Below are positions 1-45,765 of a stretch of DNA of 45,765 bases, piece by piece. The notes below the pieces were generated by a model. That model did not search any database. It was not told the DNA's origin and saw only the letters and a program-made list of their open reading frames with translations. The number at the start of each line of letters is the position of its first letter. Position 1 is the stretch's first letter. The position numbers were made by a program, and so were the translations under genes. Source of the stretch: Candidatus Aerophobetes bacterium Ae_b3b (GTDB lineage: Bacteria > Aerophobota > Aerophobia > Aerophobales > AE-B3A); the NCBI GenBank assembly GCA_005223085.1, contig NJBP01000009.1, positions 1-45,765 of the forward strand, in the 5' to 3' direction.

Positions 1-2
1 AT

Positions 3-146
3 AATTTTGGATTGGACGAAAGTGCTATTGAGCTGCTATATCATCAAGTAGAGACCGATTTGATGCCTGTTATTCGCGTGGGAGAAAATTTTGACCTCAA
101 GAAAGTTTTTGCTCGATTCAATAAGATATTGAGAGGCATAGGATAA
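3..146 (+). CDS. 3' end of an unidentified gene (partial)
   Basis: An open frame runs in from the left edge and stops with TAA at 144-146, giving 47 visible residues that end in KILRGIG. The visible piece is rich in charged and hydrophobic residues and looks like a helical C-terminus; I do not recognise a family. It lies 5 bases before the next start, so the two are probably co-transcribed. The start and most of the protein lie outside the window. Confidence 0.5.
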   Translation, partial: NFGLDESAIELLYHQVETDLMPVIRVGENFDLKKVFARFNKILRGIG

Positions 147-151
147 TTTCT

Positions 152-565
152 ATGGGACCAGTAATACTTCTTGATAAATCAACTCTTCAATGTCTTTCTC
201 AAGAAGAAATCCATTTTTTGTTCAAACATTACTACATAGCGATAGCTCCAATTCTTATCATTGAAATATTAGCTGATCTAAAGAAAAACACTCGAGACAA
301 CACGTTATCCAAAAAAGAAGTCACTATTTTATCCAAGAAACTGCTATCTAGGGATTCACAAATAAACGCCCACTATATGTCTTTATGTATTAGATCGCTG
401 CTTGGCATAGATGTGCCAATGACTGCTCAGATAGTACTTGTAGGAGGCAAAGAAGTACAAACGAGAGATGGTGGAAGAGGAATATTCTTCAATGAGCCTG
501 TGGAAAGAAGGAGTTTAATAAATTGGCAAGGCGGCAAGATATGCGCCTTATGGATACAAATATAA
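152..565 (+). CDS. Hypothetical protein, possibly PIN-like, perhaps truncated
   Basis: This 137-residue protein begins with ILLDKSTLQCLS followed by a hydrophobic stretch and IIEILADLKK (about residues 4-45). An acidic residue after a beta strand near the N-terminus, followed by a second conserved acid, is the layout of PIN-type nucleases, but the later acidic residues of that fold cannot be placed. The C-terminus ends abruptly at NWQGGKICALWIQI, so the gene may be shortened. It starts 5 bases after the previous stop, with a purine-rich stretch at 131-142. MiaB begins 26 bases downstream. Function not assigned. Confidence 0.45.
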   Translation: MGPVILLDKSTLQCLSQEEIHFLFKHYYIAIAPILIIEILADLKKNTRDNTLSKKEVTILSKKLLSRDSQINAHYMSLCIRSLLGIDVPMTAQIVLVGGKEVQTRDGGRGIFFNEPVERRSLINWQGGKICALWIQI

Positions 566-591
566 TAAAGGAAGAAAGCTGTTGGAGATAG

Positions 592-2028
592 ATGAAAAAG
601 AAAGAGCATAACTACAGCAAAAATTCTCCCAAAGTCTATATCCGTACTTACGGATGTCAGATGAATGAGTATGATTCTGAGATTATGGCTGGCCTATTGA
701 ATAATAGCGGCTATCACCTGACGGATAATCTCGAGGAAGCCAAGATAATTATTCTTAATACCTGCTATGTGCGGGAGAAAGTTAAGCATAGAATTTATAG
801 TAGGTTGGGAGAGTTAAGGAAGCTCAAGGGGAAAAAGCCTGATCTTATTTTGGGTTTATCCGGGTGTTTAGTGCAAAGAGAACCAGAGGAGGTTCTACAC
901 CGAGCGCCCTATCTAGATTTTATTCTGGGTACTTCTAATTTTTATCAGTTGCCCGAGGTATTAGAAGAAATTTCAGGTAATGATAATCGGGAGAAGCAAG
1001 TTAAGAAAAGATGTACTAGAGTAGTCAGGGCAGAGGAGAATAGAACAATTCCTGAAGGTCTGCCCATACTGAGAAAGAGCAAATTCAGTGCCTTTGTTTC
1101 TATAATGAGAGGCTGCAACAATTTCTGTTCCTATTGCAATGTTCCCTATGTTAGAGGTAGAGAAGTGAGTAGATCTTCCAGGGAGATCTTAAGAGAAATT
1201 GAAGAACTGGCTCAAAAAGGATACAAGGAAGTAACTCTTCTGGGGCAGAATGTAAATTCTTATGGTAAAGATTTGAGTGGCGATCAAGACTTTGCTGACC
1301 TTCTGATCCAGGTTAACCGAGTAAAGGGTATAAGAAGAATAAGATTTACTACCTCCCATCCCAAGGATCTCAGTGATAAATTAATTGATCAAATGGCTCG
1401 TCTGGATAAGGTCTGTGAGCATTTTCATCTACCTGTTCAATCAGGGTCTAATAAGATTCTGTCGAGGATGAAGAGAGGCTATACTAGAAAACACTACCAA
1501 AATCTGGTGGATAAGCTCCGCCAGGCAATTCCTGAGATAACTCTCACTACCGATATTATCGTAGGATTTCCCGGAGAGGAGGAAGAAGATTTCCGAAATA
1601 CTCTGGAGTTAGTAGAAACAGTTGGCTTTGACGGCGCTTTCACTTTCTGTTATTCTCCTCTTAGAGGGACTGAAGCAGCCCAGTCAGAGGAAAGGATTCC
1701 TGCAGAAATTAGTGGGGAGAGATTAAGAAGACTAATTGAGCTTCAACAGGCAATTCTTCTTAAGAAAAATAAATCTCTAGTGGGGAGAAAGTTTGAGGTT
1801 ATGGTAGAGGGAATTTCAAAAAAGAATCCTGATGAGGTTGAAGGGAGAACCAGAGGAAATAAGATAATCATATTCCCGGGAGGAAAAAATCTAATAGGCA
1901 GGTTTATCTGGGTAGAGATAGTTAAAGCTGGCTGTTGGGCTCTGAGGGGAATGGTTCTTTCCCGAGACGAGAAGACGAGCAGACACAATCCAAAGTCGAT
2001 ATACAGCGACGGAGAGGAATTGTCCTGA
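592..2028 (+). CDS. miaB: tRNA (N6-isopentenyladenosine-37 C2)-methylthiotransferase MiaB
   Basis: MiaB adds a methylthio group to isopentenyl-A37 of tRNAs using two iron-sulfur clusters and S-adenosylmethionine. The N-terminal UPF0004 domain supplies three cysteines in YGCQMNEYDSE (C22), NTCYVREK (C58) and SGCLVQRE (C92). The radical-SAM CxxxCxxC is in MRGCNNFCSYCNVPYVRGRE. A TRAM domain follows near residues 385-450. The start has GGAGATAG about 6 bases upstream. The gene is followed directly by miaA, which makes the substrate modification for MiaB, so the two steps are encoded together. The last ~23 codons come from a 76-base repeat found again at 7604-7679, so the tail after the TRAM domain is not family sequence. 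Confidence 0.95.
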   Translation: MKKKEHNYSKNSPKVYIRTYGCQMNEYDSEIMAGLLNNSGYHLTDNLEEAKIIILNTCYVREKVKHRIYSRLGELRKLKGKKPDLILGLSGCLVQREPEEVLHRAPYLDFILGTSNFYQLPEVLEEISGNDNREKQVKKRCTRVVRAEENRTIPEGLPILRKSKFSAFVSIMRGCNNFCSYCNVPYVRGREVSRSSREILREIEELAQKGYKEVTLLGQNVNSYGKDLSGDQDFADLLIQVNRVKGIRRIRFTTSHPKDLSDKLIDQMARLDKVCEHFHLPVQSGSNKILSRMKRGYTRKHYQNLVDKLRQAIPEITLTTDIIVGFPGEEEEDFRNTLELVETVGFDGAFTFCYSPLRGTEAAQSEERIPAEISGERLRRLIELQQAILLKKNKSLVGRKFEVMVEGISKKNPDEVEGRTRGNKIIIFPGGKNLIGRFIWVEIVKAGCWALRGMVLSRDEKTSRHNPKSIYSDGEELS

Positions 2029-2031
2029 GGT
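1956..2031 (+). repeat. Dispersed 76-base repeat, copy A (inside the miaB 3' end)
   Basis: These 76 bases align without gaps to 7604-7679 with 8 differences by hand count; the first 27 bases are identical (TCTTTCCCGAGACGAGAAG onwards), and the block around TCCAAAGTCGATATACAGCG is also identical. Copy A is translated as the miaB tail. Its final GAGG (2027-2030) sits 6 bases before the likely miaA start codon, so it may also act as the miaA ribosome-binding site. Confidence 0.85.
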
Positions 2032-2036
2032 ATTCC

Positions 2037-3004
2037 TTGTTAGATGCTCTTTTAGTAATTGTGGGACCAACAGGGGTGGGCAAGAGCGAGATAGCAGCAG
2101 ACTTGGTGCAGAAAATTAAGGGAGAGATAATTTCTGCTGATTCGCGCCAGGTTTATAAGCAGATGGATATTGGCACGGCCAAGCCCTCCGCTGACCTGCT
2201 AATGAAGGCTCCCCACCATCTTATAGATATAGTTTTTCCTGATGAGATCTTTAACGTGGCTGACTTCAAATCCCGTGCCGAGGCTATTATTGAAAGAATT
2301 CAGGCTCAGGATAAGCTACCTATCTTGGTGGGTGGTAGCGGACTTTATATAAGGGCCGTGATTGATGGGCTGTTTGTCGGTCCGGGGACAGATTGGAGCT
2401 TGAGGAGAAGGTTAAAAGAAAGAGAGAAAAGCCAAGGTGAGGGAACTTTGTATCGAGAGCTCGAAGAGATAGATCCGCTCGCCTCCGCTCGTCTACATCC
2501 ACACGATCAAAGAAGAATTGTCAGGGCTCTAGAAGTCTACTACCTTTCGGGTAAGACTATTTCTTCCTATCAAAGAGAGTCTCCCGGCCCCTTAGATAAA
2601 ACGGTTATAATTGGCTTGAAGAGAGAGAGGCAATCTCTCTATCGTTCAATTGAGCTGCGGGTAGATGAGATGATAAAAAAAGGATTGATTGAGGAGGTTA
2701 AAGACCTTCTGGCTAGAGGGTATACGGAGGATCTTCCCTCCATGCAAGGACTGGGTTACCGGCAGATTGTGAAGTATTTAAAGGGAAAATGTTCAAAAGA
2801 AGAAGCCGTAAGATTGATTAAACGGGATACCAGAAGATTTGCCAGGCGTCAACTTAATTGGTTCAGACGAGATGATCGAATAATCTGGCTGGATAGAGAT
2901 AGATTTTCCTCTCTGTCCGACCTATCGGATAAGATTATAAGAATTCTTACTCGCCAGGTACCGGAAGCTAAATTCGTTTTGCAGGTTAATGAAAGGCAAA
3001 GGTT

Positions 3005-3008
<4 letters not shown>
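2037..3008 (+). CDS. miaA: tRNA dimethylallyltransferase MiaA
   Basis: MiaA transfers a dimethylallyl group from DMAPP to N6 of A37 in tRNAs reading U-starting codons. The P-loop is GPTGVGKS at residues 10-17, followed by [19 protein letters not shown] and later [13 protein letters not shown] and [14 protein letters not shown], all typical of the family. An upstream ATG in frame (1935) would overlap miaB by 94 bases and add an unmatched N-terminus encoded by the repeat, so I prefer TTG at 2037, 6 bases after GAGG; this gives 323 residues, a normal length. The stop overlaps the tyrS start (ATGA), indicating translational coupling. Confidence 0.9.
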
Positions 3009-6276
<3,268 letters not shown>

Positions 6277-6598
6277 GATTAAAGGATTAGAGCCGATGTA
6301 CAGTGGGCTGGGTAGATCTAGATAAGATGCTGGCAAAAGTCGTGTATCTTACTTGACAAAAAGAAAAGTTGGTATATGTTACAATTAACTCATCTCTTCG
6401 CGATATCTTGACCAATCTTGTAACTTAAGATAAGTTGAGGTCATCTAGACTTTTGCTTTATGAAAAGAAAGCTAGATAAATAGTTTAAAATATTGGAATT
6501 TCAAAATTTACTGGGAGTGCTATCGTAGGTAGACGTTTGCCTTCGGTGATTCTTACAAACTCCTGCCTTTAGGTGTTGCAGACGGAAGGAGGAGAAAA
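6277..6598 (+). promoter_or_regulatory. 322-base intergenic region with a promoter-like site
   Basis: No gene is apparent here. TTGACA at 6353-6358 is followed 16 bases later by TATGTT (6375-6380) and, alternatively, by TACAAT at 6380-6385 with a long 21-base spacing. The surrounding bases resemble the promoter-like site at 7310-7337. About 210 bases of untranslated leader would precede the next gene; it contains short inverted pairs (CCTTC/GAAGG around 6540-6590), but I recognise no riboswitch. No T-rich terminator after ligA was found. Confidence 0.4.
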
Positions 6599-7219
6599 TT
6601 GAAGACAAAATTTATTTTAATTCCGCTAGGCATTATCCTCGCCGTAACCTTGTCTTTGTCAAATGTCGCCATGAGTGGTTTCTTCAAACGGGTATTTGGC
6701 GATCATGATGAGATTGGAATACTGCACATAGGACCACTAAAATTACCTGTATCAGTAGCCGATTATGGAACCAAACAGGAAATCTGGATCAGGTTTCCTG
6801 AAGAGGTGTGGCCCTCCTATAGGTTGTCCATTACTGCTTGGGATCAAACTGAGGAAGATATTAGAGTTCTTGATAGGAAAATCCAAGAAATACTGGAAAA
6901 GATAAGAAAGAGGGCCCCTGGATATAGCGAAGAAGCGGCAAGAAAATCGGTTGAAAAGATGAAGACAGTCCAAAATTCGGAAATTAGACACGACATCCTG
7001 TTGCAAGTCTATGAGAAGGCGAAAGAGACGGGCGATATTAAGTCTGTTATTTTCCAATATAGACATTTGGCAGAAAAGTGGAAAATCACGCAAAAGCAAT
7101 TAGATTTCAATGTGAGTGTTTTGGAGGGAGATAATTTGGTCAAGCGTGAATCTGAGGATCGTATAACGATTACCTCTCAAGGCGTACACTATGTTGAAAA
7201 GGAGATACTGAATCATTGA
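6599..7219 (+). CDS. Hypothetical exported or membrane-anchored protein with winged-helix-like C-terminus
   Basis: The 206-residue protein starts with a basic end and a hydrophobic segment (FILIPLGIILAVTLSLS, residues 4-20) that could be a signal peptide or anchor. A middle region carries FPEEVWPSYRL and a predicted helix (about residues 80-120). The last ~75 residues (YRHLAEKWKITQKQLDFNV, then EGDNLVKRES and ITSQGVHYVEKEIL) look like a winged helix-turn-helix. A DNA-binding fold behind an export signal is odd; the C-terminal part might instead be cytoplasmic with the hydrophobic end as an anchor. The start is TTG, chosen because GGAGGAG lies directly upstream. No family recognised. Confidence 0.6.
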   Translation: MKTKFILIPLGIILAVTLSLSNVAMSGFFKRVFGDHDEIGILHIGPLKLPVSVADYGTKQEIWIRFPEEVWPSYRLSITAWDQTEEDIRVLDRKIQEILEKIRKRAPGYSEEAARKSVEKMKTVQNSEIRHDILLQVYEKAKETGDIKSVIFQYRHLAEKWKITQKQLDFNVSVLEGDNLVKRESEDRITITSQGVHYVEKEILNH

Positions 7220-7263
7220 GATGTTTAACCCGACGAGTTTCATATGTTACACTTGACCCCCCC

Positions 7264-7291
7264 TTGACTGTTTTGAAAGATTTAGTAGAAT
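7264..7291 (+). promoter_or_regulatory. Promoter-like site P1 in the porin leader
   Basis: TTGACT (7264-7269), 16-base spacer, TAGAAT (7286-7291). First of a series of sigma70-type sites in the gene-free stretch 7220-7888. Confidence 0.45.
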
Positions 7292-7309
7292 AGATAATGA
7301 AGCTTGCTT

Positions 7310-7337
7310 TTGACAAAGAAAAAATTTGAGATACAAT
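7310..7337 (+). promoter_or_regulatory. Promoter-like site P2 in the porin leader
   Basis: TTGACA (7310-7315), 16-base spacer, TACAAT (7332-7337). Its -10 box directly abuts the -35 box of the next site, so both could not be occupied at once. Confidence 0.45.
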
Positions 7338-7365
7338 TTGACAAAACTGAGACGGTAGATATAGT
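7338..7365 (+). promoter_or_regulatory. Promoter-like site P3 in the porin leader
   Basis: TTGACA (7338-7343), 16-base spacer, TATAGT (7360-7365). Confidence 0.4.
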
Positions 7366-7388
7366 GAGAAAAATAGGTTTTTGTTCAG

Positions 7389-7417
7389 TTGACTTTCTTT
7401 GAAACATTTGATAAAAT
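7389..7417 (+). promoter_or_regulatory. Promoter-like site P4 in the porin leader
   Basis: TTGACT (7389-7394), 17-base spacer, TAAAAT (7412-7417). The two hexamers and spacing are the same as those of the putative murB promoter at 26019-26047. Confidence 0.45.
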
Positions 7418-7454
7418 AAAAAATACTTTTCTCAATGGTAGCAGGAAGGTATTT

Positions 7455-7485
7455 GTATTTAGAAGATTTATACGTGTATCGAGGG
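7455..7485 (+). repeat. 31-base repeat shared with the archease-murB intergenic region
   Basis: The block beginning GTATTTAGAAG and ending GTATCGAGGG matches the reverse complement of 25882-25912 with 3 differences in 31. In the other copy it runs straight into a 17-base block that here is found about 175 bases further on (7661-7677). Confidence 0.75.
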
Positions 7486-7603
7486 ACTTTCCCCAAAGGA
7501 GCCTTATATCAGCCACCTTAACGAGTCTTGGAGTTGAGGAAGAAGAAAGCCGTGATGTCTGAGGAGCGGCCGTAAGGTGCCGCAGGCAGCGACGAGTTCC
7601 ACG

Positions 7604-7679
7604 TCTTTCCCGAGACGAGAAGACGAGCAGAAGCAGTCCAAAGTCGATATACAGCGACGAAGGGGAAGAGTCCCGAGGT
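7604..7679 (+). repeat. Dispersed 76-base repeat, copy B (porin leader)
   Basis: Aligns without gaps to 1956-2031 with 8 differences in 76. Here it is non-coding and ends 5 bases before the TTGACA of promoter-like site P5. It contains short complementary arms (CGTCTT/AAGACG at 7602-7625 and GTCG/CGAC around 7643-7658) that could fold as small hairpins. Bases 7661-7677 are also identical to the reverse complement of 25869-25885. Confidence 0.8.
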
Positions 7680-7683
7680 TCTC

Positions 7684-7712
7684 TTGACAGATAGGGAAGA
7701 GAGTATTAGAAT
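7684..7712 (+). promoter_or_regulatory. Promoter P5, best match upstream of the porin
   Basis: TTGACA (7684-7689), 17-base spacer, TAGAAT (7707-7712): a near-consensus sigma70 promoter. A further TTGACA at 7755-7760 with an AT-rich stretch (TATTAATAATATTAATA) behind it may be a sixth site. The porin start is about 180 bases downstream. Confidence 0.6.
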
Positions 7713-7888
7713 TTACCTGATACTTCATGGCGATATCCTCTTAAAAAAAGAGGGTTGACAAAATATCGCGGATGTATTAATAATATTAATAAAAAGAAGA
7801 TTTCTGAGGAAAGGGGGTGGTAAAGAGGTAGATAAACAAAACCCGTAGGGAAGGCAATGATGATAAAAGTTAAAAGGAGGAAATGGAA

Positions 7889-8887
7889 ATGAAGAAAGGC
7901 TTATTGGTAGCAATAGCGCTGGGGGTATCTGTCCTTATGTTTAGCAGTGTTGCCCTGGCTGAGATAACCACGAGCGGATCGGTGGAGTGGAAGATATACG
8001 GGAGTGACGAAAATACATCGGTATCTACGTGGGGTTTGATAGGCGAGGTAGCCAGTCCCGTGTTTAAGTACGGCGATGTGAGGATGCACTACGATGTGTT
8101 ACTAACCTCCGGTGCCTGGGAGGCCAAGTTTGCTCCTCGGATCAGACTGGATAAGAGTCCCGAGATTGTAGAGGACGACGGTTCCTACCTCAAGGTCTAC
8201 TTTGATAGTTCCAGCCTTACCTTACAGCCCAGGTTAGACTACGGGGTATTCGATGTCTATTCTTATGGATGGTTTGGAGCGATTGATGGAGCGGCTAATA
8301 TTCCCAAGGAAGCCGGGGTCAAACTCGATGTCCCCTTCCATCCCCTGGATATGGATCTGAAGCTGGTGGCAAATAGCACGGTGGTATTTAAGAATACCGG
8401 TGGGACATGGGGTTGGGGAAACCAGGAAACAAAATGGAACTACGGAGTCGGCTTGAGCTTTGACGTAGAACCGCTCAGTGTGGCAGTGCAGGGTGTCACC
8501 ACTGACGTTACGGACGCTACCTGGTATGGTTCTTCTTACGGAGGTAAGTTGGAAGTAGATCTTGCTCCAGTAACCATAAATGCTCAGTGGGTCAGCTGGA
8601 GCCCTGAAGGTACTGGGCTTTCGGACGGCTCAGGTGTCTATGGGAAGGTCGGTTACGCTCTGGATGAAGGTCTCGGCGATCTAGCCCTCGAATACAAGGG
8701 TTGCGACGAGCATTTCAATGGGGCCAATTTTGGGCCTACGCCTGATAAGTATAAGAAGATTGCAGGAACATATACCTATCCTCTGGCGGAAGCGGTGAAC
8801 ATGAGCTTAACCGTAGCTAGTGTAGATAAGGGTATGGACGACGGAGCTTTCACCGAGTACGAAGTGAAGTTTGCGGCGTCCTTCTAG
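7889..8887 (+). CDS. Outer-membrane beta-barrel porin-like protein
   Basis: The start chosen is the second ATG, 8 bases after AGGAGG (7875-7880); the ATG at 7883 is too close to it. The 332-residue product has a clear signal peptide (MKKGLLVAIALGVSVLMFSS, cleavage after VALA). The rest is rich in aromatic residues and alternating strands (WKIYG, YDVLLTSGAWEAKFAPRIRL, WNYGVGLSF, VTINAQWVSWS), and it ends in VKFAASF with the terminal phenylalanine recognised by the BAM assembly machinery. No domain was identified by name; a channel for small solutes is inferred. It has a long promoter-rich leader and is followed by a strong hairpin and an ABC ATPase, which suggests high, regulated expression and a link to uptake. 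Confidence 0.75.
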   Translation: MKKGLLVAIALGVSVLMFSSVALAEITTSGSVEWKIYGSDENTSVSTWGLIGEVASPVFKYGDVRMHYDVLLTSGAWEAKFAPRIRLDKSPEIVEDDGSYLKVYFDSSSLTLQPRLDYGVFDVYSYGWFGAIDGAANIPKEAGVKLDVPFHPLDMDLKLVANSTVVFKNTGGTWGWGNQETKWNYGVGLSFDVEPLSVAVQGVTTDVTDATWYGSSYGGKLEVDLAPVTINAQWVSWSPEGTGLSDGSGVYGKVGYALDEGLGDLALEYKGCDEHFNGANFGPTPDKYKKIAGTYTYPLAEAVNMSLTVASVDKGMDDGAFTEYEVKFAASF

Positions 8888-8896
8888 GAGTAAAAA

Positions 8897-8928
8897 GAAG
8901 GTGGGCTCAAAATCACGAGCCCACCTTC
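8897..8928 (+). terminator. Hairpin terminator/attenuator after the porin
   Basis: Perfect 12-base stem GAAGGTGGGCTC (8897-8908) with GAGCCCACCTTC (8917-8928), 8-base loop, followed by CAAAAAAGTTTTTT. It can end most transcripts after the porin or protect its mRNA, letting a fraction read into the ATPase gene 32 bases on. Confidence 0.8.
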
Positions 8929-8960
8929 AAAAAAGTTTTTTATTAGGGAGGTGAAGTATA

Positions 8961-10061
8961 ATGGCGGAGGTACGCCTAAAAGATGTAACTAAAGAGTTTG
9001 GAAAGGTAGTGGCAGTTAAGGATTTTAATCTGGAAGTTCCAGATGGGGAGTTTGTTATTCTGGTAGGACCTTCCGGGTGTGGAAAGACCACTACTTTAAG
9101 GTCTATTGCCGGTCTGGAAGAGGTGACAGCGGGGGAGATTTATATTGGTGATAGAATGGTCAATGATGTTCCCCCCAAGAATAGAGATATCGCCATGGTC
9201 TTTCAGAACTATGCCCTCTATCCCCATATGGATGTGTACCGGAACATGTCCTTTGGACTGAAGTTGAGGAAAGTTCCCAAACCAGAGATTAATAAAATAG
9301 TAAAGAGAACCGCCGATCTTCTGGGTATAGGTGAGCTGCTCGATAGGAAACCGAAGGAGCTTTCCGGTGGACAGCGCCAGAGAGTAGCTCTGGGAAGAGC
9401 CATCGTACGTGATCCCCATGTGTTCTTATTCGATGAGCCTCTTTCTAACCTTGATGCAAAACTACGAATTGCCATGAGAGCAGAGCTGCTGGACCTGCAT
9501 CAGCGTCTTAAAACCACCACTATTTATGTTACTCATGATCAGCTAGAAGCAATGACCATGGGTGATAGAATTGTGGTCATGAATGAGGGGATAATCCAGC
9601 AAGTGACTACTCCTCAAGACATATATGATCATCCAATCAACCGCTATGTAGCAGGGTTTATCGGCTCTCCGTCTATGAATTTCCTTCCTTGCACCATTGT
9701 CAAAGATAACAGTAATATTTATGCTAGCGCCAAAGGCTTTAAACTGAAAATCCCTTCTGAACAGGCTAAGATGGTGAAGGACTATATCAACAAAGAGGCA
9801 GTGTTGGGAATTAGACCTGAGCATATCGATGCTAAATCGACGGTCAGGGATTATGATCCAGAGAGTGTCTTTGAAGCTTCAGTATGGGTAGTAGAACCTG
9901 TAGGCTCGGAAAAACTTGCCCACATAAAATGCGATCAATATACTCTTGTCGCCCGGCTTGATCCTTATGTCGATTTAAAGTCAGGTCAAACTGCTGAGTT
10001 TGTTGCTAAAATGGACTTGGCTCACATATTTGACAAAGAGACAGAGAGGACAGTCCTTTAG
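8961..10061 (+). CDS. Sugar-type ABC transporter ATP-binding protein (UgpC/MsmK/MalK family)
   Basis: Cytoplasmic ATPase of a carbohydrate importer. Visible: Walker A GPSGCGKTTT (residues 36-45), Q-loop VFQNYALYPHM, signature LSGGQRQRVALGRA, Walker B FLFDEPLSNLDAKL, H-loop VTHDQLEAM, then an OB/TOBE-type C-terminal domain with GIRPEH as in MalK-type proteins. At 366 residues it has the usual length. GGGAGGTGAA lies upstream of the ATG. No permease or binding protein is nearby; the only such genes in the window (38209-41384) lack an ATPase, so this may be a shared, MsmK-like energising subunit. That link is inference. Confidence 0.93.
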   Translation: MAEVRLKDVTKEFGKVVAVKDFNLEVPDGEFVILVGPSGCGKTTTLRSIAGLEEVTAGEIYIGDRMVNDVPPKNRDIAMVFQNYALYPHMDVYRNMSFGLKLRKVPKPEINKIVKRTADLLGIGELLDRKPKELSGGQRQRVALGRAIVRDPHVFLFDEPLSNLDAKLRIAMRAELLDLHQRLKTTTIYVTHDQLEAMTMGDRIVVMNEGIIQQVTTPQDIYDHPINRYVAGFIGSPSMNFLPCTIVKDNSNIYASAKGFKLKIPSEQAKMVKDYINKEAVLGIRPEHIDAKSTVRDYDPESVFEASVWVVEPVGSEKLAHIKCDQYTLVARLDPYVDLKSGQTAEFVAKMDLAHIFDKETERTVL

Positions 10062-10127
10062 TTAATCGAGACTTGGGTGTCATCTTCATTCAGGAAATTC
10101 ATAGGATTAAGGAAAGAACAAGAGGAG

Positions 10128-10152
10128 GGAGGATATTTAGTCCTCCTTTTTT
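10128..10152 (+). terminator. Probable intrinsic terminator after the ABC ATPase
   Basis: GGAGGA (10128-10133) pairs with TCCTCC (10141-10146) across a 7-base loop and is followed directly by TTTTTT and an AT-rich stretch. Weak additional pairing extends the stem by G-T pairs. Confidence 0.6.
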
Positions 10153-10195
10153 ATTATATTTAGGTATGTAAAGCCACGGAATTTACCACAGCTTG

Positions 10196-10714
10196 ATGAA
10201 AGTTGCTATCTTAGTTGATGGTTATAATGTAATTTATAGTTCTCCTTTGCTCAAGAGATTATTAAAGAAGAGTGCCTATCGGGCTCAGGAGGGATTAATT
10301 AGACTTGCGTCTAATTATTTTTCTATGAAAGGAGTGGAAGGTTATGTGATTTTTGATTCCTATAGGCGTCCCTGTCAAGATACTGAGAAAGAGATAAGTA
10401 CTAATTTAAAGATAATTTTTACGGGAAAAGGTAAAACAGCTGATTCCTATATTGAGAGATTTACGTGTCAATATAAATCTTACTATGACTATATCTATGT
10501 GGTTACGGCTGATTATTCTCAAAGGATGACTGTGGTTGACAAAGGAGTTCTACTTCTCTCTCCTCAAAATTTCCTCGGAGAGGTTGAGACCTGCCAGAAG
10601 GCTTTAACGAAAAAGTATTCATCTATCCCGCCCGGATCCCATCTAAGAGTATCTGATTACTTAGAGGATGGAGTGAGAAAAAAGTTAGAGAGAATAGCTA
10701 AGGAAGAAAACTAA
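10196..10714 (+). CDS. NYN-domain protein of the YacP/Rae1 type
   Basis: YacP-like proteins are PIN/NYN-fold endoribonucleases; Bacillus Rae1 cuts mRNA on the ribosome. This 172-residue protein opens with VAILVDGYNVIYSS, the nucleic-acid-nuclease aspartate followed by the YN of the family, has GKTADSYIERF in the middle with the second acid, and YVVTADYSQRMTVVDKG followed by LSPQNFLGEVE near the end. A TTG one codon earlier (10193) is possible, but ATG at 10196 fits the family start. The cluster start lacks a clear SD site. It stands alone between a terminator and phoH. Confidence 0.8.
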   Translation: MKVAILVDGYNVIYSSPLLKRLLKKSAYRAQEGLIRLASNYFSMKGVEGYVIFDSYRRPCQDTEKEISTNLKIIFTGKGKTADSYIERFTCQYKSYYDYIYVVTADYSQRMTVVDKGVLLLSPQNFLGEVETCQKALTKKYSSIPPGSHLRVSDYLEDGVRKKLERIAKEEN

Positions 10715-10853
10715 TTAACAGATTACTTCAACCTCTTGCTCGATTAGCCCAGGAAAGCATAATTCCCATTTTCTGCATTATTTCCAGGAATTTTCCCCTT
10801 GAAAATAAGAATTCTGGCCTCGGGAAGGGGTCCAGAAAGGTAGAGTCAAGCTT

Positions 10854-11816
10854 ATGGATGCAAAAATAAAGATAGATAATGGACGAGATTTGTCCTTTCT
10901 CTGTGGAAAAAGAGACGAAAATTTAAAGATTATAGAAAAGGAGTTGGGAGTTAGGTTCATCCTCAGAGATAATTTTTTGAAAATTATAGGAGAAAAAAAA
11001 GGGGTAAAACAAGCTGAACAAATTGTAGAGGAAATCTTCTCTCAGTTACATAAAGGATATTCGCCTCATTTGGAGGAGATAGAATCTGCCCTGGGAAGGA
11101 TAAAGAAAGGAGAGAAGGGAAGACTGGAGGAAGATTCTTCCTCAGTTATACTTACTTCCTCTCGAGGGAGAAAGGTAAGACCCAGGACCGAAGGGCAGAG
11201 AAAATACGTCGAAGTAATGAAGAACAGTGATGTGGTTTTTAGTATCGGTCCTGCAGGGACTGGTAAAACCTATCTGGCAGTAGCCATGGCTATAGCTACT
11301 TTAGAGAAGGAAGAAGTTGTGCGGATAATCCTAACTCGTCCCACAGTAGAGGCGGGAGAGAAGTTGGGTTATCTACCCGGAGGACTGGAGGATAAAGTAG
11401 AGCCGTATCTGCGTCCTTTATACGATGCCCTCTACGATTTAATTTTTGCTGATAAATTTCAGACACTTTTAGACAGGAGAATTATCGAAATTGCTCCTCT
11501 TGCCTATATGAGGGGACGTACTTTGAATGATGCGTTTATTATTCTAGATGAGGCACAAAACACAACCTATGAGCAGATGAAGATGTTCTTAACCAGACTG
11601 GGTTTTGGTTCCAAAGTTGTGATTACAGGGGATATTACTCAGATCGATCTTCCTGCCTATCGCTCCTCAGGTCTAGTTGAAGTGCAGTCATTGTTTAAAC
11701 GGATAAAAGGGATAGAAACCGTTTATCTTACTCAGAGGGATGTGGTAAGGCATCGTCTAGTACAGGAAATAGTGAAGGCTTATGAAAATCATGAAGAAAA
11801 GATTAAAAATAGTTAA
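10854..11816 (+). CDS. PhoH-family ATPase (PhoL type)
   Basis: PhoH/PhoL proteins are RNA-linked ATPases almost always found beside ybeY, as here. A KH-like N-terminal domain (about residues 15-65) precedes the PhoH domain with Walker A GPAGTGKT at 132-139, RPTVEAGEKLGYLPGG, Walker B FIILDEAQNTT and sensor VVITGDITQIDLP. The 320-residue length is normal. The next gene starts inside its last codons, so the phoH-HD-ybeY genes are translationally coupled and probably act together in ribosome or RNA maintenance. Confidence 0.95.
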   Translation: MDAKIKIDNGRDLSFLCGKRDENLKIIEKELGVRFILRDNFLKIIGEKKGVKQAEQIVEEIFSQLHKGYSPHLEEIESALGRIKKGEKGRLEEDSSSVILTSSRGRKVRPRTEGQRKYVEVMKNSDVVFSIGPAGTGKTYLAVAMAIATLEKEEVVRIILTRPTVEAGEKLGYLPGGLEDKVEPYLRPLYDALYDLIFADKFQTLLDRRIIEIAPLAYMRGRTLNDAFIILDEAQNTTYEQMKMFLTRLGFGSKVVITGDITQIDLPAYRSSGLVEVQSLFKRIKGIETVYLTQRDVVRHRLVQEIVKAYENHEEKIKNS

Positions 11817-13257
11817 AAGATTTGAAAAAAGAGAAAAATCCAACTATCCGGGATTCAAAATTAGGGATATTTTTGCTAGATCTCATCTCTGGAAATGGGC
11901 CTGGGGAGTGGGATTGATATCGAGTTTGTCTTTGGTTTTTCTCTTACCCCCTACCAGTGAAATAACTTTTTTCAATAAGTTAGGAATGATCATTCTGATT
12001 ACTTTTTTTGTCATTATTTTCTTCATTTACCTTTGGCGGTTCTGGGTGCAATTTCTTATACCCAAACCTTTGAGTCTCTGTGCGATTTTGATCATCTCGA
12101 TGGCTCTCATGGGTAGAATTATCATCCTCTTACCTCAAGTCTCCAACTATTTTATTCCTATTGCTTTTTTATCCATCCTTGGCTCACTTCTTTTTGCACC
12201 TTCATTGTCGGTTTTAGTAACCTTGCTATTCAGTATCCTCTTTAGCATTAATGCTGCGAGTTTGAACCTTATGCCGGTTCTAGTCATGGGGGGAATCGTG
12301 GGAGCCTACAGCGCTACCTTCGTTCACCAGAGAACCGATTTGACTAAGGGTGGTCTTTATGTGGGTACATCTAATGTATTGATTATATTAGCTGTGGGTC
12401 TACTTGCTAACTATTCTTTTGACCATTGGGACCTCCTTTGGGGAATGGGCGGCGGGTTTTTTTCTAGCATTCTGGCTCTGACGGTTTTGCCTTACCTGGA
12501 AACCTATTTCGGCATTACTACCGATATCAAATTGCTGGAGCTAGGCAATCTCAATCTTCCTCTTTTGAACAGACTATCTATAGAAGCACCGGGGACTTAT
12601 CACCACACCATAATGGTCGCCAGTCTAGCCGAAGCCGGGGCAGAGGCCCTGGGCGCCAATCCTCTCTTGGTCAGGGTGGGAGCCTATTACCATGATGTGG
12701 GTAAGATTCTTCGGCCTCATTTTTTCTTTGAAAATGCTGGGACAGGCAAGAATAATTATCATGACAAGATGGCTCCTAATTTGAGTTCTATGATTGTTAT
12801 CTCTCATGTAAAAGACGGAATAGAACTTGCCCAAAGGAATCGACTCCCTGGACTTGTTACCGACATTATCAGGCAACATCACGGGACAGGACTGATAGCC
12901 TATTTTTATAGGGAAGCACTAAAGGAAAGGGGGGAAGAGAAAGAATCAATACATGAAGAGAATTTCCGTTACCCCGGTCCCAAACCCCGGACAAAAGAGT
13001 CAGCTATTGTAATGCTAGCAGATTCAGTAGAGGCCGCCTTTCGTTTCTCTGCCCAAAAAACTCTGAAGGGTATACAATCGCAGGTAAAGAAAGTGGTGAA
13101 TAATAAATTGAAGGATAATCAACTTGATGAGTGTGATTTAACTTTAGGAGAAATAGCCAGAATATCTGATGCCTTCGTTAGGATTCTTGCCGGTGTTATC
13201 CACACCCGTGGAAGGTATCCGGAGGAGATGCTAAAGAGTCAATCGGTGGTCGGGTGA
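11782..13257 (+). CDS. Compact 7TM-HD phosphohydrolase (PgpH-like)
   Basis: Membrane protein with about six or seven hydrophobic segments between residues 38 and 250 and a cytoplasmic HD domain after residue 265. Metal-binding histidines are visible in TYHHTIMVASLAEAG, GAYYHDVGKI and IRQHHGT. PgpH proteins with this HD domain hydrolyse cyclic di-AMP. The large extracellular HDED domain normally between the first and second membrane segments is missing: this protein is 491 residues against roughly 700. The start at 11782 overlaps phoH by 35 bases (an ATG at 11791 is an alternative) and the stop overlaps ybeY by 4 bases. Placement between phoH and ybeY is usual for this family. Confidence 0.85.
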   Translation: MKIMKKRLKIVKRFEKREKSNYPGFKIRDIFARSHLWKWAWGVGLISSLSLVFLLPPTSEITFFNKLGMIILITFFVIIFFIYLWRFWVQFLIPKPLSLCAILIISMALMGRIIILLPQVSNYFIPIAFLSILGSLLFAPSLSVLVTLLFSILFSINAASLNLMPVLVMGGIVGAYSATFVHQRTDLTKGGLYVGTSNVLIILAVGLLANYSFDHWDLLWGMGGGFFSSILALTVLPYLETYFGITTDIKLLELGNLNLPLLNRLSIEAPGTYHHTIMVASLAEAGAEALGANPLLVRVGAYYHDVGKILRPHFFFENAGTGKNNYHDKMAPNLSSMIVISHVKDGIELAQRNRLPGLVTDIIRQHHGTGLIAYFYREALKERGEEKESIHEENFRYPGPKPRTKESAIVMLADSVEAAFRFSAQKTLKGIQSQVKKVVNNKLKDNQLDECDLTLGEIARISDAFVRILAGVIHTRGRYPEEMLKSQSVVG

Positions 13258-13715
13258 ACCCTGAGCACACATATACCAAGATTCAGATAAGAAGTCTTCT
13301 GAACCTACAGGTAAACATAAGGTTTTTAGAAAAGGTAGCTTCCGCAGCCTTATTTCATGAGCAGGTGCACAAGGATAAAGAAGTGAGCATAGTCCTGGTA
13401 GATAATAAAACGATCAAACAATTAAACGATAAATTTCGTGGTATTTCGGAGGCAACCGATGTCCTGGCTTTTCCCTTGGGTGGGGAGTTCTCCTCCACGG
13501 AGAATCTTTTGGGTGAGATTGTAATTTCGGTAGAAAGAGCTAAAGAGGCGGTAAAGGAAGGAGGGCATCGACTTAAAGAAGAGCTTGCTCTTTTGGTAGT
13601 TCATGGAATCCTTCATTTACTTGGGCATGCCGATGAGAAAAAAAAAGAACGAGAGATTATGAGGAATAAGGAAGGTAAAATTCTAGAATCTTTGGGAATA
13701 AAGATAGAGATTTAA
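13254..13715 (+). CDS. ybeY: Endoribonuclease YbeY (rRNA maturation factor)
   Basis: YbeY is a zinc-dependent RNase for 16S rRNA 3' maturation and ribosome quality control. Family blocks NDKFRGISEATDVLAFPLG and LLGEIVIS are present. The zinc site, normally HGxLHLxGYDH, reads HGILHLLGHAD: H117 and H121 are kept, but the position of the third histidine is D127, and a histidine sits two residues earlier (H125). The protein could still bind metal with Asp or the displaced His. GTG start within the GTGA overlap with the previous gene; 153 residues, normal length. Confidence 0.92.
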   Translation: MNPEHTYTKIQIRSLLNLQVNIRFLEKVASAALFHEQVHKDKEVSIVLVDNKTIKQLNDKFRGISEATDVLAFPLGGEFSSTENLLGEIVISVERAKEAVKEGGHRLKEELALLVVHGILHLLGHADEKKKEREIMRNKEGKILESLGIKIEI

Positions 13716-13728
13716 AAGGAGACCACCA

Positions 13729-14313
13729 ATGAAGTCGCTAGCCAAGAACAGGTGTTTACTTTTCTTAGCTTTTTTGCTATGCTTTCTTTTGGGACTGGGG
13801 ATTCGTGCTCCCAAAGCGGCATTGATAGCTAAGATAGGGTATATAGATATACAAAAGATTTTTCAGGGATATAAAAAAACTGGGGATCTGGAGGCAAGTC
13901 TTAAGAAGAGTCAGACCGAACAACGGCAGAACTTAGAAAAGTTAAAAGAAGAAATCGAAAAGCTAAGAAATGAACTCAAGGAAGGGGAGTTAATACTTAC
14001 TGAATCTGCCAAAGAAGAGAAGCAGGTTGAGATAGACCAGAAGGCCAGAGAATTGGACAATTTAGCGCGGGATATTACGGAAAAGTTGGAGGGACGGAGA
14101 GAACAGTATACGGATGAGATAGTGAAAGATATCTACGCTATGACTAGGTCCATGGCTGAACGGGAAGGATACAGGTTGGTTTTTCATAAGGAAGCCTTAA
14201 TTTATGCCACCCCGGAGCCGGAGTTTGATTTGACGGAAAAGGTACTATCCGAATTGAATGAAAAATATAGAGCCATCTCCGAATCCACTCCTTCCATTTC
14301 TCCAACTGACTAA
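13729..14313 (+). CDS. Periplasmic chaperone of the OmpH/Skp family
   Basis: Skp-type proteins hold unfolded outer-membrane proteins in the periplasm. This 194-residue protein has an N-terminal signal (hydrophobic LLFLAFLLCFLLGLGI), then the family opening KIGYIDIQKIFQGY, a long charged coiled coil (about residues 50-130) forming the tentacles, and a C-terminal strand segment GYRLVFHKEALIYA. AAAGGAG lies upstream of the ATG. It precedes lpxD, the classic skp-lpxD order of Gram-negative envelope clusters; BamA is not in the window. Confidence 0.85.
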   Translation: MKSLAKNRCLLFLAFLLCFLLGLGIRAPKAALIAKIGYIDIQKIFQGYKKTGDLEASLKKSQTEQRQNLEKLKEEIEKLRNELKEGELILTESAKEEKQVEIDQKARELDNLARDITEKLEGRREQYTDEIVKDIYAMTRSMAEREGYRLVFHKEALIYATPEPEFDLTEKVLSELNEKYRAISESTPSISPTD

Positions 14314-14331
14314 AGATTAGCAGGATAAAGA

Positions 14332-15351
14332 ATGGAAAAAAGTTTAAGAGAATTAGCGGAGCTAGTAGACGGAAGAATAGAGAGGGATGGGAGTGTAAAG
14401 GTTAAGGGGGTGGCCAAGGTCGAAGAGGCAAAGAAAGGAGAAATTACTCTAGCTATCTCCGAGAAATTCCTGCACCAGGCTCGCCAAAGTCAAGCTTCGG
14501 CTGTTATAGTTCCCCTGGGGGTTAAAGATTTCTCCAAGCCTGTTATACAGGTAAAAAATCCTAGGCTAGCCTTTGCCCAGGTATTGGAGCTATTTGCTCC
14601 TCAACCACCGAGACCTTCCGGAATTCATTCTACGGTTTTAATTGGTGTTAAGGTAGAGATGGGTAAAGATGTTACGATGGGTCCATATACAGTCCTCAGC
14701 GATGGAGTTAAATTAGCGGATAATGTCTACATCTCTTCTGAAGTATATCTGGGTAACAACGTAAGAATCGGCAAAGGAAGTTTCATACACCCCCGGGTTA
14801 CTATTCTGGATAATACAATTGTAGGGGAAAAAGTGATCATTCACTCCGGAACTGTGATAGGTTCTGATGGCTTTGGTTTTGCTAAAAAAGAAGATGGGTC
14901 CTACTACAAGATTCCTCAGGTGGGCAAGGTTGTGATTGAAGATGAAGTGGAGATAGGAGCCAATGTGGCCATAGATCGGGCAACTATTGGAGAAACACGA
15001 ATAGGCTCAGGATGTAAAATCGACAATTTGGTACATATTGCACATAATGTCACCTTAGGAAGAAATGTAGCTATTGTTGGTTTAGTGGGAATCTCGGGTA
15101 GTTCAACTATAGGGGATGGGGTCATTCTAGCTGGTCAAGCGGGAGTAACCGATCATGTAAGGATTGGTAATAACACCATAGTCGCTGCTAAATCGGGAGT
15201 TACCAAGAATATAGGGCCAAATCAATTTGTATCCGGCTTTCCGGCAAGACCGCACTCTAAACAAAAAAGGGTAAAGGCTATCATCAACCAACTACCTAAG
15301 CTTCTGGAACGGGTGAGAAAACTTGAGAAGATGAATAGAGGGAAAAAATAA
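14332..15351 (+). CDS. lpxD: UDP-3-O-(3-hydroxyacyl)glucosamine N-acyltransferase LpxD
   Basis: LpxD adds the second acyl chain in lipid A synthesis. An N-terminal uridine-binding domain (residues 1-100, with ITLAISEKF and PRLAFAQVLELF) is followed by a left-handed beta helix of hexapeptide repeats (about 105-300). The family segments GSDGFGFA, IPQVGKVVIEDEVEIGANV, and DNLVHIAHNV, which carries the catalytic histidine, are visible. A short C-terminal helix follows. Length 339 is normal. Its stop shares one base with the next start (TAATG). Confidence 0.96.
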   Translation: MEKSLRELAELVDGRIERDGSVKVKGVAKVEEAKKGEITLAISEKFLHQARQSQASAVIVPLGVKDFSKPVIQVKNPRLAFAQVLELFAPQPPRPSGIHSTVLIGVKVEMGKDVTMGPYTVLSDGVKLADNVYISSEVYLGNNVRIGKGSFIHPRVTILDNTIVGEKVIIHSGTVIGSDGFGFAKKEDGSYYKIPQVGKVVIEDEVEIGANVAIDRATIGETRIGSGCKIDNLVHIAHNVTLGRNVAIVGLVGISGSSTIGDGVILAGQAGVTDHVRIGNNTIVAAKSGVTKNIGPNQFVSGFPARPHSKQKRVKAIINQLPKLLERVRKLEKMNRGKK

Positions 15352-16619
15352 TGCAACTGCAACGCACTATCAAGAAGGTCGTTTTTTACAAGGGAACTGG
15401 CCTCCACTTGGGTAGAGAAGTTACTTTAACTTTAGAGTCTGCACCCCCGGGCTCGGGAATAGTTTTTATAAGGGAAGACCTACCCGGTAGTCCCCAGATT
15501 AAGGCCAGCGTTAACAAAGTGGTAAGTAATCTGCGAGGAACAAGTTTAGGAGAAGGAAAGACAAGAGTTCGTACGGTGGAGCACATTTTAGCTGCTCTAG
15601 CAGGCCTCGGAATAGATAATATAAATATAAAAATGAATGAGGAGGAGGTACCTGCTGGTGATGGAAGCGCCCTTCCTTTTGTAAAATTGATTCAGGAAGC
15701 AGGTATTGTTGAACAAGCTACTCCCCGGCGATTCCTTATAATTAAAAAGCCTCTCTGGATAGAGGAAGAAGATAGAAGATTGGTTGTTCTTCCTCATGAT
15801 GGACTCAGAATCACCTATACCGTCGATTTTCCTCATTCTCCTCTTAAGTCGCAATTTGCTGAATTTAACATTAACGAGGAGGTTTTCACTCAGGAGATTG
15901 CTCCATCCAGGACCTTCGGCTTTATGGAAGAGGTGGAGGAGTTAAAGAAACAGGGTTTAGTTCAGGGAGGGTCTTTGCAGAACGCTGTAGTGATTGGTGA
16001 GGAGGGGATCATAAATAAGGAGGGGCTAAGATTTCCTAATGAACCTGTGCGTCACAAAATACTTGATTTAATAGGGGATCTTTATTTGCTGGGCCGACCT
16101 ATCCAGGCTCATATTATGGCGGTAAAATCAGGTCATCTTTTCCATGTTAAGTTAATTCAGAAACTTGAGGAGTTAAAGAATAAAGAAGGAAGTTTTTTGG
16201 ACATAAACGATATTGAAAGAGTACTTCCTCATAGGTATCCCTTCCTTCTGGTAGACAAGATTCTCGAGCTGGGAGAAAGAGAAATAGTGGGAGTGAAGAA
16301 TATCACGGTAAATGAGCCCTACTTTAGTGGTCATTTTCCCGGGCATCCTGTAGTACCGGCTGCTTTGATTGTTGAGGCTATGGCTCAGGTGGCCGGGGTT
16401 TACCTCTTGAATAAAAGTGAGAATCAGGGAAAGTTAGCCTACTTTGCAGGAATTGATAAAGCAAGGTTTAGAAGACCGGTAGTTCCCGGTGATCAGCTAA
16501 TCACCAGGGTAAAGGTGTTGAATTTAAGAAAAGCAACCGGACGGGTTCAAGCTACCTGCACGGTAGAGGGCAAGGTAGTAGCGGAAGCAGGGTTTCTCTT
16601 CAGTTTGGTAGAAAGGTAG
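15351..16619 (+). CDS. lpxC-fabZ: Bifunctional LpxC deacetylase / FabZ dehydratase
   Basis: One reading frame carries two enzymes. Residues 1-275 are LpxC, the zinc deacetylase that commits lipid A synthesis: zinc ligands in VEHILAAL (H78, catalytic E77) and PVRHKILDLIGDL (H235, D239), and the C-terminal acid-base histidine in KSGHLFH. Residues 283-422 are FabZ, the 3-hydroxyacyl-ACP dehydratase: HRYPFLLVD, then GHFPGHP with catalytic H328 and LIVEAMAQ with E342. Where FabZ usually has PG before that helix this protein has PA. Such fusions are known in Bacteroidota and some other phyla. Expected role: balancing lipid A against phospholipid precursors. Confidence 0.96.
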   Translation: MQLQRTIKKVVFYKGTGLHLGREVTLTLESAPPGSGIVFIREDLPGSPQIKASVNKVVSNLRGTSLGEGKTRVRTVEHILAALAGLGIDNINIKMNEEEVPAGDGSALPFVKLIQEAGIVEQATPRRFLIIKKPLWIEEEDRRLVVLPHDGLRITYTVDFPHSPLKSQFAEFNINEEVFTQEIAPSRTFGFMEEVEELKKQGLVQGGSLQNAVVIGEEGIINKEGLRFPNEPVRHKILDLIGDLYLLGRPIQAHIMAVKSGHLFHVKLIQKLEELKNKEGSFLDINDIERVLPHRYPFLLVDKILELGEREIVGVKNITVNEPYFSGHFPGHPVVPAALIVEAMAQVAGVYLLNKSENQGKLAYFAGIDKARFRRPVVPGDQLITRVKVLNLRKATGRVQATCTVEGKVVAEAGFLFSLVER

Positions 16620-16624
16620 AGCCA

Positions 16625-17347
16625 GTGTCGATTCTTAAAAATAAACTGCCTCAGCATGTGGCGATTATTATGGATGGCAATGGTAGATGGGCTAAGAAGA
16701 AGGGTCTACCTCGGATGGAGGGACATAGAGTAGGAATTGAAAAGATAAGGGAGATAATTCAGGTCTGCTCAGATCTCGGGATAAGGATCTTAACCATCTA
16801 TGCTTTCTCCTGCCAGAACTGGAAGAGGCCTTCCTGGGAAGTAAGTTTTCTCATGTCGAGGTTTGAAGCCTACCTTAACAAGGAAATAGATGAGATGAAT
16901 AAGAAAGGAATTCGATTTCAGGTTATCGGAAGAAGGGAGAGTCTTTCGGCATCAATGCAAAAGAAGATAAGGAGGGCGATGTCCTTAACGAGAGGCAATG
17001 AGGATTTTATTTTTAACCTGGCCCTTAACTATGGAGGACAGGAGGAGATTCTGGATGCGGTTAAGGAAATAGCTCAAGAGGTTAAAAAGGGAGATCTTTC
17101 TCCTGAGGAGATAGACTTAACTCTTTTTAAGCGATATCTGTATACCGATGATTTACCTTATCCTGATCTTCTAATCAGGACCGGTGGCGAGTATCGGGTA
17201 AGTAATTTTCTTTTGTGGCAAATCGCCTATACCGAGTTTTGGGTTACCCCTATTTTTTGGCCTGATTTTGGGAAAAAAGAGTTTATCGAAGCTCTTGAAG
17301 ATTATGCCCACCGGGAAAGGAGATTTGGAGGAATACGCGAAGATTAA
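16625..17347 (+). CDS. uppS: Isoprenyl transferase (undecaprenyl diphosphate synthase)
   Basis: Makes the C55 lipid carrier for cell-wall and LPS sugars from FPP and IPP. The family signature IIMDGNGRWA (D17), the block GHRVGIEKIREII, and the C-terminal RTGGEYRVSNFLLWQ and WPDF are all present. The conserved FSxENW reads FSCQNWKRP, with Gln in place of Glu. The start is GTG 5 bases after the previous stop, with weak SD; 240 residues is typical. CdsA overlaps its end, the usual uppS-cdsA order. Confidence 0.95.
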   Translation: MSILKNKLPQHVAIIMDGNGRWAKKKGLPRMEGHRVGIEKIREIIQVCSDLGIRILTIYAFSCQNWKRPSWEVSFLMSRFEAYLNKEIDEMNKKGIRFQVIGRRESLSASMQKKIRRAMSLTRGNEDFIFNLALNYGGQEEILDAVKEIAQEVKKGDLSPEEIDLTLFKRYLYTDDLPYPDLLIRTGGEYRVSNFLLWQIAYTEFWVTPIFWPDFGKKEFIEALEDYAHRERRFGGIRED

Positions 17348-18152
17348 GGTGTGGCTGAAGCGGACAGTTGTTGCTTGCATCTTTATTCCCTTTCTTATTC
17401 TCATCATATGGTGGGGAGGAATAGTTTTTCTGGGGTTGGTTTGTCTCATCAGTGCAGTGGCATTATTTGAATTTTACCAGGGAATTAAAAAAAAGGGACA
17501 AAAGCCTTTCTTAATTGAGGGTATCTCGTTAGGCATGTTTGTCCCGGTTTCTATCTATATCTGGGGGGATAGGGCTCTACCTCCAGTTCTCATTTTGATC
17601 ATCTTCTGTGTCTTTATGAGGCAATTTTTAAAATTTGAGACAAAGGATGCTTTTACTAATATTGCCCTAACGATGGGGGGGATTTTCTATATATGCCTTC
17701 TATTTAGCTATGCGTTAATCTTGAGAGGCCAGACCTCAGGGGCGAGGCTAGTAATAACTGTTTTCTTTGTTACCTGGCTGGGTGATACAGGAGCCTATCT
17801 AATAGGCAGACGATGGGGTCAACATAAACTGTGTGTCCGCCTGAGTCCTTATAAGTCCATGGAGGGCTTTATCGGGGCAGTCCTAATAAGTTGTGTTGCT
17901 ATGCTTATCTCCCGATTGTGGCTGACTTTCCCCCTCTTTCATACTTTAGCTTTAGGGGTCATGATAGGGATGGTCGGGCAGATAGGGGACCTTTTTGAAT
18001 CCATGTTAAAGCGCGAGATGGGAATAAAGGATTTTGGTAGAATTCTTCCTGGGCATGGAGGGGTCTTAGACAGGTTTGATAGCCTTCTTTTCACCGTTCC
18101 TTTGTTCTACTACTACGTCAAATACTTGATAACACTGGGAAATTTCTCATGA
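17304..18152 (+). CDS. cdsA: Phosphatidate cytidylyltransferase CdsA
   Basis: CdsA makes CDP-diacylglycerol from phosphatidic acid and CTP in the inner membrane. It has about seven to eight hydrophobic segments and the C-terminal signature SMLKREMGIKDFG followed by LPGHGGVLDRFDS. The start is uncertain: ATG at 17304 overlaps uppS by 44 bases; GTG at 17349, immediately after the uppS stop, would give a protein starting just before the first membrane segment. The stop overlaps rseP by 4 bases. In many bacteria dxr lies between cdsA and rseP; it is absent here. Confidence 0.93.
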   Translation: MPTGKGDLEEYAKIKVWLKRTVVACIFIPFLILIIWWGGIVFLGLVCLISAVALFEFYQGIKKKGQKPFLIEGISLGMFVPVSIYIWGDRALPPVLILIIFCVFMRQFLKFETKDAFTNIALTMGGIFYICLLFSYALILRGQTSGARLVITVFFVTWLGDTGAYLIGRRWGQHKLCVRLSPYKSMEGFIGAVLISCVAMLISRLWLTFPLFHTLALGVMIGMVGQIGDLFESMLKREMGIKDFGRILPGHGGVLDRFDSLLFTVPLFYYYVKYLITLGNFS

Positions 18153-19183
18153 TTGTGACGGCTGTATTTGTATTAGGAGTCTTTCTTCTTTTAATTATCC
18201 CGCATGAATTGGGACATTTCTGGGCCGCAAAAAAATGCGGGATACGGGTTCATAGATTCTCCCTTGGTTTAGGCCCTAAATTATGGGGGTTTAAAAAAGG
18301 TGAGACTGAATATTCTATCTCAGTTTTTCCCCTAGGAGGCTACGTAAAGATAGCGGGAATGGAGCCAGGGGAAAGAGATTTAGAAAATGGCTTCTATCGT
18401 AAGCCTTTAAGGGATAGGATTTTGGTGTTGAGTGCCGGTTCGGCAATGAATTATCTGGTAGCTATCATTTTGTTCTCTCTCGTCTTTATGATGGGTTTTC
18501 AAACTCTTAATTTGAAAGAAGCAATTATTGGAGAGGTTAAAAAAGATTCAGCTGCAGCATCAGCTTCTCTTTTACCCGGAGACAAGATTTTAAAGATTAA
18601 TGGACAGGAAGTAAAAGGATGGGAAGAGATGGCGCTTGCCATAAAGGATAGTCAAGAGATTGTTCTTAAACTAGAGGTTCAAAGGGAAAAGAAAGTTTTC
18701 TTCATTCAGGTAAAACCTATTTTTGATCCCCAACTGAAGAGGAAAATGATCGGCATTTCTCCCTCCCAAGTCTTTGTCCGGTACAGCCCTCTAATTGCTT
18801 TGGCTAAAGGGGTAGAGAGAACATTCTTTATAACTAAACTTATCCTTACTGCCCTGGGAGGAATGATCATGGGTAAGGTTCCCGCCCAATTTGCCGGGCC
18901 GGTGGGTATTGTTGGAATTATAGGGCAAAGTGTCAAAATGGGCCTAAGTCCTCTTTTTTCCCTGGCTGCTCTTTTAAGCATTAACCTGGGATTATTTAAT
19001 CTGTTTCCCATCCCAGCCTTAGATGGGGGAAGACTCCTGTTTCTGGCTGTGGAGGGGATTAGAGGCAAAGCTCTCGACTCAAAGAAGGAAGAATTAATCC
19101 ATTATATAGGCTTTGTTATCCTTATTGCCTTAATTCTGCTTATAACCTATCAGGATATCCTTAGGTGGATAGGTGCAAGATAA
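18149..19183 (+). CDS. rseP: Site-2 membrane metalloprotease RseP
   Basis: RseP cuts transmembrane segments of anti-sigma factors and leftover signal peptides. Zinc motif HELGHF at residues 19-24 lies in the first membrane segment; a single PDZ domain occupies about residues 115-200 (LLPGDKILKINGQEVKGW); the third metal ligand is in the LDG motif FPIPALDGGRLLF. Four membrane segments are apparent. Only one PDZ domain is present, giving 344 residues, as in many non-enterobacterial members. ATGA overlap with cdsA. Confidence 0.95.
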   Translation: MIVTAVFVLGVFLLLIIPHELGHFWAAKKCGIRVHRFSLGLGPKLWGFKKGETEYSISVFPLGGYVKIAGMEPGERDLENGFYRKPLRDRILVLSAGSAMNYLVAIILFSLVFMMGFQTLNLKEAIIGEVKKDSAAASASLLPGDKILKINGQEVKGWEEMALAIKDSQEIVLKLEVQREKKVFFIQVKPIFDPQLKRKMIGISPSQVFVRYSPLIALAKGVERTFFITKLILTALGGMIMGKVPAQFAGPVGIVGIIGQSVKMGLSPLFSLAALLSINLGLFNLFPIPALDGGRLLFLAVEGIRGKALDSKKEELIHYIGFVILIALILLITYQDILRWIGAR

Positions 19184-20250
19184 AAAAGTCTGAAAAGGTA
19201 TTGCTTTCCGGTAATGAGGCCTTGGCTGAAGGGGCTCTCCAGGCTGGGTGCCGTTGCTATTTTGGTTATCCCATTACTCCTCAATCAGAAATACCCGCCT
19301 ATATGGTCAGGAGAATGAAAGAAGTAGGCGGAGTATTTTTACAGGCAGAAAGTGAGATAGCTGCCATCAACATGGTCTATGGAGCGGCTGCCACAGGAGC
19401 AAGAGCCATGACCTCCTCTTCCGGACCAGGAATTAGCTTGAAACAGGAGGGCTTGTCTTTTCTAGCTGGAGCAGAGCTTCCCGCAGTAATTGTTAATGTA
19501 ATGCGGGGAGGCCCAGGATTGGGTAATATAGCTCCTTCACAGTCAGATTACTTTCAGGCAACCCGCGGGGGTGGTCATGGAGACTATCATCTCATTGTTC
19601 TAGCTCCTAATTCTGTTCAAGAAATGCTTGACTTAGCGTATCTCGCTTTTGAACTAGCTGATAAATATAGAAATCCGGTCATGATTCTTGCCGATGCCAT
19701 TTTAGGGCAAATGATGGAAGGGGTAGAGTTTAAAGAAGAAAATAAAGGAGTAAGGAAGAAAGATTGGATAATTGGTGGAGATAAAGGAAGAAAACCCAAC
19801 ATAATAAGGTCTTTGTTTTTGGAGGAAGGAGTTCTGGAGGAACACAACAAGAAGCTTCAAGAAAAGTATGCCCGGATACGTCGACTCGAAGTCAAATATG
19901 AATCCATGCAAACGGATGATGTGGAGCTTCTTTTAGTATCCTATGGAAGCATGGCTCGTCTTGCCTCTGAGGTCGTAACTAGACTTAGAAAAAAGGGAAT
20001 AAAAGCAGGTCTTCTTAGACCAATTACCCTATGGCCTTTTCCTTATAGCCCCATTAGGAAGCTAACCGACAGAGTTAGGTTTTTCTTTGTGGTAGAGATG
20101 AGCGAAGGACAAATGTTGGAGGATGTTAAATTAGCTGTGGAAGGGGCAGTTCCGGTATATTTTTATGGAAGATTGGGAGGCGGAGTGCCAACCCCTCTTG
20201 AAGTAATGGAGAGGATAGAGGAGAAGGTGGGGGATGAAGATAGAAGGTAG
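19165..20250 (+). CDS. 2-oxoacid:ferredoxin oxidoreductase alpha subunit (VorB/KorA type)
   Basis: These enzymes decarboxylate 2-oxoacids to acyl-CoA and reduce ferredoxin in anaerobes. The protein has the alpha-subunit opening SGNEALAEGALQAGCRCYFGYPITPQSE, AESEIAAINMVYGAAATGARAMTSSSGPG, and the C-terminal domain II (LLVSYGSMARLASEV; GLLRPITLWPFP). Valine/isovalerate or 2-oxoglutarate substrates are both possible. The beta (TPP) and gamma/delta subunits that normally follow are not here: leuD follows with a 17-base overlap. GTG start overlapping the rseP end by 19 bases; TTG at 19201 is an alternative but would drop family residues. Confidence 0.9.
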   Translation: MDRCKIKKSEKVLLSGNEALAEGALQAGCRCYFGYPITPQSEIPAYMVRRMKEVGGVFLQAESEIAAINMVYGAAATGARAMTSSSGPGISLKQEGLSFLAGAELPAVIVNVMRGGPGLGNIAPSQSDYFQATRGGGHGDYHLIVLAPNSVQEMLDLAYLAFELADKYRNPVMILADAILGQMMEGVEFKEENKGVRKKDWIIGGDKGRKPNIIRSLFLEEGVLEEHNKKLQEKYARIRRLEVKYESMQTDDVELLLVSYGSMARLASEVVTRLRKKGIKAGLLRPITLWPFPYSPIRKLTDRVRFFFVVEMSEGQMLEDVKLAVEGAVPVYFYGRLGGGVPTPLEVMERIEEKVGDEDRR

Positions 20251-20740
20251 AGCGCTGAAATATGGAGACAACATTAATACTGATGAGATTATCCCTGGGG
20301 TTTATCTTAACATCACTGATGGTAAAGAGTTAGCCAAACATTGTATGGAACCTATAGACAAGGATTTTTTAAGAAAAGTTAAAGAAAGGAACATTTTGGT
20401 GGCGGGGAAAAATTTTGGCTGTGGGAGTTCAAGAGAACACGCTCCTATAGCATTAAAGGGAGCGGGGGTGAGCTTTATAATTGCTGCCTCATTTGCCAGG
20501 ATTTTTTTTCGTAATGCCCTCAATATTGGTCTTCCTATTGTAGAGTGCCGTGAAGCGGCTCAAGGAATAAGAGATAATGATAGGCTTATTATAGATTGGG
20601 TTGAGGGGAAAATTCAAAACTTGGCCAAAAAGGAAAGTTATTCTGTGGCTCCCTTTCCTCCATTCCTGCAGGAATTGATCAGGCAGGGAGGATTAGAGAA
20701 GTATATAAAGAACCGGATGAGACAGAAAAAAAATGCCTAG
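20234..20740 (+). CDS. leuD: 3-isopropylmalate dehydratase small subunit (LeuD/HacB type)
   Basis: Swivelling domain of the two-subunit aconitase-like isomerase. [13 protein letters not shown] opens the domain; the substrate-binding [10 protein letters not shown] lies near residue 65, followed by [20 protein letters not shown]. At 168 residues it has the length of LeuD/HacB-type small subunits used for isopropylmalate or citramalate. With cimA next door, isomerisation of citramalate to 3-methylmalate in isoleucine synthesis is the likely role. The large subunit (LeuC) is not in the window. Overlaps neighbours on both sides. Confidence 0.93.
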
Positions 20741-22301
20741 GATGAAAGTCAAGATTTACGATACCACCCTGCGGGATGGAACACAGGCAGAAGGAGTCTC
20801 CTTTTCCCTGTTGAACAAGATAGAGATTGCCGGGGAACTGGATAAACTTGGTTTTGATTACATTGAGGGTGGATGGCCTGGTTCTAATCCCAAGGATATG
20901 GAATTCTTTAAGAAGATAAGGAAAGTTTCCTTTCGAACCTCTAAAATAGCTGCCTTTGGAAGTACCAGGAAGCCGGGGAAGAAAGTAGATGCCGATCCAA
21001 ATGTTCGTGCTTTACTGGGGGCCGAAACTGATGTAGTTACTCTCGTTGGGAAGAGTTGGGTTTTTCATGTGGAAAAGGCACTGAAGACCGACAAGGAAGA
21101 AAATCTGCGTATGATAGAAGATTCGGTCAATTTCTTTAAAAAAAAGGGAAAAGAGGTAATCTTTGATGCCGAACATTTTTTCGATGGGCACAAGGATAAT
21201 CCTCAATATGCTCTAAAGACTCTGGAGGTAGCTCGTGATGCAGGGGCAGACTGTCTGGTTCTTTGTGATACAAATGGGGGTTCCATGCCGCACGAGATAG
21301 AGAAGATTATTAAAGAAGTACAAAAAGAGATAGATTTCCTTCTGGGAATGCATGCTCATAATGATGCTGGGATGGGAGTAGCAAATTCTATTATTGCTGC
21401 TAGATTGGGGATAGCCCATATCCAGGGAACTATAAATGGTTATGGAGAAAGATGTGGAAATGCTGATCTCTGTTTAGTTATACCCAATTTAAAATTGAAA
21501 CTAGGGATTGATTGTATTCCGGGGGAGAAACTAAAATTACTGACCCATATCTCCCATCTTGTTAGTGAGTTAGCTAATCTTATTCCCAATGATCATCAGC
21601 CTTATGTAGGCAAATCAGTCTTCACTCATAAAGGTGGGATGCATGTTAGTGCTATCTCGAGAGACAAAAAAACATACGAACATATAGATCCCACATTGGT
21701 GGGTAATAAAAGAAGAGTGTTGATTAGCGAACTAGCAGGAAAGAGCAACATTGTTTATAAACTGAAGGAAAAAAAGTTAGGATCGGAAGAAAAGAAATCC
21801 TTTACCAAAAAGATCATCCATCGTATCAAGGAATTGGAGAATCAGGGTTATGAATTTGAAGGGGCAGAAGGGTCTTTTGAGCTTTTGGTCAAGAAAGCCA
21901 GTGGTAGTTATAAGAAGCTTTTTGATCTGGAAGGATTCAGAGTGACAGTGGAAAAAAGAGATGATGGTAAATTAATCTCCGAGGCCACAGTAAAACTGAG
22001 AGTGAAAGGAAAACTTATGCATACAGTGGCTGAGGGAAATGGACCGGTTAATGCTCTAGATAATGCTCTGCGAAAGGCCCTGGAACAACACTATCCTCAT
22101 CTTCACCAGATGCACCTGGCTGATTATAAGGTGAGAATTCTGGATACGAAAGCAGGCACCCGGGCCAAAACCAGGGTTTTAATCGAATCCTCCGATGGGG
22201 AGGGTAGGTGGTCTACGGTGGGGGTATCTCCTAATATCATCGAAGCCAGTTGGGAGGCTCTCCTCGATTCTATTGAGTATAAATTACTGAAGCATTCCTA
22301 G
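20733..22301 (+). CDS. cimA: Citramalate synthase CimA
   Basis: CimA condenses pyruvate with acetyl-CoA to (R)-citramalate, the threonine-independent entry to isoleucine. The TIM barrel carries [28 protein letters not shown] and the metal-binding [13 protein letters not shown]; a LeuA-type regulatory domain (about residues 395-515) has the shape of a feedback domain, usually for isoleucine. The DxEHFFDG and NPKDMEFF segments separate CimA from isopropylmalate synthase. At 522 residues it is full-length. It overlaps leuD by 8 bases and ends the operon, tail to tail with rtcB one base away. Confidence 0.94.
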
Positions 22302-22302
22302 C

Positions 22303-25284
22303 TCATCCTTTAATTACTCCCAGGGGACGTAATTTAGCCACTTTTCTGGAAAGGTTAGCTTTCTCCACTATCTCCACTACATGATCAACATCTTTATAGG
22401 ACTCGGGCATTTCCTCAGCTATAGTTTCTCGGCCTTTTGCCATCACCAGGATTCCCTTATCCTCTAACTCTTTTTCTAAGGCTCTTCCTCGAGCAACTTT
22501 TCTGGCGCGTGAGCGAGACATCATTCTTCCAGCTCCATGACAGGTGCTTCCCCAGCTTTCTTCCATAGCCTGGGGAGTTCCTACCATTACATAAGAGTTA
22601 GTTCCCATATCCCCGGGAACTAGTACGGGTTGTCCTACTGACTGATAAACAGAAGGCAGGAGTGGGTGATGGGCAGGGAAGGCCCGGGTGGCACCCTTGC
22701 GATGAACGAAAATCTTTCTTTTTTTTCCATTTACCAGATGGTCTTCAAACTTACCGATATTGTGGCAGACGTCATAAATCAAATCCATCCCTAAATCTCG
22801 CGGCGAAAGGTTAAGAACCCTTTGAAAAACTTCTCTCGTCCAGTGCATTATTATCTGCCGGTTAGTCCAGGCGTAGTTAGCCGCAGCTGCCATTCCAGCA
22901 AAGTAGTCTTCACCCTCAGGGGAGGTGAGTGGAGCACAGGAGAGCTGGCGATCGGGAAGAGAAATGTGGTACTTGTCAACCACATGGCGCATCCTGGCCA
23001 GATGATCATCGCAAACCTGATAGCCCAAGCCGCGAGACCCGCAATGAATGGTCACTACAATTTGGTTCCGGGCTATACCAAAAACCTCAGCTACCTGGGG
23101 AAGATAAATCTCCTCTACTAGATCTATCTCCAGGAAATGGTTACCTGAACCCAAAGTTCCCAGTTGGTTCTTTCCCCTTTTCAGAGCTCGCTGGCTGACT
23201 TTTTCTGGATCTGCTCCTTCCATTCTTCCATAATCTTCTGTCCTCTCTAAATCCTCTGCTGAACCATAGCCTCTTCCCACCGCCCATTTCGCTCCTTTTT
23301 TTAGAACCTGTTTTAACTCATGGAAAGGAAGCTTAAGAGAAGAGGTAGAGCCTAGACCACAGGGAATATTATTAAACAAAGCTGCTAAGAGATGGCGCAG
23401 CTTATCTTTTACATCGGGAAGAGTGAGGTTTGTCCTCATTAATCTAACCCCACAGTTGGAGACGACGAAGTTATTAGTAATGAAGTTATGATGAGGATGT
23501 TCTACCGTGAAGTCATAAACATAATCATTGAAATTCACAAGCCGCTTGCTAATTATTTCATCCCAGAGCATCCCTGAATATCCCAATCCTTCTGTGTGTT
23601 TTTTTAAGAATTCCTCGAAAGAAAGACAGTCAAAACTAACTCTCGGCTCGGTCTTCCTTCCTTCATAAATAGAGCGCTCTATAAAACGCAAGTTAACATA
23701 AGGGGAGTTAATTTGTTTATGAATGGCCTTAGCTCCTATTCCCATTTCTTTTTTTAATTCTAGAGCTTCTATGGCTACCTCTTTTCTATTTTTTACTATA
23801 AGCTGTTTAAGCTTTAAGAATTGCACAGCTACATTTGCGAGAAAACGTCGTTTTTTGTTATATTCAAAGCCAACCTTGCTGTAAAGATTGATCAGACTTT
23901 CTGCTTGGCCAGAGAGGGTTGAGCGTAGTCGGTAAGATATTTTCCCTTCCTTGTTTACATATTCAGTCCTTTGGCTAATCTTTTGGGTTTTTACGCCAAA
24001 TTCAGCTAACAGGGAAGAGGCCTGCTCCAAAAATATCTTTCCACTTTCCACAAATCCTTCTTTTTTATTCATGGAAATAATAGGGCAGTAAAAATTATAA
24101 TCATGATTGAGCATAGTCTTTGGAGTGGATAGTTCCGCCCCAAAGAAACCAGCTAAGAAGAGTCTTTTTTGCCAGAGGGGAGCCTTAAAGAGCCAATTGG
24201 GAAGAGAGTAATCCTGAGTTGTCTTTCTGCCCAGCGGGACGCCCAAGCTAATTAAAAGGATAGCAAAACTACTTGAGACAACTTTACAGTGGGTCTCCTC
24301 ATTGGTAAACTCATACTTTGCATAAGAGGTGTTTATCTTATGATCTCTTTTTCTAAAATATACACGAGAGCAATTGTATCCGATAGAAGAAACATCTTTT
24401 TTTATTTCCTCAAGATCCTCAGGTTTACCATAGAAAGAGGTGACGCCTTTCCCCCTCTTTTTTACAAAGTGAATATTACCATCTCCAAACACATATCCCA
24501 TTATCTTCAGTAAATAGGGGAGTTGAGGCGAATCATAGCGTAGAGGCAGGAGCTTTCTTTTCTTCAGGTGAGAAATAATCTGCTCTAAGCCTTGGCCACG
24601 AGAATCTTTACCCGTTTTTAAGAGAAGCTCTTTTATCTGTTTTTCGCTGACAATAACTTCATAGCCAGGTTTTTTGTATGGGACTCCTTCAAATGGATAT
24701 ATAGCTACTTCATTTCCTGTCCTTAGCTTTTTCAAAGGAATCATTCCATCCCTGGTATAAAAGGGATGATCTTCGGTGGCTATAATGTTCTGGCCAGTTT
24801 TTGTAGTTACTTTATAGACTCTATTTTGGGGAGTACGCTTCAAGAAATTAATAATAGCAGTAGAAGTTAAATTTTCGCTTTTAAAGTTAAAACAGTCTAT
24901 CTTTTCTTCGAACCATAATTTCTCAAATTCTTCAATCCTTAGAGTGTAGCCAAGGGAATGTAGAATTAGACTCTTTCCAGAGAGGCAGTTGATATCGTAG
25001 CCAATTCCTCCCGGGGAGATGACTCCCCCCTCATCAGGGTCAGTTGCAGCCACTCCCCCTATGCAAAAACCGTACCCCCAGTGCATATCAGGCATTGCCA
25101 GAGAATATTTTATTATTCCGGGAAGATAGGCGACATTCTTAACCTGCAGAGGGGTACGATCCTTTTCAACAGTTTTGAGCATCTTCTCGTCAGCGTAAAG
25201 AAGGCCCGGTACTCTCATTCCCTCAGATTTAGGTATCTCCCAGCGATAGTTATCAATCTTCTTTATGTTAAATTCTTCAGGCAT
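22303..25284 (-). CDS. rtcB: RNA-splicing ligase RtcB interrupted by an intein
   Basis: RtcB joins 2',3'-cyclic-phosphate and 5'-OH RNA ends using GTP and Mn2+. The 993-residue precursor has a 99-residue N-extein (MPDMHWGYGFCIGGVAATD, ending GGIGYDIN), a 511-residue intein, and a 383-residue C-extein; spliced RtcB would be 482 residues, the normal size. The insertion point is GYDIN/CGVRL; the first C-extein cysteine is the Mn-binding cysteine, so unspliced protein should be inactive. The C-extein shows GNHFLEIDLVEE, HCGSRGLG, HRKGATRAFP and TCHGAGRMMSRS with the guanylylated histidine. It lies downstream of archease, its activating partner, on the minus strand. Confidence 0.96.
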   Translation of the reverse strand: MPEEFNIKKIDNYRWEIPKSEGMRVPGLLYADEKMLKTVEKDRTPLQVKNVAYLPGIIKYSLAMPDMHWGYGFCIGGVAATDPDEGGVISPGGIGYDINCLSGKSLILHSLGYTLRIEEFEKLWFEEKIDCFNFKSENLTSTAIINFLKRTPQNRVYKVTTKTGQNIIATEDHPFYTRDGMIPLKKLRTGNEVAIYPFEGVPYKKPGYEVIVSEKQIKELLLKTGKDSRGQGLEQIISHLKKRKLLPLRYDSPQLPYLLKIMGYVFGDGNIHFVKKRGKGVTSFYGKPEDLEEIKKDVSSIGYNCSRVYFRKRDHKINTSYAKYEFTNEETHCKVVSSSFAILLISLGVPLGRKTTQDYSLPNWLFKAPLWQKRLFLAGFFGAELSTPKTMLNHDYNFYCPIISMNKKEGFVESGKIFLEQASSLLAEFGVKTQKISQRTEYVNKEGKISYRLRSTLSGQAESLINLYSKVGFEYNKKRRFLANVAVQFLKLKQLIVKNRKEVAIEALELKKEMGIGAKAIHKQINSPYVNLRFIERSIYEGRKTEPRVSFDCLSFEEFLKKHTEGLGYSGMLWDEIISKRLVNFNDYVYDFTVEHPHHNFITNNFVVSNCGVRLMRTNLTLPDVKDKLRHLLAALFNNIPCGLGSTSSLKLPFHELKQVLKKGAKWAVGRGYGSAEDLERTEDYGRMEGADPEKVSQRALKRGKNQLGTLGSGNHFLEIDLVEEIYLPQVAEVFGIARNQIVVTIHCGSRGLGYQVCDDHLARMRHVVDKYHISLPDRQLSCAPLTSPEGEDYFAGMAAAANYAWTNRQIIMHWTREVFQRVLNLSPRDLGMDLIYDVCHNIGKFEDHLVNGKKRKIFVHRKGATRAFPAHHPLLPSVYQSVGQPVLVPGDMGTNSYVMVGTPQAMEESWGSTCHGAGRMMSRSRARKVARGRALEKELEDKGILVMAKGRETIAEEMPESYKDVDHVVEIVEKANLSRKVAKLRPLGVIKG
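23455..24987 (-). other. Intein with LAGLIDADG homing endonuclease in rtcB
   Basis: Residues 100-610 of the precursor. The first residue is Cys (CLSGKS, block A); block B has ATEDHPFYT with the TxxH pattern; the C-terminal blocks read YVYDFTVEHPHHNFITNN and end VVSN before the +1 Cys. The penultimate residue is Ser, not the usual His. The central domain carries two LAGLIDADG motifs, IMGYVFGDGN and LAGFFGAEL, both with the acidic catalytic residue, so the homing endonuclease may be active. The frame is unbroken over 1533 bases. Confidence 0.95.
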
Positions 25285-25409
25285 TTTCGTATCTCGTTTT
25301 TTAGCGTATAGGATTGAACATCCTATTCCGTTCGCCCTATACTCTTGCGCTTTTCACTTTGCTTTTTTCGTTTTTCACTATACGCTAAACGCTATATGCT
25401 GTCTTTTTA
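25285..25409. other. Archease-rtcB gap with a 12-base inverted repeat
   Basis: TTTAGCGTATAG (25300-25311) is the perfect reverse complement of CTATACGCTAAA (25378-25389), 66 bases apart. The stretch between is pyrimidine-rich on the plus strand and contains further CGCTAAACGCTATATGC-like partial copies. No ORF. It may be a small mobile repeat or an mRNA hairpin between archease and rtcB. Confidence 0.5.
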
Positions 25410-25826
25410 TTATATATCGAATATTATCTGAGCCTCCCACCCTCTATCAGCCTTTTTAACCTCAAGGCCATGATAGGTAACCGCCTTTATCTCTCTTTTT
25501 AGATGATGACGGGATAAATCCAGTTTTTCTCCTTTCACTTTTGCTTTAAGACCCTGAGTGTCTATGGTTTCTACCCTAAACTCTTTCAAAAGGTATCTGT
25601 CTCCATTAAACTTATAAAGTAGATTTCGTAGCCAATCAGCTAATAATTCATCAAGTTCTTCCTTTTCGATTTCTACTTTCATAGTTTTTTTGAGTTCCAC
25701 GCGGTTAAGATCCGCTATGGTGTCGAACATACTGTAGGCGGCATTTTCAAACAGCTCCTCAATCGATTCTCCCCACACCCTGATGCCCAAATCGGCTGTA
25801 TGATTGATAAACTCATATTTTTTCAT
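25410..25826 (-). CDS. Archease
   Basis: Archease speeds guanylylation and turnover of RtcB and widens its NTP use. The 138-residue protein shows the family opening EFINHTADLGIRVWGESIEELFENAA, the acidic metal-binding residues (D12 after HTA, later DLSRHH), ELLADWLRNLLYKF and the ending AVTYHGLEV...IIFDI. Typical length. It is the first gene of a two-gene minus-strand unit with rtcB, 125 bases upstream of it. Confidence 0.93.
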   Translation of the reverse strand: MKKYEFINHTADLGIRVWGESIEELFENAAYSMFDTIADLNRVELKKTMKVEIEKEELDELLADWLRNLLYKFNGDRYLLKEFRVETIDTQGLKAKVKGEKLDLSRHHLKREIKAVTYHGLEVKKADRGWEAQIIFDI

Positions 25827-25833
25827 TATTTAG

Positions 25834-25861
25834 ATAGTAGCTTTTTCCACTTTAAAGTCAA
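25834..25861 (-). promoter_or_regulatory. Possible promoter for archease-rtcB
   Basis: On the minus strand TTGACT (complement of 25856-25861), 16-base spacer, TACTAT (complement of 25834-25839). The -10 box is only about 8 bases from the start codon, so transcripts would be nearly leaderless; no strong SD is seen there. Confidence 0.35.
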
Positions 25862-25868
25862 GAAGTAT

Positions 25869-25912
25869 CTCGGGACTCTTCCCCTCGATACGTGTATAAA
25901 CCTTCTAAATAC
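25869..25912 (-). repeat. Repeat shared with the porin leader
   Basis: Read on the minus strand, 25882-25912 matches 7455-7485 (28 of 31), and 25869-25885 is identical over 17 bases to 7661-7677. Here the two parts overlap as one continuous 44-base unit; in the porin leader they are separated by about 175 bases containing most of the 76-base repeat. Confidence 0.7.
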
Positions 25913-26018
25913 TAATATTTTCTTGGTACTATCAAATACCTCCTTGACATTTTATTTTGCTCTGGCTAACCTCTGTTCCTTCCTCTCATTTCTCCCAATC
26001 AAGGTCATGATGAAAGAG

Positions 26019-26047
26019 TTGACTTGTTATAACAGTTAGGATAAAAT
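26019..26047 (+). promoter_or_regulatory. Promoter for murB-ftsQ-ftsA
   Basis: TTGACT (26019-26024), 17-base spacer, TAAAAT (26042-26047), 36 bases before the murB ATG. A weaker TTGACA at 25944-25949 with TAACCT 17 bases on is a possible second site. Confidence 0.65.
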
Positions 26048-26082
26048 AGACAACAAACTTGTACAGGAGAGAGGGAAAGACC

Positions 26083-26979
26083 ATGCAGATCAGGGAAAAT
26101 CAGCTTCCGAAGATTAAAGGTAAAACAGTAGTTCATCAATCTATGGAGAATCTAACATCTTTGAAGATAGGAGGAGTAGCCGACCTCTTTGTAGTCCCGG
26201 AGGATCTGGAGGATCTTAAACTGATCCTATCTTTTTGTAAAAGAAAGAAGATTCCTTTTTTTGTTATTGGTAACGGAAGCAAATTGCTAGTGCCAGATGA
26301 GGGTTTCAAAGGAGTGATAATTAAGTTGGGCGATTCCTTCAGGAAAATAGAGAATCACAAGGAAGAAATAAAGGTTGGGGCAGGGGCGGACTTATCCACT
26401 TTGATAAATTTTACAGCCCAAAGGGGGCTTTCAGGCTTAGAATCCTTGTCTGGAATTCCGGGAACAGTAGGAGGAGCAATGGTAAGAAATGCCAGTGCCT
26501 TTGGACAATCGCTTTCCCAGAGGGTTTTATCGGTGAAAGTATTGAATAAAGGTGAGACCTACTTTGTTCTTTCGGATAAAGATATGAATTTTGGTTATCG
26601 TACCTCCACTTTTCTTGCACACAAGGATTGGGTAATAATTGAGGTTAATTTAGCCTTGTCCTCGGGAAAAAAGGAAGACATTTTTTCTCGCTTGAGAGAG
26701 ATAAGAAAAAGAAAAATTCTTACCCAACCGATTTCCTTTCCTTCCGCGGGATGCGTGTTCAAAAATCCTTCATCTTATCCGGCTGGTTATCTTATTCAAC
26801 AGGCTGGATGTCTGGGGCTAAGGATGGGAGATGCTCAGGTTTCGCATCAGCATGCTAACTTCATCATCAATAAAGGGAAAGCTACAGCTCAGGACGTGCT
26901 CAGGCTAATAGAGGAGGTGAAAAAAAGAGTCAGAGACAGATCTGGTATTTCATTAGAACCTGAATTGGAGATAATCTAG
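26083..26979 (+). CDS. murB: UDP-N-acetylenolpyruvoylglucosamine reductase MurB
   Basis: FAD enzyme making UDP-MurNAc for peptidoglycan. FAD-binding residues in VIGNGSKLLVPDEGFKGV and SGLESLSGIPGTVGGAMVRNA; the short, Y-loop-less C-terminal domain is of the type II kind. The proton-donor position, Ser in well-studied MurBs, reads Cys in FPSAGCVFKNP, a common variant; the catalytic Glu is in SLEPELEII. Start: ATG at 26083 after GAGAGAGGG; a TTG at 26059 lies too near the promoter. 298 residues. First of a reduced division/cell-wall cluster with ftsQ and ftsA. Confidence 0.95.
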   Translation: MQIRENQLPKIKGKTVVHQSMENLTSLKIGGVADLFVVPEDLEDLKLILSFCKRKKIPFFVIGNGSKLLVPDEGFKGVIIKLGDSFRKIENHKEEIKVGAGADLSTLINFTAQRGLSGLESLSGIPGTVGGAMVRNASAFGQSLSQRVLSVKVLNKGETYFVLSDKDMNFGYRTSTFLAHKDWVIIEVNLALSSGKKEDIFSRLREIRKRKILTQPISFPSAGCVFKNPSSYPAGYLIQQAGCLGLRMGDAQVSHQHANFIINKGKATAQDVLRLIEEVKKRVRDRSGISLEPELEII

Positions 26980-27027
26980 AAGCTATTTAATAGAATAGAC
27001 TTTCAATCCTATACCGTCAAGAGGGTT

Positions 27028-27786
27028 GTGCAGAGGATGAGGCCGGATTTTCAAAAGGGAAATTCTTCGCTTGAGCATGTGGTAAGAAGGAAATATTTGC
27101 GACGTCAAAGAAAACTTAAGGCTCTCATTCTAGTTGCTAGCTTGGCGGTTTTGGTATGGGTAATAGGTAAACCTATCTTAACCTCTCCTTATTTTAAGAT
27201 TAAGGTTATCCGGGTTGAGGGAACTAACCGATTATCCCAAGCGCAAATATTGAAATGGGCAGATATTCCTTCCGGACAATCCATTTTTCAGGTGAACTTA
27301 AGAAGAATAGCTCAGAGGATAAGCTCCAGTCTTCTGGTCAGGACCACTGAGGTTAAAAGAATTCTTCCTTCCACAGTTCTTATTCGGGTAGAGGAAAGGA
27401 TGCCTTTTGTTTACCTGTCCCAAAAAGGTGGTCTTTATGAGGTAGACTACGAAGGGGTTATTTTAGGAAAGGGGAAAAAGATCACGGATCTACCCATGAT
27501 CATAGGAAATGGCTGGTCATCCAGACCAGAAAGAATAAAACTGGTGATGAGGATTCTTCACGCTGCTGAAGAATTAGAACTATCCTTTTCCAAAATAGAG
27601 ATGGATAATAAAGGTGCTATGGTTGGATACCTTAAGAATGGTCCCATGATTTATCTGGGGAAATCTCCTTATCTAGCTTATCTATCTTACCTTCCCTTGG
27701 TTTTAGCAGCGAAAGGAAGCAAAGGTAGAGATATTAAATATGTAGATATTCGTTTTCAAGATCAGATTGTAGTGGGGACCGAATAG
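27028..27786 (+). CDS. ftsQ: Cell division protein FtsQ/DivIB
   Basis: Bitopic divisome protein linking early and late division proteins. It has a basic cytoplasmic end (VVRRKYLRRQRKLK), one membrane segment (about residues 32-50), a POTRA domain opening with FKIKVIRVEGTNRLSQAQIL and KRILPSTVLIRVEERMP, and a beta domain to the end. The start is GTG 27028 or ATG 27037; neither has a well-spaced SD. 252 residues. Between murB and ftsA, its classical place. Confidence 0.9.
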   Translation: MQRMRPDFQKGNSSLEHVVRRKYLRRQRKLKALILVASLAVLVWVIGKPILTSPYFKIKVIRVEGTNRLSQAQILKWADIPSGQSIFQVNLRRIAQRISSSLLVRTTEVKRILPSTVLIRVEERMPFVYLSQKGGLYEVDYEGVILGKGKKITDLPMIIGNGWSSRPERIKLVMRILHAAEELELSFSKIEMDNKGAMVGYLKNGPMIYLGKSPYLAYLSYLPLVLAAKGSKGRDIKYVDIRFQDQIVVGTE

Positions 27787-27813
27787 TTTATCCCAAAAAC
27801 GCGGGGGCAAACC

Positions 27814-29016
27814 TTGAGGGATGACGTACTGGTGGGATTGGACATTGGGACAACCAAAATCTGTGTTCTTATTGCCAAAACGGAAAAGGAGAGAGATTTT
27901 GAACTTATAGGAATTGGAATAGATCCCTCTGAAGGTCTAAATAAGGGGGTAATTACAGATATTGAGAAGGCATCTCGGGTGGTCAGAAAAGCTTTAAACA
28001 AGGCCGAGTTTGATGCCGGTCTGAAGGTAAGACAAAGTTGGGTTAGCATTGCCGGTGATCACATTCAAGCTCAAGATAGTCATGGATTGGTTAAAATAGA
28101 AAAAGGGGATAGGATAATTACTGTCAAGGATGTAGAAAAAGTACTAGAGGATGCTTCTCATCTAGTTCTTTCTCCCGATAGAGAAATTATTCATGTTCTA
28201 CCTCAGGAATTCCTCGTGGATGAGCAAAGCCGAGTAAAAAAACCCATTGGAATTAGCGCCGCCACTCTAGGAGTAAGAGCACATATCATTACCGCTGCCT
28301 CTACCTGTCGACAGAATATTGAGAATGGTGTTCTGCAAGCAGGGTATGAGTGTGAGGGAATGGTTCTTCAATCCTTAGCCTCAGCTATGGCTACTCTTTT
28401 TCCTGAGGAGGAGGATTTGGGAGTAGCTCTTCTTGATATTGGTGGAGGAACTACTGATCTAGCTATTTTTCTCAGAGAAGGGATGAGATACACGACGGTG
28501 CTGGGAGTAGGAGGTAATCATATTACCAATGATATCGCCGTGGGTTTTCATACTACAAGAGCAAAAGCTGAGGACATCAAGGTCAGGTATGGATCAGCTT
28601 CTCTGAGCTGCCTTGATACGGATGAGAAGATCGAAGTAGAAAGGGTAGCTGGAAGGGAGACATATATAGCCAGTGGAGAGGAGTTGGTTGAGGTGATCCA
28701 ACCACGGGTTGAGGAAATGTTCGAGCTGGTGGATAGGGAACTGAAAAAAAGCGGGTATAAGGATTTAATAACAGCTGGAGTTGTGCTTACAGGAGGATGT
28801 TCCCTATTAAGAGGAATCAAAGAAGTCTCTGAAAAAAAGTTAGGGCTACCTACAAGAATCGGTTATACCCGTATAAAGGAGCCGAAGGAGTTCACCAGCC
28901 CCATATACGCTACGGCTGTCGGTCTAATTCTTTATGGGATAAAAAAAAGAGAAGAGTCTGTTTCCAAGGACAAATTGGGAGTAAGAATTAAGGAGTGGTT
29001 GAAGGAGTTTTTCTAA
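27814..29016 (+). CDS. ftsA: Cell division protein FtsA
   Basis: Actin-like protein tethering FtsZ to the membrane. Phosphate-binding loop LDIGTTKICVLIAK, the SHS2/1C insertion (about residues 85-165), second phosphate segment LLDIGGGTTDLAIF, adenosine motif LTGGCSLLRGI, and a C-terminal amphipathic helix GVRIKEWLKEFF for membrane attachment. TTG start preceded by GCGGGGG. FtsZ, normally next, is not in the window; pdxA follows after one base. Confidence 0.96.
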   Translation: MRDDVLVGLDIGTTKICVLIAKTEKERDFELIGIGIDPSEGLNKGVITDIEKASRVVRKALNKAEFDAGLKVRQSWVSIAGDHIQAQDSHGLVKIEKGDRIITVKDVEKVLEDASHLVLSPDREIIHVLPQEFLVDEQSRVKKPIGISAATLGVRAHIITAASTCRQNIENGVLQAGYECEGMVLQSLASAMATLFPEEEDLGVALLDIGGGTTDLAIFLREGMRYTTVLGVGGNHITNDIAVGFHTTRAKAEDIKVRYGSASLSCLDTDEKIEVERVAGRETYIASGEELVEVIQPRVEEMFELVDRELKKSGYKDLITAGVVLTGGCSLLRGIKEVSEKKLGLPTRIGYTRIKEPKEFTSPIYATAVGLILYGIKKREESVSKDKLGVRIKEWLKEFF

Positions 29017-29017
29017 A

Positions 29018-30025
29018 GTGATTTCTGGTAAGCCAATAGTGGGCATCACCATGGGTGATGCTGCCGGGATAGGACCTGAGATCATTGCCATGGCTCTTTC
29101 TTTTCCTGAAGTGCACCAGCTATGCAGGCCTCTGGTTATTGGAGATGCTGCTACCATCCGAGACGCCCTTAAGACTATGACTACAGAGATTAAGGTTGAG
29201 GAGATAAAAAGAGTAGATAATGCCAAATTTAACCAGGGAGTCATTGAAGTTCTTGACTTACATAATATTGATCCTCGGGTTCTGCTTAAGGGTCGAGTGG
29301 TTCCTATGTTAGGTAAAGCAGCTTTTGAGTATTTACAGCGGGCCACTGATCTAGCATTATCGGGTAAAATCCAGGCCATAGTAACTGCTCCTCTGAACAA
29401 AGAGTCTCTTAATAAGGCAGGATACCATTATTCTGGTCACACGGAAATTCTTGCTGAACTCTGCGGGGGAAAAGAGGTCTGTATGATGCTGATAGCAGGA
29501 AATCTGAGGGTGGCCCATATTAGTGGACATCTTCCTTTGACCGAGGCTTGCCGAGCGGTAAACAAGGAAAGGATTCTTACCGTCATTAAATTAAGTTTTG
29601 AAGTTATCAAGAAATTGGGTATACCCGAGCCACGCATAGCCGTGGCAGGCCTCAATCCCCATGCAGGAGAGATGGGTTTATTTGGTAGAGAGGAGATCGC
29701 CGAGATTTCACCTGCTGTTAAAGAGGCTCGTTCGCAGGGGATGAATGTAGCCGGACCAATACCCCCGGATACCGTTTTTTATCGGGCTAAAGGGGGAGAA
29801 TTTGATCTTGTCATTGCCATGTATCACGACCAGGGACATATTCCTCTCAAGCTGTGGGATTTTTTGGGGGGAGTAAGTATTACCCTGGGACTTCCTCTGA
29901 TCCGTACCTCTGTTGACCATGGCACTGCTTTTGACCGCGCTGGCAGAGGAACTGCTTCTCCAAAGAGCTTAATCGCAGCTATTGGGTTAGCCACTCAGTT
30001 GATTAACCAGGAAAAGGAGACCTAG
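29018..30025 (+). CDS. pdxA: 4-hydroxythreonine-4-phosphate dehydrogenase PdxA
   Basis: Oxidises 4-phosphohydroxy-L-threonine in vitamin B6 synthesis; some paralogs (PdxA2) act in sugar-acid breakdown. It has GITMGDAAGIGPEI at the start, metal-binding histidines in YSGHTEILAELCG and MYHDQGHIPLK, and SVDHGTAFDRAGRGTA near the end. GTG start one base after ftsA with AAGGAG upstream; 335 residues, standard. No other B6 gene is nearby. Confidence 0.94.
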   Translation: MISGKPIVGITMGDAAGIGPEIIAMALSFPEVHQLCRPLVIGDAATIRDALKTMTTEIKVEEIKRVDNAKFNQGVIEVLDLHNIDPRVLLKGRVVPMLGKAAFEYLQRATDLALSGKIQAIVTAPLNKESLNKAGYHYSGHTEILAELCGGKEVCMMLIAGNLRVAHISGHLPLTEACRAVNKERILTVIKLSFEVIKKLGIPEPRIAVAGLNPHAGEMGLFGREEIAEISPAVKEARSQGMNVAGPIPPDTVFYRAKGGEFDLVIAMYHDQGHIPLKLWDFLGGVSITLGLPLIRTSVDHGTAFDRAGRGTASPKSLIAAIGLATQLINQEKET

Positions 30026-30072
30026 CGCACCAGGGAAAGTTCTGAAATTTTCTTTAAAGGAGATACTTAAGG

Positions 30073-31329
30073 ATGATGAATGACATTAAGGATATAGGGA
30101 TAGCTCCAGAAGGAAAGAGTCGCATCGAATGGGCGGATTCGATGATGCCGGTTTTAAGATTAATTAGAGAAAGATTTTCTCGGGAAAAGCCCTTGGAGGG
30201 GACAAGAATTGCTGCTTGTCTGCACGTTACCTCTGAAACTGCTAACCTGATGAGGACATTGAGAGATGGGGGAGGTCTGGTTCGTTTGTGTGCTTCCAAT
30301 CCTTTATCAACTCAGGATGAAGTTGCTGCATCGCTAGTGAAAGACCACGGGATCGAGGTTTTTGCTATTAAAAATGAGGATCGAGAAACTTATTATAAGC
30401 ATATTCGTGCTGCTTTGGAAATAAATCCTCATATTACTATGGATGATGGAGCAGACTTAGTCTCTACTATTCATACTGAGATCTTGGATTTAGCTTCGGG
30501 AATCTATGGAGGAACCGAGGAGACTACTACGGGGGTAATTCGTTTAAGAAGTATGGCTAAGGAGGGTGCTCTAAAATACCCTATCATCGCTGTGAACGAT
30601 GCCAATACTAAACATCTTTTTGATAATCGTTATGGGACCGGTCAATCTACTATTGATGGAATTTTACGAGCCACTAATGTTCTCTTAGCGGGTTCTGTCT
30701 TCGTGGTCTGTGGTTATGGCTGGTGCGGGCGTGGTATAGCCATGCGGGCTAGAGGAATGGGGGCTAAGATTATTGTCTGCGAGGTGGATCCATTGAAAGC
30801 CCTGGAAGCTACTATGGATGGCTATTCAGTGATGCCCTTATTAGAGGCGAGCTGCCAGGGAGATATTTTTGTCACCAGTACCGGGAATAAGAATGTTATC
30901 GGAAAATCCCACTTTGAAAAGATGAAAGATGGCGTGATAGTGGCTAATGCTGGCCACTTCAACGTAGAGATTAATCTAGAAGATCTAGAAAAGTTAGCCG
31001 GGCAAAAAAGAACAACAAGAAAAGATATTAGGGAATTTAAATTAAAGGGAGGTAAAAGAATTAATTTGCTAGGGGAGGGTAGGTTGGTTAATCTTGCTTG
31101 TGCCGAAGGGCATCCTTCCCTGGTAATGGATATGAGTTTTGCCAACCAGGCTCTTTGCTGTGAGTATCTGGTTAGTAAAAGAAAAGAATTGGAGAAAAGA
31201 GTCTATGAAGTTCCCAAAGCCATCGATGCCAATATTGCCAGGCTAAAATTAAGCAGCATGGGGATTAAGATCGACGGCTTAAGTGAAGAACAAAGAGAAT
31301 ATCTTTCCTCCTGGAGGACAGGGACTTAA
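30073..31329 (+). CDS. ahcY: Adenosylhomocysteinase
   Basis: Hydrolyses S-adenosylhomocysteine to adenosine and homocysteine, relieving inhibition of methyltransferases. Substrate site residues in [25 protein letters not shown], and [21 protein letters not shown] site [19 protein letters not shown]-terminal [11 protein letters not shown]. 418 residues, like archaeal and thermophile forms that lack the eukaryotic insertion. AAAGGAG is 10 bases upstream of the ATG; a second in-frame ATG follows at once. Confidence 0.96.
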
Positions 31330-31340
31330 GGAGCTTAAAA

Positions 31341-31682
31341 ATGATAGCCATATTAGAAACGGGTGGAAAACAGTACGAAGTTAGTCCGGGTTCCTTGATA
31401 AGGGTTGAAAAACTAGCCGCAAAAAAAGGAGAAAAAGTAGTTTTAGATAAGGTATTGCTGATAAAGAAGGATGGGGAAAGTTTCATTGGTAGTCCCTGGT
31501 TAGCAGGGGCCAAAGTAGTGGCTGAGGTTACCAAGCAGGATCGGGATCGAAAAATCATAGTTTACAAATTTAAGCGGCGTAAGAGTTATCATCGGAAATA
31601 TGGTCATCGCCAACCCTTCACCGAGCTAGAGATAAAGGAAATCCAGTTTAAAAAAATCCCCGCGTCGAAGATCAAAAAGTAA
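31341..31682 (+). CDS. rplU: 50S ribosomal protein L21
   Basis: Early-assembly 23S rRNA-binding protein. Family start AILETGGKQYEVSPGSLIRVEKL and the C-terminal RNA-binding KFKRRKSYHRKYGHRQPFTELEI are clear. 113 residues with a lysine-rich tail. TAAGGAGC is upstream of the ATG. In most bacteria rpmA (L27) and obg follow; here a tRNA-Ser gene and mobile-element debris follow instead. Confidence 0.96.
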   Translation: MIAILETGGKQYEVSPGSLIRVEKLAAKKGEKVVLDKVLLIKKDGESFIGSPWLAGAKVVAEVTKQDRDRKIIVYKFKRRKSYHRKYGHRQPFTELEIKEIQFKKIPASKIKK

Positions 31683-31791
31683 AGATCAAAATGAGTAGTT
31701 AGACATCGGTGATCAGGATTCAGCGCATTGCAGGGCAGTAAGCGCTTCTCTGTGTTTAACTTATTTTTGATCTTTGAATTCCGCCTTTTTG

Positions 31792-31885
<94 letters not shown>

Positions 31886-31888
31886 TTT

Positions 31889-32206
31889 TTAATGAACCAT
31901 TCCCTCGTATTTAGCCTGCCCCTTTTTGTTCAGCTTTAACTCACCCACCGGCTCAGTCCGGTATCCATATACATTTTCACCGGTACTGAACCCCCTTAGC
32001 TTCTGCCCCTCTAAGCCACGCATCGTCTTTTTCCTAAGGTCATCAAGATAGAGTTCATTTATAAATCCTCGTATATGAATACCTAATTTGGAATTCTCAT
32101 CGCCAGTCACGATGCCATCGGAAACGGAGATGAGTTTAACCTGATGATAGTCGAATTTGAGGACTAAGGTGAGCATTTGATGATTACTTCTTGAGAAACG
32201 AGAGGC
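31889..32206 (-). pseudogene. Serine site-specific recombinase fragment
   Basis: On the minus strand about 105 residues match the resolvase catalytic domain from ASRFSRSNHQ, through KLISVSDGIVTGDENSKLG, GFINELYLDDLRKKTMRGLEGQ, to GFSTGENVYGYR, which begins the recombinase domain. The N-terminal part with the nucleophilic serine and the long DNA-binding C-terminus are missing. The open frame continues upstream to 32320, but that part is antisense to an istB fragment and is not recombinase sequence. A stop (TAA) ends it beside the tRNA-Ser gene. Remnant of an integrated element. Confidence 0.85.
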
Positions 32207-32411
32207 CAATCTGTTTTTCAACCTGATTAGTGAGATGTATGAAAAATTATCCATTATCATTACTTCCAACAAAAGCTTTGACAATTGGGCTGAGATGATG
32301 GGCGACAGTGTCATGACCACGGCTTTATTGGACAGATTATTACATCACGCCAGAATTTTCAATCTGGATGGAGAATCCTACAGAATAAAAAATCAAAAAA
32401 AGGAGGTATGA
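32184..32411 (+). pseudogene. istB fragment (IS21-family ATPase C-terminus)
   Basis: About 75 residues open from a stop at 32181: EANLFFNLISEMYEKLS, IIITSNKSFDNWAEMMGD, TTALLDRLLHHARIF, LDGESYRIKNQKKEV. This is the end of IstB, the helper ATPase of IS21 transposition. Walker A and B regions and istA are missing. The junction with the oppositely oriented recombinase fragment is near 32200. Confidence 0.85.
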
Positions 32412-32555
32412 TCATTTCTAACTTCTTGAGAAATGGGAAATCTGTTTACCGGGAAGGTGGGAAAACTACTTACCAGACTACTGGGAAATTACCTTACCGA
32501 AGCACTGGGAAAAGTACTTGACATTTACAATAGTATATCAAATTTCATGCAGGAG

Positions 32556-32605
32556 TGACACCTTCACTTTGCAATATTATGACATTATCACTTTGCAACG
32601 ACACA
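32556..32605. repeat. IS21-like terminal repeats
   Basis: Two direct copies of TGACA-N4-TCACTTTGCAA (32556-32574 and 32580-32598), 24 bases apart, ending in CGACACA. Read from the outside (minus strand) this gives TGTGTCGTTGCAAAGTGATA, the layout of multiple transposase sites at IS21-family ends. It lies on the correct side of the istB fragment and marks the right end of the former insertion. Confidence 0.7.
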
Positions 32606-32631
32606 TTCAATTCGGGGGGGAGGGAGGGGGG

Positions 32632-32669
32632 TTGACAAAAATGATTTTAATGGTATACTAAGGTATACT
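32632..32669 (+). promoter_or_regulatory. Promoter and likely operator of the GntR gene
   Basis: TTGACA (32632-32637), 16-base spacer, TATACT (32654-32659). Two copies of GGTATACT, each with the palindrome GTATAC, occur at 32652-32659 and 32662-32669, one helical turn apart and overlapping the -10 box. This is a natural place for the GntR protein encoded 40 bases on to repress itself. Confidence 0.6.
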
Positions 32670-32708
32670 GATACATATATTTACATACATGCACGTGGGG
32701 AGAAAAAA

Positions 32709-33506
32709 ATGTCTCTAGTGCGCACATCCTTTATCCCCTTATATCATCAACTTATCGAGAAACTGAGGCAGAAAATAGAAAGTAGAGAATGGCTTCCTTA
32801 TTCTCTTATCCCCTCTGAAAGACAGTTATCCGAGAAATATCAGGTAAGTCGAGATACCTTAAGGAAGGCGCTCTCAAAACTAAAAGAAGAGGGGCTTCTA
32901 TATCGAAAGCGAGGGAAAGGGACCTTTGTCGCTGGGCCCAGGCTAACCTTTCATAAATTTGATGCCATCGCCAAAGATTTACAAGAACAAGGATTAGATT
33001 CCTCCTTTCGGGTCTTGCAGAATGAGAAAACCATGTCTGATTATTATGTAAGAACTATTTTGCAGCTTGCGGAAGGAGAAATGGTTCATAAGGTAATGCG
33101 GTTATTGCTCGCCGACGGAAGACCTATAGCGCTGGCTGCAGACTATTTCGGAGAGAAGACGGTTCCCGGCTTAGACGAAGAAGAGCTGGAAAAAGTCGCT
33201 CTTTGGGATACTCTAGTTAGAAAATATAACATACACATCACCAGAGTAGAGGAAACGTTTGCCCCTGTGCTCGCAGACGAATTTGAGGCTAAACAACTGG
33301 ATATTCCTTGTAACTCTCCTGTCTTTCTGGTGAGAAGAATTAATTACAGTGAGCGAATTCCTTTTGAATTCGGTGAAACGGTAGTGCGGGGAGACAAATG
33401 CTGTTATTCGGTTGAGCTTTCCTATGAAGGAATGGAAACTCGGTTGCCTCAGGGACATTTTACGCTTTATGTAAGGTCTTTGCAAGATAGATCCACCAGT
33501 AGCTAG
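32709..33506 (+). CDS. GntR-family (HutC/UTRA) transcriptional regulator
   Basis: The N-terminal winged helix (residues 8-77) shows IPLYHQLIEKLRQKIES, LIPSERQLSEKYQVSRDTLR and GLLYRKRGKGTFVAG; the C-terminal UTRA ligand domain (about 95-240) has IALAADYFGEK, LDIPCNSPVFLVRRI and FEFGETVVRGDKCCYSVEL. UTRA regulators usually bind sugars, sugar phosphates or related small molecules. 265 residues. The sequence ATGCACGTGGGGAGAAAAAAATG gives a GGGGAGA ribosome site. It heads the catabolic-looking island and is its likely local regulator. Confidence 0.92.
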   Translation: MSLVRTSFIPLYHQLIEKLRQKIESREWLPYSLIPSERQLSEKYQVSRDTLRKALSKLKEEGLLYRKRGKGTFVAGPRLTFHKFDAIAKDLQEQGLDSSFRVLQNEKTMSDYYVRTILQLAEGEMVHKVMRLLLADGRPIALAADYFGEKTVPGLDEEELEKVALWDTLVRKYNIHITRVEETFAPVLADEFEAKQLDIPCNSPVFLVRRINYSERIPFEFGETVVRGDKCCYSVELSYEGMETRLPQGHFTLYVRSLQDRSTSS

Positions 33507-33848
33507 AAAATATGCTCACATAAAGACGATTGACAATTCTCACTTTCGTTGTGTGATATGTGGATATGGGCACTGTGCTTCGCGAAAAACCTCAGAACTA
33601 GTTGAAGTTAAAGTAAGTTTTTAAGAATGAAATCATTAGAGAACGAACGATGAATCATGCAAATATAGGAGCTTTTTGCCCATGTGTTTTTCTTAATACT
33701 GGTAAAAAACTAAGAAACATATCTTCAGAAATTGAAAAAAGCCCTAGAAGGAAAGATAGAATACTGCAGTAAGGATGATGTTTGTCAAGTGATGTTGTCT
33801 TAACTTGCAGTTCTCTTCGTAGATGATCAGAAATTCGGAGGTCTATGT
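33507..33848 (+). promoter_or_regulatory. 342-base intergenic region, possible promoter for the island
   Basis: No gene seen. TTGACA at 33530-33535 is followed by TGATAT at 33554-33559 (18-base spacer), a weak promoter match. No GTATAC copies like those ahead of the GntR gene are present. The remainder is AT-rich without clear hairpins. Confidence 0.3.
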
Positions 33849-35327
33849 GTGGCGAAAATAGTAGTTTTAGGTTTGGACGGATTTAATCCTGAGTTTGTTA
33901 GACAGTGGTCCAATGAACTGCCTAACTTGATGAAGATGCAAAAGGAGGGAATATGGGGAAGTCTGGAAAGTATAGTTCCTGTTACTATTCCTCAGGCATG
34001 GATATGTGCTCAGTGTGGTCGGGGCCCTGGATCCCACGGTATCTGGGATTTTACCTATAGGAACGAGTTCTCTTATAGTGAGACAAAAGTGGTTAGTTCT
34101 GAGATTACAAGGAGAGTCGATCTATTACAAGCAATTCTTCCCAAGATGGGACAGAGAGTGGGGATAATTAGTGTACCGGTTACCTGGCCATCTCCAAAGA
34201 TTCCGGCAGGTTACGCTATATCTGGTCTTATGACCCTAAGCCTGGATCGTGGCTTTACTTCTCCTGATAGCCTCAAAGATGAGGTCTATAAGTTGGTTGG
34301 GGATTATATTATAGATGTAACCGAGGCCGATATGGATTGCAGCAAAATAGATAAGAGTCATGTGCTCAAAAATATTTATGATATGGATTCACAGCGTTTC
34401 ATATTAACAAAATATTTTATCAATGAAAAGAATTGTGACTATGTTATGACAGTTGTAATGGGAAGTAATTGTATACTAAATCTTTTATATCGTTGTTTTG
34501 ATTCAAAGGGCAAGTATTACGATTCTGATCCTTGTTATAAAGATATTTTACATGATTACTATGTCTGGATTGATAAAAATGTAGGAGAACTTGGTAAGAG
34601 TTTACCTAGGGATGTGGTATTATTCATTCATAGTGGCTATAGCATTCAAAAACTTGATGGACGGATTAATCTTAATGAATGGTTAATCAAAGAGGGATAT
34701 ATGACTCTTCTTGAGTATCCGATGAAGCTGACTTCACTCAAAGATGTTAAAGTGGACTGGTCTAAGACAGAATGCTGGAGTACAGGTTACGGTGGTAAAT
34801 TATATCTCAATATGAAGGGAAGAGAACCGAAAGGAATTGTTGACCCCAAGAGTTACGATGAGCTGTTGGATGAATTGGCTGCTAAGCTGAAAGATATCCC
34901 TGATAAACTTGGAAATCATTTGAACACTCAGATTTGGAAACGAGATGATATATATTTTGATTCGTACGCAAAATATGGTCCAGACTTGTTTGTGAACTTT
35001 AGTGAAGGTCAGTTAGGTACCAGTGAGTTGTTAGGCCATGGCCGGGAAAAGATATACTCATTTGATACAGCAAAAGACTCCGATGATGTAGCACGTGGTC
35101 TATCTGGGTACTTTGTTATAAGCGGACCGGATATACCAGCGGAGGGAGAGCTTAAAGAAGTATCATTACTTAATGTTGCTCCAACGGTTCTAGATATTCT
35201 TGATTTACCAATTCCTAAGAATATGGAGAAACCATCCGTTCTATCTATGGTAAAAAAGGGGGAGGCAACATATTCTAAAGAGTCTGAGAGAGCTGTTCGT
35301 TCTCGGCTTGAATCATTAGGCTATTGA
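33849..35327 (+). CDS. Alkaline-phosphatase-superfamily (type I phosphodiesterase-like) protein, probably catalytically altered
   Basis: The 492-residue protein follows the plan of bacterial type I phosphodiesterase/nucleotide pyrophosphatase-like proteins: IVVLGLDGFNPEFV (D10), the nucleophile region VPVTIPQAW (T46) and GSHGIWDFTYR, then GRINLNEWLIKEGYM and the C-terminal VAPTVLDILDLPIP. Positions that normally hold metal ligands are changed: TATDRVQH-type reads GSNCILN (N207, N211), SDHG reads IHSG (H261, S262), and the late SHRxxG histidine is lost. I infer a non-catalytic or repurposed member. GTG start with GGAGG 7 bases upstream; no signal peptide. A cytoplasmic partner of the neighbouring genes is possible. 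Confidence 0.8.
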   Translation: MAKIVVLGLDGFNPEFVRQWSNELPNLMKMQKEGIWGSLESIVPVTIPQAWICAQCGRGPGSHGIWDFTYRNEFSYSETKVVSSEITRRVDLLQAILPKMGQRVGIISVPVTWPSPKIPAGYAISGLMTLSLDRGFTSPDSLKDEVYKLVGDYIIDVTEADMDCSKIDKSHVLKNIYDMDSQRFILTKYFINEKNCDYVMTVVMGSNCILNLLYRCFDSKGKYYDSDPCYKDILHDYYVWIDKNVGELGKSLPRDVVLFIHSGYSIQKLDGRINLNEWLIKEGYMTLLEYPMKLTSLKDVKVDWSKTECWSTGYGGKLYLNMKGREPKGIVDPKSYDELLDELAAKLKDIPDKLGNHLNTQIWKRDDIYFDSYAKYGPDLFVNFSEGQLGTSELLGHGREKIYSFDTAKDSDDVARGLSGYFVISGPDIPAEGELKEVSLLNVAPTVLDILDLPIPKNMEKPSVLSMVKKGEATYSKESERAVRSRLESLGY

Positions 35328-35653
35328 GCGTTGATAGTAGGGGAAAATAGACAATTGTTTTTTTCTCCTTGAAGAAGCTTCCTGAGATGGAGGTAGAACG
35401 CCTCAATAGCAAATGCCAAAGTTATGCCTGGTCTTTGTGGCTCTTAGTATGAAGTGAGGGAAGGGTTTTAATCTGGAAGGATACCGCTCAGAGGCCTAAG
35501 AACGAGCGGCAAACGCTGTGAGAAATTGTATAGGCCAATCTAGCTTAGGATAAGAAAAAGTTACCCAGGAAGTGTTAAATGAGTCTTCTCTATTCTCAAG
35601 ATTCTTTCGCAAAGCCGAAGTAATCTAATGTATTTATGAAAGGAGAAAATCTA
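35328..35653. other. Intergenic region with no recognised gene
   Basis: 326 bases between the AlkP-fold gene and the first propeller gene. Short open stretches exist (for example near 35386-35450 and 35475-35520), but they lack start sites and resemble no family convincingly. No clear promoter or terminator; a T7 run at 35358-35364 has no stem in front. The region may be decayed sequence. Confidence 0.3.
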
Positions 35654-36823
35654 ATGGGTATTGCACGGACAACTTTGAAAGGTGTCACCCATTATGTTCC
35701 CTCAAGGGCATATAGCGGGTATACTTTATTTAGTCCTATGTTTGGTAAGGATGTATGGCTAGTTGATATGCAAGGTAGAATTGTACATCGCTGGAGGACA
35801 GAACCATATAAACCGAATTTTGCGCGGTTTCTTGCCAATGGTAATCTCCTTTATCAAGGTGTTAAATCGGGGGGTATAATGGGACCAGGGCTTGCCTACC
35901 TCTTTGGTGAGCATTATGAGCAAACCGAAGAAGACAGAGGTGTGTGTTTGATAGAGGTAGATTGGGATAATAACCTGGTATTGAAGTACGAAGAACCACA
36001 ATTTAATCACGACTTTTATCGTATGAAAAACGGAAACACTATGCTTATCAAATATGTAGATGTGCCCGATGACATAAAAAATAAGGTCAAGGGTGGTATC
36101 CCAGGTACAGAGCAAAATGGGATTATGTGGGCTGACGCCCTTAACGAGGTCACCCCCGATGGTGAAGTAGTGTGGGAGTGGCTGGCATATGAGCACCTAG
36201 ACCCGGAGATGGATGTTATTTGTCCTCTAGAGTATCGGGGTGAGTGGACTCACATGAATACGTGCAGTGTTCTACCAGATGGTAATATACTAGGCTCATT
36301 TCGTCAGACTAATACTATCTGTATTATTGATAAGGCTACCGGAAATATCATCTGGCGGTGGGGTCGTGACGAATTAGGCCACCAGCATGAGCCCACCATG
36401 TTGGACAATGGAAATATCCTAGTCTTTGATAATGGACCACACCGTTTCTTATCACAAGACTTAGATTATTATTCTAGAGTACTGGAGGTCAATCCAGCTA
36501 CTAATAAAATTGAGTGGGAATACAAGGATGATCCTCCGTCCGAGTTTTATGCCTTTGGTATGGGAGGAGCTCAGCGATTACCAAATGAAAATACTCTTAT
36601 ATGTGAAACTCATGGAGGCCGCATTTTCGAGGTTACTCGTGATAGAGAGATAATTTGGGAATATGTTAGTCCTTTCTATGGTCCCTTTTTGACTTACGGT
36701 CAGGCTAACCTAATCTATCGAGCCTACCGCTATGGACATGAATATCAGGGATTAAAAGGAAAGAACTTAGATCCTAATAATTTTAGGTGGCTAAACGCAG
36801 TATATGGACCTGGCGCTAAGTAA
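35654..36823 (+). CDS. Arylsulfotransferase (ASST)-type beta-propeller protein, paralog 1
   Basis: ASST enzymes move sulfate between phenolic compounds; many family members have no known substrate. The 389-residue protein has repeated blade ends: FLANGNLLY, MKNGNTM, LPDGNIL, LDNGNIL and LPNENTL, each followed by a strand, and between them VVWEWLAYEH, IIWRWGRDELGHQHEP, KIEWEYKDDP and IIWEYVSP. Candidate active-site residues are H119 (FNHDF), H200 (WTHMN), H243/H245 (GHQHEP) and R308. No signal peptide, unlike periplasmic ASSTs. ATG 35654 is preferred to 35636 because AAAGGAG lies between them and paralog 2 begins at the same residue (MGIAR). Confidence 0.8.
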   Translation: MGIARTTLKGVTHYVPSRAYSGYTLFSPMFGKDVWLVDMQGRIVHRWRTEPYKPNFARFLANGNLLYQGVKSGGIMGPGLAYLFGEHYEQTEEDRGVCLIEVDWDNNLVLKYEEPQFNHDFYRMKNGNTMLIKYVDVPDDIKNKVKGGIPGTEQNGIMWADALNEVTPDGEVVWEWLAYEHLDPEMDVICPLEYRGEWTHMNTCSVLPDGNILGSFRQTNTICIIDKATGNIIWRWGRDELGHQHEPTMLDNGNILVFDNGPHRFLSQDLDYYSRVLEVNPATNKIEWEYKDDPPSEFYAFGMGGAQRLPNENTLICETHGGRIFEVTRDREIIWEYVSPFYGPFLTYGQANLIYRAYRYGHEYQGLKGKNLDPNNFRWLNAVYGPGAK

Positions 36824-36853
36824 ATATTTTCAGTACCGCAAGGAGGAAATCCA

Positions 36854-37972
36854 ATGGGAATCGCACGAACCAGTTTGAAAGGTGTTACCCATTATATTCA
36901 GTCAAATGCGTATAATGGGTATACTTTGTTTACTCCTTTAGGATCAACTGAGACAGTGTTAATTGATATGCAGGGGCGGGTTGTTCATCAATGGAAGATG
37001 CCCTATCCGCCAGGATTGTATGGAATACTTTTGGAGAACGGTAACTTCCTTTATGGCGGGCATGTAGAAAAAGGACTTTTACCCGACTTGAGAGGTGCTG
37101 GGGGAGAGTTGATAGAAGTAGATTGGGATGGCAACTTAGCTTGGAATTACAAAGACCCATACTTGCATCATAGTTTTTGTCGTTTGTCCAATGGAAATAC
37201 CATGGTCCTCAGATGGGTGGAGGTACCCAAGGATATTTCCGCTAAAATCGAAGGTGGTATGGCAGGGACAGAAAAGGATAGAATTATGTGGGGTGATTCT
37301 TTCCGAGAGGTCAACCCGCGTGGCAAGGTGGTATGGGAATGGTTGGCATACGAGCACCTGGATCCAGAAATAGATACCATCTGTCCTCTGTGCCCTCGCA
37401 GTCAGTGGACTGAGGCTAATTCATTCGCGATCCTATCAAATGGGGACATATTGGCTAGCTTTGCCCGGCTCAACACTATATGCATCATCAGTAAGGCTAC
37501 GGGTGATATCAAGTGGCGATGGGGTTCCGGAGGAGAACTAGGGCATCAAAATCATGCTACCGTCCTTGAAAATGGGAATATTCTTCTGTTCGATAACGGG
37601 ACACATTGTATCCATTTTTCCCAAGGATACTCCCGCGTTCTGGAGATAGACCCGGCTACTAACAAAATGGTCTGGGAATACAAGGATGACCCCTGGATGG
37701 CTTTCTATAGTGCTTATATGTCTAGCTGTCAGCGACTACCCAATGAGAATACCTTGATATGTGAGGCAGCAACAGGACGAATCTTCGAGGTAACAAAAAC
37801 AGGAAGGATTGTTTGGGAATTTGTTAATCCCTTTTCTTCCACGTTTGATCCGGTCTATGGGCATAACCATATTATCCCTAAAGCATACCGATACGGTCCA
37901 GAATATGGGGGTCTAAAAGCGAAGAATTTAGAGTACTCAGTTTACTTGATTGAAAGAGGAAGATTTGCCTAA
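36854..37972 (+). CDS. Arylsulfotransferase (ASST)-type beta-propeller protein, paralog 2
   Basis: Tandem paralog of the preceding gene over its whole length (MGIARTSLKGVTHYIQSNAY; VVWEWLAYEHLDPEID; NTICIISKATGDIKWRWG; QRLPNENTLICEA), 372 residues. The histidine of WTHMN in paralog 1 is Glu here (WTEAN), and GHQHEP is GHQNHA, so the two probably differ in activity or form an unequal pair. No signal peptide. AAGGAGGAAA precedes the ATG; the 30-base gap from paralog 1 points to one transcript. Confidence 0.8.
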   Translation: MGIARTSLKGVTHYIQSNAYNGYTLFTPLGSTETVLIDMQGRVVHQWKMPYPPGLYGILLENGNFLYGGHVEKGLLPDLRGAGGELIEVDWDGNLAWNYKDPYLHHSFCRLSNGNTMVLRWVEVPKDISAKIEGGMAGTEKDRIMWGDSFREVNPRGKVVWEWLAYEHLDPEIDTICPLCPRSQWTEANSFAILSNGDILASFARLNTICIISKATGDIKWRWGSGGELGHQNHATVLENGNILLFDNGTHCIHFSQGYSRVLEIDPATNKMVWEYKDDPWMAFYSAYMSSCQRLPNENTLICEAATGRIFEVTKTGRIVWEFVNPFSSTFDPVYGHNHIIPKAYRYGPEYGGLKAKNLEYSVYLIERGRFA

Positions 37973-38208
37973 GTACAGTGGATTTATGGCAGAAACAAGT
38001 GACAGTAAGGCCAACTGACTTATTCTCTTCTCAATTCAATCCAAGGAGGAGGTGAGATTGGAATGGGGGATGAGAGGAGCGTACCAATAACGAAAACAAT
38101 GGACAAAGGAGCAGTAAGAGGAGGTTGCGATTTATGAAGTATGACCAGAAAGGTATCGTACCTTACCTGCTTCTACTTTATCCATAATAACCCATAGGAG
38201 GGAACAGC
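37973..38208 (+). other. Gap with fragments of a truncated gene, upstream of the binding protein
   Basis: 236 bases. Two short frames each have a good ribosome site: 38064-38138 (AAGGAGGAGG upstream, starts MGDERSVPIT) and 38134-38187 (AGAGGAGG upstream, MKYDQKGIVPYLLLLYP). The second resembles the first membrane segment of an ABC sugar permease cut off after 17 residues. Either decayed genes or leader peptides; I cannot decide. No promoter identified. Confidence 0.3.
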
Positions 38209-39567
38209 ATGTGTAGAAAATTGTCAGTAGGAATTATGGTATTGTTGTTAAGTATTTTCGTTGTTCTGGGAACAACAGCGGCAGTAGCTCAGGCAGAGAC
38301 TGTGATAGGAGAAGATGTTCTTCAAGCCGGACGACCTTATGAGGGAACCACTCTTAGGTTTATCAGCTTGAATTATCTTTACAGCAAAGCCATTCAGCAA
38401 CTGACTCCCCATTTCGAGAAAGCTACGGGGATGAAAGTGGAAATCGAATTATATGGAACTGAGGATAATTTCATTAAGCAAGTAAGTGAACTGTCCATGG
38501 GTGGTTATGCTTATGATATAGTCCAAGTTCCTCCCTTTAACCAACCTCAGTATATGGCAGCTGGGTGGCTTAGTCCACTGGATGATTACCTTCAAGATTC
38601 CCGTTTTACTCCTTCAGCCTTTGACGCAGATGATTTTTTCAAAGTAGGAATGGAATTCGGAAGTCGTGAAGGGATACAGTACACTCTTCCTATATTCTCG
38701 GCCACTATACTCTATTACTACCGGACCGATGTGTTTGATAAATACGGCATAGCGGGTCCTGCGGAGACTTTTGAAGAGCTATTGGATATCAGCAAAAAGA
38801 TCCAGTCTGATGAGATAGCTGCCATTGTACTCCGAGGGAAACCGAGTATCGAGCAGAACATGTGGCCTTTTGGGCTGATCGCCCGTGGATATAGCTCGTT
38901 TTTCAAGGATTATCCCGATGATCTTCACCCCAACCTCACCGATCCAAACTTCCTAAAGGCGGCCAATCTCTGGAAGGAACTATTTCAGTATGGCCCGCCC
39001 GGGATCAACACCTTTTCGCATGAAGAGGTTATCTTGTATGCCCAGAAAGGTCTTGCTGCTCAGTGGATAGATGGGCATCCTCTTGCTGGTCTGTTCTTGG
39101 ATCCCGAAAGATCAAGCGTGGTAGGTAAGGTCGCGGTAGCAAAGACACCCCGGGGCCCAAAGGGATGGTTTCCCGCCTTTTCAGAACATGGAATTGGTAT
39201 AGCCAGAGGTTCTCTGCAGAAAGATGCCGCATGGGAGTTCATCAAGTGGGCTAGTAGTAAAGAGGTGCTTTTAGAGGCTAGCCAAATAAGTCAGTACTTG
39301 GCGGTAACCAGGAGGTCGGTATTTGCAGACCCCAGATTCAGAGAAAAATACTCCTATTTTGGAGGAACCTTTTTGGATATATCTAACGAAACTCTGCAGG
39401 CCAGAAGCCTGTATTTTCCTCCAATTCCGGAATGGCCCACAGTAGGGCATGTCATTGCCAGAGCTCTGTCTGAGGTGACTTCAGGTATTAAGAGCGCACA
39501 AGACGCCTTTAGTGGAGCTAACTCCACCGTAGATAGGATTATGAAAAGCGCTGGATACTACAAATAA
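38209..39567 (+). CDS. Extracellular solute-binding protein (family 1, CUT1 sugar type)
   Basis: Periplasmic receptor of an ABC importer, 452 residues. Signal peptide with hydrophobic core IMVLLLSIFVVLGTTAAVA, cleavage likely near AQA. Mature part has the family 1 fold: TLRFISLNYLYSKAIQQLTPHFEKATG-like first lobe, YDIVQVPPFNQPQYMAAGWLSPLDDY, TLPIFSATILYYYRTDVFDKYGI, then AWEFIKWASS. No lipobox, so soluble in the periplasm. AGGAGGG lies 6 bases upstream of the ATG. Followed by a strong hairpin and two permease genes. Substrate unknown; a carbohydrate or polyol derivative is likely from the family. Confidence 0.92.
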   Translation: MCRKLSVGIMVLLLSIFVVLGTTAAVAQAETVIGEDVLQAGRPYEGTTLRFISLNYLYSKAIQQLTPHFEKATGMKVEIELYGTEDNFIKQVSELSMGGYAYDIVQVPPFNQPQYMAAGWLSPLDDYLQDSRFTPSAFDADDFFKVGMEFGSREGIQYTLPIFSATILYYYRTDVFDKYGIAGPAETFEELLDISKKIQSDEIAAIVLRGKPSIEQNMWPFGLIARGYSSFFKDYPDDLHPNLTDPNFLKAANLWKELFQYGPPGINTFSHEEVILYAQKGLAAQWIDGHPLAGLFLDPERSSVVGKVAVAKTPRGPKGWFPAFSEHGIGIARGSLQKDAAWEFIKWASSKEVLLEASQISQYLAVTRRSVFADPRFREKYSYFGGTFLDISNETLQARSLYFPPIPEWPTVGHVIARALSEVTSGIKSAQDAFSGANSTVDRIMKSAGYYK

Positions 39568-39591
39568 TCTCCGTTCCCGGCAGATAAATAC

Positions 39592-39633
39592 CAAAGGTGG
39601 TCTCAGACGTGTGATTCTCTGAGACCACCTTTG
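39592..39633 (+). terminator. Strong intercistronic hairpin after the binding-protein gene
   Basis: Perfect 16-base stem (39592-39607 with 39618-39633; CAAAGGTGGTCTCAGA on the left arm), 10-base loop, no T-run after it. More likely an mRNA-stabilising or partial-termination hairpin that keeps binding protein above permease levels than a full terminator. The stem core AAGGTGG...CCACCTT resembles the hairpin after the porin. Confidence 0.75.
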
Positions 39634-39646
39634 TCGAGGTTTATCC

Positions 39647-40519
39647 GTGGCTTTACGTAAAGAGGAAAAAAGGGCTAATGCATTATTTTCGGTGCCTATG
39701 ATTATAGTAATTGGAGCACTGACCATAATTCCACTCACATATATGGTTTATATTTCAACGACTTCCTGGAATCTAGCAAGACCCTGGGGGACTACTTTTG
39801 TAGGATGGGACAACTATTCATATCTGTTGAAAGACCCTGATTTAATCCAGGTAATTCTGGTTACCCTGTATTTTGTGATTTTCTGCGTGGCCGGACAGAT
39901 GGCTTTGGGACTCGGTATTGCAATTCTCCTTCATGCTAACGTAAAAACAATCTCGAAAACTCGTTCTCTTTTCATATTCCCTATGGTTTTGGCTCCGATT
40001 ATTGTGGGGCTGGTCTGGAAAATATTTCTAAATCCACAGTTAGGAGGTCTTGCGGCCTGGTTAAACCTTTTAGGTCTACCTACCGTATCTTTGCTGGGTA
40101 GTGCTCGGGGAGCTGTGACGGCCATCATCATCGCCTCCATTTGGGAGTGGTTTCCTTTCGTGATGCTCATATTGCTCGGAGCCTTGGAATCTTTTCCTGA
40201 AGAGCCTTTTGAGGCAGCACACGTGGACGGTGCCAGTAGTACTCAGATATTTTGGCACATTACCTTACCTTTACTCAAGCCGGCTTTGCTTTTAGCTCTC
40301 TCCTTCCGAGTTATTGAAAGTATGAAGATATTCCCTCTGATTTTCATGATGACCGGTGGAGGTCCAGGCAAGTCAACCAGTAGTATAGACTACTATGCTT
40401 ATTTAAACGGGTTTGTGTATTTAGATATTGGCTACTCTTCGGCCCTGATGGTAATAATGCTCATTCTAACTTCCGTGCTTTGTTTCTCATTGTTCAGATC
40501 CTTGTTTGTCAGTCGTTAA
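39647..40519 (+). CDS. ABC sugar transporter permease, MalF/UgpA-like
   Basis: Inner-membrane channel subunit, 290 residues with six hydrophobic segments starting at LFSVPMIIVIGALTIIPLTYM. The EAA loop that docks the ATPase reads EEPFEAAHVDGASSTQIFWH followed by ITLPLLKP. GTG start (39647) 13 bases after the hairpin; no clear SD because the hairpin occupies that space, so translation may be modest. Pairs with the next gene. Confidence 0.93.
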   Translation: MALRKEEKRANALFSVPMIIVIGALTIIPLTYMVYISTTSWNLARPWGTTFVGWDNYSYLLKDPDLIQVILVTLYFVIFCVAGQMALGLGIAILLHANVKTISKTRSLFIFPMVLAPIIVGLVWKIFLNPQLGGLAAWLNLLGLPTVSLLGSARGAVTAIIIASIWEWFPFVMLILLGALESFPEEPFEAAHVDGASSTQIFWHITLPLLKPALLLALSFRVIESMKIFPLIFMMTGGGPGKSTSSIDYYAYLNGFVYLDIGYSSALMVIMLILTSVLCFSLFRSLFVSR

Positions 40520-40550
40520 GAAAAGAGTTGCTTCCCTGAGGAGATGTACC

Positions 40551-41384
40551 ATGGAATATAAGAGTGTCGCATATATTAAAAAAGCAGTACTCATAATGAT
40601 TACGATTGGAGGATTATTCGCTATACTTATTCCTCTCATTTGGCTTTTTTTGATTTCTATTAAATCTCCCTTGGAGGCGTTTAGGCCTGAGTCCTTCTGG
40701 GTGTTCACTCCTACCTTTAGAAATTACTTCGATGCAATTTCTAATCCCTCAATTCGGAGATACTTTGTTAATAGTTTTGTAGTGGCAAGTCTGTCTCTTG
40801 CTATTTCCATGATTATCGGAGTTCCTGCCGCCTTTGCATTCTCGAAGTTAAAGAGCAGGTTTAAGAATTTCCTTCTCGTGTACATTGTACTTGCACGCAT
40901 GATACCTCCTATGATCTTTATTATTCCCTATTTCATATTGTATCAGAGATTGAATCTAATAAACACAAGAATAGGGCTCGCCGTTGTCTACACCAACTTT
41001 AATGTGGCTTTGGTTGTATGGTCTATGTGGACATTTTTCAATGAAGTACCCCAAGATCTATTAGAAGTTGCCCGTATTGACGGAGCTTCCATTTATCAAA
41101 TTTTCTACAAGATCTTTCTCCCTTTGTCTGCTCCAGGATTGACGACAACTGCTATTATCTGTTTTCTAATGTCCTGGAACGAATTTCTATTCGCTCTCAT
41201 CCTAACCCGGGGCGCTACCAAAACCATACCCGTGGGGATAATAGATTTGATTTCTTATGAAGGCGTAAACTGGGGATTGGTCAGTTCCGGAGCAATACTC
41301 ATGCTTTTGCCCATGCTTCTCTTTGCCCACCTCTCACGGAAATATATTGTTAAAGGACTTCTGGGCGGTGCACTAAAAGGTTAA
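40551..41384 (+). CDS. ABC sugar transporter permease, MalG/UgpE-like
   Basis: Second channel subunit, 277 residues, six membrane segments from AVLIMITIGGLFAILIPLIW. EAA loop: VPQDLLEVARIDGASIYQIF, then LPLSAPG. The ATG at 40551 has TGAGGAG 7 bases upstream; a longer frame opening at 40506 would overlap the previous gene and lacks an SD. No ATPase gene follows; the only candidate in the window is at 8961. Confidence 0.93.
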   Translation: MEYKSVAYIKKAVLIMITIGGLFAILIPLIWLFLISIKSPLEAFRPESFWVFTPTFRNYFDAISNPSIRRYFVNSFVVASLSLAISMIIGVPAAFAFSKLKSRFKNFLLVYIVLARMIPPMIFIIPYFILYQRLNLINTRIGLAVVYTNFNVALVVWSMWTFFNEVPQDLLEVARIDGASIYQIFYKIFLPLSAPGLTTTAIICFLMSWNEFLFALILTRGATKTIPVGIIDLISYEGVNWGLVSSGAILMLLPMLLFAHLSRKYIVKGLLGGALKG

Positions 41385-41419
41385 GGGGTTAAATGGATAA
41401 CTACATGAAGGAGAGGAAC

Positions 41420-41527
41420 ATGTACACGTGGTCAGAGGGGGTAGGAAGTCACTATCGATTTCACGAGATGGCCTCTGAAGAACTCACATTTCTTGAGAAA
41501 TGTGAGGCGGCCACGCAAACTCGATAA
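41420..41527 (+). CDS. Possible small ORF (35 residues) containing a perfect palindrome
   Basis: ATG at 41420 follows AAGGAGAGG and reads MYTWSEGVGSHYRFHEM onward to a TAA at 41525-41527. No family recognised. It contains the inverted repeat CTCACATTTCT (41483-41493) / AGAAATGTGAG (41496-41506), 11 bases with a 2-base centre, which may be an operator or a hairpin ahead of the UroD-like gene. Whether the peptide is made is open. Confidence 0.3.
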   Translation: MYTWSEGVGSHYRFHEMASEELTFLEKCEAATQTR

Positions 41528-41605
41528 ATAAGATATCAACTACCTTTTTTGCAGATCTGGACTTCAAATACCTGTTCTTAATTACACTTGTCAAGGAGGA
41601 CTACA

Positions 41606-42790
41606 ATGACTTCCAAAGAACGGATCTTGGGTGCTATCAAGGGCCAAGAGATTGACCGAGTTCCCATCTATGCTCCATTTCTAACTGCTCGGGTGATCAA
41701 TCCTGCTCATGTTCCAGTAGTACCGCCAATAAGCAATTTACTGCAGGACGGGATAAGTGCTTTAGATGATTGGCTGACAAAAGATCCTAATTACTTGCAA
41801 ATTACCAAATTAGTTAATGAAAAATGTGAAAAAGTCTGGTCTTACTACTTTCGAGAACTTGACAGATGGTTTTTATTAACACCTAGAGAATTTATAAAAG
41901 TGGCTAAAGTGGAAGAAGAAAATGATTCTATTTTGATAAAGTATCAAGTTCGAACCCCCAAAGGCAATTTAGAATATATTTGTGAGAAGCGTAAAGATAT
42001 TTCTACAGTTTGGGATAGAAAGTATATAATTAAAGATAAAAAAGATGTGGAAAGGATCCTTTCTGTTCCTTATACTCTTCAAAAATCTGATATTGAAGAT
42101 TTTTTCAAATACAGAAGAGAGATAGAGGAGAAAGGCGGCTTGATGTACATATTTGTAAGTATTCCCATGGTGTGTGTATCTCAACTTTTCCCCTTTGAGC
42201 AGTTTTTGACCTGGTGTGCAACTGAGAGATCTACCCTAGTGAGACTCATCGAAACTGCTTTCGAGAGAATATTCGAACAGCTTGAATATCTTCTCCAAAA
42301 TGGAGTGGGCCCCATATTTCACTTTGGAGGCTCAGAGCAAGCAACCCCACCTATGATGTCTCCCGAACTCTACGATGAGTTTGTGCTAAAATATGATAGT
42401 AGATTTTTCGATTTGGTCCATCGTTACGGCAGTTATGTAGCCGTACACTGTCATGGGCGAGTGGGAAGTATTCTAGACAAGTTGATTGATATGGGAGTCG
42501 ACCTTCTTGATCCTGTAGAAGCCCCTCCTGGTGGAGACATTGAAATTGGAGAGGCAAAAAGGAAGGTTAAAGGTAGAATAACTTTAGTGGGTAATATTCA
42601 AATCAGCGATATGGAGAACTGTACTCCTGAGGAAATTGATGAGAAGGTAAAAGAGGCTATATTCTCTGGTGGAAAAGAGAAATTCATATTAGGTACTACC
42701 GAAGGCCCTCTATCATCTGTCTCGGATAGAATGAAAGAAAACTACATACGGTTTGTTGAAGCGGGAATCAAATATGGGAGGTTCAATTGA
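41606..42790 (+). CDS. Uroporphyrinogen-decarboxylase-family protein (MtaA/CmuA-like)
   Basis: The family includes heme-pathway UroD and methyltransferases acting on corrinoid-bound methyl groups. Visible: MTSKERILGAIKGQEIDRVP at the start, FHFGGSEQATPPMMSPELYDEFV, and the metal-binding region VAVHCHGRVGSILDKLIDMGVDLLDPVEAPPGGD split over ~34 residues, then LVGNIQ and ILGTTEGP. The usual H-x-C of MtaA reads H-C-H. Low-number sequence identity is expected to true UroD and there are no heme genes nearby, so methyl transfer or an unknown reaction in the island's pathway is likelier. ATG 41606 with AAGGAGGA; 394 residues. No corrinoid protein gene is visible. Confidence 0.85.
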   Translation: MTSKERILGAIKGQEIDRVPIYAPFLTARVINPAHVPVVPPISNLLQDGISALDDWLTKDPNYLQITKLVNEKCEKVWSYYFRELDRWFLLTPREFIKVAKVEEENDSILIKYQVRTPKGNLEYICEKRKDISTVWDRKYIIKDKKDVERILSVPYTLQKSDIEDFFKYRREIEEKGGLMYIFVSIPMVCVSQLFPFEQFLTWCATERSTLVRLIETAFERIFEQLEYLLQNGVGPIFHFGGSEQATPPMMSPELYDEFVLKYDSRFFDLVHRYGSYVAVHCHGRVGSILDKLIDMGVDLLDPVEAPPGGDIEIGEAKRKVKGRITLVGNIQISDMENCTPEEIDEKVKEAIFSGGKEKFILGTTEGPLSSVSDRMKENYIRFVEAGIKYGRFN

Positions 42791-43163
42791 TTAGGGAGAT
42801 TATTTCATAAATTTTATTCTTATTCACCGTTTAATATAACGTTTGATAAGGCAATGGTTTTTTAGTCTTTTTGTACAATCGTGGAGTTTAAGTGAGGAGT
42901 AATAAATTGAACAAATTAATGAGGGAGACATTTTAAGGGGATAGGGAGAGGTAAAATATGAAATGATGCCTATCCCTAAAACAAAATTAGAAGAGGTATT
43001 AGTTGCTGTTAAAGCAGCAGGAATCCGTGGTTCAGGTCTTTAGATATAAGAGAATGTAGTGCTTGTCATGACGGGTAAACTTAAAGGTCTGCGCTACATC
43101 TTTGTTAGGTAAAGGAGGCCCATTTTTTTGTTTATTGAAATTTATTTTTAATAGGAGACAGAG
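42791..43163 (+). other. 373-base gap holding gene debris
   Basis: Apart from the dehydrogenase fragment listed separately, no gene is seen. GGGATAGG (42938-42945) and CCTATCCC (42969-42976) form an 8-base inverted repeat over the fragment's start. The region is AT-rich; no convincing sigma70 promoter was found for the dehydrogenase gene. Confidence 0.35.
42963..43043 (+). pseudogene. Fragment of a zinc-dependent alcohol dehydrogenase N-terminus
   Basis: A 26-residue frame reads PIPKTKLEEVLVAVKAAGIRGSGL then stops. This parallels the N-terminal strand of medium-chain dehydrogenases, P-x-P...EVLVKVKAAGICGSDL, but the zinc cysteine is Arg and the Asp is Gly, and the rest is absent. It lies 120 bases before an intact dehydrogenase of the same family, so it may be a decayed duplicate. 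Confidence 0.5.
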
Positions 43164-44267
43164 ATGTTTAGTCCCAAAGCTAAGAAAAATTTTATGTTAG
43201 CAGTGGTAGGATACAAGCCTCAAGATTATCGTTTGGAAGAAGTTCCCATACCCAAAGTCGGACCTGAAGAGGTGGTAATCAAAGTAAAACAAGTGGGCAT
43301 ATGCGCCAGCGACTTAAAATGTTACCAGGGAGCCGATAGATTCTGGAAAGGACCTCCTGCTCCTTATGTCAAGCCTCCCTTTATTCCGGGACATGAATTT
43401 ATCGGGGAAGTAGTAAAACTTGGTCCTGGAGCATCTGAGAAATATAATCTTAAAATTGGAGATAAAGCGATCTCTGAACAGATTTTACCTTGCTGGAATT
43501 GTAGGTTTTGTCTCAGTGGGAAATATTGGATGTGCGAGACTAACAATGTATATGGGTTTCATGGAGGAATAGATGATGGAGGGATGGCTGAATATATGAA
43601 ATTCCCTCAGGGAACTATCAATTATAAGGTACCAAGAGATTTACCCGATGATGTAGCGGTAATGATTGAGCCTTTATCCTGTGCTATTCATGCAGTACAA
43701 AGGGCAAACATTGAGTTGGGAGATATAGTGGTTATTGCTGGTGCTGGAGCAATTGGTCTTTGTATGTTGCAGGTAGCTAAACTAAAAAATCCAGGAAAGT
43801 TGATAATGTTGGATACGAAAGAAAAACGACTTAAGATTGCTCAAGAATTAGGAGCAGATATAGTTATTAATGTAGCTGAAGAAGATGCTGTAGCTAGAGT
43901 AAAGGATTCAAGTGATGGTTATGGATGCGATATTTACATAGAAGCTAGTGGTTATCCTCAAGCGGTAGAGCAGGGTTTGGAAATGATAAGAAAACTTGGC
44001 ACCTATGTAGAATTTGGAGTATTTGGTCATGAGGCTAAAGTGGACTGGAGCATCATTGGCGATCAAAAAGAGTTAAACATTCGGGGCTCACATTTAGGTC
44101 CTTATTGCTATCCTTTGGCTATTGAGTATCTGAGAAAAAGATTAGTAAAAGTAGATATGATAGTAACTCATACTTTTCCTTTAAGAGAGTATAAAAAAGC
44201 CATAAAGATAGCTTCTGGGGGTCACGATTCTATTAGGGTAACGTTAGCTCCTAATGAGAATACATGA
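43164..44267 (+). CDS. Zinc-dependent polyol dehydrogenase, erythritol/L-threitol dehydrogenase-like
   Basis: Medium-chain dehydrogenase, 367 residues. Catalytic zinc ligands: C in GICASDLKCYQG, H in IPGHEFIGEVV, E in the same block; structural zinc cysteines in PCWNCRFCLSGKYWMC. NAD site VVIAGAGAIGLCMLQVA with an aspartate after the second strand (MLDTKEKR), indicating NAD over NADP. The combination ASDLKCYQGADRFW, EQILPCWNCR and RGSHLGPYCYPLAIEYL recalls erythritol/L-threitol dehydrogenases (EltD) from memory of that family. Expected role: oxidation of a tetritol or similar polyol. ATAGGAGACAG lies upstream of the ATG. Confidence 0.87.
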   Translation: MFSPKAKKNFMLAVVGYKPQDYRLEEVPIPKVGPEEVVIKVKQVGICASDLKCYQGADRFWKGPPAPYVKPPFIPGHEFIGEVVKLGPGASEKYNLKIGDKAISEQILPCWNCRFCLSGKYWMCETNNVYGFHGGIDDGGMAEYMKFPQGTINYKVPRDLPDDVAVMIEPLSCAIHAVQRANIELGDIVVIAGAGAIGLCMLQVAKLKNPGKLIMLDTKEKRLKIAQELGADIVINVAEEDAVARVKDSSDGYGCDIYIEASGYPQAVEQGLEMIRKLGTYVEFGVFGHEAKVDWSIIGDQKELNIRGSHLGPYCYPLAIEYLRKRLVKVDMIVTHTFPLREYKKAIKIASGGHDSIRVTLAPNENT

Positions 44268-44410
44268 TTGATATTGGTGTGAATATAAAGTAACTTGATA
44301 GAAGATTCTCAAAAATTTGTTTATCTGAGTGTTACTTGAGTTTATTGCAACTTCTTCCTTATTTTCTAAAAAAATATGAGTATTTATTAGCTGAAGGGAA
44401 GGAATATTAG

Positions 44411-45616
44411 ATGAAAAATGTTATCTTGTTAACGGTGGATACATTAAGAAAAGATACCTTAGGGTGTTATGGTAATGAAGATAAATTAACTCCATTTATT
44501 GATTCTTTGCAGGATAAATGCATCAGATTTACAAAGGCCCAATCCATTGGACCATATACCCAGGCATCATTTCCGGGGATACTCACCTCTTCTTATTATC
44601 TTGAATATGGGAGAGGAAAGAAGCTTTCACCAAAAAGGACTTTGATTTCTGAGGTTCTTCAAAAAACTAAAATTACAACAGCCGCGTTTCATTCAAATCC
44701 ATATCTGTGTGATTTTTTTGGCTGGAATAGAGGTTGGGACATCTTTTATGATTCTATGGAGGCAGATGTTACTCCAGAGGTTCCTTATGTAAAGGGTGAT
44801 GGGATTAACAAAGAGGTGAGTGAGTGGTTATCCTCGCGTGTTAAAGAGAAAGAATACAAACCGTTTTTCCTATGGCTGCATTATATGGATGTCCATGAGC
44901 CTTATATTCCTGAAAAGAAATATGTTGACATGGTAGATCCTTCTGTCAATCTCACTCAAGACGAGATGTTCACTCTATTTAAGAATGTATTGTTGAAGAG
45001 AGATGCTTCGGATAAGGGAACGGTAAAGCTTCTAAAGAAGCTCTATGACGCTCATGTTCGGGAGGTCGATGATTACATCAAGGATTTCTTTGGCATATTG
45101 GAGAGATTTAACCTTTTAAAGAACTCGCTAGTTATTATGACCTCAGATCACGGTGATGAATTTAATGAACACGGTGGTCTTTCTCATGATGGTAAGATGT
45201 ATTCAGAGCTTATAGATATACCTTTCCTTATTTATGATTATGACACGGCTAAGGCTGAGGTTTGCCATGCCTTAGTTAGTAATATTGATATACCCCCCAC
45301 TATAGTTCATCTATTTGCCCTTGAGCCAGTAAATGATTTTGAAGGTCATTCCCTTCTTCCCCTTGAAGATTATCCCAAGAAGGGATGCTTTGGAGAATCT
45401 ATTAGTAAGATAGGTCACAAAGAAAAGGAAACAGATAAACCGATCTATTTTTATCAAGAAGATGAGCAAAAAATAATTTACCGACAAGATAGCAATATCT
45501 GGGAAATGTATGGTCTTAAAGAAGATCCTAAAGAGCTAAACAACATAATTGGCACATCAGTTATGGCAAGGGAGATGAAGGAGAAATTAAGGCCCCGAAT
45601 TAAGAAGATGGGCTAA
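44411..45616 (+). CDS. Sulfatase/phosphodiesterase-fold hydrolase with intact metal site
   Basis: 401 residues, alkaline phosphatase superfamily. Metal ligands: D10 and D15 in LLTVDTLRKDTLGCYG, D246 and H247 in TSDHGDEFNEHG; also FLWLHYMDVHEPYIP, the usual sulfatase-like substrate loop. The nucleophile region reads GPYTQASFPGILTS: Thr (T50) stands where Cys or Ser of the sulfatase C/S-x-P-x-R motif would be and both P and R are missing, so it is not a formylglycine sulfatase; phosphate or phosphonate ester hydrolysis is as likely. GAAGGGAAGGA precedes the ATG. No signal peptide, so cytoplasmic. Confidence 0.88.
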   Translation: MKNVILLTVDTLRKDTLGCYGNEDKLTPFIDSLQDKCIRFTKAQSIGPYTQASFPGILTSSYYLEYGRGKKLSPKRTLISEVLQKTKITTAAFHSNPYLCDFFGWNRGWDIFYDSMEADVTPEVPYVKGDGINKEVSEWLSSRVKEKEYKPFFLWLHYMDVHEPYIPEKKYVDMVDPSVNLTQDEMFTLFKNVLLKRDASDKGTVKLLKKLYDAHVREVDDYIKDFFGILERFNLLKNSLVIMTSDHGDEFNEHGGLSHDGKMYSELIDIPFLIYDYDTAKAEVCHALVSNIDIPPTIVHLFALEPVNDFEGHSLLPLEDYPKKGCFGESISKIGHKEKETDKPIYFYQEDEQKIIYRQDSNIWEMYGLKEDPKELNNIIGTSVMAREMKEKLRPRIKKMG

Positions 45617-45664
45617 ATTGTAAGAAATACGACCGAAGAACATATTATACGAGGAGGATTAAAG

Positions 45665-45765
45665 ATGAGCGAAGAGGTAAAGAAAAGATGTGCAGAATTA
45701 ATTGAGAAATCAAAAGGGGTAGTGCGCGAAACATTTGAAAAATTCAAACCCTCTAAGATGGCTAT
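45665..45765 (+). CDS. Start of a gene cut by the window edge, possibly PAPS-reductase-like
   Basis: ATG 45665 with GAGGAGG 7 bases upstream; 33 residues visible (MSEEVKKRCAELIEKSKGVV, then a stretch ending KFKPSKMA). The helix followed by a FKPSKMA-type strand entry resembles the start of phosphoadenosine-phosphosulfate reductase/CysD-like ATP pyrophosphatases, in which a GGKDS loop would come next, but the diagnostic part lies outside. Treat the identity as a guess; the gene itself is well supported by its ribosome site and position. Confidence 0.5.
   Translation, partial: MSEEVKKRCAELIEKSKGVVRETFEKFKPSKMA

Follow-up and report, generated by a model that had tools for sequence, protein, structure and literature searches.

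A Recurring Gene Cassette with Paired Arylsulfotransferase-Type Propellers and Its Link to Sulfate Activation in Candidatus Aerophobetes

Four of the ten genes that close a contig of Candidatus Aerophobetes bacterium Ae_b3b, namely those for PDE, ASST1, ASST2 and SULF (see list below), belong to a cassette that recurs in other bacterial genomes together with ATP sulfurylase (Sat) and a CysD-like protein. The linkage of the cassette to sulfate-activating enzymes suggests that sulfate is attached to some intracellular molecule. The four genes may be read as a Sat-less copy of a cassette for sulfate activation and sulfuryl transfer, in which a hydroxy compound taken up by the cell would receive a sulfuryl group in the cytoplasm and ASST2 and PDE would take part without catalysis; we place this reading at roughly even odds (probability about 0.5). 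The cluster as a whole looks like two interleaved things, the recurring cassette and a separate, ordinary uptake unit.

The Gene Cluster

The window, i.e., the whole stretch of DNA that was analyzed, is the entire contig C57 (45,765 bp) of an incomplete MAG of 2.04 Mb (88.6% complete). All ten genes are on the + strand, downstream of a tRNA-Ser gene (31792-31884), as described in an earlier note made from the sequence. The ten gene calls of that note are correct at the family level, with positions that are exact or a few codons off in ORF and Pfam checks, and all ten products score over the curated Pfam cut-offs:

32709-33506, +, GntR/UTRA (HutC-type) regulator (PF00392 and PF07702 over cut-off)
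33849-35327, +, PDE, type I phosphodiesterase fold whose metal site is lost, cassette member and predicted pseudoenzyme (PF01663, 81 bits)
35636-36823, +, ASST1, arylsulfotransferase-type propeller, predicted cytoplasmic, catalytic residues complete, cassette member (PF05935/PF14269)
36854-37972, +, ASST2, ASST1 paralogue without the catalytic residues, cassette member (PF05935/PF14269)
38209-39567, +, ABC importer solute-binding protein (SBP_bac_1; PF01547) with an N-terminal hydrophobic signal segment by hydropathy
39647-40519, +, ABC importer permease 1 (BPD_transp_1; PF00528)
40506-41384, +, ABC importer permease 2 (BPD_transp_1; PF00528)
41588-42790, +, UroD-like protein (PF01208, 71 bits)
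43164-44267, +, zinc-type medium-chain dehydrogenase (ADH_N/ADH_zinc_N; PF08240 and PF00107)
44411-45616, +, SULF, AlkP fold (Pfam Sulfatase) with Thr50 at the formylglycine position, cassette member (PF00884, 148 bits)

The genes are separated by 30-373 bp, except for a 14-bp overlap of the two permease genes, and this spacing leaves room for several transcription units. The sole strong promoter-like match (11/12) is at 32632-32659, upstream of the GntR gene; counted together, such matches are no more numerous than in shuffled sequences. No common operator-like inverted repeat was recognized for the GntR protein, and its gene was not found next to the other cassette copies in the neighborhoods compared. 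The contig ends 149 bp past the last gene, and further genes of the cluster may lie beyond this end. About 31 kb upstream on the same contig contains genes that by eye are of housekeeping type (miaB, tyrS, ligA, lpxC, uppS, ftsA, ahcY, rplU), which makes a misbinned cluster fragment unlikely. The upstream region also includes, on the - strand at 22303-25284, a 993-aa ORF that by eye is an RtcB-type RNA ligase split by an intein (starting with CLSGKS and ending with HNFITNNFVVSN-C).

Cassette Copies in Bacteria

A second ASST pair of the source genome (G000) is present on contig C25, where the genes are transcribed in the order ABC importer-PDE-ASST1-ASST2-Sat-SULF-CysD-like. Identity between the C57 and C25 copies is 66% for SULF, 67% for PDE and 86% for ASST1, and Sat and the CysD-like gene are missing from the window copy. 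A member of the same family (G006/G021, locus L006) has the order PDE-ASST1-ASST2-SULF-CysD-Sat. In a Chloroflexota MAG (G023, locus L011), the order is TRAP importer-Sat-SULF-CysD-PDE-ASST1-ASST2, and this genome carries two further ASST pairs, one of which adjoins a TRAP importer. In a second Chloroflexota MAG, from the Dehalococcoidia (G022, locus L007), eleven functionally different genes, among them those for a TRAP importer and an apparent IlvD/EDD-type dehydratase, stand between PDE-ASST1-ASST2 and the subsequent Sat-SULF-CysD; two TauE/SafE-family exporters stand directly after the CysD-like gene (L127, 879-2099 and 2386-3540). Apparent rpoB and rpoC genes, recognized by eye, are on the same L007 contig, which therefore probably belongs to G022.

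The six families are thus co-located in four genomes, which represent two lineages of bacteria, and the grouping of the 33849 protein, the ASST pair and the 44411 protein exceeds chance, as these recur jointly in other genomes. The earlier note had named recurrence in distant genomes as the test of a functional unit; the 33849 protein and the paralogue pair do recur in this way, and the UroD-like gene is not shared by the other cassette copies.

The cassette is rare when searched for by its PDE. Among 386 "relatives" (mostly a broad bacterial sample), it was found only in G000 (two copies) and G006; among 400 genomes of the phylum of G023, only in G023; and in the order of G022 and G023, in these two of 156 genomes. 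The other matches were ordinary PDEs with far weaker scores. This rare and patchy occurrence, with two genomes in the small phylum of the source organism and 2/156 in the G022/G023 order, suggests horizontal transfer of the cassette.

Link to Sulfate Activation

Exactly one Sat is encoded in each of the five genomes with an ASST pair (G000, G006, G022, G023 and the archaeon G024), always on the contig that bears an ASST pair; the comparison covers these five genomes, all incomplete MAGs. No Sat was found in three family members that are without ASST. By rough, post hoc arithmetic, the chance that a random gene lies within 15 kb of the pair is about 2-4% per genome, or about 1e-5 for three lineages. 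The C25 Sat is a full member of its family (492 bits against a cut-off of 387). Sat of the own family has 35% identity to that of Chloroflexota, and Chloroflexota Sat 42% to archaeal Sat, whereas the CysD-like protein, SULF and PDE have 47-67% identity between the own family and Chloroflexota. Sat therefore derives from at least two lineages, for which repeated recruitment is the simplest reading, and on these identities the gene has probably been recruited more than once.

The CysD-like protein is the sole protein with a PAPS-reductase domain in G000 and in G022. It retains the PP-loop, the RRDE and ERDIW motifs and the C-terminal ER.GR...GY motif; its score of 76 bits is below the CysD cut-off of 195, it has a likeness to FAD synthase as well, and CysN was not seen next to its gene. 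APS kinase over the cut-off was found in none of G000, G006, G022 and G023 (incomplete MAGs), so that in these four bacteria activation seems to end with APS.

ASST1 and ASST2

The presence of PF05935 and PF14269 over the cut-off assigns both ASST1 and ASST2 to the PAPS-independent arylsulfotransferase family. In a profile alignment to PDB 3elq, AssT residues H356, N358, R374 and H436 correspond to ASST1 H206, N208, R223 and H251, and the catalytic residue set of ASST1 consists of H125, H206, N208, R223 and H251. The equivalents of the four AssT residues are present in all six pair-type ASST1 proteins (own family, L007, L008, L011); the third ASST pair of G023 has Tyr at the H356 position. In ASST2 of the own family, the four positions are occupied by E, N, A and N, and the Chloroflexota copies have lost the H356 and/or R374 equivalent and retain that of H436.

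An AlphaFold2 model of ASST1 (pLDDT 85) has its best structural match in Cpz4 (Z 33, 20% identity), followed by E. coli AssT (Z 28-29; 28.7), and unrelated propellers reach Z ≤22. A signal peptide was not found in ASST1. The statement of the earlier note that the enzymes of the cluster look cytoplasmic is borne out in that they are without signal peptide or membrane segment.

PDE and SULF

PDE (33849) had been described as an altered AlkP protein, and residue comparison confirms that its metal ligands are lost. The DH pair of the metal site, present in 98% of 54 ordinary PDE relatives, is replaced by GY, GY, CF, NY and AY in the five module copies, and the remaining ligands in these five are variable or lost. 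An active type I phosphodiesterase/nucleotide pyrophosphatase was rejected on this loss, and PDE is predicted from its residues to be a pseudoenzyme.

In SULF (44411), Asp10, Thr50, Asp246, His247 and Lys262 are invariant in five of five orthologues, and the metal site looks intact. Thr50, within TQASF, occupies the position of the formylglycine Cys, a column that is Thr in related proteins too. As the Cys/Ser of the C/S-x-P-x-R motif is thereby replaced, a formylglycine (type I) sulfatase was rejected for this protein. The predicted structure of SULF, obtained from three input sequences, is of low confidence (pLDDT 35). AlkP-fold "sulfatases" are also seen around the C25 cassette (L005 175-1554, L005 14001-15419 and L129 2899-4272), the first two having Thr for Cys at the formylglycine position (TMPMR and TLQVR, respectively); judged from these residues, a Thr-type AlkP-fold group may be common in the source genome.

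The loss of active sites in ASST2 and PDE, together with the closeness of the CysD-like protein to FAD synthase, which may mean that it adenylylates a target other than sulfate, would fit a cassette that adenylylates or phosphorylates something else, with the CysD-like protein as the key enzyme and the propellers as binding or structural proteins. Such a role is very improbable, given the retention of the ASST1 active-site residues in 6/6 pair-type copies and a linked Sat that is over the cut-off and unique in each genome.

The Importer, UroD-Like and Dehydrogenase Genes

The ABC importer, UroD-like and dehydrogenase genes are not common to the other cassette copies. A genome of the same order (G012) has an IclR-AlkP-UroD-ABC operon (L187, 5363-11996) without ASST or PDE, and its UroD-like protein is 65% identical to that of the window (41588); the AlkP-fold protein of this operon is 75% identical to the neighbor of the C25 cassette at L005 14001. 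The L187 operon is followed at 12186 by another UroD-like gene. The view of the earlier note that all ten genes form one pathway was therefore abandoned, because of the G012 operon and because different importers stand beside the other cassette copies. The importer, UroD-like and dehydrogenase genes instead resemble a unit for uptake and catabolism that belongs to these organisms.

The UroD-like protein matches the general URO-D Pfam family only: it scores 66 bits with the NCBIfam MtaA/CmuA model against a cut-off of 235 and so falls short of the MtaA/CmuA corrinoid methyltransferases. It has HCHG where corrinoid methyltransferases are expected to carry HxCG, and a third zinc Cys is not obvious. 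For the dehydrogenase (43164), the nearest NCBIfam models are threonine and scyllo-inosose dehydrogenases, below all cut-offs. The importer (38209-41384) is without its own ATPase gene. On its + strand at 8961-10061, the window encodes an isolated ABC ATPase of sugar type, which by eye is MsmK/UgpC-like and may serve this importer. Because importers stand beside most cassette copies, an imported small molecule may be the sulfuryl acceptor.

The same importers, and the dehydrogenases or dehydratases that likewise adjoin most copies, are accommodated by the model of the earlier note, in which a sulfated or methylated polyol is imported, loses its substituent and is oxidized. In such a route, the ASST pair would move the sulfuryl group to an acceptor, SULF would hydrolyze the ester and the dehydrogenase would oxidize the polyol. 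The cytoplasmic location of the enzymes is consistent with this, and the TauE/SafE-family exporters of G022 could export a sulfur anion. Removal of a substituent is nevertheless doubtful: PDE is degenerate and a predicted pseudoenzyme, SULF is without the formylglycine residue, and UroD and importer genes recur without ASST. A catabolic route has no need of ATP sulfurylase, and the linkage of the cassette to this enzyme indicates sulfate activation and transfer rather than substituent removal. For Sat to act in reverse, a sulfate ester would have to be converted to APS, a very unfavorable step in energetic terms; on these general grounds, Sat running backwards for ATP gain was dropped.

Archaeal Arrangements

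ASST relatives occur in 17 of 288 genomes sampled from the order of the archaeon G024. G024 itself has ASST-ASST-APS kinase-Sat, and L160 has ASST-ASST-APS kinase. At L165, ASST adjoins a CysD-like protein, an AlkP-fold protein, PDE and a SULF-like protein; at L167, PDE-ASST-CysD-like is found, with APS kinase 1.7 kb away on the opposite strand; L164 has PDE-ASST, and at L174 and L175 ASST adjoins a PDE-like protein. The archaeal PDEs have kept the metal site. The remaining archaeal ASST genes of the sample are without such neighbors or lie on short contigs. The association therefore extends beyond the six-gene cassette without being universal. ASST pairs adjoining APS kinase were noted at L018 2994-7170 and L160 5266-8382; L018 also has Sat, and its first ASST has N-terminal membrane segments.

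Comparison with Known Systems

What bacterial arylsulfotransferases do in the cell, and on which natural substrates, is described as poorly understood in a 2026 review (PMC13426309), and the known enzymes use aryl sulfates as donors, not APS or PAPS (PMC13426309). Literature searches on ASST with ATP sulfurylase or Chloroflexi, and on Aerophobetes with sulfatase, returned nothing direct. AssT of E. coli CFT073 (assT-dsbL-dsbI; PDB 3elq, 3ets) is matched by ASST1 in its propeller fold and in H356, N358, R374 and H436. However, AssT is located in the periplasm and its gene is accompanied by those for DsbL/DsbI (PMC13426309), whereas ASST1 is without a signal peptide and stands beside sulfate activation genes.

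Two known systems come closest, namely Cpz4 with Cpz8 in caprazamycin formation and the ascamycin cluster. Cpz4, the caprazamycin ASST (PDB 9kf4, 9kf6), has the same catalytic residue set as ASST1, and its pathway includes a sulfate-activating route. As described in PMC4257720, it works with the PAPS-dependent Cpz8, which makes the phenolic sulfate that serves as its donor, and with a phenolic carrier. As Cpz4 is the closest structure to ASST1 and all studied ASSTs use aryl sulfates (PMC13426309), a similar relay may be considered, in which a phenolic carrier is sulfated by an enzyme that depends on PAPS or APS and then gives up the sulfuryl group, through ASST1, to the final acceptor. The conserved cassette genes include no PAPS-dependent sulfotransferase or phenol-making gene, and APS kinase was not found in the four bacteria (incomplete MAGs), which makes this relay quite unlikely. 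Compared with the Cpz4 system, the cassette has a propeller pair, one of them degenerate, with PDE, SULF, the CysD-like protein and Sat.

The ascamycin cluster (acmA-acmW), for 5'-O-sulfamate formation, brings together genes for CysD, APS kinase, a sulfotransferase and a sulfatase-family protein and in this resembles the cassette, a likeness by description. Ascamycin is abolished by inactivation of acmG (sulfatase) or acmK (sulfotransferase) (PMC4257720). Unlike the cassette, this cluster includes APS kinase and CysN, and acmK is described as PAPS-dependent (PMC9113183). Neither the caprazamycin nor the ascamycin system, as described in these sources (PMC4257720, PMC9113183), has an ASST pair with a phosphodiesterase-fold pseudoenzyme.

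Proposed Mechanism and Significance

From this genomic evidence, which consists of the families, residue states, gene linkage and co-occurrence observed and the APS kinase not found, we infer the direction of the reaction, its donor and acceptor, and the roles of ASST2, PDE, SULF and the CysD-like protein. In the sulfuryl-transfer reading, Sat, aided or replaced by the CysD-like PP-loop protein, would form cytoplasmic APS (adenosine 5'-phosphosulfate), and His251 of ASST1 would be loaded with the sulfuryl group either from APS or via an intermediate carrier. A small compound, plausibly a substrate of the adjacent importer, would then receive this group from ASST1 on a hydroxyl. ASST2 and PDE would be non-catalytic partners, as a subunit or a binding scaffold, and SULF would use its Thr as a phospho- or sulfo-hydrolase or transferase, with a donor by-product or the product as its substrate. 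A neighboring uptake and catabolic unit would be formed by the ABC, UroD-like and dehydrogenase genes.

In its most specific form, the sulfation would be PAPS-free, with ASST1, in complex with ASST2 and the pseudo-phosphodiesterase, taking the sulfuryl group directly from APS made by Sat and/or the CysD-like protein. APS as the terminal donor is a tentative and rather unlikely proposal; if true, it would provide an ASST with a physiological donor, such as is known for only a minority of these enzymes.

Because the natural role of ASSTs is poorly understood (PMC13426309), the linkage of Sat and ASST is worth testing. The occurrence of an ASST pair with sulfate activation in two bacterial lineages, with archaeal kin, leads to the testable proposal of a cytoplasmic donor made from inorganic sulfate, and, if this is true, two conserved partners, ASST2 and the phosphodiesterase-fold protein, would have been retained after the loss of their active sites.

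Follow-up and report, generated by a model that had tools for sequence, protein, structure and literature searches.

A maintained pseudo-phosphodiesterase of the NPP fold encoded beside arylsulfotransferase-like propellers in Candidatus Aerophobetes

A gene at positions 33849–35327 (+ strand) of the window, by which we mean the entire 45,765-nucleotide contig of Candidatus Aerophobetes bacterium Ae_b3b analysed here, encodes a 492 aa protein of the PF01663/NPP fold that has lost its nucleophile and five of its six metal ligands. The fold is kept, the gene is under purifying selection, and its place beside propeller genes is conserved. We regard the protein as a pseudoenzyme with high confidence; it is a maintained one, neither a decaying gene nor the bearer of a conserved new active site.

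Fold and catalytic positions

The reading frame runs from a GTG start to a TGA stop, and direct sequence reading places GGAGG, a ribosome-binding-like site, 7 bases upstream of the start (33837–33841, + strand). The product scores 81 bits against the PF01663 profile, for which the curated cut-off is 23, and no NCBIfam equivalog matched it above its own cut-off. Its AlphaFold2 (AF2) model has a pLDDT of 90.9 and a pTM of 0.89. The best structural match of the model is ENPP5/NPP5 (5veo; Z 29.5, 340 residues at 3.8 Å), and NPP-type phosphodiesterases align along nearly its whole chain (Z ~29). By fold and family the protein is a member of PF01663, as a preliminary description of this DNA had anticipated in assigning the open reading frame, its frame and an AlkP-superfamily fold.

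Across 24 diverse family members the seven catalytic columns are occupied by D, T/S, D, H, D, H and H, with zero exceptions among rows that carry a letter, and all seven positions are intact in 70/70 outgroup loci. The same columns hold D10, I47, N207, N211, G263, Y264 and R416 in the window protein, where D10 (codon 33876–33878) is the only one kept (1/7). We take D10/D263/H264 and D207/H211/H416 to be the two NPP metal sites and column 47 to be the nucleophile. At the first site D10 alone survives, with S-G-Y in place of S-D-H at codons 262–264 (34632–34640); at the other all three ligands are replaced, the D...H pair by N207 and N211 (codons 207–211, 34467–34481) and the late metal-binding histidine by R416 (35094–35096). 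These codons, placed by alignment, are all on the + strand. Comparison with relatives upheld the preliminary description on three points, namely that D10 remains, that the D...H pair (D and H in 24/24 family members) reads N207/N211, and that the late histidine is gone.

Two of its placements were corrected by the same alignment. T46, proposed as a remaining nucleophile, reflects an alignment slip: the P-x-x-[TS] nucleophile column is 47 (T46 and I47 codons, 33984–33989, + strand), which is Ile in the window protein and T or S in 24/24 relatives and 70/70 outgroup loci, and column 46 in relatives is mostly I, L or V. A predicted helix begins at column 47 in the AF2 models of both the window protein and an intact sister, so the register is identical. 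The SDHG motif, previously read as IHSG, aligns with S262-G263-Y264-S265; H261 falls outside it and is present also in one intact sister.

An ordinary phosphodiesterase that used T46 as nucleophile and drew its ligands from shifted positions is highly improbable. T46 does stand next to the nucleophile column and D10 is kept, but the paralogue in the same genome has Ala46 and Leu47, and the alignment offers no Asp or His near N207, N211, G263, Y264 or R416 to replace the lost ligands, although the preliminary description had allowed that intact ligands might be found elsewhere. D218 and H221 were considered as alternative metal ligands and rejected, since the family does not conserve them, whereas D207 and H211 are universal. 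Judged by alignment, the window protein fails the tested defining features of a catalytic type I phosphodiesterase. Read against the pseudoenzyme definition used (PMC10211241), its sequence lacks the catalytic motifs and has no migrated replacements for them.

Relatives, stepwise ligand loss and selection

A single-sequence scan of genome-collection and viral contigs returned no relatives; an alignment-based scan recovered the clade. The window's genome carries the paralogue on a separate contig (67% identity), and further members from the genome-collection scan are 48–59% identical. Searches at wider taxonomic range (class for L046, order for L050, phylum for both the Atribacterota member and L051) added a single dead member, G298, which came from the class-level search. 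The clade numbers 13 sequences (support 100/100). Nested within it is a dead subclade of nine (support 100/100), made up of the window protein and eight homologues at 52–67% identity; eight of the nine are the core dead members, and the ninth, L053, branches earliest. The clade's four remaining sequences, the sisters L049, L051, L052 and L054 (48–50% identity), have 7/7 catalytic positions. The dead sample is small (n=9) and the relatives come almost solely from metagenome-assembled genomes, as an assembly or binning artefact would have it, but several loci from separate assemblies give consistent phylogeny and synteny and the paralogue lies on a different contig of its genome, and we give an artefact negligible probability.

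Loss of the ligands differs from member to member. L053 keeps D207, H211, D263 and H264, carries D10S and has Asp for the late histidine; the N-terminal part of this deltaproteobacterial relative has a disrupted frame (L053:3880–4110). D263 is lost in 8/8 core dead members (G, A, C, N or P), as is H264 (Y in seven, F in one). The other columns vary among them: 207 is N/T/D/E, 211 is N/S/D/H/R, 416 is R/Y/S/N/H and 47 is I/L/S/T/A. Among catalytic-ligand changes, only the loss of D263-H264 with an aromatic residue at 264 is common to all eight, and the earlier question whether orthologues share the same substitutions is answered in the affirmative to that extent; the rest differ. The other complete core members keep 1–4 of the 7 positions, with the maximum of 4/7 in L047 (and in L048 if Ser47 is counted), and such members might retain weak mononuclear metal binding. 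Because intact sisters lie outside the subclade and losses differ within it, the sequences indicate that catalytic loss proceeded step by step along the tree and is not scattered at random through the family.

The preliminary description had also raised the possibility of a new active site, in which the same fold would use other metals or residues for new chemistry. We consider this unlikely. The protein is under selection and has an altered yet common S-x-[YF] motif, but the replacing residues differ among orthologues and no newly conserved set of Asp, His, Cys or Glu accompanies them. Some residues have become invariant in the core eight and occur in none of the four intact sisters; they include no His or Cys, and E159 and D337 are the only acidic ones, so a relocated metal site is not indicated.

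We compared 84 columns that are invariant in 14 intact relatives, setting the catalytic columns against the 77 others in a permutation test. Retention in the eight core dead members is 33% at catalytic columns vs. 82% at the 77 others (p = 0.0002); loss at catalytic columns exceeds chance. Relaxed columns lie mostly at or beside catalytic positions (46–47, 165, 208–211, 263–264 and 411–416). Between the window gene and its own-genome paralogue, dN/dS is 0.21 (NG86) or 0.30 (YN00). The value for the adjoining arylsulfotransferase-like (ASST) genes is 0.09–0.13, so constraint on the pseudo-phosphodiesterase is partly relaxed. Under neutrality ~16 stops per lineage are expected and zero are present, and the frame is open in 8/8 core dead members, which span several phyla.

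These results bear on whether the gene is decaying towards loss, which the preliminary description would have read from random variation of the ligands. The ligands do vary between members, the L053 frame is disrupted and dN/dS is above that of the neighbours, but the open frames across phyla, a dN/dS well under 1, the retention of most family-invariant non-catalytic residues and conserved synteny argue for maintenance, and we judge decay very unlikely. A protein that kept its fold, lost most metal ligands and became a pseudoenzyme, as first proposed, agrees with the single catalytic position retained, the Z of 29.5 and the dN/dS of 0.21–0.30.

The arylsulfotransferase-like neighbourhood and a proposed role

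Upstream of the gene on the + strand, profile search identified a GntR/UTRA regulator (32709–33506). Downstream on the same strand lie two arylsulfotransferase-like propellers (PF05935), assigned by profile and alignment: ASST1 (35636–36823), which keeps the complete set of five catalytic residues known from E. coli AssT (H252, H356, N358, R374 and H436), and ASST2 (36854–37972), in which the set is eroded, with Glu, Ala and Asn at the H356, R374 and H436 positions. The roles of the AssT residues follow PMC13426309; H356, N358, R374 and H436 were placed in ASST1 through the 3elq alignment and H252 by motif only. A recoded stop joining ASST1 and ASST2 was considered and rejected, as standard stop codons, TAA and TAG, lie between them. 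Farther along the + strand are a sugar-type ABC importer (38209–41384), with a solute-binding protein at 38209–39567 by profile and two permease-like genes by similarity to contig C25, and a second AlkP-superfamily (sulfatase-fold) protein of family F2 (44411–45616; profile and neighbourhood comparison) with intact Asp/His motifs, just past which the contig ends. The same gene run holds an MtaA/CmuA-like (URO-D) methyltransferase-type protein at 41588–42790, followed by a zinc alcohol dehydrogenase. By eye, a C/S-x-P-x-R formylglycine motif is missing from its expected position in family F2, whose members are probably Ser/Thr-nucleophile AlkP enzymes, not classical sulfatases.

A propeller gene adjoins in 12/13 clade loci vs. 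0/70 outgroup loci (within up to 6 kb). Every core dead locus (8/8) has arylsulfotransferase-type propellers next to the gene; the propeller beside the intact sisters is a different one and lacks sulfotransferase residues. Five core dead loci (window, C25, L048, L047 and L050) have two tandem ASST copies, L046 and L055 have a fused pair (766 aa) with the sulfotransferase set incomplete in each half, and the propeller partner of G298 runs past the contig end. Fused ASSTs of 766 aa, with neither half carrying a full catalytic set, lie at L145:291–2591 and L146:11547–13847. Within the dead subclade, ATP sulfurylase is found in C25, L048, L047 and L053, and a CysD-like PP-loop protein in C25, L048, L046, L047, G298 and L053; at L034:2189–3031 and its homologues (family F3) the CysD-like protein stands beside a complete ATP sulfurylase. 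The second intact AlkP-fold protein occurs in the window, C25, L048, L046, L047, G298 and L053. AprA was not found in the window's own genome, an 88.6% complete assembly, so its ATP sulfurylase is probably not for sulfate respiration.

The three ASST2 changes recur in the paralogous locus and L048, and ASST2, with these conserved substitutions, is a likely second pseudoenzyme of the cluster. H356E, R374A and H436N are common to the window copy, L034:5693–6802 and L036:3517–4608. The histidine nucleophile is present in both ASST copies of L047, one of which is missing H356 and no other residue of the catalytic set.

We lean, with some reserve, towards the reading that the window protein is a dead NPP-like PF01663 member acting as a non-catalytic subunit of the cytosolic sulfuryl-transfer system encoded alongside it. 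The protein would not bind a binuclear metal centre or hydrolyse esters, and its metal cavity would probably be filled by the aromatic residue at 264. ASST1 would be the catalytic sulfotransferase and ASST2 a second, eroded subunit, with the pseudo-phosphodiesterase serving as scaffold, allosteric activator or binder of the sulfuryl ligand; in sister loci, ATP sulfurylase and the CysD-like protein would handle sulfate or APS. The partner role is the weakest step; the partnership is drawn from gene neighbourhood, and neighbouring genes may share only a pathway.

A possible but less probable alternative is that the pseudoenzyme works independently of the sulfotransferase and senses or binds a ligand, either an organosulfate or a nucleotide. 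The NPP-fold pocket is kept, with Y/F264, W113 and N442 as common changes in the eight core members, and the GntR/UTRA regulator lies upstream in the window; the propeller is conserved as a neighbour but the regulator is not, and pocket residues besides 264 vary. Beyond the subunit reading, we speculate that roles were swapped: an ancestral active phosphodiesterase with a non-catalytic propeller would have given way to a sulfotransferase propeller with a dead phosphodiesterase partner. The module (ASST pair, ATP sulfurylase, CysD-like protein and AlkP-fold enzyme) would then form an undescribed cytosolic organosulfate pathway of uncultured anaerobes, a scenario that we hold to be rather doubtful.

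Comparison with known systems

Our literature search found no description of the cluster, nor of AlkP pseudoenzymes like the window protein. Relatives at 48–67% identity range from intact through partly eroded to almost completely eroded, and from them the order of catalytic loss can be read in one of the most thoroughly studied enzyme superfamilies. They form a natural stepwise record of the passage from enzyme to pseudoenzyme, and the matched pairs make conservation of a dead enzyme testable. The cluster may in addition represent a pathway, so far undescribed, by which uncultured sediment bacteria handle sulfate esters.

Type I phosphodiesterases of the NPP fold (Xac NPP, 2gsn; ENPP5, 5veo) resemble the window protein in family score, whole-chain structure match and D10, but differ in that the window protein is without the nucleophile column and five metal-ligand columns and is presumed non-catalytic. 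The intact sisters, from Atribacterota (L049/L052), a deltaproteobacterial MAG (L051) and Firmicutes UBA5435 (L054), share the clade and a propeller-gene neighbour, but have all seven positions, a propeller lacking sulfotransferase residues, and other further neighbours. AssT (3elq) has its five residues kept in ASST1, whereas the neighbouring propellers show no signal peptide by eye and come in pairs, tandem or fused, of which one copy is usually eroded.

YejM/LapC, a regulator of LPS synthesis, is likewise of the AlkP fold and has a regulatory role; it differs in sitting in the membrane and having a periplasmic domain; the window protein has no match to the curated NCBIfam YejM model at E 0.01. 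YejM has been reported to bind Mg and show phosphatase activity (PMC7576196), and an AlkP-fold regulator reported to be an active metalloenzyme is a cautionary parallel for calling the window protein inactive. By analogy, the window protein would work most like the dead paralogues that tune an active enzyme. Catalytically dead paralogues can activate a partner enzyme, as in the trypanosome AdoMetDC prozyme (PMC5201418; review PMC10211241). The prozyme is similar in its proposed mode, being dead, conserved and encoded with active enzymes; the presumed partner here is of another fold, a beta-propeller.
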